Of a stretch of 64,000 nt of DNA, positions 1 through 64,000 are shown piece after piece; position 1 is the stretch's first letter; every line of letters starts with the position of its first letter. The translations under genes and the position numbers were made by a program. The stretch comes from Peronospora farinosa (taxonomy: Eukaryota > Oomycota > Peronosporomycetes > Peronosporales > Peronosporaceae). The stretch is taken from positions 124,001 to 188,000 of the forward strand of contig CANTFK010000982.1 in NCBI GenBank assembly GCA_947646735.1. Reading direction: 5' to 3'. A model generated the notes under the pieces. The model was given only the letters and a program-made list of their open reading frames with translations, was not told the DNA's origin and searched no databases.

Positions 1-1124
1 AATGGAATGAAGAGATTGATAACTGGATGTTCACTCAAGAGTTCAAACGTAGTGAGACTGAGCCTTGTCTTTACTTCTACTGCAAACATGCAGTACTGGC
101 TCTTCTCATGTTATACGTCGACGATGTGGTATTAGCGACTGATTCTAAGGCATATAAGGCATCATTTTTTGAAGCCATCGACGCGAAATATGGTTTTAAA
201 GATGGAGGAAAGCTGCACTATTTTTTAGGCATCAATGTCGAGCAAGATGAGACGGACACGTATATTCACCAAACGAAATATTGCAAGGAAGTCCTCGAGA
301 AAGTTGGCTTTGGCGAAGCACACGGTAGTGCAACTCCTATGGAGACCAACACTAGATACAGGAAGTGCATTGAACCAGCTGAAGACACTGATTTTGATTA
401 TCGAGGAACTATTGGATCGTTGATGTACTTGGCGACTACTACAAGGCCAGATATTGCGTATGCTGTGGGCTACTTGAGCCGTTTTGTGAGCAACCCATCG
501 CGAAAACACTGCGGAGCCGTCAAGCGAGTATTGCGATACCTATCTGGTACACTACAAACCGGCATAAGATACACACGAGATATGGGAGCAAACGAAGATG
601 TTGTCATTACTGGATATTGTGATGCTGATTGGGGCAACGATCCCGACTCAAGAAAAAGTGTTACCGGATTTGTGCTTATAATGGAATCTGGAGCTGTCGC
701 ATGGGCTGCCAGACGTCAAACAATAGTCGCACAATCAACCGCAGAAGCCGAATATGTGGCAGCATGCGAAGCATCCATGGAGGGTCGCGGAATTGCAAAT
801 ATACTCAATGAGATTTCACACTGTATACAGGCACATGCTGTACTAACGATGGGCATTGACAATGCGGCAGCTATTTCGTTGGCATGGAAACCCACACATA
901 GCAGCAAAACAAGACACATTGAGCTAAGATGGCATAATGTGCGCGAACAAATTAAGGCTGGGCATATTTTGGTAAAGAAAGTGTCCGGAACAGAGAATCC
1001 TGCTGATATGTTCACAAAGGCTCTACCGAAGCGCAGCCTAGCGAAGTATCGAGCCGACATTGGCATGAGGATTTCACAAGAGCAAAGATGTTCCGACACA
1101 AGCGTCGGAGGGGGCGTGTTGTGA
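1..1124 (+). CDS. Ty1/copia pol, 3' part: reverse transcriptase and RNase H (element A, partial)
   Basis: This is the C-terminal part of a copia-type polyprotein. The frame is open to the left edge, so the ATG at 27 is internal and the true start lies outside the window. The RT catalytic box YVDD sits near 112-124 in the context LMLYVDDVVLA. The RNase H domain follows, with ADWGNDPDSRKSVTGF and STAEAEYVAACEA, the usual Ty1/copia order RT then RNase H. The frame is intact to its stop at 1122-1124, which lies just inside the LTR after a purine-rich tract near 1106-1114 (a likely polypurine tract). No frame break is visible here, unlike the opposite-strand copy that follows, so this copy looks younger. 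Family assignment is secure; activity cannot be judged without the 5' half. Confidence 0.93.
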   Translation, partial: WNEEIDNWMFTQEFKRSETEPCLYFYCKHAVLALLMLYVDDVVLATDSKAYKASFFEAIDAKYGFKDGGKLHYFLGINVEQDETDTYIHQTKYCKEVLEKVGFGEAHGSATPMETNTRYRKCIEPAEDTDFDYRGTIGSLMYLATTTRPDIAYAVGYLSRFVSNPSRKHCGAVKRVLRYLSGTLQTGIRYTRDMGANEDVVITGYCDADWGNDPDSRKSVTGFVLIMESGAVAWAARRQTIVAQSTAEAEYVAACEASMEGRGIANILNEISHCIQAHAVLTMGIDNAAAISLAWKPTHSSKTRHIELRWHNVREQIKAGHILVKKVSGTENPADMFTKALPKRSLAKYRADIGMRISQEQRCSDTSVGGGVL

Positions 1125-1492
1125 TATGTTCCTCCCAAGTTGAAGTCGTTGGAACATTTCATGTCCGTTTACACATTTCACGTCCGTTTACCGATTCCGA
1201 TGGTGAAACGTGGAAACAATGGAGAAGGGAAACGGCGGAGATCAGAATGGGACGAGTCGACAACTGGACGAGTCGACAAATGTTGGTGACAAGGCGGCGG
1301 CTCGCAGGTTAGCTGCAGCCGCATACATGCAAGCTCGAAAGCTCAGTCAGAAAAGTGCAAAGTGCAAGGCAAGTCGTCAGTAGCCAGAAAGTGCTAAGCG
1401 AAGTAATATATATCTTTGAGTGTCAAGAAATATATCTATATATCTAGCATAGCTGGACGCTAGAGAGACTGCAATAAAGCGAGATTGCAACA
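1117..1492 (+). repeat. Copia LTR, 3' LTR of element A
   Basis: A 376-bp LTR starts TGTTGTGATATG and ends GATTGCAACA, giving TG...CA termini with a TGTTG/CAACA terminal inverted repeat. A purine-rich tract lies immediately upstream. The same 376-bp sequence occurs inverted at 4726-5101. I saw only two base differences by eye, so both belong to one recently active family. An AATAAA lies near the 3' end (about 1473). Confidence 0.92.
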
Positions 1493-2350
1493 CTGTGGCC
1501 TTCCTTTGTTATCGCGCCGTCGTTTTATCTCTTGGACATCCTCTATCTCCGCATCCAAAACTTTCCTACGTTCTCCAGTAATTATTTCAGGAATCATACA
1601 CATATCCATCAGGTCAGTGCTGGACTCACTCGTCGTCGCACCCTCGCGTGAATGTACTGTATCCTTGGATGTGGTAGGTAGTTCCGTATCTGCATGTACA
1701 TTTTCATCCTCATCCTCGCTATTACTAGTGTCGGATGTCTCTGACCGATAGTCACAACTCACCTTGTCGCAATTTTCGGCAGCTGATTGACTGTCAACAT
1801 CTGTTTCGGTATCGTGGGTCGTTTCACTTTCCAAGCTAGAGGGTTTGCTTGTATGATGTTCTTGAATTGCATCATCACTGGCATTGGCACACATAGGGCT
1901 CTGAGTACTCAGATCGAGTGAATCCCGAATTACAGGAATATCAATTTTGGTCTCCACTGAATCCACATCAACTAATTCAAACTTTGGTGATGACTCGATT
2001 GCTGATGACTCGATTGCTGATGACTCGCTCTCATAGTCAATCGGGATCGATTCACGATCCGACGCAATACTGTCATCATCCGGCTCAATACTGTCGCCAT
2101 TGCTGTCGACTTCCATGCTGTCTTCATCCGACGCAATACTTTCGTCATTGCTGTCGACTTCCATACTCGCTCCATTTTCATCATCCGTACTTGTACGTGA
2201 CAACCAATCTGATACGGCGACAGCATATCCTTCGTGATATCGGTCACCGTATATTATATCCTCATTGATCGAAGCATCCAAAACGTGTTGAACCACTTCA
2301 TCTGCTGGAAAATAAGCTTTAAATCCTGCTTGTCCTTCCAGGTACCCCAA
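1493..2350 (-). pseudogene. Copia element B: integrase-RT linker, cut off by element A
   Basis: This continues the minus-strand copia polyprotein after the integrase. After a short integrase-proximal stretch (ending near GDRYHEGYAV) it is a Ser/Asp/Glu-rich low-complexity linker with repeated MEVDSN and DSIASD blocks, as is common between copia integrase and RT. The open frame only ends inside the opposite-strand LTR at 1492, so RT and RNase H of this copy are missing here. The join to the integrase frame is broken at an A8 homopolymer (2349-2356), where one more base would restore the frame. That is either decay or a homopolymer sequencing error. Confidence 0.8.
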
Positions 2351-3021
2351 AAAAAACCAATTCTGCAGTTATCATCTAGTTTCTTCCGAGATGGGTTGTT
2401 CGCTTGATGGACATAAGCGAGAGATCCAAACTTCTTTATACCATGTAGGTTTGGCTTCTTGTTCATCATCATTCTGTATGGAGTCTCTTTGATTGACCGA
2501 CAGTATGCCCTATTTCTCAGGTACGTCGCCATCTCAAGCGCGTGCATCCAAAACGATTTTGGTAGCTTTGCGGACGCCATCATTGCCTTCATCATGTGAA
2601 TTAGGGTTTGGTGTGCTCTCTCACACAGGTTCAAGTGTGATCCATGAGGTGGGTTTGGTAAGAACTTAATGCCAACATTCCTGTACCAAAGGTTAATCTC
2701 CCCATTTACAAATTCCCCTCCGCCGTCAGATATCACTTGCTTGACCTTATTTGCGGGAAATTGACGCTCTGCCCAGGAAATGTATCGTTTGATGGCTGTA
2801 TTTACTTCCGATGCGTTCTTTGAGTAAAGTGGGTACACCGTAGTATACCGGGAGTATCCATCTACTACAACAAGTACCGCCTTATACGCTCTTGGGCTTG
2901 AGCTGTACTTCGGAAAAAGTAAATCGACAAATATTACTTGATTCTTCGTCGTTATATCACGCATCAAATGCTTATGACGTGTACGTTGTCGGTCTTTACC
3001 AGTAGCATGCTTCGCAATCAA
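2254..3021 (-). pseudogene. Copia element B: integrase core
   Basis: Retroviral-type integrase catalytic core. Visible DDE residues are Asp in VIFVDLLFP, Asp in VISDGGGEF and Glu in LNLCERAHQTL, with the typical copia sequence WMHALEMATYLRNR downstream. The upstream frame (zinc-binding pre-integrase region) and this frame overlap over the same bases near 3000-3021. The C of the HHCC finger runs straight into AKHATGK, consistent with a small deletion between short AAGCATGC repeats. It would integrate cDNA in an intact element; this copy is frame-broken on both sides. Confidence 0.85.
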
Positions 3022-4246
3022 TAAATTGTTTTGGGCTTAGTGACATTCCGTCTACTAGCTTGCGATCTGCCAGGAGCTTCACGTACTGTGGATTAAGATG
3101 GCCCAGCCTTTCGTGCCACCGTTGGATATCAGCGTGCCCTTGTGCGCGCGTATGATTTACCTGAGGACGGAAGCACTTATCTGTGATCAGCAGTTCACCC
3201 CTGTCACTCGTTTGTGATAGAAAATCATTGATGGCATTAAATGTGAAAAGACCACAGTCATCTCTTTTGATGTTCAGCAGCTTCCGATTATGCTGCCAAA
3301 GCTCGTAGAATCTTTCTCCCTCTCGGATGCAGTACTTCACAGTATGTCCTTGGTCCTCGACTTGTGTGTGAGAAATTAAATTCATACAGTCAGGTACGTA
3401 TAATACGTCATAAAGTGTTATCATGTTGCTGCTTGATCCGTTTTGAACAAGTATCTGAACGGTTCCCTGGCCAATCGGCTTTGTTTTAAAGTGCTTCTGA
3501 AATCCTCGGATACATTGAGCTTGTGCATTGTTATCAAATGCGCTATAATCAATAAAGTATCGTAAATCAGAAGCCACATGTACATTCGATGCATTGTCAA
3601 GACACCATTGTTGTTGTGTGCATTTTCTGTCTGGAGTATTTTCCCTCGTTGACAGCTTGTTCTTTGCCATCACCATCAGTTCATCCGGCTTTTCTTGACA
3701 TCCATCCGCAAGCTCATTCTTCGAATGCTGTGCAAATGCCACCTGATAATCACTCGTTTTTGGTTTCTTCATTATAGGACAGTCTCTCATGCGGTGTCCA
3801 GGCTTATGACAATTAAAGCAGTTTCCATGCTGCTTATCCGCCTGTGAAGTCGTGCTTTGGAGTACTTTGTCGGCAGCTATTAACTTTCTGGTTCCGATAT
3901 GTGATCTTGCACAGCTAGCGTTTTGCCGGTTCTTGGATGTTTGACTGCCTCCATTGTCCTGCACATTTCCAATGACACCATGGGCACCAAGCTCCCGATC
4001 ACACTTGTTAAAACTATCCATTCGCAAAATCTGATCTTTCAATTTTTCCGAAGTGTCCACCTTGTCGTCCCCGCTTTCAACCATGCATCTCAGACGATCA
4101 AAGCGCGCATTCGCCGGCAACGATCGAATTAACATCTGCGTAAAGATCGGGTCCCGAATACCTGCGTTCACATCGACCAATTGATCTTTAATCATGAACA
4201 TGTTTTCCACGTGCTGCGCAACGTCCCAATTAGGTTTGCACTTCAT
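2996..4246 (-). pseudogene. Copia element B: gag C-terminus, zinc knuckle, protease, pre-integrase
   Basis: Polyprotein segment in the order gag capsid-like, CCHC zinc knuckle CFNCHKPGHRMRDC, protease, GAG-pre-integrase. The protease is marked by WCLDNASNVHV, where families usually show D-S/T-G/A; the catalytic Asp is present but the next residue is Asn. The pre-integrase finger shows HERLGH and ends at DCEAC before the frame breaks. Gag is split from this segment by a one-base loss at about 4250-4262, where the 108-residue N-terminal frame stops early. At least three frame breaks make this copy non-autonomous. Confidence 0.85.
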
Positions 4247-4251
4247 CGCGT

Positions 4252-4578
4252 TTAACTTGTTGTAGCATTAGTCTTTCCCTCGTAGAAGTCTTCCAAGTAT
4301 TTCCACATCTCGGTGCCAGTTGCTTTCGTCATCACACGCTGCCCCAACTCCATTGATAGGGAAGCAAGAATAAGCTGCTTGATTGTTACTTGTGCCTCTC
4401 GAAACGCTTTCACTTCGTTTGCACTTGCGTTACCTACGAGAATCTTGTTTCCCGTAGCATAATCCAGCACATCCTTTTCCTCAAAGGTCAGTTTCATCAT
4501 CCCTTTGTAGTACGCCCAGGATTGCCCATGCCATCCTACGGGTCGTCCATATTTGTTCAGCTCTACCTTGTTTGACAT
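4252..4578 (-). pseudogene. Copia element B: gag N-terminus
   Basis: Begins MSNKVELNKYGRPVGWHG, 108 residues, starting 134 bp inside the PBS. It carries a copia gag (UBN2-like) pattern: W-x-YYKGMMKLTFEEKDVL, then LILASLSMELGQRVM and the MWKYLEDFYEGK helix. The frame stops prematurely at 4252, and the following minus-strand frame (beginning 4246) continues the same protein. A single base deletion therefore separates them. Confidence 0.8.
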
Positions 4579-4712
4579 GTTGTGCCAGCTTTAAATAAGT
4601 TTACGTTTGTCCTTCCTGACAAACGGAGTCTTTCTTCGCACTCAAACACTTACAGCCTTAGCCCGTAAATGCGTCGCCGTTTCTTGGTTATGCTTAAGCC
4701 TTGCTCAGGCTT

Positions 4713-4725
4713 GGGCTCATAACCC
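4713..4725 (-). promoter_or_regulatory. Copia primer-binding site, matches initiator tRNA-Met anticodon arm
   Basis: Directly next to the LTR, the element strand reads GGGTTATGAGCCC. This is the exact complement of the eukaryotic initiator tRNA-Met anticodon stem-loop GGGCTCATAACCC. Internal (half-tRNA) priming of this type is known for Drosophila copia. The perfect 13-nt match and zero spacing support it. Confidence 0.85.
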
Positions 4726-5101
4726 TGTTGCAATCTCGCTTTATTGCAGTCTCTCTAGCGTCCAGCTATGCTAGATATATAGATATATCTCTTGACACTC
4801 AAAGATATATATTACTTCGCTTAGCACTTTCTGGCTACTGACGACTTGCCTTGCACTTTGCACTTTTCTGACTGAGCTTTCGAGCTTGCATGTATGCGGC
4901 TGCAGCTAACCTGCGAGCCGCCGCCTTGTCACCAACATTTGTCGACTCGTCCAGTTGTCGACTCGTCCCATTCTGATCTCCGCCGTTTCCCTTCTCCATT
5001 GTTTCCACGTTTCACCATCGGAATCGGTAAACGGACGTGAAATGTGTAAGCGGACATGAAATGTTCCAACGACTTCAACTTGGGAGGAACATATCACAAC
5101 A
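4726..5101 (-). repeat. Copia LTR, 5' LTR of element B
   Basis: A 376-bp inverted copy of the LTR at 1117-1492, with the same TGTTG...CAACA termini. Its outer edge at 5101 lies one base from the start of the large inverted-repeat arm. The candidate 5-bp target duplication on this side is GATCT (5102-5106); its partner would be outside the window. Confidence 0.92.
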
Positions 5102-5102
5102 G

Positions 5103-5403
5103 ATCTGCGTTTGAATAGTAATCAAGTTGATCGTCTAGTGAAGTGAAGATGCTGCATTTCATTCCTTATTTCCGACGTACTGCCTATTAAGTAGACTACT
5201 GGATTACTACCACCATTGGGCGTACAATTGATGGATTGCAATGTTGACATTGTCAAAGAGTATGACAAAAACCAAGTACCAGATCGTTTTAAGTACGTCA
5301 TTTGATAAGCCATCGAATCAGATATTCCGGCTACAGATAGTACTGGTTTTTCCTTTTCCAATATTACTATTTTCAAAAGTATTGAGGTATATTACTAGAC
5401 TGT
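5103..5403. other. 5' flank of SSU72, left arm
   Basis: About 300 bp between the copia LTR and the SSU72 start. AT-rich tracts are present near 5350-5400. The open frames here have no recognisable features and I do not call a gene. It probably holds the SSU72 promoter. The mirrored right-arm flank (29020-29319) differs by a small indel and a few substitutions. Confidence 0.5.
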
Positions 5404-6106
5404 ATGACTACTACAATGGGGACGACACGCCCCATGTTCGCCATGCTATGCGCTAACAATGTAAATCGAAGTACCGAGGCACATGACCATCTACACGCTG
5501 CAGGACTGCGTGTTTGTTCCTTTGGGGCTGGCAACCGCGTCCGCTTTCCTGGTCCATCACGTGATGATCCACGTATTTATGAGTTTTTTACACCGTATGA
5601 GACAATGTACCGGGAGCTGAAGGGTGAAAACGCCGAGCTGTATGCTATTTTTCATCATGGCTAGATTTGTAATTTTCTTATTTATAGACGACAATGGAGA
5701 CTCATAAAATGACAAATGATGGTACTATACTTGCAGGTTTAAGCGAAATGGGGTGCTGGCTATGCTGGAACGAGATATGTTGACCAAAAAGTGTCCACAA
5801 CGATGGCAGGATCTCAGTGTAAAGGAGTTACAGGAATTGGATGTCGTCTTGTGCTTTGATGATCGAATCTTTGAAATTGTATTAGAAGATCTTCAACTAC
5901 GAGGAGCGGCCGGAGGCCCTGATGGACCTGGAAATGAACCGACGATGGTCTGGAGACCACTTCATTTGCTCTGTCTCGACACAAAAGACACACCAGAACA
6001 TGCCAAAGTGGGCGGATCATTGGCTTTGGAATTGTGTCAAGCGGTAGGTTTTTGTGCTACCTTCAAGCGAGATTGGTAGACTGACAAGGTGATTGATGTT
6101 GTTGTG

Positions 6107-6139
<33 letters not shown>

Positions 6140-6243
6140 AGATCAATGTGCTGAATGGTCTCGACGATGACATTATCGACGTCATTCAGGACTTTGAGAG
6201 TCGGAAAAACGTGCATTTGCTGTACTCGTTGATGCACGTGTAA
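5404..6243 (+). CDS. SSU72: SSU72 RNA polymerase II CTD Ser5 phosphatase, left-arm copy
   Basis: Three exons: 5404-5639, 5737-6043, 6142-6243, joined by GT-AG introns (GTATGC...GCAG, GTAGGT...GTAG), giving 214 residues; human SSU72 is 194. The phosphatase loop C-X5-R is CANNVNRS (Cys16, Arg22) after an N-terminal MFAMLC strand. Family landmarks follow: FGAGNRVRFPGPS, YETMYRELKG, the NGVLAMLERD segment after intron 1, PQRWQDL, VLCFDDRIFEIVLEDL and a C-terminal VLNGLDDDIIDVIQDF helix. SSU72 dephosphorylates Ser5 of the RNA polymerase II C-terminal repeat and works in the 3'-end processing complex. Intron 2 ends in a (GTT)n run that forms the pyrimidine-poor tract before the acceptor. The gene ends 57 bp from the MCM9 stop, tail to tail. 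An earlier ATG is not seen, and MTTTMG is the first in frame. Confidence 0.92.
6108..6139 (+). repeat. (GTT)n microsatellite in SSU72 intron 2
   Basis: About ten GTT units directly before the 3' splice site. The same length appears in the right arm (about 28284-28315, as CAA), which is notable because microsatellites usually change length fastest. Confidence 0.85.
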
Positions 6244-6300
6244 CGTGTGGAGGAAGCTCATAAATGAACCAGCATGTCTAGGTTTCATTTGTTCGATAGT

Positions 6301-9126
6301 TTACTTTTTCCACTTGCTGATAATCGACTCATGACTTGCCTTGGCTTGTTGACTCCAGCGACCAAAATCAAAACGCGTCTCCGACGGCGCGTCAGAGTCC
6401 TCTTTTCGGTTTTGACTGCACAGACCACGACGATAGTCGTCCATGATATCCAAGTCTTCGTCACCATTGACTTTGCTTTGAGAAATTGGCGCCGGAGTGA
6501 GTGAGTGCTGTCGCTGACTCCACGGAACACTTTGCAATGAAGAACTCTCGTGCCGTTGTTTTCGGTCAGAATGGGTACCTCCATTCTGCTGTTGGTTTCC
6601 ATACCATGGTCTGCTTGCGACGGGCACTTGTTGTTCTTTATTCCCGGGAAAACACACATCACCAGCAAATTCGTCTTTGACGTCAGCCTTTTGATATTTG
6701 TCGGTGGCGAGAGGGTACCTAGTAACGGGATCGGGTTGTTGTTGCAATGGATGGTTCTGTGAACTGGTAGGTGGTTCGGACGCTGCGAAGTCGGATTGGC
6801 TATCGTCTGCTGTGCTAAATTCTTGCAGCATCAGATAGTCCAGAACAAGTTTTTCTTGGAGCAGATACTCTTCCTGTGGATTTTCAGAAAAGTTAGAGTG
6901 CAAGACCGACTCGACGCCTCCCTCCAGCATATCGGAGCAATTATCTGTGGACTTGCTCACTTCCATGACAAAGACGGCAACGACGGCATCCATGACAGCT
7001 ACTTCGGAGTGGCACATCAGTCTTGCATGGGCCTGTGCGAGTCTCGTGAGGCTCTCCAGAAGTCGAATTGTTGTGCGAGCTGCACTACGACTATCAGATG
7101 CCCGCTGTCGCTGGTAATAACGCTGGAGTATTGTCATTGCCGCACGACTCAGTTGGGGCTCATACTTATCCTTTACGTAACAGATATATGCTTGCAGTGT
7201 TTGGATACTCCACACCGATGGACCTTCCTCCGGTGCCGACGATCGTGGCTCTTGTCTATCCACTGACTTGAACGCTGACTCGTTCTCATGGTATTCAGCT
7301 TCTTCTTTTACACTGGTATTCGTCCCAACGGCCTGTTTGAGGATGAAAGAGGAGACGACATTGTCCCAACGCGGGTTCATGCGATCCAGCAGCACGAGAA
7401 TGAGGTCAAACCGACTAAGTAAAGGGCTAGCGATGCTCGTGTTTAGAGACACGTCTTTCGTCGGGTCATATCGGCCCTTTGGGTTCGTCACGGCAAAGAT
7501 TGTGGTTCGTGCATTCAATTTGCACACTAGACCAGCCTTTGCCACGCTCAGTGTCTGCTGCTCCATGGCTTCATGGATCGACGTACGATCGTTATTGCGA
7601 ATGCTACTAAACTCGTCGATGCAACACACGCCGCGATCTGCTAACACCAAGGCACCAGCTTCCAGCATCCACTCGCCGCCATCCTTGACTGCTGTACAGG
7701 TCAGCCCAGCGCTTGTCGTGCCAATACCCGTTGTAAGAACCGAGCGGGGGCTGAGCTCGGCCGTAAAACGGAGAAACTGAGATTTCCCTGTACCAGGATC
7801 GCCGACCAAGAGCATGTGTGGTTCGCCACGCGTCTTCATGCCAGTGTCATCGACGTACGAGACTCCGCCGATCACTGTAAGCGCCACCGCAAGTTTAACA
7901 ATAAACAGCCCGTAAACTTTCGGACAAATGCTTGCGACGATTTCGTTGCGTCCTCGCACTGGATGTTGTCGGTGTTTTGCCCAAAAGTGTGCAAACTCTG
8001 CTCGCAACTCTTCAGTAACGAGGACATGCGATGTCGACGCATTCTTAATGCGAATGCTGTTAGCTTTGATTGTCGTCTCCAGGTCGCAGCGTACTCCTCT
8101 CACACAAGGTTTCCATGTGCGCATTAGGATGCCCACCACCACGACCTGATCTCCAGCCTTCACGGAGTCTACCAGATCGTCCTCCAGTACAACCAGCATC
8201 GACCTTGGAATGGAGCCAACGCCTAACTTGGATGCCTGCTCCTGGATCTTAATCACCTGGTGGTCCGATACCACACTGCCCTCAGCTCCACCAAGAGGCA
8301 TGAACTGCATCGACTTGCATGGCTTCTTACCGCCACTGCTCGTGTCTCCAGTACTATCCGACGGACAAACTTTCTGCAGTCAAGCAAAGAGCACACAAGA
8401 GACAGTCAGCCCATCGCTTCTTCGAGGAACAGCATCTCATTTTCTTACTGGAATCTCCAGCACGTTGCCCTGCTCTGGGTCCGACTTGACCAAGAACCGG
8501 TGTCCACACCGCACATTGCAGCACTGGTACTCTCTCTCCGTCTCCTGCATCTTAATCTGCACAGTAGATAGTCAGCGAGACCCCTAGAGCTGATGCAAGT
8601 TCCACACTCAACGCACCACTCCTGTGCGTACCACCGTGCCTGCAATCTGAATGAGCTGCTTTACATCGTTGGACCTGATTGCACTGATAGCGTGCTTTCG
8701 AAGTGGTGCTACGGGGGGCAAATTCTCAACCCGCACCTTGAGTTTGCGTCTAAGTTTAAGTGGAATGGATGGCAGGCCGTCACCGTCCAGTGGTTTGTCA
8801 CTAGCATTGCGACTGACCTCGTTGGCTAGTGCCATATGAAACAGAGGTAGAAGCTGTTCAGGGTGACGGAACAAAAGCGTTCCGAGCTGGACATTGAAGT
8901 CGAGCAGACGCTGTGCACATACGCGTTGACTATAGACAAAGAGATTCGACTCTGGCGATGAATTCAGAGCAGTCAAGGGCTTTGACACAAGACACAGACG
9001 TTGATACAATTGCTGCAGCTCAGAGCGATAGTGACGACGTAGAAAACGCGCAAACGTCACTTGGTATTTCGATGCCAAGCGCTCAAAATGAGCACCCGTT
9101 CCTTTGTCGGTAGTAGTCGATGACAT
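6301..9126 (-). CDS. MCM9: MCM9-type DNA helicase, left-arm copy
   Basis: Three exons on the minus strand: 9126-8617, 8556-8449, 8373-6301; introns are 60 and 75 bp with GTGCGT and GTAAGA donors. The product is 896 residues. N-terminal MCM OB region: QLIQIAGTVVRT. A zinc-binding part spans exons 2-3 (YQCCNVRCGH, then CPSD and KKPC). AAA+ core: Walker A GDPGTGKS near residue 397, MCM signature TTGIGTTSAGLT, Walker B VCCIDEF near 456, arginine finger PLLSRFDL near 527. EAGALVLAD and MEQQTLSVAKAGL are closest to MCM9, not MCM2-8. MCM9 acts with MCM8 in homologous recombination and mismatch repair. The C-terminus (after about 700) is polar and Gln-rich. Convergent with SSU72. Confidence 0.92.
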
Positions 9127-9703
9127 GGTCTGGATTCTGGCATTAAAACGTGATGGATGGAAGAGATGGCTACATTTTTTGTCTGTTAAGCAACTCCTTG
9201 ACTTCTTCCGTCATGGTGTCGAACGAACTCTTTGAACATGAAACTAGTAAGTGTGATAGTGATTTGAGTCTTCAGAATGGACAAAGAAAAATGTCAATTC
9301 ATGACATGGCACGGAAGCTGGAAGACGACGACATGGAACGGGGTCACTGCCGTCAACTCTGTCTTGCTCTGAAAACCAGCAGATCCTCTTTGCGCTTGCA
9401 CGTGCATACCTCCGTCGGGTAGACAACCACTTGACGCTTAAGGGTTCTTGAGCTTCTCTTTGAGTTCCACCGAAATCATGGATCTGAGTTGACCTCTTTA
9501 TCTTTCGTTCAGTTTCCATTCGGTGCGCTGTCAACTCTTCTCTTCTTTTGCTCGTGACAATACGCCTCCATCGAATTTGTCAACTTGACCACGCTCGCTG
9601 CCTACTGGGATTCCATTGACCCAAGGACCGAGACGATCATGTCAACAGTGTCTACATTTCAAAACCAGCAATCGACTATTAGGTCCTGTAGACTTCTTGC
9701 AAG
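9127..9703. other. Intergenic, upstream of MCM9 (left arm)
   Basis: 577 bp between the MCM9 start and the end of the zinc-finger frame. No convincing coding sequence is visible; the short open frames lack domain features. It should contain the MCM9 promoter. Confidence 0.5.
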
Positions 9704-10087
9704 CTATGCAGTCTCATCATGACCGAGCATAAAGGCTGACTTGCAATCCAATGAACAAAAGCTCTGATACTGTCGACTCATACTCAAGGGTGAGAACTTG
9801 CGCTCGCACATTCGGCAGATCTTTCACCTGCTGTCCACGACACTGGAGTCTCCTCCACCTGAACTGTATTTCCCCTGCTCGTACTGCGCACCTGAAGGCG
9901 TCCGAGAAAAATGATTGCACTGCGTGGAAGAACCTGTAAAGCATCTACTGGCACCGGCCAGCGCAATTGGCCGTAGTTGTGTGGCCTCCATGCTCGACCG
10001 CTTCTTGAACTGCCACCTCCGCAGCGACAACTTGGACGCCACCCACCGCGTCTTCTGCAGCAGCATATTCGTGATGTTCAGGCCCAT
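9704..10087 (-). pseudogene. FCS-type zinc-finger reading frame with in-frame TGA, left-arm copy
   Basis: From ATG at 10087 the frame reads a basic N-terminal segment (LLQKTRWVASKLSLRRWQFKKR), a Ser/Gly-rich middle, one TGA, then in the same frame KICRMCERKFSPLS...QSFCSLDCKSAF and a stop. The C-terminal C-x2-C-x16-C-S-x2-C pattern with FCS resembles FCS-like zinc fingers (DUF581 type). The TGA (right-arm equivalent 24597-24599) is present in both arms. Either the gene is broken, or the stop is read through, or it is removed by an intron I cannot place well (a 71-bp GT-AG candidate shifts the upstream frame). The finger itself looks genuine. Upstream exons could also exist. Function unknown. 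Confidence 0.45.
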
Positions 10088-10919
10088 GGTCGCGTCTTGA
10101 GTAGGAGAATGCAATATGACATTGCACACACGCAGTCACGTGTAGATTGGCCGACACACGATCATACCAAAGAGTGGACAGGTCGAAACGAACGGTTTCG
10201 AGTTTGTAGGTATGCGACGTCTTTGACGCTTCTTTTACGCTGCCATCAGCCACCTGTCCACACGAAGCGAGACATATGACATTACTTGCAGCGTCACCGA
10301 CAGACTTCGCCTATCAATGTCAATTCAGAGTGCGCTGTAGGAATGGATGCAGCATTGAGTACAATCACATTGTACTTCCAAGACAATTGATCGATGTCAA
10401 TTGATCAATGCTGTAGGTCCTTGTTCTCCCTCTTTCGACATTTCTGCTGGTCGGAAGGGCTTATTCAACGCGGGGCTTACCACAAAAAGTGAGGGGAGCC
10501 ACTTGCTCGACTACATTATGACTTCAACAGAAAAGTCCTTGAAGTCGGAGTGCAGCAAAGAAAGAGTATTTGCAAAACATGACAAGCAATTGAAACAAAT
10601 GGACGGATGGAAGACATCGAATGGATTCAAAGCCACCGCTAAGTGTTAACAATGTGAATGAAAATCCAAAACTGTTCGAATGAAATGTCGGTCGATACGG
10701 TAGTGCAGTCAACAAGTCAGAGCCCGTTGTCAAGCATACCGACATCTCTCACCCTCAATCACTTCCTCACGTCTCTGTTCGTGAGCTAATCCTGACTCGC
10801 TTTCACAAGTCCTTGGAATTGAGTGGAGCCAGCAATAATGACAACGTCAGAGACAAGGTTTTGAAGGTGAATGTGGAACTCAATTTGAGCCAATTTCTCA
10901 TCTTTCAAGTCGCTCCTTG
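10088..10919. other. Divergent intergenic region, left arm
   Basis: 832 bp between the zinc-finger frame (minus) and the SLC1-like gene (plus). I see no gene. It contains the largest difference I found between the arms: near 10421-10431 the left arm has a short CTCCCTC stretch where the right arm (about 23982-24002) has about ten extra bases. Confidence 0.5.
10896..10911 (+). promoter_or_regulatory. Possible oomycete initiator-like element
   Basis: TCTCATCTTTCAAGTC fits about 12-13 of 16 positions of the oomycete Inr consensus GCTCATTYYNCAWTTT. It lies only 8 bp before the ATG at 10920, which is close even for oomycetes. The same site occurs in the right arm at 23502-23517. Weak evidence. 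Confidence 0.3.
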
Positions 10920-12911
10920 ATGCCAATAGGCGTCTTTGCTGATTTTGTGGGCATGCGACCACCCGCGTCTGTCGTACGGATGGAGGAGGAGCAGCAGCGG
11001 GTTTTGCGAGAAGGCCACGACGACGACGACGACCAACCGAGTCAACACAATGACGACCAGCAACAACCGCGACCCCAGTCGACCAGCGACGGTTTGTTTG
11101 TGCCTACATCGCCCACAATGCTGCCCATTTCGCAGCATGTTCCACCCCAAGCACCCCCGCTACCCACGACTAACTATCTTCGCACCAATTTTACAACTGG
11201 AAGTCGTCCAACATCCACGAGCTCTGCAAACCTCCAGATAAGCCGTGATCTGGGCAGGGATGACATCCGAACCAACTTCATCACCAATCGCCAGCATTCA
11301 AATCCGGTAGCAGCTTTCATGAAGTCCAATACGCTTGGCAATACCGAAAGCAGCACTTCGTTGTTTGCTCCAACTGACTACGACGACGTTGAGCCTACAA
11401 CAATGCCTTTCATCTCCAGTACTGACTGTCGGGAGAAAAAGCGACCAGATCTGACTAAGAGCTATCTAGGCAACAGAAGCAATCTCAACGTATCGGCAAA
11501 GCACATGATCGTCGGAATCGTGGTCGGAGTCGCCCTTGGCATCGTATTCGCCCATGTCGGCGTGTCTGACATCGCGGCGCAGTGGATTTTGTTACCTGGT
11601 GACTTGTTCTTGCGAGCTGTTAACGCTCTCGTGGTGCCTTACGTGTTCTGCGCGGTGGCAGTGGCGGTAGGCGACATTGTGTTCATCGGCAAAGTCTCGA
11701 TCATTGGATTGCAAACACTTAAGATTTTCGCGACGGGGTGGGTGGTTTCGACGGTCGTGGGCATCAGTTTGGCCTTGGTCTTTCGACCTCTGTTCCGTCT
11801 CCCGAACAAGTTTGTTAGTCCTCACACTAACACAGTGAGGCTAACTTGTTCGAGCGGACTCAAGCTGGAGATGCTGACCAACAAGAGCATTACCTGCTCT
11901 TCCAATGCCACGGAAATGTCACTGGAAAATGCTTTCGTACTGGGCAACGTGCATAACGTGTTCGAGACGAACAGCAACGTGGTGATCCCGGAGCTGACTT
12001 TCAGTAAGCATCTGATCTTGACTCTGGAGTCTATGGTGTCGAACAACGTCTTTGCCTCGTTGGCAGACGGCGATCTACTGGCAATCATCGTCTTCGGTAT
12101 GGCGTTCGGCTCAATCGCAGGACGAAACTACTTTTCCAATACCCATCGTGTGAACTATTTGTACCTGGTGCTGATGCAGCTGCGCAACACTTTTCTCCTG
12201 GCCATGGAATGGCTCATCTGGACAACGCCTGTTGCCGTCGTCTCCATCATCGCCGGAGCTTTTGCGTCCAACCAGGCCGCTGTGAGCAATTTGCCCAAAG
12301 TTTACATGTTTCTTGTGGCTTGCGCCTTAGCCACAACACTGCAGATTTGGATCGTATACCCGTTCATCGTGTTCCTCCTCGCTCGCTGTAATCCATACCC
12401 CCACATGCACCACATGATTCGCTCGTACCTCTTCGCTTTCAGCTCTTCCTCGTCGCTGGCTACTGCTCCTGTGACTCTCAGCTGCATCCAGAAAGCTCGA
12501 GTGTGCTCACAGTCAATCGCCACGTTCGTAGTTTCTGTCGGTGTCCTTACGAACATGTCGGGCTCTGGATGGTACTATCCAGTTGGCATCATTTTTTTGG
12601 CGGAGTCATCCGGCAATGGTGACGAAATTACTTTCTTGCGCCTTGTAGCGATCTTCTTCCTAACGATCGTAGCGTGCGTCAGCACACCACCAGTTCCAAA
12701 CGGTAGCATGGTGGTTATGTCTACCATGTACAGAACTGTTTTTGGTGTGAACACATTGCCATCCACCTGGGCTCTCTATGTCGCATGTAGCTTTCTTGTA
12801 GACCGTCTATTGACCATCTGCAACGTCAATGACGATATTATGGCACTCAAGGTCATTGCCGAGAATACCGACGAAACGGTGGCAGACCATCAGCTTGGCC
12901 AGTGCAACTAG
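10920..12911 (+). CDS. SLC1/DAACS-family sodium-coupled symporter, left-arm copy
   Basis: Single exon, 663 residues from the ATG at 10920. A long polar cytosolic N-terminus (about 190 residues, with Gln and Asp runs) precedes a membrane domain with repeated hydrophobic segments, the first at about residue 196. Family landmarks: LFLRAVNALVVPYVFCAVAVAVGDI, Ser-rich HP1 SSSSSLATAP (about 507-516), NMSGSG in the place of NMDGT (about 545), HP2 PPVPNGSMVV (about 590) and the TM8 motif DRLLTICNVNDD (about 627). The family transports dicarboxylates or amino acids with Na+ or H+. Here the usual Asp of NMDGT is Ser, and the TM8 Arg that binds acidic side chains is Leu, so the substrate is probably not glutamate or aspartate. 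The extracellular loop between about 290 and 350 carries NKS, NAT and similar possible N-glycosylation sites. Confidence 0.88.
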   Translation: MPIGVFADFVGMRPPASVVRMEEEQQRVLREGHDDDDDQPSQHNDDQQQPRPQSTSDGLFVPTSPTMLPISQHVPPQAPPLPTTNYLRTNFTTGSRPTSTSSANLQISRDLGRDDIRTNFITNRQHSNPVAAFMKSNTLGNTESSTSLFAPTDYDDVEPTTMPFISSTDCREKKRPDLTKSYLGNRSNLNVSAKHMIVGIVVGVALGIVFAHVGVSDIAAQWILLPGDLFLRAVNALVVPYVFCAVAVAVGDIVFIGKVSIIGLQTLKIFATGWVVSTVVGISLALVFRPLFRLPNKFVSPHTNTVRLTCSSGLKLEMLTNKSITCSSNATEMSLENAFVLGNVHNVFETNSNVVIPELTFSKHLILTLESMVSNNVFASLADGDLLAIIVFGMAFGSIAGRNYFSNTHRVNYLYLVLMQLRNTFLLAMEWLIWTTPVAVVSIIAGAFASNQAAVSNLPKVYMFLVACALATTLQIWIVYPFIVFLLARCNPYPHMHHMIRSYLFAFSSSSSLATAPVTLSCIQKARVCSQSIATFVVSVGVLTNMSGSGWYYPVGIIFLAESSGNGDEITFLRLVAIFFLTIVACVSTPPVPNGSMVVMSTMYRTVFGVNTLPSTWALYVACSFLVDRLLTICNVNDDIMALKVIAENTDETVADHQLGQCN

Positions 12912-14654
12912 TACATTGTACATGCTGTTTGTTATAATTTTATACTGGGATAGCAGTCGTAGTGCTACTGATGTACAGCCCATATCATAATATCTCTTGA
13001 TACAACTCACGCACCTTGTAAGCAATTGCCCATAGTAATACCACGAGAATGAAGATCCGAGATAGTTTTTGTTTGCGTGTCAAGCGCCTATGTGCTAAGG
13101 AACATCAGGAGGTTGTGAGATCGTAGCACACTTTTGGAAAGAAGTGATCGTTCAAAACGGAGTTTTTCAAGGTAAGACTGCTTTGCTTACTTTTTCATAC
13201 TGAATCGTATGAGCTTATACGGATTCCAGGTGTTCTACTCTAGTCTCTTTGTTTGGATCGTAGCATGGTGTTTTTGGCTTGAGGTCCTGACAAGTGGAAA
13301 CAGCTTTGAGTGGACGCTTGTATGTTTTGGTACTCGGAAGTCAAGACGGAGTGATGAAACGATCTAAAGTGAAGGTGTCCGAGGACATCGGTCTTACCAA
13401 CATGATTGGGTTATGTGTCGCCTTGCAAAGACGTATGATATCCTGAATTGCGCTGTACAAAGCACAGCTTTGTCATTCCTGTAATCAATTCAGGACAAAT
13501 ACTGAAAACCCCAGCATACTTTCACACAGACTTTGTTGACCGATTCCCATCACATTTTTGCCAAAAGGAGCAAAAGGTTGACACTCCGAGATCTGTATGG
13601 GACCTCAGCCAGACTTGTAAGTGCAAAAAACTTTGTGTTCTACCCGTCGGTGTATTTGGCGAACTCTAAGTACACAAAGATGCTGGGTTGAATAGTTGAT
13701 TCCATGATGTGCTTATCTGTCCGTCATGACATCTTCCAAGGAAACGCTTTTTGGTCTCGATCGCGTCCGAGCTGTATACAGTCCTCGGCACTAAAACTTA
13801 CACGGATCGACCCGCTACTTCTACACTACTAGTGTTTTTATCATCATGACTACCATGACCGTCCTTTGAAGCACACTCTGATTACCGTAGCGAGACTATC
13901 CCGCCGTCCAAATTAACAACACGCTTAATCTCAATGTACGTCAGTTAACAAGTCAAAACAACACAATCCATGAAGACGTCATACTTTTTTTGATTTGTGT
14001 GCTCTTGGTACATGGCTAAACCAAAAGTAAATTTGTTAATGACAGCAATAGATCGAAGGCGTGACGAGTTACAGATGTGGACGAGCCGGTGATCCACCAA
14101 TACTTTATCACCTCCTTCATGTCGAATCGATGATCGGAATTCAAAACTAAAAGATGCCGTACAAGACCTTTTTGCTCCGATACTAAATAGTCGTCCAGCC
14201 GTCATCCATCAACTTCCAAGTTGCACGTCTTGATGTTCGCCATCATTTCGGTTGTCTGACCTTTTTTCCTTCCGAGTGGTAACCACACAGCAAATTGTTC
14301 AAATTTCTAGCACAAGATGCACCCTTTTCATCGTCTCAAACACATTGATTCGTTCGACGATATTCGAGTGCTTCTCGACTTGTCGTAATGCCGTAATCTT
14401 GGATTGGAACCTACTGGGGTCTGTCAGAAACCTTTTATTTCCATGCTACCAATGGTTCTACAAATGCGTTGCAATAGTCACAACATACTACCTCTGTATC
14501 AATTATCGTACTACGATTTAACTTGAAGAGTTTAACAAGAACATAGATATTACTACGCATTTATTCCGCCCTAAGTATTCCCTCTGTACATTGTAAAACG
14601 TCCCATTGACGATTGATTGTCTATTTTTGCAATGATCAGTAATGAACAGAGATT
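12912..14654. other. Intergenic, left arm (1.7 kb)
   Basis: No recognisable gene. One ATG-started 86-codon minus-strand frame at 13945-14205 (MTAGRLFSIGAKRS..., ending VFMDCVVLTC) is conserved in both arms, but that only reflects the duplication. It has no domain I recognise. Confidence 0.45.
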
Positions 14655-15311
14655 ATGGGTACCATGTACCATATAAAATGTGCACAATATCTAGTATGGC
14701 TACATTTTGATTTGACGTCGACAATTGTGATAATGACCGTAGCACCCGAGAAAATGGAGTTGGAGCTGCCACTGGCACCACGATCGCTATGGGATTTTAT
14801 CAGCATTTTGACACCTGTGATTAAATATTATGTGGCACTTTTGGTACTTTTCTTGGGAGCGCGTTGGTTTAATCAGCAGCTGAACAACGAGGCGACAGCA
14901 CAAGAAAAAGAGACGGAGAGACCCATTTTGTCTCCAGAATTGACCATTGAAAGCTCTGAAGAAGAAGAGATTAAAGAGCTTATGACAGATGGAAATCGAC
15001 TTGTTTCCTTGGACATGCAAAAGAGTCAAAAGACAAAGAATAGGACGAAGGAACTTTTTGATGGTCTTCGGAAAGTGGAACAAGAATTACGGGACAAAAA
15101 GGCCAAAGAAAACGACACGGATGATAGTGTGAGTTGGAATGAACTTCATTCTAGTATGTTACGACGTTACCAGGACAAATATCCAGACCACGGCCCACGG
15201 ATGGCAAATGCTGAGACGGACAAGTACAATGAAGAATTTAACGAGTTACTACGAAAGAACAACATTGATCCGAATGAGCTCAAGAGTCAAAACATTAACA
15301 AGACAAAGTAG
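14655..15311 (+). CDS. Single-pass membrane protein with charged coiled-coil tail, left-arm copy
   Basis: 218 codons from the first ATG; a better start may be the ATG at 14733 (MTVAPEKMELELP), giving 192 residues. One hydrophobic segment (IKYYVALLVLFLGARWF) follows a short N-terminus, so it is probably a tail-out, single-span protein. The rest is highly charged and helical: an acidic patch ESSEEEEIKELM, then LFDGLRKVEQELRDKKAKEND, consistent with a coiled coil, and a conserved-looking SSMLRRYQDKYPDHG segment. I do not recognise the family. It ends 53 bp before the stop of the convergent ZCCHC9-like gene. The reading frame is intact and identical in the right arm. Confidence 0.7.
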   Translation: MGTMYHIKCAQYLVWLHFDLTSTIVIMTVAPEKMELELPLAPRSLWDFISILTPVIKYYVALLVLFLGARWFNQQLNNEATAQEKETERPILSPELTIESSEEEEIKELMTDGNRLVSLDMQKSQKTKNRTKELFDGLRKVEQELRDKKAKENDTDDSVSWNELHSSMLRRYQDKYPDHGPRMANAETDKYNEEFNELLRKNNIDPNELKSQNINKTK

Positions 15312-15364
15312 ACAGAGAGAGGTACGTACTACCCATATCAATGTAGTGTATTCAAGTATTACGT

Positions 15365-16171
15365 CTAGAATCTAATCCGCTTGGTACCTGTCCGACTGCT
15401 TGTCTTGCTTATGGATTGTTTCTCGTCTTGACCGTCTTCTTCTTCTTCTTCCAGACTGAGCTGGAACGAGTCAAGGGCATCACCAGTATTGTCTCCATTG
15501 TTTTGATCCACAAAGTCCTCATCTTCGTCTGTGAACGTGGTCTTCTTGTTCTTTTTGGCACCACTGGTACCATCCGTTGAGATGTTTCCAACCGGACAGT
15601 CGCGCGCCAAGTGTTCAATACTCTTACAGAGTTTGCAGCAACCGCCTTTGGGGTAGACGCCCATAGTATTCTTGAGACACTTGCTGCTGAGATGACCTTG
15701 CTGGCCACACACAAAGCACGTGGCATAAGCAGCACCGCCATTCTCCTTGGGCTTAGAGCAGTCACGGAGACTGTGGTCGTCTGCACCGCAGTTAAAGCAT
15801 ACGGCTGCTTGCTGCTGCTGCTGACCGAAGCCGCCGCCATTGTTGTTCTGCGGACAATTATGCGACGTATGGCCACGTCGGCGACACTGAAAGCACGTCT
15901 TATTGAGGTCTCCAGCCGCACGGTTGGGGCAGTCCTGCTTGCGATGCGTTATCTCACCACATAACCAACAGCCGCTGTCGTTACTGTTGCTAGCGAACTG
16001 CGCCTCCTCCCGTTTGGCACGTATTTTAGCCACAATCTCTGCTCTTTTTTCACGTTTGGCCTGCTGTTTCTCGAGCTTAAACTGCTTTGCTTTAGCTTTC
16101 TTGGCTTTACGCAGTTCGCGTCGGTTCCGTAGAATCAGCTTGCGTTCTTCAGACACGATTTCCTCCACCAT
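15365..16171 (-). CDS. ZCCHC9-like CCHC zinc-knuckle protein (complete copy)
   Basis: 268 residues from the ATG at 16171 (MVEEIVSEERK); the frame extends upstream without an ATG. A basic helical N-terminus (LRKAKKAKAKQFKLEKQQAKREKR) precedes five zinc knuckles: CWLCGEITHRKQDC, CFQCRRRGHTSHNC, CFNCGADDHSLRDC, CFVCGQQGHLSSKC and CKLCKSIEHLARDC. The C-terminus is acidic (TDEDEDF, SLEEEEEDGQ) and ends in TKRIRF. ZCCHC9-type proteins bind RNA and are nucleolar in other eukaryotes. The inner breakpoint of the giant inverted repeat lies at 15565, inside this coding region, so the right arm carries only the last 66 codons. It starts 132 bp from the divergent metallophosphoesterase gene, implying a shared promoter region. 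Confidence 0.88.
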   Translation of the reverse strand: MVEEIVSEERKLILRNRRELRKAKKAKAKQFKLEKQQAKREKRAEIVAKIRAKREEAQFASNSNDSGCWLCGEITHRKQDCPNRAAGDLNKTCFQCRRRGHTSHNCPQNNNGGGFGQQQQQAAVCFNCGADDHSLRDCSKPKENGGAAYATCFVCGQQGHLSSKCLKNTMGVYPKGGCCKLCKSIEHLARDCPVGNISTDGTSGAKKNKKTTFTDEDEDFVDQNNGDNTGDALDSFQLSLEEEEEDGQDEKQSISKTSSRTGTKRIRF

Positions 16172-16303
16172 AATGTACAATACTAACTGAGCTCCTCGTG
16201 TTGGTTGGTCGGTAGTATTTTTCACTTGGTTTCAGTATGTGGATACACTGTAGCCTGTGAGAATTAATAAACAGTCAAACCGTCACGATCACGACTATAA
16301 GCC

Positions 16304-18100
16304 ATGAAGGTCGTGTGTGTTTCGGATACTCATGGACTGCATGAGAATGCACTGACCATTCCACCCGGTGATATCTTCGTTCATGCAGGTGATTTCACAG
16401 ATACAGGGAAACGTAGTGAAGTATTGGCGTTCAATGAGTTCCTAGGACGATTACCTCATCGGTATAAGCTCGTAATCGCTGGCAATCACGAGTCATCATT
16501 CGACCGTCAATTCTACCCGGAATACTGGCACCAATACGGCCATAAACAACAGTACGATCCAACTGAAGTGCGTGCTTTACTTACAAACGCACTGTATCTA
16601 GAGGATCAGGCGGTTCTGATTGAGGGCTACCTCTTTTACGGGTAAAATGATTGTAACACTTACAAGTTTAAAACGACACTTGCTAAGCTTCTGCTTTTTT
16701 CTGACTGCTGCAGTACACCATGGCAACCAGAATTTTGCAATTGGGCATTCAATTTGCCTCGTGGTGACGCTCTGCTGCGTCAATGGAGACTAATTCCAAC
16801 GGACACCGATGTGCTCGTGACCCACACGCCCCCAATGGGCCACGGAGACCTTGTAGGCTTTCAACGCGTTGGTTGTGCCGATCTACTACGTGAAGTGGAG
16901 AATCGAGTGCGGCCCAAGTTGCACGTCTTTGGACACGTGCATGAAGGTTACGGACGCAGTGTTAGTTCTGATGGAAAGATCACGTACTTGAACGCCTCCA
17001 CGTGCACTCACGACTACGAACCTGTAAATCCGCCCTTGGTGTTCGAGCTAACTGGGCCGCCAAAACGAGGCTGGTCCAACCACTCATTGTCGTTGACGAC
17101 TCCTTTGTCCATGAATAACTCGTCTATTCGTCGCAGCTTCAGCAGTAATGGTGTTAGCAACCTCAGCGGCCTTTTAAAAACTGATGATGGAGATATTGGC
17201 ACGGATACAGGGCTGCCGGATAAAGCACAACCAAAAGATTATGATTTGATGCTGCACGCATGGCTACGTCTTTGCTCTCACAAGCCCCAATTTCTTGAGA
17301 GACAAGAAGTGGAAACGTGCGAAAGCAATGAGACGAAGAACCTGTGGGAATTTCGTGTGGATGGTACGACTTCTGGGCTGCTATTTGAGAGCACGTTGAA
17401 ATTGCGCCCCGTGACGAATGTACAGAAGCGCGTCTTGCGGTATCTTTTCTCGCAAGGTTTCCGCAATAATTCCGACAACTACATGGGATTGAAGAGTCAA
17501 ACAGATGTAGTACAGATGAAGCAAGACGAGGTTGCAATTAAGAATGAAGATGACTGTGGAGTCAGGAAACCAACGAAGGAGCGGCAGAAGTATGGGATTT
17601 CTCGCCGTGTTACGGTGGCTGTTTTGGACGGTATTGACGAAGGCAAAGAAGGAATGTATCGCGAACACGTGCAACAGGCTCGTGTGGCGGCTGCTTCCCT
17701 AAGTAAATCGGGCGTGGAAGGCGCAGATGTTCAGTCTCGTCGTCTTGGACGAAACAAGACATTACAGCGCCGGTCAGCGGTACCGAAACTTGCTTCACTT
17801 ACTGAAGAGCCGAGTGAAGGCGAAGCATATTGCGCCAGCTCGGCAAGTACATTCGTACAGGGGGAAAATCCAAATGACAATGCTGCTGTTTCTAAGGCTA
17901 TCGTGACAACCTCACGCGTCGTCGAGTGCGTGTTGTGCAAGTATAAAGTTTCCGGTCACACTCATCCTGGTGTGCAGCCCACACCGCCCCCAGCTTTAGC
18001 AGAGACCTCTAGTGAATCAAATGAAGAGGGAAAGAAACCAAGTAAGTCGCGCTCTGAGATTGAGAACCCACCATTCAAGCGCTTGTCGTCCTGGTTCTGA
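16304..18100 (+). CDS. MPPED-like metallophosphoesterase with long C-terminal extension
   Basis: Two exons, 16304-16641 and 16714-18100, joined by a 72-bp GT-AG intron (GTAAAA...TGCAG) that restores YGTPWQPEFCNWAFN. Product 574 residues. All calcineurin-like metallophosphoesterase motifs are present: SDTHG (Asp8, His10), HAGDFTDTG (Asp30), GNHES, VTHTPP and FGHVHEGYG. The set and spacing match the MPPED1/2 (239FB) group of metal-dependent phosphodiesterases, about 300 residues. The following roughly 350 residues are extra: a stretch with LMLHAWLRLCSHKPQF and LRYLFSQGF, then a polar region and a short VECVLCKYKVSGHTHPG near the end that could bind metal. I do not recognise the extension. Only one copy exists because it lies in the spacer. 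Confidence 0.88.
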
Positions 18101-18848
18101 TAAAAAATGTTGAAGTGCGACCCAACATCAGTCCACAACCGCTAGCGAAGTACAATCAATGCAGACCAACGTATTTTTACTAGACCATGCCTCCGCTACA
18201 AAAAATAGTGCCCTGGAAGTATCACACAAGAAGAACACATTCCAGACTGGATACAGAATGTTCACGTTAACAGGGTGTTTGATACTGAAGTAGCCGCTCC
18301 AGCCTGGTTATGACCTAGGTCTTCGCTACTAGTGGAGGCCGCAGTACACGGTTGTTTCAGCGCTGTTTGTTTAAACGAACCATATAGTAGCAGAGCGATT
18401 TCCATGGTAGCCAAAGATGCCGTGATCCTTGTTGCCAAGACTAGTTTGTTAATGTCGGACTATTTTGATGTTGTGATGCGGCCTTGGTCGTATCAACCGC
18501 TGTAGCGAATGTAGCAGCTTTCATCAACAAATATCATAGGATCGTACTCGTTGATGTTGAGGAGCCGTTGGCCGGCCCCGTATGCACTAGCATGCACCAT
18601 CACACCTTTATAAATCTCCGAAGAAGAACTTTCTACTTCGACCTCCTCACGATAGTCTCGGTAAATCTGTTAGCAAGCGTATCACTATTACTGATAATCG
18701 AGGTCTTTACGTCGCTCTCCACTGCAATATCTGCATCAATATCGGCGGCCTCACTCCGGTACAGCAGTGCGACTTCGACCTCCTCATTAACGAGGAATCC
18801 TCATCTCTGGTGACATTCAATACAATCTCGATACACATGATGAGCAAT
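18101..18848. other. Spacer DNA with possible gene remnant on the minus strand
   Basis: No intact gene. On the minus strand, two coding-like stretches in different frames abut: about 18800-18640 (GFLVNEEVEVALLYRSEAAD...) and about 18657-18493 (EVESSSSEIYKGVMVHASAY...FVDESCYIRYSG, then stop). Both contain EEVEV from a repeated GAGGAGGTCGAAGT. They may be parts of a decayed gene; FVDES is faintly transposase-like, but that is too weak to name. Confidence 0.3.
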
Positions 18849-19049
18849 AGTGGTGCCAAAAAGAACAAGAAGACCACGTTCACAGACGAAGATGAGGACT
18901 TTGTGGATCAAAACAATGGAGACAATACTGGTGATGCCCTTGACTCGTTCCAGCTCAGTCTGGAAGAAGAAGAAGAAGACGGTCAAGACGAGAAACAATC
19001 CATAAGCAAGACAAGCAGTCGGACAGGTACCAAGCGGATTAGATTCTAG
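18849..19049 (+). pseudogene. ZCCHC9-like gene, 3' fragment
   Basis: The last 66 codons of the ZCCHC9-like gene (from SGAKKNKKTTFTDEDED to TKRIRF and stop), identical in sense to the left copy. All five zinc knuckles are missing. The upstream ATG at 18837-18842 could give a short fusion, but this is surely a truncated duplicate created by the inverted-repeat breakpoint. Confidence 0.9.
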
Positions 19050-19102
19050 ACGTAATACTTGAATACACTACATTGATATGGGTAGTACGTACCTCTCTCT
19101 GT

Positions 19103-19759
19103 CTACTTTGTCTTGTTAATGTTTTGACTCTTGAGCTCATTCGGATCAATGTTGTTCTTTCGTAGTAACTCGTTAAATTCTTCATTGTACTTGTCCGTCT
19201 CAGCATTTGCCATCCGTGGGCCGTGGTCTGGATATTTGTCCTGGTAACGTCGTAACATACTAGAATGAAGTTCATTCCAACTCACACTATCATCCGTGTC
19301 GTTTTCTTTGGCCTTTTTGTCCCGTAATTCTTGTTCCACTTTCCGAAGACCATCAAAAAGTTCCTTCGTCCTATTCTTTGTCTTTTGACTCTTTTGCATG
19401 TCCAAGGAAACAAGTCGATTTCCATCTGTCATAAGCTCTTTAATCTCTTCTTCTTCAGAGCTTTCAATGGTCAATTCTGGAGACAAAATGGGTCTCTCCG
19501 TCTCTTTTTCTTGTGCTGTCGCCTCGTTGTTCAGCTGCTGATTAAACCAACGCGCTCCCAAGAAAAGTACCAAAAGTGCCACATAATATTTAATCACAGG
19601 TGTCAAAATGCTGATAAAATCCCATAGCGATCGTGGTGCCAGTGGCAGCTCCAACTCCATTTTCTCGGGTGCTACGGTCATTATCACAATTGTCGACGTC
19701 AAATCAAAATGTAGCCATACTAGATATTGTGCACATTTTATATGGTACATGGTACCCAT
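19103..19759 (-). CDS. Single-pass membrane protein with charged coiled-coil tail, right-arm copy
   Basis: Same 218-codon product as at 14655-15311, with no amino-acid change; the likely start is the internal ATG at 19681. One membrane span near the N-terminus, then an acidic, helical, charged tail. Here its 3' neighbour is only the truncated ZCCHC9-like fragment, so the convergent partner is lost. Family not recognised. Confidence 0.7.
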   Translation of the reverse strand: MGTMYHIKCAQYLVWLHFDLTSTIVIMTVAPEKMELELPLAPRSLWDFISILTPVIKYYVALLVLFLGARWFNQQLNNEATAQEKETERPILSPELTIESSEEEEIKELMTDGNRLVSLDMQKSQKTKNRTKELFDGLRKVEQELRDKKAKENDTDDSVSWNELHSSMLRRYQDKYPDHGPRMANAETDKYNEEFNELLRKNNIDPNELKSQNINKTK

Positions 19760-21501
19760 AATCTCTGTTCATTACTGATCATTGCAAAAATAGACAATCA
19801 ATCGTCAATGGGACGTTTTACAATGTACAGAGGGAATACTTAGGGCGGAATAAATGCGTAGTAATATGTATGTTCTTGTTAAACTCTTCAAGTTAAATCG
19901 TAGTACGATAATTGATACAGAGGTAGTATGTTGTGACTATTGCAACGCATTTGTAGAACCATTGGTAGCATGGAAATAAAAGGTTTCTGACAGACCCCAG
20001 TAGGTTCCAATCCAAGATTACGGCATTACGACAAGTCGAGAAGCACTCGAATATCGTCGAACGAATCAATGTGTTTGAGACGATGAAAAGGGTGCATCTT
20101 GTGCTAGAAATTTGAACAATTTGCTGTGTGGTTACCACTCGGAAGGAAAAAAAGGTCAGACAACCGAAATGATGGCGAACATCAAGACGTGCAACTTGGA
20201 AGTTGATGGATGACGGCTGGACGACTATTTAGTATCGGAGCAAAAAGGTCTTGTACGGCATCTTTTAGTTTTGAATTCCGATCATCGATTCGACATGAAG
20301 GAGGTGATAAAGTATTGGTGGATCACCGGCTCGTCCACATCTGTAACTCGTCACGCCTTCGATCTATTGCTGTCATTAACAAATTTACTTTTGGTTTAGC
20401 CATGTACCAAGAGCACACAAATCAAAAAAAGTATGACGTCTTCATGGATTGTGTTGTTTTGACTTGTTAACTGACGTACATTGAGATTAAGCGTGTTGTT
20501 AATTTGGACGGCGGGATAGTCTCGCTACGGTAATCAGAGTGTGCTTCAAAGGACGGTCATGGTAGTCATGATGATAAAAACACTAGTAGTGTAGAAGTAG
20601 CGGGTCGATCCGTGTAAGTTTTAGTGCCGAGGACTGTATACAGCTCGGACGCGATCGAGACCAAAAAGCGTTTCCTTGGAAGATGTCATGACGGACAGAT
20701 AAGCACATCATGGAATCAACTATTCAACCCAGCATCTTTGTGTACTTAGAGTTCGCCAAATACACCGACGGGTAGAACACAAAGTTTTTTGCACTTACAA
20801 GTCTGGCTGAGGTCCCATACAGATCTCGGAGTGTCAACCTTTTGCTCCTTTTGGCAAAAATGTGATGGGAATCGGTCAACACAGTCTGTGAAAGTATGCT
20901 GGGGTTTTCAGTATTTGTCCTGAATTGATTACAGGAATGACAAAGCTGTGCTTTGTACAGCGCAATTCAGGATATCATACGTCTTTGCAAGGCGACACAT
21001 AACCCAATCATGTTGGTAAGACCGATGTCCTCGGACACCTTCACTTTAGATCGTTTCATCACTCCGTCTTGACTTCCGAGTACCAAAACATACAAGCGTC
21101 CACTCAAAGCTGTTTCCACTTGTCAGGACCTCAAGCCAAAAACACCATGCTACGATCCAAACAAAGAGACTAGAGTAGAACACCTGGAATCCGTATAAGC
21201 TCATACGATTCAGTATGAAAAAGTAAGCAAAGCAGTCTTACCTTGAAAAACTCCGTTTTGAACGATCACTTCTTTCCAAAAGTGTGCTACGATCTCACAA
21301 CCTCCTGATGTTCCTTAGCACATAGGCGCTTGACACGCAAACAAAAACTATCTCGGATCTTCATTCTCGTGGTATTACTATGGGCAATTGCTTACAAGGT
21401 GCGTGAGTTGTATCAAGAGATATTATGATATGGGCTGTACATCAGTAGCACTACGACTGCTATCCCAGTATAAAATTATAACAAACAGCATGTACAATGT
21501 A
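19760..21501. other. Intergenic, right arm (1.7 kb)
   Basis: Mirror of 12912-14654. No recognisable gene; single-base differences from the left arm are present (for example near 19868). Confidence 0.45.
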
Positions 21502-23493
21502 CTAGTTGCACTGGCCAAGCTGATGGTCTGCCACCGTTTCGTCGGTATTCTCGGCAATGACCTTGAGTGCCATAATATCGTCATTGACGTTGCAGATGGT
21601 CAATAGACGGTCTACAAGAAAGCTACATGCGACATAGAGAGCCCAGGTGGATGGCAATGTGTTCACACCAAAAACAGTTCTGTACATGGTAGACATAACC
21701 ACCATGCTACCGTTTGGAACTGGTGGTGTGCTGACGCACGCTACGATCGTTAGGAAGAAGATCGCTACAAGGCGCAAGAAAGTAATTTCGTCACCATTGC
21801 CGGATGACTCCGCCAAAAAAATGATGCCAACTGGATAGTACCATCCAGAGCCCGACATGTTCGTAAGGACACCGACAGAAACTACGAACGTGGCGATTGA
21901 CTGTGAGCACACTCGAGCTTTCTGGATGCAGCTGAGAGTCACAGGAGCAGTAGCCAGCGACGAGGAAGAGCTGAAAGCGAAGAGGTACGAGCGAATCATG
22001 TGGTGCATGTGGGGGTATGGATTACAGCGAGCGAGGAGGAACACGATGAACGGGTATACGATCCAAATCTGCAGTGTTGTGGCTAAGGCGCAAGCCACAA
22101 GAAACATGTAAACTTTGGGCAAATTGCTCACAGCGGCCTGGTTGGACGCAAAAGCTCCGGCGATGATGGAGACGACGGTAACAGGCGTTGTCCAGATGAG
22201 CCATTCCATGGCCAGGAGAAAAGTGTTGCGCAGCTGCATCAGCACCAGGTACAAATAGTTCACACGATGGGTATTGGAAAAGTAGTTTCGTCCTGCGATT
22301 GAGCCGAACGCCATACCGAAGACGATGATTGCCAGTAGATCGCCGTCTGCCAACGAGGCAAAGACGTTGTTCGACACCATAGACTCCAGAGTCAAGATCA
22401 GATGCTTACTGAAAGTCAGCTCCGGGATCACCACGTTGCTGTTCGTCTCGAACACGTTATGCACGTTGCCCAGTACGAAAGCATTTTCCAGTGACATTTC
22501 CGTGGCATTGGAAGAGCAGGTAATGCTCTTGTTGGTCAGCATCTCCAGCTTGAGTCCGCTCGAACAAGTTAGCCTCACTGTGTTAGTGTGAGGACTAACA
22601 AACTTGTTCGGGAGACGGAACAGAGGTCGAAAGACCAAGGCCAAACTGATGCCCACGACCGTCGAAACCACCCACCCCGTCGCGAAAATCTTAAGTGTTT
22701 GCAATCCAATGATCGAGACTTTGCCGATGAACACAATGTCGCCTACCGCCACTGCCACCGCGCAGAACACGTAAGGCACCACGAGAGCGTTAACAGCTCG
22801 CAAGAACAAGTCACCAGGTAACAAAATCCACTGCGCCGCGATGTCAGACACGCCGACATGGGCGAATACGATGCCAAGGGCGACTCCGACCACGATTCCG
22901 ACGATCATGTGCTTTGCCGATACGTTGAGATTGCTTCTGTTGCCTCGATAGCTCTTAGTCAGATCTGGTCGCTTTTTCTCCCGACAGTCAGTACTGGAGA
23001 TGAAAGGCATTGTTGTAGGCTCAACGTCGTCGTAGTCAGTTGGAGCAAACAACGAAGTGCTGCTTTCGGTATTGCCAAGCGTATTGGACTTCATGAAAGC
23101 TGCTACCGGATTTGAATGCTGGCGATTGGTGATGAAGTTGGTTCGGATGTCATCCCTGCCCAGATCACGGCTTATCTGGAGGTTTGCAGAGCTCGTGGAT
23201 GTTGGACGACTTCCAGTTGTAAAATTGGTGCGAAGATAGTTAGTCGTGGGTAGCGGGGGTGCTTGGGGTGGAACATGCTGCGAAATGGGCAGCATTGTGG
23301 GCGATGTAGGCACAAACAAACCGTCGCTGGTCGACTGGGGTCGCTGTTGTTGCTGGTCGTCATTGTGTTGACTCGGTTGGTCGTCGTCGTCGTCGTGGCC
23401 TTCTCGCAAAACCCGCTGCTGCTCCTCCTCCATCCGTACGACAGACGCGGGTGGTCGCATGCCCACAAAATCAGCAAAGACGCCTATTGGCAT
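21502..23493 (-). CDS. SLC1/DAACS-family sodium-coupled symporter, right-arm copy
   Basis: 663 residues from the ATG at 23493, intact. It differs from the left copy at three residues: Gln for Pro in the N-terminal Gln-rich run, Arg for Leu in the SYRGNRSN segment just before the membrane domain, and Thr for Ala in a central membrane segment (TTPVTVVS). The HP1, NMSGSG, HP2 and TM8 features are the same, including Leu at the substrate-binding Arg position. Intactness of both copies suggests a recent duplication or two alleles. Confidence 0.88.
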   Translation of the reverse strand: MPIGVFADFVGMRPPASVVRMEEEQQRVLREGHDDDDDQPSQHNDDQQQQRPQSTSDGLFVPTSPTMLPISQHVPPQAPPLPTTNYLRTNFTTGSRPTSTSSANLQISRDLGRDDIRTNFITNRQHSNPVAAFMKSNTLGNTESSTSLFAPTDYDDVEPTTMPFISSTDCREKKRPDLTKSYRGNRSNLNVSAKHMIVGIVVGVALGIVFAHVGVSDIAAQWILLPGDLFLRAVNALVVPYVFCAVAVAVGDIVFIGKVSIIGLQTLKIFATGWVVSTVVGISLALVFRPLFRLPNKFVSPHTNTVRLTCSSGLKLEMLTNKSITCSSNATEMSLENAFVLGNVHNVFETNSNVVIPELTFSKHLILTLESMVSNNVFASLADGDLLAIIVFGMAFGSIAGRNYFSNTHRVNYLYLVLMQLRNTFLLAMEWLIWTTPVTVVSIIAGAFASNQAAVSNLPKVYMFLVACALATTLQIWIVYPFIVFLLARCNPYPHMHHMIRSYLFAFSSSSSLATAPVTLSCIQKARVCSQSIATFVVSVGVLTNMSGSGWYYPVGIIFLAESSGNGDEITFLRLVAIFFLTIVACVSTPPVPNGSMVVMSTMYRTVFGVNTLPSTWALYVACSFLVDRLLTICNVNDDIMALKVIAENTDETVADHQLGQCN

Positions 23494-24335
23494 CAAGGAG
23501 CGACTTGAAAGATGAGAAATTGGCTCAAATTGAGTTCCACATTCACCTTCAAAACCTTGTCTCTGACGTTGTCATTATTGCTGGCTCCACTCAATTCCAA
23601 GGACTTGTGAAAGCGAGTCAGGATTAGCTCACGAACAGAGACGTGAGGAAGTGATTGAGGGTGAGAGATGTCGGTGTGCTTGACAACGGGCTCTGACTTG
23701 TTGACTGCACTACCGTATCGACCGACATTTCATTCGAACAGTTTTGGATTTTCATTCACATTGTTAACACTTAGCGGTGGCTTTGAATCCATTCGATGTC
23801 TTCCATCCGTCCATTTGTTTCAATTGCTTGTCATGTTTTGCAAATACTCTTTCTTTGCTGCACTCCGACTTCAAGGACTTTTCTGTTGAAGTCATAATGT
23901 AGTCGAGCAAGTGGCTCCCCTCACTTTTTGTGGTAAGCCCCGCGTTGAATAAGCCCTTCCGACCAGCAGAAATGTCGAAAGATATGCACTTGAGGAGGAC
24001 AAGGACCTACAGCATTGATCAATTGACATCGATCAATTGTCTTGGAAGTACAATGTGATTGTACTCAATGCTGCATCCATTCCTACAGCGCACTCTGAAT
24101 TGACATTGATAGGCGAAGTCTGTCGGTGACGCTGCAAGTAATGTCATATGTCTCGCTTCGTGTGGACAGGTGGCTGATGGCAGCGTAAAAGAAGCGTCAA
24201 AGACGTCGCATACCTACAAACTCGAAACCGTTCGTTTCGACCTGTCCACTCTTTGGTATGATCGTGTGTCGGCCAATCTACACGTGACTGCGTGTGTGCA
24301 ATGTCATATTGCATTCTCCTACTCAAGACGCGACC
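23494..24335. other. Divergent intergenic region, right arm
   Basis: Mirror of 10088-10919. No gene seen. It contains the roughly 10-bp extra stretch near 23982-24002 relative to the left arm, and the initiator-like site at 23502-23517. Confidence 0.5.
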
Positions 24336-24719
24336 ATGGGCCTGAACATCACGAATATGCTGCTGCAGAAGACGCGGTGGGTGGCGTCCAAGTTGTCGCT
24401 GCGGAGGTGGCAGTTCAAGAAGCGGTCGAGCATGGAGGCCACACAACTACGGCCAATTGCGCTGGCCGGTGCCAGTAGATGCTTTACAGGTTCTTCCACG
24501 CAGTGCAATCATTTTTCTCGGACGCCTTCAGGTGCGCAGTACGAGCAGGGGAAATACAGTTCAGGTGGAGGAGACTCCAGTGTCGTGGACAGCAGGTGAA
24601 AGATCTGCCGAATGTGCGAGCGCAAGTTCTCACCCTTGAGTATGAGTCGACAGTATCAGAGCTTTTGTTCATTGGATTGCAAGTCAGCCTTTATGCTCGG
24701 TCATGATGAGACTGCATAG
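24336..24719 (+). pseudogene. FCS-type zinc-finger reading frame with in-frame TGA, right-arm copy
   Basis: Same structure as the left copy: ATG at 24336, a basic then Ser/Gly-rich segment, TGA at 24597-24599, then in frame the C-x2-C-x16-C-S-x2-C finger and a TAG at 24717-24719. The stop is shared, so it predates the duplication or is functional (recoding, or an unseen intron). Cys and FCS residues are intact. Confidence 0.45.
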
Positions 24720-25296
24720 CTTGCAAGAAGTCTACAGGACCTAATAGTCGATTGCTGGTTTTGAAATGTAGACACTGTTGACATGATCGTCTCGGTCCTT
24801 GGGTCAATGGAATCCCAGTAGGCAGCGAGCGTGGTCAAGTTGACAAATTCGATGGAGGCGTATTGTCACGAGCAAAAGAAGAGAAGAGTTGACAGCGCAC
24901 CGAATGGAAACTGAACGAAAAATAAAGAGGTCAACTCAGATCCATGATTTCGGTGGAACTCAAAGAGAAGCTCAAGAACCCTTAAGCGTCAAGTGGTTGT
25001 CTACCCGACGGAGGTATGCACGTGCAAGCGCAAAGAGGATCTGCTGGTTTTCAGAGCAAGACAGAGTTGACGGCAGTGACCCCGTTCCATGTCGTCGTCT
25101 TCCAGCTTCCGTGCCATGTCATGAATTGACATTTTTCTTTGTCCATTCTGAAGACTCAAATCACTATCACACTTACTAGTTTCATGTTCAAAGAGTTCGT
25201 TCGACACCATGACGGAAGAAGTCAAGGAGTTGCTTAACAGACAAAAAATGTAGCCATCTCTTCCATCCATCACGTTTTAATGCCAGAATCCAGACC
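24720..25296. other. Intergenic, upstream of MCM9 (right arm)
   Basis: 577 bp, mirror of 9127-9703. No gene recognised. Confidence 0.5.
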
Positions 25297-28122
25297 ATGT
25301 CATCGACTACTACCGACAAAGGAACGGGTGCTCATTTTGAGCGCTTGGCATCGAAATACCAAGTGACGTTTGCGCGTTTTCTACGTCGTCACTATCGCTC
25401 TGAGCTGCAGCAATTGTATCAACGTCTGTGTCTTGTGTCAAAGCCCTTGACTGCTCTGAATTCATCGCCAGAGTCGAATCTCTTTGTCTATAGTCAACGC
25501 GTATGTGCACAGCGTCTGCTCGACTTCAATGTCCAGCTCGGAACGCTTTTGTTCCGTCACCCTGAACAGCTTCTACCTCTGTTTCATATGGCACTAGCCA
25601 ACGAGGTCGGTCGCAATGCTAGTGACAAACCACTGGACGGTGACGGCCTGCCATCCATTCCACTTAAACTCAGACGCAAACTCAAGGTGCGGGTCGAGAA
25701 TTTGCCCCCCGTAGCACCACTTCGAAAGCACGCTATCAGTGCAATCAGGTCCAACGATGTAAAGCAGCTCATTCAGATTGCAGGCACGGTGGTACGCACA
25801 GGAGTGGTGCGTTGAGTGTGGAACTTGCATCAGCTCTAGGGATCTCGCTGACTATCTATTGTGCAGATTAAGATGCAGGAGACGGAGAGAGAGTACCAGT
25901 GCTGCAATGTGCGGTGTGGACACCGGTTCTTGGTCAAGTCGGACCCAGAGCAGGGCAACGTGCTGGAGATTCCAGTAAGAAAATGAGATGCTGTTCCTCG
26001 AAGAAGCGATGGGCTGACTGTTTCTTGTGTGCTCTTTGCTTGACTGCAGAAAGTTTGTCCGTCGGATAGTACTGGAGACACGAGCAGTGGCGGTAAGAAG
26101 CCATGCAAGTCGATGCAGTTCATGCCTCTTGGTGGAGCTGAGGGCAGTGTGGTATCGGACCACCAGGTGATTAAGATCCAGGAGCAGGCATCCAAGTTAG
26201 GCGTTGGCTCCATTCCAAGGTCGATGCTGGTTGTACTGGAGGACGATCTGGTAGACTCCGTGAAGGCTGGAGATCAGGTCGTGGTGGTGGGCATCCTAAT
26301 GCGCACATGGAAACCTTGTGTGAGAGGAGTACGCTGCGACCTGGAGACGACAATCAAAGCTAACAGCATTCGCATTAAGAATGCGTCGACATCGCATGTC
26401 CTCGTTACTGAAGAGTTGCGAGCAGAGTTTGCACACTTTTGGGCAAAACACCGACAACATCCAGTGCGAGGACGCAACGAAATCGTCGCAAGCATTTGTC
26501 CGAAAGTTTACGGGCTGTTTATTGTTAAACTTGCGGTGGCGCTTACAGTGATCGGCGGAGTCTCGTACGTCGATGACACTGGCATGAAGACGCGTGGCGA
26601 ACCACACATACTCTTGGTCGGCGATCCTGGTACAGGGAAATCTCAGTTTCTCCGTTTTACGGCCGAGCTCAGCCCCCGCTCGGTTCTTACAACGGGTATT
26701 GGCACGACAAGCGCTGGACTGACCTGTACAGCAGTCAAGGATGGCGGCGAGTGGATGCTGGAAGCTGGTGCCTTGGTGCTAGCAGATCGCGGCGTGTGTT
26801 GCATCGACGAGTTCAGTAGCATTCGCAATAACGATCGTACGTCCATCCATGAAGCCATGGAGCAGCAGACACTGAGCGTGGCAAAGGCTGGTCTAGTGTG
26901 CAAATTGAATGCACGAACCACAATCTTTGCCGTGACGAACCCAAAGGGCCGATATGACCCGACGAAAGACGTGTCTGTAAACACAAGCATCGCTAGCCCT
27001 TTACTTAGTCGGTTTGACCTCATTCTCGTGCTGCTGGATCGCATGAACCCGCGTTGGGACAATGTCGTCTCCTCTTTCATCCTCAAACAGGCCGTTGGGA
27101 CGAATACCAGTGTAAAAGAAGAAGCTGAATACCATGAGAACGAGTCAGCGTTCAAGTCAGTGGATAGACAAGAGCCACGATCGTCGGCACCGGAGGAAGG
27201 TCCATCGGTGTGGAGTATCCAAACACTGCAAGCATATATCTGTTACGTAAAGGATAAGTATGAGCCCCAACTGAGTCGTGCGGCAATGACAATACTCCAG
27301 CGTTATTACCAGCGACAGCGGGCATCTGATAGTCGTAGTGCAGCTCGCACAACAATTCGACTTCTGGAGAGCCTCACGAGACTCGCACAGGCCCATGCAA
27401 GACTGATGTGCCACTCCGAAGTAGCTGTCATGGATGCCGTCGTTGCCGTCTTTGTCATGGAAGTGAGCAAGTCCACAGATAATTGCTCCGATATGCTGGA
27501 GGGAGGCGTCGAGTCGGTCTTGCACTCTAACTTTTCTGAAAATCCACAGGAAGAGTATCTGCTCCAAGAAAAACTTGTTCTGGACTATCTGATGCTGCAA
27601 GAATTTAGCACAGCAGACGATAGCCAATCCGACTTCGCAGCGTCCGAACCACCTACCAGTTCACAGAACCATCCATTGCAACAACAACCCGATCCCGTTA
27701 CTAGGTACCCTCTCGCCACCGACAAATATCAAGAGGCTGACGTCAAAGACGAATTTGCTGGTGATGTGTGTTTTCCCGGGAATAAAGAACAACAAGTGCC
27801 CGTCGCAAGCAGACCATGGTATGGAAACCAACAGCAGAATGGAGGTACCCATTCTGACCGAAAACAACGGCACGAGAGTTCTTCATTGCAAAGTGTTCCG
27901 TGGAGTCAGCGACAGCACTCACTCACTCTGGCGCCAATTTCTCAAAGCAAAGTCAATGGTGACGAAGACTTGGATATCATGGACGACTATCGTCGTGGTC
28001 TGTGCAGTCAAAACCGAAAAGAGGACTCTGACGCGCCGTCGGAGACGCGTTTTGATTTTGGTCGCTGGAGTCAACAAGCCAAGGCAAGTCATGAGTCGAT
28101 TATCAGCAAGTGGAAAAAGTAA
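25297..28122 (+). CDS. MCM9: MCM9-type DNA helicase, right-arm copy
   Basis: Exons 25297-25806, 25867-25974, 26050-28122; 896 residues, frame intact. It differs from the left copy at about five residues: Gly for Ser in exon 1 (NEVGRNAS), Ile for Met just before Walker A (EPHILLVGD), Val for Leu after the DPTKDVS loop, and Glu for Lys and Leu for Pro in the C-terminal tail. Walker A, Walker B, MCM signature and arginine finger are unchanged. Of the core changes, Ile before Walker A and Val at DVSVN are conservative. Both copies could be functional. Confidence 0.92.
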
Positions 28123-28179
28123 ACTATCGAACAAATGAAACCTAGACATGCTGGTTCATTTATGAGCTTCCTCCACACG

Positions 28180-28283
28180 TTACACGTGCATCAACGAGTA
28201 CAGCAAATGCACGTTTTTCCGACTCTCAAAGTCCTGAATGACGTCGATAATGTCATCGTCGAGACCATTCAGCACATTGATCT

Positions 28284-28316
<33 letters not shown>

Positions 28317-29019
28317 CACAACAACATCAATCACCTTGTCAGTCTACCAATCTCGCTTGAAGGTAGCACAAAAACCTACCGCTTGACACAATTCCAAAGC
28401 CAATGATCCGCCCACTTTGGCATGTTCTGGTGTGTCTTTTGTGTCGAGACAGAGCAAATGAAGTGGTCTCCAGACCATCGTCGGTTCATTTCCAGGTCCA
28501 TCAGGGCCTCCGGCCGCTCCTCGTAGTTGAAGATCTTCTAATACAATTTCAAAGATTCGATCATCAAAGCACAAGACGACATCCAATTCCTGTAACTCCT
28601 TTACACTGAGATCCTGCCATCGTTGTGGACACTTTTTGGTCAACATATCTCGTTCCAGCATAGCCAGCACCCCATTTCGCTTAAACCTGCAAGTATAGTA
28701 CCATCATTTGTCATTTTATGAGTCTCCATTGTCGTCTATAAATAAGAAAATTACAAATCTAGCCATGATGAAAAATAGCATACAGCTCGGCGTTTTCACC
28801 CTTCAGCTCCCGGTACATTGTCTCATACGGTGTAAAAAACTCATAAATACGTGGATCATCACGTGATGGACCAGGAAAACGGACGCGGTTGCCAGCCCCG
28901 AAGGAACAAACACGCAGTCCTGCAGCGTGTAGATGGTCATGTGCCTCGGTACTTCGATTTACATTGTTAGCGCATAGCATGGCGAACATGGGGCGTGTCG
29001 TCCCCATTGTAGTAGTCAT
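28180..29019 (-). CDS. SSU72: SSU72 RNA polymerase II CTD Ser5 phosphatase, right-arm copy
   Basis: Exons on the minus strand 29019-28784, 28686-28380, 28281-28180; 214 residues with no amino-acid change from the left copy. Splice sites and the intronic triplet repeat (read as CAA on this strand) are preserved. It ends 57 bp from the MCM9 stop, convergent. The upstream flank ends at the arm boundary 29319, so about 300 bp of 5' flank was included in the duplication. Confidence 0.92.
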
Positions 29020-29319
29020 ACAGTCTAGTAATATACCTCAATACTTTTGAAAATAGTAATATTGGAAAAGGAAAAACCAGTACTATCTGTAGCCGGAATA
29101 TCTGATTCGATGGCTTATCAAATGACGTACTTAAAACGATCTGGTACTTGGTTTTTGTCATACTCTTTGACAATGTCAACATTGCAATCCATCAATTGTA
29201 CGCCCAATGGTGGTAGTAATCCAGTAGTCTACTAAATAGGCAGTACGTCTGAAAAAGGAATGAAATGCAGCATCTTCACTTCACTAGACGATCAACTTGA
29301 TTACTATTCAAACGCAGAT

Positions 29320-30846
29320 TCATTTTAGCCCTTTGATGGAATGAAGTCACTGTAAGAGAGTTACTGCATAGCACCAAATGTTGTTTAAATGCCTCATGTC
29401 GACGCATGATACCGTGACTTCAGCAACCAAAGTGTTGCTGAAGACGCGACCCATAGAAAAATGTAGTTAAAAATATGTGTTGAGCGCTTCTAGCATCTTT
29501 CTGATGCCGTTCCATTCTTCTTGGTACTGCTTTAAATTGCAGCCTACTACTCGAAACAGGACGTTAACAGCACTTTTGAGTTGTACAGCTCGCCAAGATT
29601 AGACCTATCGATGCCATTTTCGCATCGTCCTACATAAACAGTGTCACTCAGATTAAAAGGATGACAGAGCCGAATTTTTTTGCCAGTTGTCTTTCCCCAA
29701 AGAAAGTACTTGCGCTGCTCTCATTCATCAGCGTGTGACAATGCCGCACATCGCTCTTTATCACGCTCTGATTAGGGCGGCTGAGCACATCCATAGGGTT
29801 TGTCTCCCCCCTCGCAGAGAAAATTGCTTGCGCGTGAGCAATATGTGAAAAAAAGCAGTAGTCTGCGCTTGTAAACAGAGTGCACCTGGCGGCAGTAACA
29901 CGATAAAGTGGTGCAGACCCGACAGATGAATCGTCGCTGTCACTCGACGAACGTCCTTGCATCTTCCTCGTGCCAAAAACACGTTCATGTACCGCTTAAA
30001 GCGAAAATTTTCTTGCCGTGCTTTCTCTCGCAAAGTAGAAACGTCAATCTTTCGGCTACATCGTGGTAGAATGTATGCTTTCGCGACATATTGGCTTACG
30101 AGCTGCACTGGACGCCACCTGTTTCACCATCGCCATCGAATCTGAGCAAACGATGGAGGGCGTTGTCGATTTGTTGAGGGTCAAAACCCCTTTATTGATG
30201 CCTGCTTGTCATGGCAACGAGGGTCAGTTCAAAAGTGCGTATTGTCCAGCTTGTCTTGCAAAATACTTTACTTTGACAAGCGCAGTGGTATTTACTATGA
30301 CGCAGAACTTTGTATTGGTATGTATACCTCTAAAAGAGATGCTCTTGCAGCGCGTATCTATCCGACCATCATGTCGGAGTTTTTAATTGACGTACAGTAT
30401 TGTCACCGTGTTGTTGTAAGTGTGAAGTCTATCAGTCTCCCGTATCAGCTCTTTTGCTGGCCAACATATTATTTGTACATTCTTTGATTCCTTCCGATCG
30501 CGTCGAGCGTAGCGTTATCGGAAATCGAAAGTAAGTCTGGGTGGACGAACTCGGGAGGTCGACGAAGTGTAGCTAAGAGTGAACTCACGAAGGACAACGT
30601 CTTGCAAAGTTTATAGGAGCTCAAAGCAAGACCAAGCTCTATCGTTTGGCCTTTACTGTACCGTACTGTACTCGGAGTCGCACTTTCGAGCTTTCTTGTC
30701 CATCTACATCCACAGCTGCTGACGTCAATTGTGATTTGGTCGTGTTTGAAACCTCAAGTGCGCAGTGTACACTGGCGTCGCTTCTGCTATCGCGAGCTCC
30801 ACGGATCAGCACACCATCTTTACGTCTTAAAGAGTAAGACACTCGC
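29320..30846. other. Unique DNA beyond the right arm, no confident gene
   Basis: Two coding-like but unassigned stretches are visible. On the minus strand, about 30108-29940 reads RKIDVSTLREKARQENFRFK before frames change. On the plus strand, about 30240-30400 reads LYFDKRSGIYYDAELC and DALAARIYPTIMSEF. Neither has a good start, complete frame or known domain. They may be exons or decayed genes. The last few hundred bases should hold the promoter of the Cys/His-repeat gene. Confidence 0.4.
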
Positions 30847-32091
30847 ATGGAGCATCGAAAGTGCGGCGATACCGACGTTACCGCTCGAGACTCAGAAGCA
30901 ACGTCAACGCAAGGCAATAACCACAAGGGTGAAGAAGGACAGAAGATAGCGGTAGCCACCGGTATAGTGACTGAAGAAAAGTGGAGTGAACTTAGCAACC
31001 TCCGAGTTGCAGGTGACAGCGAGGAGACAGCTCAGTCTCAGCCTAGCTCGAGCTGCAGTGCCGTCAGCAATAGGCATAATATTAGACGCATTAGCAGCTA
31101 TGCACATTTGAAAACGCCACAGGACGACGGTGAGTTGAGTAAGTCGTCACTCAGCTTCATTCTAGACGACCAGGCAGCATCGGCGGCAGTCGGTAAGATG
31201 TTTAATATGATGTTTTCTGGTGTTGTCTCACTCAAAATGTCAAATATCCTTCAGAAGACGAAAACTTCACGTCGGGGGGCAAGATATTTTCGGCGTCGGT
31301 CACCAGGAGCAGAAGCAGGAGTACCGGAGATCTAAGTAGAGCAGGAATGGTTGGTTATGCTATGGCTCTCGAAGATGATTTAGCTACAGCAGCACAAAGT
31401 GACCGCACCTGTCGCTCAAGTGACAAGCAAGCAAACACCGATGGGAAACGTCGAGCACGAAGGCCGCCCAGCCGTATCTGCAAGCATGAGAGCTGTGAGC
31501 AGTATGTGGTGGATCAAGGGCTCTGCGTTCGACATGGAGTACGTGCACCTATCACTCTTATATATTTTATTTTCCCCATTTTTGCTGTCAGGGGCGACTC
31601 CGTTTTAGCTTTCTAAGACCGGGAAAGTAACTGGTATTTATGTGCAATGCAACTGAGCAGGGTGGTAAGCGATGTCAAACGTTGGGATGCACCAGTCGAG
31701 CAAAACATCAAGGACGTTGTTGGAAGCACGGTACGGCACACGTTTCGCAAAGTAACTGCACTTTATCTGATGAAAGTGTCATTGGTCCTACCCATTTCAG
31801 GTGGATCGACAGAGTGCAAGGTTCCACGTTGCATCAATCGCGCCAAGTCGCGCGGGTTCTGCTGGTCGCACGGTGGTGGCACAAAGTGCAAGGCCGAAAA
31901 CTGCGAGAAAATCGCCATTTCCAACGGTCTATGCTGGGCCCACGGAGGAGGTACGTTCATGTTCGTCAACAGATAAGGTTGCACGATCTGTTACGTGGCT
32001 TGCAGGTAAGCGGTGCGTGGTGGAAGGATGTATGCGCCAGGCTTATGAGCGCACAGACAATTTGTGCAACAACCACTACCAGGAGCGGTAG
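30847..32091 (+). CDS. Cys/His-repeat (C-x4-C-x6-G-x-C-x2-HGG) protein
   Basis: Five exons: 30847-31192, 31255-31538, 31661-31730, 31801-31950, 32006-32091, giving 936 bp and 311 residues with all splices GT-AG and frame-consistent. The N-terminal half is polar and Ser-rich without a recognised domain. The C-terminal half is five tandem repeats of about 23 residues: CKHESCEQYVVDQGLCVRHG, CQTLGCTSRAKHQGRCWKHG, CKVPRCINRAKSRGFCWSHG, CKAENCEKIAISNGLCWAHG and CVVEGCMRQAYERTDNLCNNH. Each offers three Cys and one His, so each may bind one zinc. Oomycete proteins with such repeats are often loosely annotated as WRKY19-like, but no WRKY domain is visible here. The last three introns each fall at the HGG hinge between repeats, which suggests growth by exon duplication. 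Function unknown; nuclear nucleic-acid or protein binding is a guess. Confidence 0.82.
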
Positions 32092-33096
32092 AGAGGCAGG
32101 GTGGAAGGTGGAGGTGTGGTCCATCTTGGACGATGAGGAAAAGCTGTCGGCCTTATTAATGATTCAGTAACATCTCTGTGGTCAAATCTCATAACGTCGC
32201 CTTAAAATACAAGTAAGGGTGCATCCTGTGAGGAATGGAAGCACGTTGAAGTAAAAGCACAATAGAGTCTGAAGCGCCGTAATAGCTTGATGAGCAAATC
32301 TCTATTCCGACGTTCACGTCAAAGTGTCGGTGACAATAGACGATGGTTGCACCATTTTCTGCTCGTGTTACTCAGATGCATACCTCACGGGCTGTTCACG
32401 TAAAAAGTTCTTTTTCGTCGATTTGCTGTCAAAGAAAGCGGACAAGAGGGCCTAGAAGCCCTGAGTCCGAGTGGACATTAAGTCAACCGACGCCATTGAG
32501 GGTTTTCTTGGCCTATAACAACATAAAGGTGCACGACACAACACGTTGATACATGCACCGGTACAGCATCTGCAGTCAACAGGCTTCGTCATAAGCTATA
32601 TTGTTACATGCAAATGCTTCTTATATCACGTACGTGACAAAGCGGACACTCGTTCGTCTACTGCATGCCACCATATTGCTGTAAACGCTATTATTCAGAT
32701 CCAGGCGATTTGCTGACGGAAAAAAAGATGCCACAAAACGTCCAGTACTGAGAATTGTTTGTGAGCCAACCATCGACCGCCTCGTTTTATACTGAGCCTT
32801 CACATTATCCAACCCAACGTCGGCCTCTCATGACTCAATTTTACTTCGCACGCATCATTCTCCACGCAAGCCACACCTGGCGCTGCTATTCCGAGAGGCA
32901 CAATCATTTGTTGACGATATCGATGTCTCCAGCTTGTGACATCACTATCGTTTAAACAACATAATTGTGCAGAAGTGCCAGCAGAATCGGGGCCCCTGAG
33001 GACATCGTAATAAAGGGCACAGAAATCCAGGTCACTCCCTCAAGGGAATGACTATAATTGCGTCTCGCAAGGTCCCAAGGTTCAGCCCAGGGTCAG
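32092..33096. other. Intergenic, no gene seen
   Basis: About 1 kb of ordinary-composition DNA after the Cys/His-repeat gene. The short open frames have no recognisable features. Composition becomes GC-rich and repetitive at about 33060. Confidence 0.5.
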
Positions 33097-33294
33097 GGTA
33101 CCAGTTACCGGGGACAGGGGTACCAGTTACCGAAGACAGGGGTACCAGTTACCGAAGACAGGGGTACCAGTTACCGAAGACAGGGTTTCCAGTCACCGGG
33201 GACAGGGGTACCAGTTACCGGGGACAGGGTTTCTAGTCACCGGGGACAGGGGTACCAGTCACCGGGGACAGGGGTACCAGTCACCGGGGACAGG
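33097..33294 (+). repeat. 22-bp minisatellite, nine units
   Basis: Nine head-to-tail 22-bp units of the type GGTACCAGTTACC-(GGGG or GAAG)-ACAGG, with variants GTTTCCAGTCACC. As 22 is not a multiple of three, the units read through all three frames, so the translations are meaningless. The same unit recurs inverted at about 35290-35690. Confidence 0.92.
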
Positions 33295-33416
33295 GGTTAT
33301 GGAGGTTTTAGGGTCCTGAAGTCACTTGGAGAAGTGCCAGGTTGCCCTACAGTGCAGAGCCGGCACAAGTCCAAGAGCCCGAAGGTCCAGTGCCTCGAGG
33401 GTAGTCCATGTTCGCA

Positions 33417-33770
33417 AGGTGGATCAGGACTCAAGGTGGACCATTATCCAAGATGGACCACAACCCAAGGTGGACCAGTCCCCAAGGTGGTCCCGGCACC
33501 CAAGGTGGACCAGGAGGACCCAAGGTTGACCCGGCACCTCAGGTGGACCAGGGTGACCCAAGGACGAACCGATACACCAGATGACCAGATGACCAGGTAA
33601 AAAGATGACCAGGTGACCAGGTGACCCAGGTGACCGGATGACCCCAGGTGACCAGGTGACCCAGGTGACCGGATGACCCCAGGTGACCGGCTGACCATAG
33701 GTGACCGGATGACCCAGTGTCACAAGGTACCTTAGGTGGCCAGGTGACCCAAGGTTATAAAAAGGTACAA
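33417..33770 (+). repeat. Short-period degenerate minisatellites (AAGGTGGACCA and CAGGTGACC types)
   Basis: About 33417-33560 is built of 11-15-bp units around AAGGTGGACCA; about 33580-33770 is built of 8-10-bp units around CCAGGTGACC and CCGGATGACC. The open frames crossing it are products of the repeat and are not genes. Confidence 0.8.
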
Positions 33771-33865
33771 TGCTTCCCTAAAGAGCAGCGTCGGTGCAAG
33801 TCCCATGTCCTTAAAGAGCCAGCTGTTCTTTCACAAGTTGACACGGGATGTCATCTAGAGCGAAG

Positions 33866-33952
33866 GGTTAGGGCTAGGCAAGAAAAGCATACAGAAAATA
33901 AGACAAATAAACACACTCGAATTTGCATTACACGTGGCAGCTTAAGCGCCTC
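33866..33952 (+). repeat. Gypsy LTR, 5' portion of a split LTR (plus orientation)
   Basis: Starting at about 33867, GTTAGGGCTAGGCAAG and about 85 following bases match the start of the LTR found in the other orientation at 34688 (GTTAGGGTTAGGCAAG...). The match stops at GCGCCTC, and the plus-strand LTR seems to resume near 35808 with CCTCTTAGC. The 5' LTR of the gypsy element thus appears to be interrupted here. Confidence 0.65.
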
Positions 33953-34688
33953 TGTGATGGAGTAAATTCTCAAACGACGTGAGAGAACCACAAACACACA
34001 CAGCGCCGGACTGCCGACTTACGGAGGGGGTACCCCGATACCGTGTCGCGTCAACCTTGGGTCTCACCTTGTGTACCCGTCGGCTTGGCTGGTCTTGCTC
34101 CTCGTTAGACGCAGAAGACTTATAGACTTGGTCCTTATATGGAGGGACTTGGGGGCCCAGGAGTGGATATACTTCACTCGGGCCCGGGGTTTCTTGAACT
34201 CAATTGACTGTGTCGAGAGCAATGCACCTGGTACTATGTACCCCTTCGGTGGCTAACGGTTCTTGGTCTTTCGACCCCTTTTCTTGTTCCCCGTAGGGAA
34301 ACCGCTTCCTTTATCGGGTCTTGAATGGGTACGAACCCACAGGCCAGAATACTTAGTGGGGATCGTTCGAGCTTGAATCTTACCATACGACTGTCTTCAA
34401 CGGGGGACCAAAATAAATCCCTTCCCCGGAACATGTGGGTAGATCGAAACAAGTTCGCACTTGAGTCTTGACACTTGACACCTCAGGCCAACTATCCTGA
34501 GGTTCAACTTGCGTTGCTCGAGCCGTCACCTCACCTTAAGTCGGTGGGCCAAAGGGTATCCCGCCCGGAATAGGTGAGGTGACGGAGAGGAGCTTAAAGA
34601 GGGGCGTTTAGAGCTGCCACGTGTAATGCAAATTCGAGTGTGTTTATTTACCTTATATTTTTATGCTTTTTCTTGCCTAACCCTAACA
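33953..34688 (-). repeat. Gypsy LTR, inverted copy (736 bp)
   Basis: On the minus strand it starts TGTTAGGG at 34688 and ends TCACA at 33953. It matches 35808-36317 in reverse complement over several hundred bases (for example GTACCAGGTGCATTGCTCTC and the block around CCGTCGGCTTGGCTGGTC). No PBS or polypurine tract lies beside it, so it is best called a solo or nested LTR. Confidence 0.8.
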
Positions 34689-34794
34689 ATTTACTCTGGA
34701 TAGTGCCACGTGTCGACTGTTGGAGGAAGTACTGGCTCCTTGGTACCTGTACTTTCTGTAATCTTCGAGGTTTCCGTGTACCGTTTCTGCACCC

Positions 34795-35140
34795 TCGGGC
34801 TTTGTGCCCTGTACCCTGGGCCCTGGAACCTGTACTCTGTACCCTGGGCCCTGGAACCTGTACTCTGTACCCTGGGCCCTGGACCTTGTACCCTGTACCC
34901 CGGGCCCTGGAACCTGTACTCTGTACCCTGGGCCTTGTACCCTGTACCTGGGAGCTGGACCCTGGGCTCTGGACCCTGGGCCCATGACCTTGTACCCTGG
35001 ATCTTATACCCTGGACCCTGGGCCCTGGTACCCTGGTACCCTGGGCCCTGGTACTCTGGTACCCTGGTACCCCTGTACCCTGTATCTTGTACCCTAAGCT
35101 CTGGTACTCTGGGCTCTTGTACCCTGTTCTCTTGGACCTT
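34795..35140 (+). repeat. 28-bp minisatellite around GTACCCTGGGCCCTGG
   Basis: The first four or so units are about 28 bp (CTGTACCCTGGGCCCTGG followed by AACCTGTACT); the rest degenerates into shorter units. The core is self-complementary (GGGCCC), so it could fold. Open frames here are repeat artefacts. Confidence 0.85.
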
Positions 35141-35279
35141 GGATCCTGTACCGGCTCTGCACGTAGATATACCTTGTACCTTCTTTGACCTTACGACCCT
35201 AGACCACCTCGGGGCACTGGAACTTTCGGGTGCCTGGTGTGCACCCGGTAGGGTAACCTTGTATCTTTGATGACTTCAG

Positions 35280-35700
35280 GACCCTGGACGCTCGATACCC
35301 CTGTCCCTGGTTACTGGAAACCCTATTTCCGGTAGTTGGTACCCCTGTCCCTGGTGCCCTGTCCCTATTGACTGATACCCCTGTCTCCGGTTACTAGAAA
35401 CTCTGTCCCCGGTAGCTGGAAACCCTGTCCCTGGTGACTGGTACCCTTGTCCCCGGGTACTAGAAACCCTGTCCCTAGTGACTAGTACCCCTGTCCCCAT
35501 AACTGGTACCCCTGTCCCCGGTTACTGGAAACCCTGTACCCGGTAGCTGGAACCCTTCCCTGGTGCCCTGTCCCTGTTGACTGATACCCGTGTCCCCGGT
35601 TAAAACCTGTCCCCAGTAACTGGTACCCCTGTCCTCGGTAACTGGAAACCCTGTCCCTGGTGACTAAAACCCCGGTTCCTGAAGACTAAAAAACCCTGTT
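35280..35700 (-). repeat. 22-bp minisatellite, inverted and more degenerate
   Basis: Units such as CCTGTCCCCGGTTACTGG and CCCTGTCCCTGGTGACTGG are the reverse complement of the 33097-33294 unit. It is longer (roughly 18-19 units) and more diverged. Confidence 0.85.
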
Positions 35701-35807
35701 TCTGGTGACACTCGCTGAACCTTGGGACCTTACAAGGCCTGGGCCCTTGTACCCTGGGGCCCCTGTACCCTGGTACCCTGGGCCCCGATTCTCCTGGCAC
35801 TTCACCA

Positions 35808-36317
35808 CACCTCCTCTTAGCTTCTACGTCGCTCCACCTCTCCGGACGGGATATCCTTTGGCCCCGCGACGTCAGCAGGTGTTAGACGGCTCAAGCTACG
35901 CAAGTTGAACCTCAGGATAGTGTCAAGTAATTGTCAAAACACCCAACACCCGCTACAAGAAGCGGTTTCCCTACGGGGAGCAAGAGAGAGGGGTCCAAGG
36001 ACCAAGACACAGTTATACACCGAAAGGGGTACATAGTACCAGGTGCATTGCTCTCGACACAGTCAATTGAGTTCAAGAAACCCCGGGCCCGAGTGAAGTA
36101 TATCCACTCCTGGGCCCCCAAGTCCCTCCGTATAAGGACCAAGTCTATAAGTCTTCTGCGTCTAACGAGGAGCAAGACCAGCCAAGCCGACGGGTACACA
36201 AGGTGAGACCCAAGGTTGACGCGACATGGTATCGGGGTACCCCCTCCGTAAGTCGGCAGTCCGGCGCTGTGTGTGTTTGTGGTTCTCTCACGTCGTTTGA
36301 GAATCCACTCCACCACA
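35808..36317 (+). repeat. Gypsy 5' LTR, main portion (plus orientation)
   Basis: Homologous to the inverted LTR at 33953-34688 from about CCTCTTAGC to the CA end at 36316-36317, one base before a perfect tRNA-complementary PBS. Relative to the inverted copy it lacks an internal block after GAACCTCAGGATAG. Its first 85 bp are probably those at 33866-33952. Confidence 0.78.
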
Positions 36318-36318
36318 A

Positions 36319-36336
36319 TGGTGCGCGTGCCCGGAT
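36319..36336 (+). promoter_or_regulatory. Gypsy primer-binding site
   Basis: TGGTGCGCGTGCCCGGAT is complementary to a tRNA 3' end reading ...ATCCGGGCACGCGCACCA. This splits as T-stem CCGGG, acceptor CACGCGC, discriminator A and CCA, the correct tRNA geometry. It starts one base after the LTR. I cannot name the tRNA without the genome's tRNA set. Confidence 0.75.
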
Positions 36337-36380
36337 CTTCTGGAGACGCGGGATTTCACCGTGAGTCCCACAAAGAAAAA

Positions 36381-36710
36381 ATGACAACGGTCAAGATAAA
36401 CCAAGGGACAACCAAGACACTGGAAACCGTATCGCCAGTGATCAAGAAGGAAGAAGGATCGGAGGACCTGCAGAGCCCGGGGAGGAGCTCCGCTATTGAG
36501 GTCAAGGTGGAATATGAAGAAAAACCACAAAATCCTCCCCCTTTTGTCTTCGTTGGAGAAGACATCATGGGCCATAATAAATATTATGGTCCAGGGGCCC
36601 CAAGTTTGACAGGGAAGCTAAAAAACAAGGGACCCCGAAACAAGTCTCCCAACCTACCACTCAAGAAACATCTGTGCCCAAGAACAAGAAAAAGAAGAAT
36701 GCCAAGTTGA
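36381..36710 (+). pseudogene. Gypsy gag N-terminal segment
   Basis: Starts at the first ATG beyond the PBS (MTTVKINQGTT); an ATG at 36318 overlaps the PBS and is unlikely to be used. Hydrophilic, with a KKEEGSEDL acidic patch and a basic C-terminus. The frame ends at 36710, and the next gag-like frame starts near 36756, so it is probably frame-broken. Identity rests on its place between PBS and capsid. Confidence 0.5.
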
Positions 36711-36755
36711 AGGCACCGCGGAGACACGACGGACGAGTCGGGAGAGAGCCAAGGT

Positions 36756-37262
36756 GTGGCTACTAGGGACTGGACGGAAGAGGACCTGGAAGAAGCATAT
36801 TACCAGAGTAAGTTGAAGTCGTTTTTGCGAAAGGATCCGGTAATGAAGACGCTCAAGGTCAAGCTACTAGACCAGGTCCATGGCCCGATAACGGCCCTGC
36901 CCATCGCAACGACAGACCTGGAGGTTCTCAAGGCCCTGATTAACCTGCTTCACGAAGCTGGGATGGCTGCTGGGAACTTTACCGCTGAGACCCTCTTCGA
37001 TTTCGGGTTTGAGACCCTGAAGAAGACTCTGGTAGCCTTGCATAGTCACCTCAAGGCGTTAGTGGGTGAGATTTTCCCCAAGGTGGTAACCCCTCATGTG
37101 GGCACAGAAGCTGTTCCTGGTCTAGGCTCTTCAGCAGGTTCCCACGATGAATCATCACCGAGGTCCCAGTACTTCGTCTATGGTCTCGGCCCTAATGGCT
37201 ACCGTGGATCGGATGCAGCTGGGGCCAACCGGTGCAGCGTTGCTCGAAGCACGAATTCGTGA
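36756..37262 (+). pseudogene. Gypsy gag middle segment
   Basis: A helical, Leu-rich segment (DWTEEDLEEAYYQSKLKSFLRKDPVMKTLKVK, then LKALINLLHEAGMAAGNF). I do not recognise a domain. It sits in the same orientation between the N-terminal gag segment and the capsid, and is likely gag. Confidence 0.5.
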
Positions 37263-37565
37263 AACAGGAAAGTGGATGCAGCGATACCGATGGCCCAGCC
37301 ACAAGTACGTGAAGATGTGACAGGAGCCCGGTGCAAAGTGGACCTAGGGTCGCTGGGCACAGGAATTGATCAGAATGTAAAGCATGAGGCAGGGTCCCCT
37401 GGTGCGCTCCAGTCATAATTCGACAGGCGATGGCCAATTTCCTAGAAGAGCAGGGACCCACCCGAAACGCATCGGACAGGGGACAGATCATGAGAGGCCG
37501 AGGTCCACTTTACCCTGGGCCCTCCCAGAGAGCCGATCACCTGGGGTCACCACCTGAATTTCCGG

Positions 37566-38066
37566 ATGTGGACAGAGTCTTCTTATGGAGAACACGATCC
37601 GGATGATTTGACATTTCCGGTTACCTCGGCACGAGCGACTGTGGTCACGGCTACAGCAGGTGAGGCCCCTACGGTTATCACCCATATACGAGTGTCGGCC
37701 TCATCGGACTTAAAGGAATTCAACGGGAGGGACCATGAAGAGGACCGTGCTTCAAGCTGGGGATCCAAAGTGAAGACTGCATTTATCCGAGACCAGGCCC
37801 CAGACAGTGAGAAATGTCTTATTTTTGGGGGCCTTCTCACGGGTCCGGCTCAAAATTGGTACCGACAACTGGATCGAACGGTACGTGGCGACTTGAAGCT
37901 ACTTTTGCAAGAATTTCAAGACCACTTCTGCGGCCTAGGTGTGTCGTTGGCCCTGCAGTATTATCATGCAAGGAAGAGATACGACGAGTCACCACTGGAA
38001 TACTTGTACCGTTTAAATGTGGCGGGGCTCAGAGCCAAGTTAAAAATTCCCTCAGGTGAAACGTGA
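37566..38066 (+). pseudogene. Gypsy gag capsid domain
   Basis: Matches the retrotransposon gag pattern: LKEFNGRDHEEDRASSWGSKVKTAF, LIFGGLLTGPAQNWYRQL, LLLQEFQDHFCG and YHARKRYDESPLEYLYRLN. The frame ends at 38066; the continuation is in another frame (TLDDRELAEQLTMLRI) and then meets a TAG at about 38136. A frameshift and a nonsense mutation therefore break capsid from nucleocapsid. Confidence 0.8.
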
Positions 38067-38176
38067 ACATGTAGAACATTACGTGAAACTTTGGACGATC
38101 GCGAATTGGCGGAACAGCTCACCATGCTCAGAATCTAGGATGCAGATGACCTGGAAGAAGTTCTGCTATCGCGCCA

Positions 38177-38764
38177 ATGAGCGAAGGCGCGTCACGGAAA
38201 GGTCCTGTTTGGCTCCAGAAAGTTTCGCCAAAAGGCCCCAGCCCCCCCCCTGACCGAGAGTATACCAAAAATCAACCAAGACGTCATGTCCAAGCCATCC
38301 GAGCTACATCAGGAAGTGAAGGTGAGCAAGAGTTCATCTCCAGTGGATCCGAGGGGGAGGGAGACCTGAAACGAATTTATGCGGCGGCGACCAAAGCCCA
38401 CACTGGTAGGACTCGGGACGTGGATGGACCTCGAGACCATCAGGACCCGAATCCGGATCGGGGACGGTGTGCGCCGGAGGGCCCCGGACAAAGAACGGGC
38501 CCAGCGGCCCCGCTGACGAAGTGTATCCATTGTGGATCCAGGAAGCATGGGGACCTGGACTGTTGGAGGCGACTCGTATGCGAACGATGTGGAAAGAAGG
38601 GGCACCCGGCCGACCGCTGTTTGTTTGTGTGTCGCGGTTGTAACGAGATCCACGACGCGGGGAAGTGCCAGATGGAGGCGTTCTACAACTTGATTCGCCA
38701 ATGGTACAACCTGACCAAGCATGTGGGGCAGCTGCCGGAGGCTGCCGAGAAGATGTTAAATTAG
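38177..38764 (+). pseudogene. Gypsy nucleocapsid with three zinc knuckles
   Basis: A polar, Pro/Glu-rich segment precedes three cysteine motifs: CIHCGSRKHGDLDC (about 38521), CERCGKKGHPADRC (about 38578) and CRGCNEIHDAGKC (about 38629). The first two are CCHC; the third has the same C-x2-C...H...C order. A helical tail ends at 38764. Nucleic-acid binding in the virus-like particle of an intact element. Confidence 0.8.
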
Positions 38765-39673
38765 GACGCTCGCCAGGTTTGAATCTGGTACGAGCCGAGC
38801 GTTCTGATTGCTATATTTATGCATTTGTGGAGAAGCAACCGGTGGAAAACTTCGTTAAGGAGAAAGAATTGGTTGGAAATACATCGGACTTTTGTATTAA
38901 TTCTTTAGCTGTTGTGGCCAATGCACGTATATCCAATGAATATACACGGGAGGAGCCGGTGGTGATGCTGAAATTATCGCCGGGAGAATCAAGTGGATAC
39001 TGGAAGCATCATGCTCCAAAAAAGGGGTTCAAGCAGGCCAAGGCCTCTGGGAAAGTCAACAATACTCGCGCGAATCTGCTCTTCGATTCCGGTGCCGAGG
39101 TACCTATTTTGGATACCGCCTTTGCTCGTAAGGTAGGCTGCCAAATCGATACGAGCGAGAGACAAGAGTGTGTGGGTAATGGAGAAGTGGTATACACCAC
39201 GGAAGGACGAACAAAGTGAAGATTACGTGTTGGTATATTTTTTCGACGTATGGGTTGGTTCCCTGGTTGGTCAGGATGCACTCTTGGGAATGGATTTTAT
39301 GGTGCCAGCCGGAATACGATTGGACATGGCAGATGGAACTATTTGCTTACCAGATGAAGTGAGAATCCAGCTGGCAGGTCGCAAGACCTTGTATAGCGGA
39401 CATATTTCGGAAGTGAAATTGGGCTATTATGTGAATCTGTCAGTGACTAAGTACGTGGAAGTTCCATTAAGGAGATTTGTATCAGACCAGTGGAAACTAT
39501 GGATTACCCGTGGAGAACGATGGGTGACTACAATGGTACATGGGTATGAACGACGCCAGTGTTTAAGGGTCACCAATGTTAGTGACAAGAATTTAATTCT
39601 GCATGAAGACACCAAACTGGGCATTTGGCTACCAAGGACCGGGTCCCTCGATCTCAAGGATTTGTGTCAGTAG
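38765..39673 (+). pseudogene. Gypsy protease region, frame-broken
   Basis: The protease active site LLFDSGAEVPILD lies at about 39085 in the frame that ends at 39219. The second half, with the ALLGMDFMVPAGIRLDMADGTI strand typical of retropepsin C-termini, lies in the frame from about 39170 to 39673. A frameshift at about 39190-39220 separates them. The DSG triad is intact but the copy cannot make a continuous protease. Confidence 0.8.
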
Positions 39674-39940
39674 GTTCTAGGAGGTATGCTGAATGGCAAA
39701 ACCTGGCCTACCAAGCTACCACTGACGAAGAAGACTCCGAACCCTTTCAAGAAGAAGAATACCAAAGTCTTATGGTCGAAAACCCCCAGTTGAAGAGCCC
39801 CGAGTCAGCACTGCCGGACTCAGAGGTAGGAGAAGATACTTTTGACGGGAAACAAAGAGCAGAAAGTCAGCCTGAACAAAGAAGCCCCAAGAATTGAAGA
39901 GTTCGGGATGGAGAAGGTCCAATCGCGGAGGGGCCAACGA
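39674..39940 (+). pseudogene. Gypsy acidic linker between protease and RT
   Basis: Low-complexity acidic segment (ATTDEEDSEPFQEEEYQSLM..., then a Pro/Ser-rich stretch) in shifting frames. It is the unique sequence just upstream of the first unit of the large array; the last unique bases are GGGGCCAAC before GAGATAATGG. Confidence 0.6.
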
Positions 39941-40779
39941 GATAATGGAGCCGAGGCAAATATAGCCGATGACCAGGTCTGGGTCCACGAGAGTGGAGAG
40001 CTATGCGCGGAAGATATTGACAAAAACTGTTCGATTATCCCCGAGGTCGCCCCTGTCTACAGACGAAGTCACGATGGAAGATATCCAGATTCTAGACTGT
40101 GGTGTAACTCCAAAGGAGCAAGTGGACCGTCTCCGCCAAATCATTTGGCAGAAACGACATCTGTTGATGCGAAAAGGCAGCGCGTTACCCCCGGCAGCCC
40201 GAGGAGCGGTGTGCGACATCGATGTGGGAAATGCACGGCCTATCGCCCAACGTGTACGGAAAGTGGCCCCTCAGTTTAGGGAGAAGCTGTCGGACCTAAT
40301 CAAGGGCCTGCTATCGTCTAAGATCATCCAGCATTCTACCTCACCATGGGCCAGCCCAATTGTGATCATCGTCAAGAAGAATGGAGTGGATATAAGGTTG
40401 TGTATCGATTACCGGATGGTGAACGAGCTGACGCGCCTCATGGTGTACCCTATGTATCTCGTTAACGAATTGTTGCAAGATTTGGACAAAGCCCTATGGT
40501 GTTGCTCGCTGGACATGGCCAGTGTTTTTTGGGTAGTCAGTATGACTGAGAGGGCTCGTTTGATTTCGGCATTTGTGACTCCGTTTGAGTTGTTTGAGTG
40601 GAAAAGAATGCCGTTTGGACTAAAGAATGCGCCGCAGATCTATCAGCGGCTGTTGGATAATGCTTTATATGGATTTCTTACGATTTCCTCAAAGCCGGGC
40701 TCTGACAAACAAGAGAACCTGTTGGAGTTGGGTAATCCCGAGGGAGACCTCAAGAATTCTACATTAGGACGTAGTTCGA
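39941..40779 (+). pseudogene. Array unit 1: native gypsy linker and RT fingers/palm
   Basis: First (839-bp) unit, continuous with upstream gypsy sequence. It encodes the N-terminal half of a Ty3/gypsy RT: LCIDYRMVNELTR, the first catalytic Asp in SLDMASVFW (most RTs have Gly where Val stands here), and MPFGLKNAPQIYQRLLDN. The frame ends in LGRSSR and TAA at 40784, just where the YxDD box would be expected, so the catalytic core is incomplete. Private features are Tyr in PMYLVNE (Ser in all other units) and Leu in ENLLELG (shared with unit 4). It also carries the one-base insertion CCCCTGTC. Confidence 0.88.
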
Positions 40780-43293
40780 GATAATGGAGCCGAGGCAAAT
40801 ATAGCCGATGACCAGGTCTGGGTCCACGAGAGTGGAGAGTTATGCGCGGAAGATATTGACAAAAACTGTTCGATTATCCCCGAGGTCGCCCCTTCTACAG
40901 ACGAAGTCACGATGGAAGATATCCAGATTCTAGACTGTGGTGTAACTCCAAAGGAGCAAGTGGACCGTCTCCGCCAAATCATTTGGCAGAAACGACATCT
41001 GTTGATGCGAAAAGGCAGCGCGTTACCCCCGGCAGCCCGAGGAGCGGTGTGCGACATCGATGTGGGAAATGCACGGCCTATCGCCCAACGTGTACGGAAA
41101 GTGGCCCCTCAGTTTAGGGAGAAGCTGTCGGACCTAATCAAGGGCCTGCTATCGTCTAAGGTCATCCAGCATTCTACCTCACCATGGGCCAGCCCAATTG
41201 TGATCATCGTCAAGAAGAATGGAGTGGATATAAGGTTGTGTATCGATTACCGGATGGTGAACGAGCTGACGCGCCTCATGGTGTACCCTATGTCTCTCGT
41301 TAACGAATTGTTGCAAGATTTGGACAAAGCCCTATGGTGTTGCTCGCTGGACATGGCCAGTGTTTTTTGGGTAGTCAGTATGACTGAGAGGGCTCGTTTG
41401 ATTTCGGCATTTGTGACTCCGTTTGAGTTGTTTGAGTGGAAAAGAATGCCGTTTGGACTAAATAATGCGCCGCAGATCTATCAGCGGCTGTTGGATAATG
41501 CTTTATATGGATTTCTTACGATTTCCTCAAAGCCGGGCTCTGACAAACAAGAGAACCTGTTCGAGTTGGGTAATCCCGAGGGAGACCTCAAGAATTCTAC
41601 ATTAGGACGTAGTTCGAGATAATGGAGCCGAGGCAAATATAGCCGATGACCAGGTCTGGGTCCACGAGAGTGGAGAGTTATGCGCGGAAGATATTGACAA
41701 AAACTGTTCGATTATCCCCGAGGTCGCCCCTTCTACAGACGAAGTCACGATGGAAGATATCCAGATTCTAGACTGTGGTGTAACTCCAAAGGAGCAAGTG
41801 GACCGTCTCCGCCAAATCATTTGGCAGAAACGACATCTGTTGATGCGAAAAGGCAGCGCGTTACCCCCGGCAGCCCGAGGAGCGGTGTGCGACATCGATG
41901 TGGGAAATGCACGGCCTATCGCCCAACGTGTACGGAAAGTGGCCCCTCAGTTTAGGGAGAAGCTGTCGGACCTAATCAAGGGCCTGCTATCGTCTAAGGT
42001 CATCCAGCATTCTACCTCACCATGGGCCAGCCCAATTGTGATCATCGTCAAGAAGAATGGAGTGGATATAAGGTTGTGTATCGATTACCGGATGGTGAAC
42101 GAGCTGACGCGCCTCATGGTGTACCCTATGTCTCTCGTTAACGAATTGTTGCAAGATTTGGACAAAGCCCTATGGTGTTGCTCGCTGGACATGGCCAGTG
42201 TTTTTTGGGTAGTCAGTATGACTGAGAGGGCTCGTTTGATTTCGGCATTTGTGACTCCGTTTGAGTTGTTTGAGTGGAAAAGAATGCCGTTTGGACTAAA
42301 GAATGCGCCGCAGATCTATCAGCGGCTGTTGGATAATGCTTTATATGGATTTCTTACGATTTCCTCAAAGCCGGGCTCTGACAAACAAGAGAACCTGTTC
42401 GAGTTGGGTAATCCCGAGGGAGACCTCAAGAATTCTACATTAGGACGTAGTTCGAGATAATGGAGCCGAGGCAAATATAGCCGATGACCAGGTCTGGGTC
42501 CACGAGAGTGGAGAGCTATGCGCGGAAGATATTGACAAAAACTGTTCGATTATCCCCGAGGTCGCCCCTTCTACAGACGAAGTCACGATGGAAGATATCC
42601 AGATTCTAGACTGTGGTGTAACTCCAAAGGAGCAAGTGGACCGTCTCCGCCAAATCATTTGGCAGAAACGACATCTGTTGATGCGAAAAGGCAGCGCGTT
42701 ACCCCCGGCAGCCCGAGGAGCGGTGTGCGACATCGATGTGGGAAATGCACGGCCTATCGCCCAACGTGTACGGAAAGTGGCCCCTCAGTTTAGGGAGAAG
42801 CTGTCGGACCTAATCAAGGGCCTGCTATCGTCTAAGGTCATCCAGCATTCTACCTCACCATGGGCCAGCCCAATTGTGATCATCGTCAAGAAGAATGGAG
42901 TGGATATAAGGTTGTGTATCGATTACCGGATGGTGAACGAGCTGACGCGCCTCATGGTGTACCCTATGTCTCTCGTTAACGAATTGTTGCAAGATTTGGA
43001 CAAAGCCCTATGGTGTTGCTCGCTGGACATGGCCAGTGTTTTTTGGGTAGTCAGTATGACTGAGAGGGCTCGTTTGATTTCGGCATTTGTGACTCCGTTT
43101 GAGTTGTTTGAGTGGAAAAGAATGCCGTTTGGACTAAAGAATGCGCCGCAGATCTATCAGCGGCTGTTGGATAATGCTTTATATGGATTTCTTACGATTT
43201 CCTCAAAGCCGGGCTCTGACAAACAAGAGAACCTGTTGGAGTTGGGTAATCCCGAGGGAGACCTCAAGAATTCTACATTAGGACGTAGTTCGA
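40780..43293 (+). repeat. Array units 2-4 (838 bp, Val-type)
   Basis: Three 838-bp units that share SVFW (Val for the conserved Gly) and SSKVIQH. Unit 2 has GLNNAP instead of GLKNAP; units 2 and 3 have GAGAGTTATG where others have GAGAGCTATG; unit 4 has ENLLELG like unit 1. Confidence 0.85.
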
Positions 43294-45810
43294 GATAATG
43301 GAGCCGAGGCAAATATAGCCGATGACCAGGTCTGGGTCCACGAGAGTGGAGAGCTATGCGCGGAAGATATTGACAAAAACTGTTCGATTATCCCCGAGGT
43401 CGCCCCTGTCTACAGACGAAGTCACGATGGAAGATATCCAGATTCTAGACTGTGGTGTAACTCCAAAGGAGCAAGTGGACCGTCTCCGCCAAATCATTTG
43501 GCAGAAACGACATCTGTTGATGCGAAAAGGCAGCGCGTTACCCCCGGCAGCCCGAGGAGCGGTGTGCGACATCGATGTGGGAAATGCACGGCCTATCGCC
43601 CAACGTGTACGGAAAGTGGCCCCTCAGTTTAGGGAGAAGCTGTCGGACCTAATCAAGGGCCTGCTATCGTCTAAGGTCATCCAGCATTCTACCTCACCAT
43701 GGGCCAGCCCAATTGTGATCATCGTCAAGAAGAATGGAGTGGATATAAGGTTGTGTATCGATTACCGGATGGTGAACGAGCTGACGCGCCTCATGGTGTA
43801 CCCTATGTCTCTCGTTAACGAATTGTTGCAAGATTTGGACAAAGCCCTATGGTGTTGCTCGCTGGACATGGCCAGTGGTTTTTGGGTAGTCAGTATGACT
43901 GAGAGGGCTCGTTTGATTTCGGCATTTGTGACTCCGTTTGAGTTGTTTGAGTGGAAAAGAATGCCGTTTGGACTAAAGAATGCGCCGCAGATCTATCAGC
44001 GGCTGTTGGATAATGCTTTATATGGATTTCTTACGATTTCCTCAAAGCCGGGCTCTGACAAACAAGAGAACCTGTTCGAGTTGGGTAATCCCGAGGGAGA
44101 CCTCAAGAATTCTACATTAGGACGTAGTTCGAGATAATGGAGCCGAGGCAAATATAGCCGATGACCAGGTCTGGGTCCACGAGAGTGGAGAGCTATGCGC
44201 GGAAGATATTGACAAAAACTGTTCGATTATCCCCGAGGTCGCCCCTGTCTACAGACGAAGTCACGATGGAAGATATCCAGATTCTAGACTGTGGTGTAAC
44301 TCCAAAGGAGCAAGTGGACCGTCTCCGCCAAATCATTTGGCAGAAACGACATCTGTTGATGCGAAAAGGCAGCGCGTTACCCCCGGCAGCCCGAGGAGCG
44401 GTGTGCGACATCGATGTGGGAAATGCACGGCCTATCGCCCAACGTGTACGGAAAGTGGCCCCTCAGTTTAGGGAGAAGCTGTCGGACCTAATCAAGGGCC
44501 TGCTATCGTCTAAGGTCATCCAGCATTCTACCTCACCATGGGCCAGCCCAATTGTGATCATCGTCAAGAAGAATGGAGTGGATATAAGGTTGTGTATCGA
44601 TTACCGGATGGTGAACGAGCTGACGCGCCTCATGGTGTACCCTATGTCTCTCGTTAACGAATTGTTGCAAGATTTGGACAAAGCCCTATGGTGTTGCTCG
44701 CTGGACATGGCCAGTGGTTTTTGGGTAGTCAGTATGACTGAGAGGGCTCGTTTGATTTCGGCATTTGTGACTCCGTTTGAGTTGTTTGAGTGGAAAAGAA
44801 TGCCGTTTGGACTAAATAATGCGCCGCAGATCTATCAGCGGCTGTTGGATAATGCTTTATATGGATTTCTTACGATTTCCTCAAAGCCGGGCTCTGACAA
44901 ACAAGAGAACCTGTTCGAGTTGGGTAATCCCGAGGGAGACCTCAAGAATTCTACATTAGGACGTAGTTCGAGATAATGGAGCCGAGGCAAATATAGCCGA
45001 TGACCAGGTCTGGGTCCACGAGAGTGGAGAGCTATGCGCGGAAGATATTGACAAAAACTGTTCGATTATCCCCGAGGTCGCCCCTGTCTACAGACGAAGT
45101 CACGATGGAAGATATCCAGATTCTAGACTGTGGTGTAACTCCAAAGGAGCAAGTGGACCGTCTCCGCCAAATCATTTGGCAGAAACGACATCTGTTGATG
45201 CGAAAAGGCAGCGCGTTACCCCCGGCAGCCCGAGGAGCGGTGTGCGACATCGATGTGGGAAATGCACGGCCTATCGCCCAACGTGTACGGAAAGTGGCCC
45301 CTCAGTTTAGGGAGAAGCTGTCGGACCTAATCAAGGGCCTGCTATCGTCTAAGGTCATCCAGCATTCTACCTCACCATGGGCCAGCCCAATTGTGATCAT
45401 CGTCAAGAAGAATGGAGTGGATATAAGGTTGTGTATCGATTACCGGATGGTGAACGAGCTGACGCGCCTCATGGTGTACCCTATGTCTCTCGTTAACGAA
45501 TTGTTGCAAGATTTGGACAAAGCCCTATGGTGTTGCTCGCTGGACATGGCCAGTGGTTTTTGGGTAGTCAGTATGACTGAGAGGGCTCGTTTGATTTCGG
45601 CATTTGTGACTCCGTTTGAGTTGTTTGAGTGGAAAAGAATGCCGTTTGGACTAAAGAATGCGCCGCAGATCTATCAGCGGCTGTTGGATAATGCTTTATA
45701 TGGATTTCTTACGATTTCCTCAAAGCCGGGCTCTGACAAACAAGAGAACCTGTTCGAGTTGGGTAATCCCGAGGGAGACCTCAAGAATTCTACATTAGGA
45801 CGTAGTTCGA
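43294..45810 (+). repeat. Array units 5-7 (839 bp, Gly-type)
   Basis: Three 839-bp units with the conserved SGFW and SSKVIQH. The extra base opens a longer 271-codon frame starting MTRSGSTRVES. Unit 6 has GLNNAP, otherwise seen only in unit 2, which implies exchange between blocks. Confidence 0.85.
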
Positions 45811-48324
45811 GATAATGGAGCCGAGGCAAATATAGCCGATGACCAGGTCTGGGTCCACGAGAGTGGAGAGCTATGCGCGGAAGATATTGACAAAAACTGT
45901 TCGATTATCCCCGAGGTCGCCCCTTCTACAGACGAAGTCACGATGGAAGATATCCAGATTCTAGACTGTGGTGTAACTCCAAAGGAGCAAGTGGACCGTC
46001 TCCGCCAAATCATTTGGCAGAAACGACATCTGTTGATGCGAAAAGGCAGCGCGTTACCCCCGGCAGCCCGAGGAGCGGTGTGCGACATCGATGTGGGAAA
46101 TGCACGGCCTATCGCCCAACGTGTACGGAAAGTGGCCCCTCAGTTTAGGGAGAAGCTGTCGGACCTAATCAAGGGCCTGCTATCGTCTAAGATCATCCAG
46201 CATTCTACCTCACCATGGGCCAGCCCAATTGTGATCATCGTCAAGAAGAATGGAGTGGATATAAGGTTGTGTATCGATTACCGGATGGTGAACGAGCTGA
46301 CGCGCCTCATGGTGTACCCTATGTCTCTCGTTAACGAATTGTTGCAAGATTTGGACAAAGCCCTATGGTGTTGCTCGCTGGACATGGCCAGTGGTTTTTG
46401 GGTAGTCAGTATGACTGAGAGGGCTCGTTTGATTTCGGCATTTGTGACTCCGTTTGAGTTGTTTGAGTGGAAAAGAATGCCGTTTGGACTAAAGAATGCG
46501 CCGCAGATCTATCAGCGGCTGTTGGATAATGCTTTATATGGATTTCTTACGATTTCCTCAAAGCCGGGCTCTGACAAACAAGAGAACCTGTTCGAGTTGG
46601 GTAATCCCGAGGGAGACCTCAAGAATTCTACATTAGGACGTAGTTCGAGATAATGGAGCCGAGGCAAATATAGCCGATGACCAGGTCTGGGTCCACGAGA
46701 GTGGAGAGCTATGCGCGGAAGATATTGACAAAAACTGTTCGATTATCCCCGAGGTCGCCCCTTCTACAGACGAAGTCACGATGGAAGATATCCAGATTCT
46801 AGACTGTGGTGTAACTCCAAAGGAGCAAGTGGACCGTCTCCGCCAAATCATTTGGCAGAAACGACATCTGTTGATGCGAAAAGGCAGCGCGTTACCCCCG
46901 GCAGCCCGAGGAGCGGTGTGCGACATCGATGTGGGAAATGCACGGCCTATCGCCCAACGTGTACGGAAAGTGGCCCCTCAGTTTAGGGAGAAGCTGTCGG
47001 ACCTAATCAAGGGCCTGCTATCGTCTAAGATCATCCAGCATTCTACCTCACCATGGGCCAGCCCAATTGTGATCATCGTCAAGAAGAATGGAGTGGATAT
47101 AAGGTTGTGTATCGATTACCGGATGGTGAACGAGCTGACGCGCCTCATGGTGTACCCTATGTCTCTCGTTAACGGATTGTTGCAAGATTTGGACAAAGCC
47201 CTATGGTGTTGCTCGCTGGACATGGCCAGTGGTTTTTGGGTAGTCAGTATGACTGAGAGGGCTCGTTTGATTTCGGCATTTGTGACTCCGTTTGAGTTGT
47301 TTGAGTGGAAAAGAATGCCGTTTGGACTAAAGAATGCGCCGCAGATCTATCAGCGGCTGTTGGATAATGCTTTATATGGATTTCTTACGATTTCCTCAAA
47401 GCCGGGCTCTGACAAACAAGAGAACCTGTTCGAGTTGGGTAATCCCGAGGGAGACCTCAAGAATTCTACATTAGGACGTAGTTCGAGATAATGGAGCCGA
47501 GGCAAATATAGCCGATGACCAGGTCTGGGTCCACGAGAGTGGAGAGCTATGCGCGGAAGATATTGACAAAAACTGTTCGATTATCCCCGAGGTCGCCCCT
47601 TCTACAGACGAAGTCACGATGGAAGATATCCAGATTCTAGACTGTGGTGTAACTCCAAAGGAGCAAGTGGACCGTCTCCGCCAAATCATTTGGCAGAAAC
47701 GACATCTGTTGATGCGAAAAGGCAGCGCGTTACCCCCGGCAGCCCGAGGAGCGGTGTGCGACATCGATGTGGGAAATGCACGGCCTATCGCCCAACGTGT
47801 ACGGAAAGTGGCCCCTCAGTTTAGGGAGAAGCTGTCGGACCTAATCAAGGGCCTGCTATCGTCTAAGATCATCCAGCATTCTACCTCACCATGGGCCAGC
47901 CCAATTGTGATCATCGTCAAGAAGAATGGAGTGGATATAAGGTTGTGTATCGATTACCGGATGGTGAACGAGCTGACGCGCCTCATGGTGTACCCTATGT
48001 CTCTCGTTAACGGATTGTTGCAAGATTTGGACAAAGCCCTATGGTGTTGCTCGCTGGACATGGCCAGTGGTTTTTGGGTAGTCAGTATGACTGAGAGGGC
48101 TCGTTTGATTTCGGCATTTGTGACTCCGTTTGAGTTGTTTGAGTGGAAAAGAATGCCGTTTGGACTAAAGAATGCGCCGCAGATCTATCAGCGGCTGTTG
48201 GATAATGCTTTATATGGATTTCTTACGATTTCCTCAAAGCCGGGCTCTGACAAACAAGAGAACCTGTTCGAGTTGGGTAATCCCGAGGGAGACCTCAAGA
48301 ATTCTACATTAGGACGTAGTTCGA
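45811..48324 (+). repeat. Array units 8-10 (838 bp, Gly-type, Ile)
   Basis: 838-bp units with SGFW and SSKIIQH. Units 9 and 10 share LVNGLL in place of LVNELL, so one is a copy of the other. Confidence 0.85.
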
Positions 48325-51300
48325 GATAATGGAGCCGAGGCAAATATAGCCGATGACCAGGTCTGGGTCCACGAGAGTGGAGAGCTATGCGCGGAAGATA
48401 TTGACAAAAACTGTTCGATTATCCCCGAGGTCGCCCCTTCTACAGACGAAGTCACGATGGAAGATATCCAGATTCTAGACTGTGGTGTAACTCCAAAGGA
48501 GCAAGTGGACCGTCTCCGCCAAATCATTTGGCAGAAACGACATCTGTTGATGCGAAAAGGCAGCGCGTTACCCCCGGCAGCCCGAGGAGCGGTGTGCGAC
48601 ATCGATGTGGGAAATGCACGGCCTATCGCCCAACGTGTACGGAAAGTGGCCCCTCAGTTTAGGGAGAAGCTGTCGGACCTAATCAAGGGCCTGCTATCGT
48701 CTAAGGTCATCCAGCATTCTACCTCACCATGGGCCAGCCCAATTGTGATCATCGTCAAGAAGAATGGAGTGGATATAAGGTTGTGTATCGATTACCGGAT
48801 GGTGAACGAGCTGACGCGCCTCATGGTGTACCCTATGTCTCTCGTTAACGAATTGTTGCAAGATTTGGACAAAGCCCTATGGTGTTGCTCGCTGGACATG
48901 GCCAGTGGTTTTTGGGTAGTCAGTATGACTGAGAGGGCTCGTTTGATTTCGGCATTTGTGACTCCGTTTGAGTTGTTTGAGTGGAAAAGAATGCCGTTTG
49001 GACTAAAGAATGCGCCGCAGATCTATCAGCGGCTGTTGGATAATGCTTTATATGGATTTCTTACGATTTCCTCAAAGCCGGGCTCTGACAAACAAGAGAA
49101 CCTGTTCGAGTTGGGTAATCCCGAGGGAGACCTCAAGAATTCTACATTAGGACGTAGTTCGAGATAATGGAGCCGAGGCAAATATAGCCGATGACCAGGT
49201 CTGGGTCCACGAGAGTGGAGAGCTATGCGCGGAAGATATTGACAAAAACTGTTCGATTATCCCCGAGGTCGCCCCTTCTACAGACGAAGTCACGATGGAA
49301 GATATCCAGATTCTAGACTGTGGTGTAACTCCAAAGGAGCAAGTGGACCGTCTCCGCCAAATCATTTGGCAGAAACGACATCTGTTGATGCGAAAAGGCA
49401 GCGCGTTACCCCCGGCAGCCCGAGGAGCGGTGTGCGACATCGATGTGGGAAATGCACGGCCTATCGCCCAACGTGTACGGAAAGTGGCCCCTCAGTTTAG
49501 GGAGAAGCTGTCGGACCTAATCAAGGGCCTGCTATCGTCTAAGATCATCCAGCATTCTACCTCACCATGGGCCAGCCCAATTGTGATCATCGTCAAGAAG
49601 AATGGAGTGGATATAAGGTTGTGTATCGATTACCGGATGGTGAACGAGCTGACGCGCCTCATGGTGTACCCTATGTCTCTCGTTAACGAATTGTTGCAAG
49701 ATTTGGACAAAGCCCTATGGTGTTGCTCGCTGGACATGGCCAGTGGTTTTTGGGTAGTCAGTATGACTGAGAGGGCTCGTTTGATTTCGGCATTTGTGAC
49801 TCCGTTTGAGTTGTTTGAGTGGAAAAGAATGCCGTTTGGACTAAAGAATGCGCCGCAGATCTATCAGCGGCTGTTGGATAATGCTTTATATGGATTTCTT
49901 ACGATTTCCTCAAAGCCGGGCTCTGACAAACAAGAGAACCTGTTCGAGTTGGGTAATCCCGAGGGAGACCTCAAGAATTCTACATTAGGACGTAGTTCGA
50001 GATAATGGAGCCGAGGCAAATATAGCCGATGACCAGGTCTGGGTCCACGAGAGTGGAGAGCTATGCGCGGAAGATATTGACAAAAACTGTTCGATTATCC
50101 CCGAGGTCGCCCCTTCTACAGACGAAGTCACGATGGAAGATATCCAGATTCTAGACTGTGGTGTAACTCCAAAGGAGCAAGTGGACCGTCTCCGCCAAAT
50201 CATTTGGCAGAAACGACATCTGTTGATGCGAAAAGGCAGCGCGTTACCCCCGGCAGCCCGAGGAGCGGTGTGCGACATCGATGTGGGAAATGCACGGCCT
50301 ATCGCCCAACGTGTACGGAAAGTGGCCCCTCAGTTTAGGGAGAAGCTGTCGGACCTAATCAAGGGCCTGCTATCGTCTAAGATCATCCAGCATTCTACCT
50401 CACCATGGGCCAGCCCAATTGTGATCATCGTCAAGAAGAATGGAGTGGATATAAGGTTGTGTATCGATTACCGGATGGTGAACGAGCTGACGCGCCTCAT
50501 GGTGTACCCTATGTCTCTCGTTAACGAATTGTTGCAAGATTTGGACAAAGCCCTATGGTGTTGCTCGCTGGACATGGCCAGTGTTTTTTGGGTAGTCAGT
50601 ATGACTGAGAGGGCTCGTTTGATTTCGGCATTTGTGACTCCGTTTGAGTTGTTTGAGTGGAAAAGAATGCCGTTTGGACTAAAGAATGCGCCGCAGATCT
50701 ATCAGCGGCTGTTGGATAATGCTTTATATGGATTTCTTACGATTTCCTCAAAGCCGGGCTCTGACAAACAAGAGAACCTGTTCGAGTTGGGTAATCCCGA
50801 GGGAGACCTCAAGAATTCTACATTAGGACGTAGTTCGAGATAATGGAGCCGAGGCAAATATAGCCGATGACCAGGTCTGGGTCCACGAGAGTGGAGAGCT
50901 ATGCGCGGAAGATATTGACAAAAACTGTTCGATTATCCCCGAGGTCGCCCCTTCTACAGACGAAGTCACGATGGAAGATATCCAGATTCTAGACTGTGGT
51001 GTAACTCCAAAGGAGCAAGTGGACCGTCTCCGCCAAATCATTTGGCAGAAACGACATCTGTTGATGCGAAAAGGCAGCGCGTTACCCCCGGCAGCCCGAG
51101 GAGCGGTGTGCGACATCGATGTGGGAAATGCACGGCCTATCGCCCAACGTGTACGGAAAGTGGCCCCTCAGTTTAGGGAGAAGCTGTCGGACCTAATCAA
51201 GGGCCTGCTATCGTCTAAGATCATCCAGCATTCTACCTCACCATGGGCCAGCCCAATTGTGATCATCGTCAAGAAGAATGGAGTGGATATAAGGTTGTGT

Positions 51301-54300
51301 ATCGATTACCGGATGGTGAACGAGCTGACGCGCCTCATGGTGTACCCTATGTCTCTCGTTAACGAATTGTTGCAAGATTTGGACAAAGCCCTATGGTGTT
51401 GCTCGCTGGACATGGCCAGTGGTTTTTGGGTAGTCAGTATGACTGAGAGGGCTCGTTTGATTTCGGCATTTGTGACTCCGTTTGAGTTGTTTGAGTGGAA
51501 AAGAATGCCGTTTGGACTAAAGAATGCGCCGCAGATCTATCAGCGGCTGTTGGATAATGCTTTATATGGATTTCTTACGATTTCCTCAAAGCCGGGCTCT
51601 GACAAACAAGAGAACCTGTTCGAGTTGGGTAATCCCGAGGGAGACCTCAAGAATTCTACATTAGGACGTAGTTCGAGATAATGGAGCCGAGGCAAATATA
51701 GCCGATGACCAGGTCTGGGTCCACGAGAGTGGAGAGCTATGCGCGGAAGATATTGACAAAAACTGTTCGATTATCCCCGAGGTCGCCCCTTCTACAGACG
51801 AAGTCACGATGGAAGATATCCAGATTCTAGACTGTGGTGTAACTCCAAAGGAGCAAGTGGACCGTCTCCGCCAAATCATTTGGCAGAAACGACATCTGTT
51901 GATGCGAAAAGGCAGCGCGTTACCCCCGGCAGCCCGAGGAGCGGTGTGCGACATCGATGTGGGAAATGCACGGCCTATCGCCCAACGTGTACGGAAAGTG
52001 GCCCCTCAGTTTAGGGAGAAGCTGTCGGACCTAATCAAGGGCCTGCTATCGTCTAAGATCATCCAGCATTCTACCTCACCATGGGCCAGCCCAATTGTGA
52101 TCATCGTCAAGAAGAATGGAGTGGATATAAGGTTGTGTATCGATTACCGGATGGTGAACGAGCTGACGCGCCTCATGGTGTACCCTATGTCTCTCGTTAA
52201 CGAATTGTTGCAAGATTTGGACAAAGCCCTATGGTGTTGCTCGCTGGACATGGCCAGTGGTTTTTGGGTAGTCAGTATGACTGAGAGGGCTCGTTTGATT
52301 TCGGCATTTGTGACTCCGTTTGAGTTGTTTGAGTGGAAAAGAATGCCGTTTGGACTAAAGAATGCGCCGCAGATCTATCAGCGGCTGTTGGATAATGCTT
52401 TATATGGATTTCTTACGATTTCCTCAAAGCCGGGCTCTGACAAACAAGAGAACCTGTTCGAGTTGGGTAATCCCGAGGGAGACCTCAAGAATTCTACATT
52501 AGGACGTAGTTCGAGATAATGGAGCCGAGGCAAATATAGCCGATGACCAGGTCTGGGTCCACGAGAGTGGAGAGCTATGCGCGGAAGATATTGACAAAAA
52601 CTGTTCGATTATCCCCGAGGTCGCCCCTTCTACAGACGAAGTCACGATGGAAGATATCCAGATTCTAGACTGTGGTGTAACTCCAAAGGAGCAAGTGGAC
52701 CGTCTCCGCCAAATCATTTGGCAGAAACGACATCTGTTGATGCGAAAAGGCAGCGCGTTACCCCCGGCAGCCCGAGGAGCGGTGTGCGACATCGATGTGG
52801 GAAATGCACGGCCTATCGCCCAACGTGTACGGAAAGTGGCCCCTCAGTTTAGGGAGAAGCTGTCGGACCTAATCAAGGGCCTGCTATCGTCTAAGATCAT
52901 CCAGCATTCTACCTCACCATGGGCCAGCCCAATTGTGATCATCGTCAAGAAGAATGGAGTGGATATAAGGTTGTGTATCGATTACCGGATGGTGAACGAG
53001 CTGACGCGCCTCATGGTGTACCCTATGTCTCTCGTTAACGAATTGTTGCAAGATTTGGACAAAGCCCTATGGTGTTGCTCGCTGGACATGGCCAGTGGTT
53101 TTTGGGTAGTCAGTATGACTGAGAGGGCTCGTTTGATTTCGGCATTTGTGACTCCGTTTGAGTTGTTTGAGTGGAAAAGAATGCCGTTTGGACTAAAGAA
53201 TGCGCCGCAGATCTATCAGCGGCTGTTGGATAATGCTTTATATGGATTTCTTACGATTTCCTCAAAGCCGGGCTCTGACAAACAAGAGAACCTGTTCGAG
53301 TTGGGTAATCCCGAGGGAGACCTCAAGAATTCTACATTAGGACGTAGTTCGAGATAATGGAGCCGAGGCAAATATAGCCGATGACCAGGTCTGGGTCCAC
53401 GAGAGTGGAGAGCTATGCGCGGAAGATATTGACAAAAACTGTTCGATTATCCCCGAGGTCGCCCCTTCTACAGACGAAGTCACGATGGAAGATATCCAGA
53501 TTCTAGACTGTGGTGTAACTCCAAAGGAGCAAGTGGACCGTCTCCGCCAAATCATTTGGCAGAAACGACATCTGTTGATGCGAAAAGGCAGCGCGTTACC
53601 CCCGGCAGCCCGAGGAGCGGTGTGCGACATCGATGTGGGAAATGCACGGCCTATCGCCCAACGTGTACGGAAAGTGGCCCCTCAGTTTAGGGAGAAGCTG
53701 TCGGACCTAATCAAGGGCCTGCTATCGTCTAAGATCATCCAGCATTCTACCTCACCATGGGCCAGCCCAATTGTGATCATCGTCAAGAAGAATGGAGTGG
53801 ATATAAGGTTGTGTATCGATTACCGGATGGTGAACGAGCTGACGCGCCTCATGGTGTACCCTATGTCTCTCGTTAACGAATTGTTGCAAGATTTGGACAA
53901 AGCCCTATGGTGTTGCTCGCTGGACATGGCCAGTGGTTTTTGGGTAGTCAGTATGACTGAGAGGGCTCGTTTGATTTCGGCATTTGTGACTCCGTTTGAG
54001 TTGTTTGAGTGGAAAAGAATGCCGTTTGGACTAAAGAATGCGCCGCAGATCTATCAGCGGCTGTTGGATAATGCTTTATATGGATTTCTTACGATTTCCT
54101 CAAAGCCGGGCTCTGACAAACAAGAGAACCTGTTCGAGTTGGGTAATCCCGAGGGAGACCTCAAGAATTCTACATTAGGACGTAGTTCGAGATAATGGAG
54201 CCGAGGCAAATATAGCCGATGACCAGGTCTGGGTCCACGAGAGTGGAGAGCTATGCGCGGAAGATATTGACAAAAACTGTTCGATTATCCCCGAGGTCGC

Positions 54301-55866
54301 CCCTTCTACAGACGAAGTCACGATGGAAGATATCCAGATTCTAGACTGTGGTGTAACTCCAAAGGAGCAAGTGGACCGTCTCCGCCAAATCATTTGGCAG
54401 AAACGACATCTGTTGATGCGAAAAGGCAGCGCGTTACCCCCGGCAGCCCGAGGAGCGGTGTGCGACATCGATGTGGGAAATGCACGGCCTATCGCCCAAC
54501 GTGTACGGAAAGTGGCCCCTCAGTTTAGGGAGAAGCTGTCGGACCTAATCAAGGGCCTGCTATCGTCTAAGATCATCCAGCATTCTACCTCACCATGGGC
54601 CAGCCCAATTGTGATCATCGTCAAGAAGAATGGAGTGGATATAAGGTTGTGTATCGATTACCGGATGGTGAACGAGCTGACGCGCCTCATGGTGTACCCT
54701 ATGTCTCTCGTTAACGAATTGTTGCAAGATTTGGACAAAGCCCTATGGTGTTGCTCGCTGGACATGGCCAGTGTTTTTTGGGTAGTCAGTATGACTGAGA
54801 GGGCTCGTTTGATTTCGGCATTTGTGACTCCGTTTGAGTTGTTTGAGTGGAAAAGAATGCCGTTTGGACTAAAGAATGCGCCGCAGATCTATCAGCGGCT
54901 GTTGGATAATGCTTTATATGGATTTCTTACGATTTCCTCAAAGCCGGGCTCTGACAAACAAGAGAACCTGTTCGAGTTGGGTAATCCCGAGGGAGACCTC
55001 AAGAATTCTACATTAGGACGTAGTTCGAGATAATGGAGCCGAGGCAAATATAGCCGATGACCAGGTCTGGGTCCACGAGAGTGGAGAGCTATGCGCGGAA
55101 GATATTGACAAAAACTGTTCGATTATCCCCGAGGTCGCCCCTTCTACAGACGAAGTCACGATGGAAGATATCCAGATTCTAGACTGTGGTGTAACTCCAA
55201 AGGAGCAAGTGGACCGTCTCCGCCAAATCATTTGGCAGAAACGACATCTGTTGATGCGAAAAGGCAGCGCGTTACCCCCGGCAGCCCGAGGAGCGGTGTG
55301 CGACATCGATGTGGGAAATGCACGGCCTATCGCCCAACGTGTACGGAAAGTGGCCCCTCAGTTTAGGGAGAAGCTGTCGGACCTAATCAAGGGCCTGCTA
55401 TCGTCTAAGATCATCCAGCATTCTACCTCACCATGGGCCAGCCCAATTGTGATCATCGTCAAGAAGAATGGAGTGGATATAAGGTTGTGTATCGATTACC
55501 GGATGGTGAACGAGCTGACGCGCCTCATGGTGTACCCTATGTCTCTCGTTAACGAATTGTTGCAAGATTTGGACAAAGCCCTATGGTGTTGCTCGCTGGA
55601 CATGGCCAGTGGTTTTTGGGTAGTCAGTATGACTGAGAGGGCTCGTTTGATTTCGGCATTTGTGACTCCGTTTGAGTTGTTTGAGTGGAAAAGAATGCCG
55701 TTTGGACTAAAGAATGCGCCGCAGATCTATCAGCGGCTGTTGGATAATGCTTTATATGGATTTCTTACGATTTCCTCAAAGCCGGGCTCTGACAAACAAG
55801 AGAACCTGTTCGAGTTGGGTAATCCCGAGGGAGACCTCAAGAATTCTACATTAGGACGTAGTTCGA
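48325..55866 (+). repeat. Array units 11-19 (838 bp, mixed)
   Basis: Mostly SGFW and SSKIIQH. Unit 11 reverts to SSKVIQH; units 13 and 18 have SVFW. The two Val units are five units apart, compatible with duplication of a five-unit block. Confidence 0.8.
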
Positions 55867-58800
55867 GATAATGGAGCCGAGGCAAATATAGCCGATGACC
55901 AGGTCTGGGTCCACGAGAGTGGAGAGCTATGCGCGGAAGATATTGACAAAAACTGTTCGATTATCCCCGAGGTCGCCCCTTCTACAGACGAAGTCACGAT
56001 GGAAGATATCCAGATTCTAGACTGTGGTGTAACTCCAAAGGAGCAAGTGGACCGTCTCCGCCAAATCATTTGGCAGAAACGACATCTGTTGATGCGAAAA
56101 GGCAACGCGTTACCCCCGGCAGCCCGAGGAGCGGTGTGCGACATCGATGTGGGAAATGCACGGCCTATCGCCCAACGTGTACGGAAAGTGGCCCCTCAGT
56201 TTAGGGAGAAGCTGTCGGACCTAATCAAGGGCCTGCTATCGTCTAAGATCATCCAGCATTCTACCTCACCATGGGCCAGCCCAATTGTGATCATCGTCAA
56301 GAAGAATGGAGTGGATATAAGGTTGTGTATCGATTACCGGATGGTGAACGAGCTGACGCGCCTCATGGTGTACCCTATGTCTCTCGTTAACGAATTGTTG
56401 CAAGATTTGGACAAAGCCCTATGGTGTTGCTCGCTGGACATGGCCAGTGTTTTTTGGGTAGTCAGTATGACTGAGAGGGCTCGTTTGATTTCGGCATTTG
56501 TGACTCCGTTTGAGTTGTTTGAGTGGAAAAGAATGCCGTTTGGACTAAAGAATGCGCCGCAGATCTATCAGCGGCTGTTGGATAATGCTTTATATGGATT
56601 TCTTACGATTTCCTCAAAGCCGGGCTCTGACAAACAAGAGAACCTGTTCGAGTTGGGTAATCCCGAGGGAGACCTCAAGAATTCTACATTAGGACGTAGT
56701 TCGAGATAATGGAGCCGAGGCAAATATAGCCGATGACCAGGTCTGGGTCCACGAGAGTGGAGAGCTATGCGCGGAAGATATTGACAAAAACTGTTCGATT
56801 ATCCCCGAGGTCGCCCCTTCTACAGACGAAGTCACGATGGAAGATATCCAGATTCTAGACTGTGGTGTAACTCCAAAGGAGCAAGTGGACCGTCTCCGCC
56901 AAATCATTTGGCAGAAACGACATCTGTTGATGCGAAAAGGCAACGCGTTACCCCCGGCAGCCCGAGGAGCGGTGTGCGACATCGATGTGGGAAATGCACG
57001 GCCTATCGCCCAACGTGTACGGAAAGTGGCCCCTCAGTTTAGGGAGAAGCTGTCGGACCTAATCAAGGGCCTGCTATCGTCTAAGATCATCCAGCATTCT
57101 ACCTCACCATGGGCCAGCCCAATTGTGATCATCGTCAAGAAGAATGGAGTGGATATAAGGTTGTGTATCGATTACCGGATGGTGAACGAGCTGACGCGCC
57201 TCATGGTGTACCCTATGTCTCTCGTTAACGAATTGTTGCAAGATTTGGACAAAGCCCTATGGTGTTGCTCGCTGGACATGGCCAGTGTTTTTTGGGTAGT
57301 CAGTATGACTGAGAGGGCTCGTTTGATTTCGGCATTTGTGACTCCGTTTGAGTTGTTTGAGTGGAAAAGAATGCCGTTTGGACTAAAGAATGCGCCGCAG
57401 ATCTATCAGCGGCTGTTGGATAATGCTTTATATGGATTTCTTACGATTTCCTCAAAGCCGGGCTCTGACAAACAAGAGAACCTGTTCGAGTTGGGTAATC
57501 CCGAGGGAGACCTCAAGAATTCTACATTAGGACGTAGTTCGAGATAATGGAGCCGAGGCAAATATAGCCGATGACCAGGTCTGGGTCCACGAGAGTGGAG
57601 AGCTATGCGCGGAAGATATTGACAAAAACTGTTCGATTATCCCCGAGGTCGCCCCTTCTACAGACGAAGTCACGATGGAAGATATCCAGATTCTAGACTG
57701 TGGTGTAACTCCAAAGGAGCAAGTGGACCGTCTCCGCCAAATCATTTGGCAGAAACGACATCTGTTGATGCGAAAAGGCAGCGCGTTACCCCCGGCAGCC
57801 CGAGGAGCGGTGTGCGACATCGATGTGGGAAATGCACGGCCTATCGCCCAACGTGTACGGAAAGTGGCCCCTCAGTTTAGGGAGAAGCTGTCGGACCTAA
57901 TCAAGGGCCTGCTATCGTCTAAGATCATCCAGCATTCTACCTCACCATGGGCCAGCCCAATTGTGATCATCGTCAAGAAGAATGGAGTGGATATAAGGTT
58001 GTGTATCGATTACCGGATGGTGAACGAGCTGACGCGCCTCATGGTGTACCCTATGTCTCTCGTTAACGAATTGTTGCAAGATTTGGACAAAGCCCTATGG
58101 TGTTGCTCGCTGGACATGGCCAGTGTTTTTTGGGTAGTCAGTATGACTGAGAGGGCTCGTTTGATTTCGGCATTTGTGACTCCGTTTGAGTTGTTTGAGT
58201 GGAAAAGAATGCCGTTTGGACTAAAGAATGCGCCGCAGATCTATCAGCGGCTGTTGGATAATGCTTTATATGGATTTCTTACGATTTCCTCAAAGCCGGG
58301 CTCTGACAAACAAGAGAACCTGTTCGAGTTGGGTAATCCCGAGGGAGACCTCAAGAATTCTACATTAGGACGTAGTTCGAGATAATGGAGCCGAGGCAAA
58401 TATAGCCGATGACCAGGTCTGGGTCCACGAGAGTGGAGAGCTATGCGCGGAAGATATTGACAAAAACTGTTCGATTATCCCCGAGGTCGCCCCTTCTACA
58501 GACGAAGTCACGATGGAAGATATCCAGATTCTAGACTGTGGTGTAACTCCAAAGGAGCAAGTGGACCGTCTCCGCCAAATCATTTGGCAGAAACGACATC
58601 TGTTGATGCGAAAAGGCAACGCGTTACCCCCGGCAGCCCGAGGAGCGGTGTGCGACATCGATGTGGGAAATGCACGGCCTATCGCCCAACGTGTACGGAA
58701 AGTGGCCCCTCAGTTTAGGGAGAAGCTGTCGGACCTAATCAAGGGCCTGCTATCGTCTAAGATCATCCAGCATTCTACCTCACCATGGGCCAGCCCAATT

Positions 58801-61800
58801 GTGATCATCGTCAAGAAGAATGGAGTGGATATAAGGTTGTGTATCGATTACCGGATGGTGAACGAGCTGACGCGCCTCATGGTGTACCCTATGTCTCTCG
58901 TTAACGAATTGTTGCAAGATTTGGACAAAGCCCTATGGTGTTGCTCGCTGGACATGGCCAGTGTTTTTTGGGTAGTCAGTATGACTGAGAGGGCTCGTTT
59001 GATTTCGGCATTTGTGACTCCGTTTGAGTTGTTTGAGTGGAAAAGAATGCCGTTTGGACTAAAGAATGCGCCGCAGATCTATCAGCGGCTGTTGGATAAT
59101 GCTTTATATGGATTTCTTACGATTTCCTCAAAGCCGGGCTCTGACAAACAAGAGAACCTGTTCGAGTTGGGTAATCCCGAGGGAGACCTCAAGAATTCTA
59201 CATTAGGACGTAGTTCGAGATAATGGAGCCGAGGCAAATATAGCCGATGACCAGGTCTGGGTCCACGAGAGTGGAGAGCTATGCGCGGAAGATATTGACA
59301 AAAACTGTTCGATTATCCCCGAGGTCGCCCCTTCTACAGACGAAGTCACGATGGAAGATATCCAGATTCTAGACTGTGGTGTAACTCCAAAGGAGCAAGT
59401 GGACCGTCTCCGCCAAATCATTTGGCAGAAACGACATCTGTTGATGCGAAAAGGCAACGCGTTACCCCCGGCAGCCCGAGGAGCGGTGTGCGACATCGAT
59501 GTGGGAAATGCACGGCCTATCGCCCAACGTGTACGGAAAGTGGCCCCTCAGTTTAGGGAGAAGCTGTCGGACCTAATCAAGGGCCTGCTATCGTCTAAGA
59601 TCATCCAGCATTCTACCTCACCATGGGCCAGCCCAATTGTGATCATCGTCAAGAAGAATGGAGTGGATATAAGGTTGTGTATCGATTACCGGATGGTGAA
59701 CGAGCTGACGCGCCTCATGGTGTACCCTATGTCTCTCGTTAACGAATTGTTGCAAGATTTGGACAAAGCCCTATGGTGTTGCTCGCTGGACATGGCCAGT
59801 GTTTTTTGGGTAGTCAGTATGACTGAGAGGGCTCGTTTGATTTCGGCATTTGTGACTCCGTTTGAGTTGTTTGAGTGGAAAAGAATGCCGTTTGGACTAA
59901 AGAATGCGCCGCAGATCTATCAGCGGCTGTTGGATAATGCTTTATATGGATTTCTTACGATTTCCTCAAAGCCGGGCTCTGACAAACAAGAGAACCTGTT
60001 CGAGTTGGGTAATCCCGAGGGAGACCTCAAGAATTCTACATTAGGACGTAGTTCGAGATAATGGAGCCGAGGCAAATATAGCCGATGACCAGGTCTGGGT
60101 CCACGAGAGTGGAGAGCTATGCGCGGAAGATATTGACAAAAACTGTTCGATTATCCCCGAGGTCGCCCCTTCTACAGACGAAGTCACGATGGAAGATATC
60201 CAGATTCTAGACTGTGGTGTAACTCCAAAGGAGCAAGTGGACCGTCTCCGCCAAATCATTTGGCAGAAACGACATCTGTTGATGCGAAAAGGCAACGCGT
60301 TACCCCCGGCAGCCCGAGGAGCGGTGTGCGACATCGATGTGGGAAATGCACGGCCTATCGCCCAACGTGTACGGAAAGTGGCCCCTCAGTTTAGGGAGAA
60401 GCTGTCGGACCTAATCAAGGGCCTGCTATCGTCTAAGATCATCCAGCATTCTACCTCACCATGGGCCAGCCCAATTGTGATCATCGTCAAGAAGAATGGA
60501 GTGGATATAAGGTTGTGTATCGATTACCGGATGGTGAACGAGCTGACGCGCCTCATGGTGTACCCTATGTCTCTCGTTAACGAATTGTTGCAAGATTTGG
60601 ACAAAGCCCTATGGTGTTGCTCGCTGGACATGGCCAGTGTTTTTTGGGTAGTCAGTATGACTGAGAGGGCTCGTTTGATTTCGGCATTTGTGACTCCGTT
60701 TGAGTTGTTTGAGTGGAAAAGAATGCCGTTTGGACTAAAGAATGCGCCGCAGATCTATCAGCGGCTGTTGGATAATGCTTTATATGGATTTCTTACGATT
60801 TCCTCAAAGCCGGGCTCTGACAAACAAGAGAACCTGTTCGAGTTGGGTAATCCCGAGGGAGACCTCAAGAATTCTACATTAGGACGTAGTTCGAGATAAT
60901 GGAGCCGAGGCAAATATAGCCGATGACCAGGTCTGGGTCCACGAGAGTGGAGAGCTATGCGCGGAAGATATTGACAAAAACTGTTCGATTATCCCCGAGG
61001 TCGCCCCTTCTACAGACGAAGTCACGATGGAAGATATCCAGATTCTAGACTGTGGTGTAACTCCAAAGGAGCAAGTGGACCGTCTCCGCCAAATCATTTG
61101 GCAGAAACGACATCTGTTGATGCGAAAAGGCAACGCGTTACCCCCGGCAGCCCGAGGAGCGGTGTGCGACATCGATGTGGGAAATGCACGGCCTATCGCC
61201 CAACGTGTACGGAAAGTGGCCCCTCAGTTTAGGGAGAAGCTGTCGGACCTAATCAAGGGCCTGCTATCGTCTAAGATCATCCAGCATTCTACCTCACCAT
61301 GGGCCAGCCCAATTGTGATCATCGTCAAGAAGAATGGAGTGGATATAAGGTTGTGTATCGATTACCGGATGGTGAACGAGCTGACGCGCCTCATGGTGTA
61401 CCCTATGTCTCTCGTTAACGAATTGTTGCAAGATTTGGACAAAGCCCTATGGTGTTGCTCGCTGGACATGGCCAGTGTTTTTTGGGTAGTCAGTATGACT
61501 GAGAGGGCTCGTTTGATTTCGGCATTTGTGACTCCGTTTGAGTTGTTTGAGTGGAAAAGAATGCCGTTTGGACTAAAGAATGCGCCGCAGATCTATCAGC
61601 GGCTGTTGGATAATGCTTTATATGGATTTCTTACGATTTCCTCAAAGCCGGGCTCTGACAAACAAGAGAACCTGTTCGAGTTGGGTAATCCCGAGGGAGA
61701 CCTCAAGAATTCTACATTAGGACGTAGTTCGAGATAATGGAGCCGAGGCAAATATAGCCGATGACCAGGTCTGGGTCCACGAGAGTGGAGAGCTATGCGC

Positions 61801-64000
61801 GGAAGATATTGACAAAAACTGTTCGATTATCCCCGAGGTCGCCCCTTCTACAGACGAAGTCACGATGGAAGATATCCAGATTCTAGACTGTGGTGTAACT
61901 CCAAAGGAGCAAGTGGACCGTCTCCGCCAAATCATTTGGCAGAAACGACATCTGTTGATGCGAAAAGGCAACGCGTTACCCCCGGCAGCCCGAGGAGCGG
62001 TGTGCGACATCGATGTGGGAAATGCACGGCCTATCGCCCAACGTGTACGGAAAGTGGCCCCTCAGTTTAGGGAGAAGCTGTCGGACCTAATCAAGGGCCT
62101 GCTATCGTCTAAGATCATCCAGCATTCTACCTCACCATGGGCCAGCCCAATTGTGATCATCGTCAAGAAGAATGGAGTGGATATAAGGTTGTGTATCGAT
62201 TACCGGATGGTGAACGAGCTGACGCGCCTCATGGTGTACCCTATGTCTCTCGTTAACGAATTGTTGCAAGATTTGGACAAAGCCCTATGGTGTTGCTCGC
62301 TGGACATGGCCAGTGTTTTTTGGGTAGTCAGTATGACTGAGAGGGCTCGTTTGATTTCGGCATTTGTGACTCCGTTTGAGTTGTTTGAGTGGAAAAGAAT
62401 GCCGTTTGGACTAAAGAATGCGCCGCAGATCTATCAGCGGCTGTTGGATAATGCTTTATATGGATTTCTTACGATTTCCTCAAAGCCGGGCTCTGACAAA
62501 CAAGAGAACCTGTTCGAGTTGGGTAATCCCGAGGGAGACCTCAAGAATTCTACATTAGGACGTAGTTCGAGATAATGGAGCCGAGGCAAATATAGCCGAT
62601 GACCAGGTCTGGGTCCACGAGAGTGGAGAGCTATGCGCGGAAGATATTGACAAAAACTGTTCGATTATCCCCGAGGTCGCCCCTTCTACAGACGAAGTCA
62701 CGATGGAAGATATCCAGATTCTAGACTGTGGTGTAACTCCAAAGGAGCAAGTGGACCGTCTCCGCCAAATCATTTGGCAGAAACGACATCTGTTGATGCG
62801 AAAAGGCAACGCGTTACCCCCGGCAGCCCGAGGAGCGGTGTGCGACATCGATGTGGGAAATGCACGGCCTATCGCCCAACGTGTACGGAAAGTGGCCCCT
62901 CAGTTTAGGGAGAAGCTGTCGGACCTAATCAAGGGCCTGCTATCGTCTAAGATCATCCAGCATTCTACCTCACCATGGGCCAGCCCAATTGTGATCATCG
63001 TCAAGAAGAATGGAGTGGATATAAGGTTGTGTATCGATTACCGGATGGTGAACGAGCTGACGCGCCTCATGGTGTACCCTATGTCTCTCGTTAACGAATT
63101 GTTGCAAGATTTGGACAAAGCCCTATGGTGTTGCTCGCTGGACATGGCCAGTGTTTTTTGGGTAGTCAGTATGACTGAGAGGGCTCGTTTGATTTCGGCA
63201 TTTGTGACTCCGTTTGAGTTGTTTGAGTGGAAAAGAATGCCGTTTGGACTAAAGAATGCGCCGCAGATCTATCAGCGGCTGTTGGATAATGCTTTATATG
63301 GATTTCTTACGATTTCCTCAAAGCCGGGCTCTGACAAACAAGAGAACCTGTTCGAGTTGGGTAATCCCGAGGGAGACCTCAAGAATTCTACATTAGGACG
63401 TAGTTCGAGATAATGGAGCCGAGGCAAATATAGCCGATGACCAGGTCTGGGTCCACGAGAGTGGAGAGCTATGCGCGGAAGATATTGACAAAAACTGTTC
63501 GATTATCCCCGAGGTCGCCCCTTCTACAGACGAAGTCACGATGGAAGATATCCAGATTCTAGACTGTGGTGTAACTCCAAAGGAGCAAGTGGACCGTCTC
63601 CGCCAAATCATTTGGCAGAAACGACATCTGTTGATGCGAAAAGGCAACGCGTTACCCCCGGCAGCCCGAGGAGCGGTGTGCGACATCGATGTGGGAAATG
63701 CACGGCCTATCGCCCAACGTGTACGGAAAGTGGCCCCTCAGTTTAGGGAGAAGCTGTCGGACCTAATCAAGGGCCTGCTATCGTCTAAGATCATCCAGCA
63801 TTCTACCTCACCATGGGCCAGCCCAATTGTGATCATCGTCAAGAAGAATGGAGTGGATATAAGGTTGTGTATCGATTACCGGATGGTGAACGAGCTGACG
63901 CGCCTCATGGTGTACCCTATGTCTCTCGTTAACGAATTGTTGCAAGATTTGGACAAAGCCCTATGGTGTTGCTCGCTGGACATGGCCAGTGTTTTTTGGG
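55867..64000 (+). repeat. Array units 20-29 (838 bp, Val-type, Asn)
   Basis: All have SVFW and SSKIIQH. All have KGNALPP (Asn for Ser) except unit 22. Units 23 to 28 encode identical proteins, and the part of unit 29 inside the window also matches. This is the most homogeneous, so probably youngest, part; it continues beyond the window. Confidence 0.85.

What the first reader, a model, noticed from the sequence alone, without database searches (positions are those of the whole stretch)
39941..64000. Satellite-like array made from the N-terminal half of a gypsy reverse transcriptase
Seen: at least 28 full tandem 838/839-bp units, each a linker plus RT fingers/palm, all open, none with YxDD, RNase H or integrase. 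Known: satellites can arise from retroelement pieces, usually LTRs or untranslated regions; a long array of an open RT segment is unusual. Inference: rolling-circle or unequal-crossover amplification of one pol fragment, perhaps at a heterochromatic or centromere-like site, or selection for a truncated RT-like protein.
Basis: partly seen in the sequence, partly recalled or inferred. Interest (0 to 1): 0.85.

Follow-up and report, generated by a model that had tools for sequence, protein, structure and literature searches.

The report
Newborn satellite from a dead retrotransposon
In a downy-mildew genome assembly, an 838-base piece from inside one decayed gypsy retrotransposon copy stands repeated head to tail about 50 times up to the contig's end, and it likely grew where it lies by unequal crossing-over, a nearly newborn satellite DNA of a kind already known.

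Summary
Window 39938-64000 carries 28 complete units and part of a 29th; the array runs on to the very end of the contig (C262:163938-205826, 41.9 kb, 49 complete units plus 688 bp). A protein match and the contig length identify a Peronospora farinosa assembly. Each unit is a 133-bp pol linker plus the first two thirds of the RT domain, cut a few bases before the YIDD codons. The piece is contiguous in dispersed relatives, and the array's left flank is the gag-protease part of the same element, so the array sits inside its parent copy. The junction is identical in 49 of 49 places, and pattern searches found it nowhere else in the assembly. Only 14 alignment columns vary, and neighbouring units are more alike than distant ones (0 of 10,000 shuffles), as expected of a real array homogenised by unequal exchange and not of an assembler loop. 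A selected protein is not supported: 10 of 12 coding variants change an amino acid, and one unit is frameshifted. Satellites from gag or pol pieces, including a Gypsy-derived one in Phytophthora, are in print. What is good here is the stage: one locus, still inside its parent element. True length, right border, chromosome position and transcription are unknown.

The parts
39938..64000 (+). tandem array in the window: 28 complete 838/839-bp units and part of a 29th; continues 17,826 bp beyond the window to the contig end
   Evidence: BLAST of one unit against the window; continuation fetched as L039 and L040, unit positions
39938..40073 (+). linker part of the first unit (pol stretch between protease and RT)
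   Evidence: contiguous with RT in dispersed relatives
40074..40776 (+). RT part of the first unit (RVT_1 profile positions 1-138 of 205); ends a few bases before the YIDD codons of relatives
40912..41622 (+). 236-aa open frame of the second unit, ending at the stop codon made at the unit junction
40771..40791 (+). first of 49 identical unit junctions (C262:164771-164791)
   Evidence: pattern searches of the whole assembly: 49 forward matches with 0 mismatches, no others at up to 2 mismatches (21-mer) or up to 3 (20-mer)
38665..39673 (+). protease region of the same element, in more than one reading frame; directly upstream of the array
   Evidence: weak gag-asp_proteas match below the curated cut-off, E 0.00048, in the ORF at 38665-39219; none in the ORF at 39170-39673; flank pieces 77-94% identical to relatives, the last 130-150 bp contiguous with the linker in 19 of 27
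36300..38764 (+). leader and gag region of the parent element (cysteine-rich stretch near 38530-38640 read by eye as zinc knuckles)
   Evidence: DNA similarity to relatives, most of it from about 38645 on; no relevant Pfam match in the ORFs at 36756, 37566 and 38177; the gag and zinc-knuckle reading is by eye and by position

Best explanation
This is an array of about 50 near-identical 838-bp copies of an internal pol piece standing inside one decayed Ty3/gypsy copy of Peronospora farinosa, and it likely began as an in-place tandem duplication and likely grew and was homogenised by unequal crossing-over. Shown: the unit is contiguous in dispersed relatives; the left flank is the upstream part of the same element; one identical junction joins all units; the variants are few and shared by neighbours; changes in the frame are mostly amino-acid changes. 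Inferred: one initial duplication between a point in the protease-RT linker and a point just before the YIDD codons (with at most a few matching bases, since the unbroken right side is not in the assembly), then out-of-register exchange or conversion between units. The open frames are likely a remnant of the founder, kept because the array is young; each ends at a stop created by the junction and would give at most an RT fragment without its catalytic YIDD. The array most likely has no function of its own, is nascent satellite DNA, and is likely longer than assembled.
For: Unit identity and extent. 14 variable columns, 17 distinct unit sequences among 49, mean 2.2 differences between units; 1.06 between neighbours against 2.20 shuffled, 0 of 10,000 shuffles as low, rising from 1.06 at lag 1 to 3.16 at lag 30. 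Junction 49 of 49 identical and not found elsewhere. Linker and RT adjacent in relatives; in 19 of 27 relatives the flank's last 130-150 bp are contiguous with the linker. A YIDD-like site follows the unit's end position in 25 of 27 relatives (search strings chosen after viewing). An open relative, L037, reads protease, complete RT and RNase H in one 1,229-aa frame, the gypsy order (integrase lies beyond the stretch held). No sign of constraint: 10 of 12 coding substitutions among units nonsynonymous, one frameshifted unit; 12 of 13 unit-specific changes nonsynonymous against 77% of all possible changes; 24 of 27 relatives have a stop or frameshift gap in this stretch.
Against: The array ends exactly where the contig ends, so the right border, the total length and the element's remaining part are not seen; no raw reads could be examined. 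Variant blocks alone do not separate unequal crossing-over from conversion, or from rolling-circle amplification followed by local exchange. Two of the variable columns lie where long-read errors are plausible by eye (a one-base length variant and a run of T).
Confidence: 0.74

Rival explanations
1. An extrachromosomal circle of the 838-bp piece was amplified by rolling-circle replication and put back into its parent element by homologous recombination, giving the same borders in one step.
For: All 49 junctions identical and period nearly constant; 15 of 49 units share one sequence.
Against: Variants form a gradient along the array, which needs at least later stepwise exchange; no second site with the junction was found. 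Circles cannot be seen in an assembly, so their absence was not tested.
Confidence: 0.14
2. Assembly artefact: the assembler walked round a loop made by one or two copies at the end of the contig.
For: The array stops exactly at the contig end; no reads available.
Against: Loop walking would be expected to give identical units, whereas 17 unit types occur with strong order along the array (0 of 10,000 shuffles); the left border lies in non-array sequence; a protein from an ENA contig of 1,519 bp ends with the same junction tail, though that contig may itself be a chimera.
Confidence: 0.06
3. The duplication arose during reverse transcription (template switching between co-packaged genomes), so a mobile element with internal tandem copies inserted here.
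For: Abnormal strand transfer between co-packaged copies is one hypothesis cited for tandem repeats inside Ogre elements (PMC7004042, passages seen).
Against: No other place in the assembly carries the junction, and some 42 kb is far beyond what an LTR element is expected to package (recalled), so growth must have followed insertion in any case.
Confidence: 0.05
4. The open frames are kept by selection as a truncated RT-like protein, for example one that interferes with the active family.
For: 48 of 49 complete units are open although 24 of 27 dispersed relatives are broken in this stretch.
Against: All units descend from one founder, so openness counts once; 10 of 12 coding variants and 12 of 13 unit-specific changes are nonsynonymous, the latter at sites where at least 80% of 24 near relatives agree. 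dN/dS against the 24 nearer relatives is 0.25-0.81; the low 0.06 against the three open copies reflects silent-site distance to a constrained lineage and decides nothing.
Confidence: 0.01

Closest known systems
PpSat3, Gypsy-derived tandem repeat of Phytophthora parasitica (PMC7290008; abstract, passages and the section with its Table 1 read)
   Same: Oomycete, tandem repeat derived from a Gypsy element (88% of length matching), 191 repeats with a longest array of 136
   Different: 294-bp unit on two scaffolds; which part of the element it comes from was not in the parts read; here 838 bp, one locus, still joined to the parent element; sequence relationship not tested
Satellites from gag or pol segments of LTR retrotransposons (reviews PMC12628747 and PMC9659126, passages seen; gag-related repeats of Aegilops speltoides and rye named there)
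   Same: Unit taken from coding sequence of an LTR element
   Different: The LTR-element coding examples named in the passages seen are gag-related; no RT-derived array with its parent element was in them. Ages and genome spread of those examples were not looked up
Ogre-derived satellites of Lathyrus sativus (PMC7004042, passages seen)
   Same: Ty3/gypsy origin, arrays found within the element's own context, expansion from local short arrays
   Different: They come from short tandem repeats already present in the 3' untranslated region of Ogre elements; here a coding piece that is single-copy in the relatives examined

Membership tests
satellite DNA | long head-to-tail array of near-identical units | tested here: met
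   49 complete units plus one partial, 41.9 kb, mean 0.26% difference between units
satellite DNA | units homogenised within the array (neighbours most alike) | tested here: met
   0 of 10,000 shuffles as low as observed
satellite DNA | abundant or found at several sites, typically heterochromatic | tested here: inconclusive
   one locus in the assembly; chromatin state not testable; array cut by the contig end
retrotransposon-derived satellite | unit is a piece of a dispersed mobile element | tested here: met
   38 dispersed RT-part matches at 83-94% listed, only 39 of 390 candidates scored; contiguous in relatives
Ty3/gypsy source element | order protease, RT, RNase H, then integrase | tested here: inconclusive
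   protease, complete RT and RNase H in that order in relative L037; integrase beyond the stretch held
functional gypsy reverse transcriptase | complete RT domain with the YxDD motif, followed by RNase H and integrase | tested here: not met
   RVT_1 positions 1-138 of 205 only in the two unit ORFs tested, stop codon at the junction before YIDD
PpSat3 family | sequence homology to PpSat3 | not tested
   PpSat3 sequence was not in the text read
centromeric repeat | location at a functional centromere | not testable with these tools
   no Hi-C or ChIP; P. effusa centromeres, except on chromosomes 1 and 15, are reported to be enriched in a Copia-like element (PMC11540230, passages seen)

The most novel reading that the evidence does not exclude
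The array is a self-made silencing locus: transcribed as a long head-to-tail copy of the family's own RT coding sequence, it feeds small RNAs that keep its parent gypsy family and related copies silent, a retroelement 'vaccine' caught at birth. One unit shares 90-287 exact 21-mers with each of 24 of the 27 dispersed copies examined and 30 with each of the other three, which are open in this stretch, so the pairing it would need is possible.
Probability: 0.06. Interest if true: 0.75.

Novelty: new member of a known kind. Interest (0 to 1): 0.42.

Why it matters
How a satellite is born is usually reconstructed from old, spread-out arrays (general knowledge). Here one array still sits inside the element copy that made it, with a single junction, one visible border, a set of dispersed relatives and an early variant gradient. 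That makes the first steps (duplication, growth, homogenisation) directly testable by comparing strains. For genome work it is also a warning: such an array ends a contig and offers dozens of truncated RT frames to gene finders.

Tried and rejected
Tandem Repeats Finder reports no row for the array because its longest period is 500; BLAST and spacing were used instead. Selection for a protein was tested by variant classes and dN/dS and not supported. A second locus or the right border was sought by whole-unit DNA search (39 of 390 candidates scored, so incomplete), by the unit tail (40 of 112 scored) and by pattern: the 30-base tail pattern with up to 3 mismatches gives 50 exact matches on this contig and two others, at 2 and 3 mismatches, at the places of relatives L017 and L014. 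So no right border was found; one that differs by more than 3 bases there would be missed. A database protein with the same tail, P0001 (315 aa, source ENA, contig of 1,519 bp), is the only one of 120 listed hits (of 533 found) with it, and the only one of 3 hits to the tail that ends at the junction. Over residues 3-314 it is 94% identical to L036, closer than to the array unit (90%), while its last residues agree with the array; it is either a real mosaic or a short-read chimera, and its DNA could not be fetched. It is only moderate support for the junction. Paper searches for satellites from RT or coding regions and for downy-mildew satellites returned no paper; some searches gave listings, from which the papers cited were opened. 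Of the titles and abstract starts listed none names this array. PMC12844528 was opened for passages and has none on satellites. No structure prediction was run: a fragment without YIDD would tell little about function.
Full report
Observation. One unit aligned to the window shows an unbroken head-to-tail series from 39938 to 64000 with a period of 838 or 839 bp: 28 complete periods at 99.4-100% identity, 460 bp at the window's end at 99.6%, and the first linker at 98.5%. The window is C262:124001-188000 of a 46.85-Mb assembly. The next stretches of the contig show that the array goes on to its last base, 205,826: 50 RT starts, 49 complete periods (44 of 838 bp, 4 of 839, 1 of 837) and a last one of 688 bp. 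The array as assembled is C262:163938-205826, 41.9 kb.

Organism. The MCM9-like protein in the window (669 aa) is 100% identical over its length to a Peronospora farinosa protein whose longest contig is 205,826 bp, the length of C262. P. farinosa is a downy mildew oomycete (taxonomy).

What the unit is. It consists of 133 bp of linker and about 704 bp of RT. In the two unit ORFs tested Pfam gives RVT_1, profile positions 1-138 of 205, and nothing else. In dispersed relatives in the same genome linker and RT are contiguous. At the unit's end the relatives go on with the codons of YIDD; a YIDD-like site lies at that position in 25 of 27 relatives examined, these 27 being the ones cut out as loci of 38 listed (search strings chosen after viewing). 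One open relative, L037, reads protease, complete RT (1-205 of 205) and RNase H in a single 1,229-aa frame, the gypsy order; integrase lies beyond the stretch held. In the array the linker start follows instead of YIDD, which creates a stop codon. The unit is therefore a contiguous internal piece of a gypsy-type element, cut just before its catalytic motif.

Where it sits. Pieces of the flank left of the array are 77-94% identical to the gag-protease part of relatives, and in 19 of 27 its last 130-150 bp are contiguous with the linker; about 60 bp present in many relatives are missing here near window 39800. A weak protease match supports this (E 0.00048, below the curated cut-off). The array thus lies in its parent copy, whose upstream part is spread over several frames.

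Uniqueness. The junction occurs 49 times, all without mismatch and all on this contig, with no other place at up to 2 mismatches (21-mer) or 3 (20-mer). The right border was not found.

Is it real? Fourteen alignment columns vary among 49 complete units, giving 17 unit types and 2.2 differences per pair on average (0.26%). Neighbours differ by 1.06 on average against 2.20 in shuffled order, and none of 10,000 shuffles is as low; the difference grows from 1.06 at lag 1 to 3.16 at lag 30. A loop walked by an assembler would be expected to give identical units, and polishing noise to have no order (inference). In addition a protein predicted from an ENA contig of 1,519 bp ends with the same tail and junction (P0001; the only one of 120 listed of 533 hits; the only one of 3 hits in a tail search that ends there). 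Over most of its length it is closer to relative L036 (94%) than to the unit (90%), so it may be a chimera of a short-read assembly; it still suggests that the junction exists in other data. Reads were not available, so the copy number is not proven.

Is it selected? Of 12 coding substitution columns 10 change the amino acid. Of 13 changes special to the unit relative to 24 near relatives 12 change the amino acid, against 77% of all possible single changes. One unit is frameshifted. Of 27 relatives 24 have a stop or frameshift gap in this stretch, and their dN/dS against the unit is 0.25-0.81; against the three open copies it is about 0.06, with dS near 0.9, which reflects a long constrained history of the active lineage and does not decide about the array. 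The founder likely belonged to a decaying branch of the family; it happened to be open, and all units inherited that. In favour of selection one can cite that 48 of 49 complete units are open.

Mechanism. The left border, the single junction and the resident flank fit one in-place tandem duplication, and the variant gradient fits later out-of-register exchange; both steps are inferred. Rolling-circle amplification with return to the parent element would give the same borders and stays the main rival.

Comparison. Satellites from LTR, gag or pol segments are reviewed in print (PMC12628747 and PMC9659126, passages seen), a Gypsy-derived repeat is known in Phytophthora parasitica (PpSat3, PMC7290008, abstract, passages and one section seen), and satellites growing from arrays inside Ogre elements are known in Lathyrus (PMC7004042, passages seen). 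The kind is therefore known; the array is a new member, notable for being caught inside its parent copy.

Noticed in passing
window 5169-15565 and 18849-29254: Large inverted repeat (10.4-kb arms, 99.6% identical, 27 mismatches and 13 gap positions) with a 3.3-kb centre; the arms carry mirrored ORFs, of which one of each pair was tested: an MCM9-like gene and an SDF-type symporter. Real palindrome or assembly fold-back is undecided.
   Followed up: partly
window 1-4250: Copia-type pieces (RVT_2; gag_pre-integrase and Pol_BBD) beside a 376-bp inverted pair at 1117-1492 and 4726-5101.
   Followed up: no
window 33096-35797: Cluster of degenerate minisatellites (periods 7-66 bp) just upstream of the parent element, with a 301-bp inverted pair at 33946-34246 and 36024-36324.
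   Followed up: no
protein P0001 (ENA contig of 1,519 bp): 315-aa RT fragment whose last 47 residues are 96% identical to the array unit, junction tail included, while over most of its length it is closest to L036.
   Followed up: partly
L036, L037, L038: Three copies of a sister subfamily that are open over this stretch (L036 against L024: dN 0.019, dS 0.80), whereas the other 24 of 27 examined copies are broken; L037 is open over its whole 3.7 kb.
   Followed up: partly
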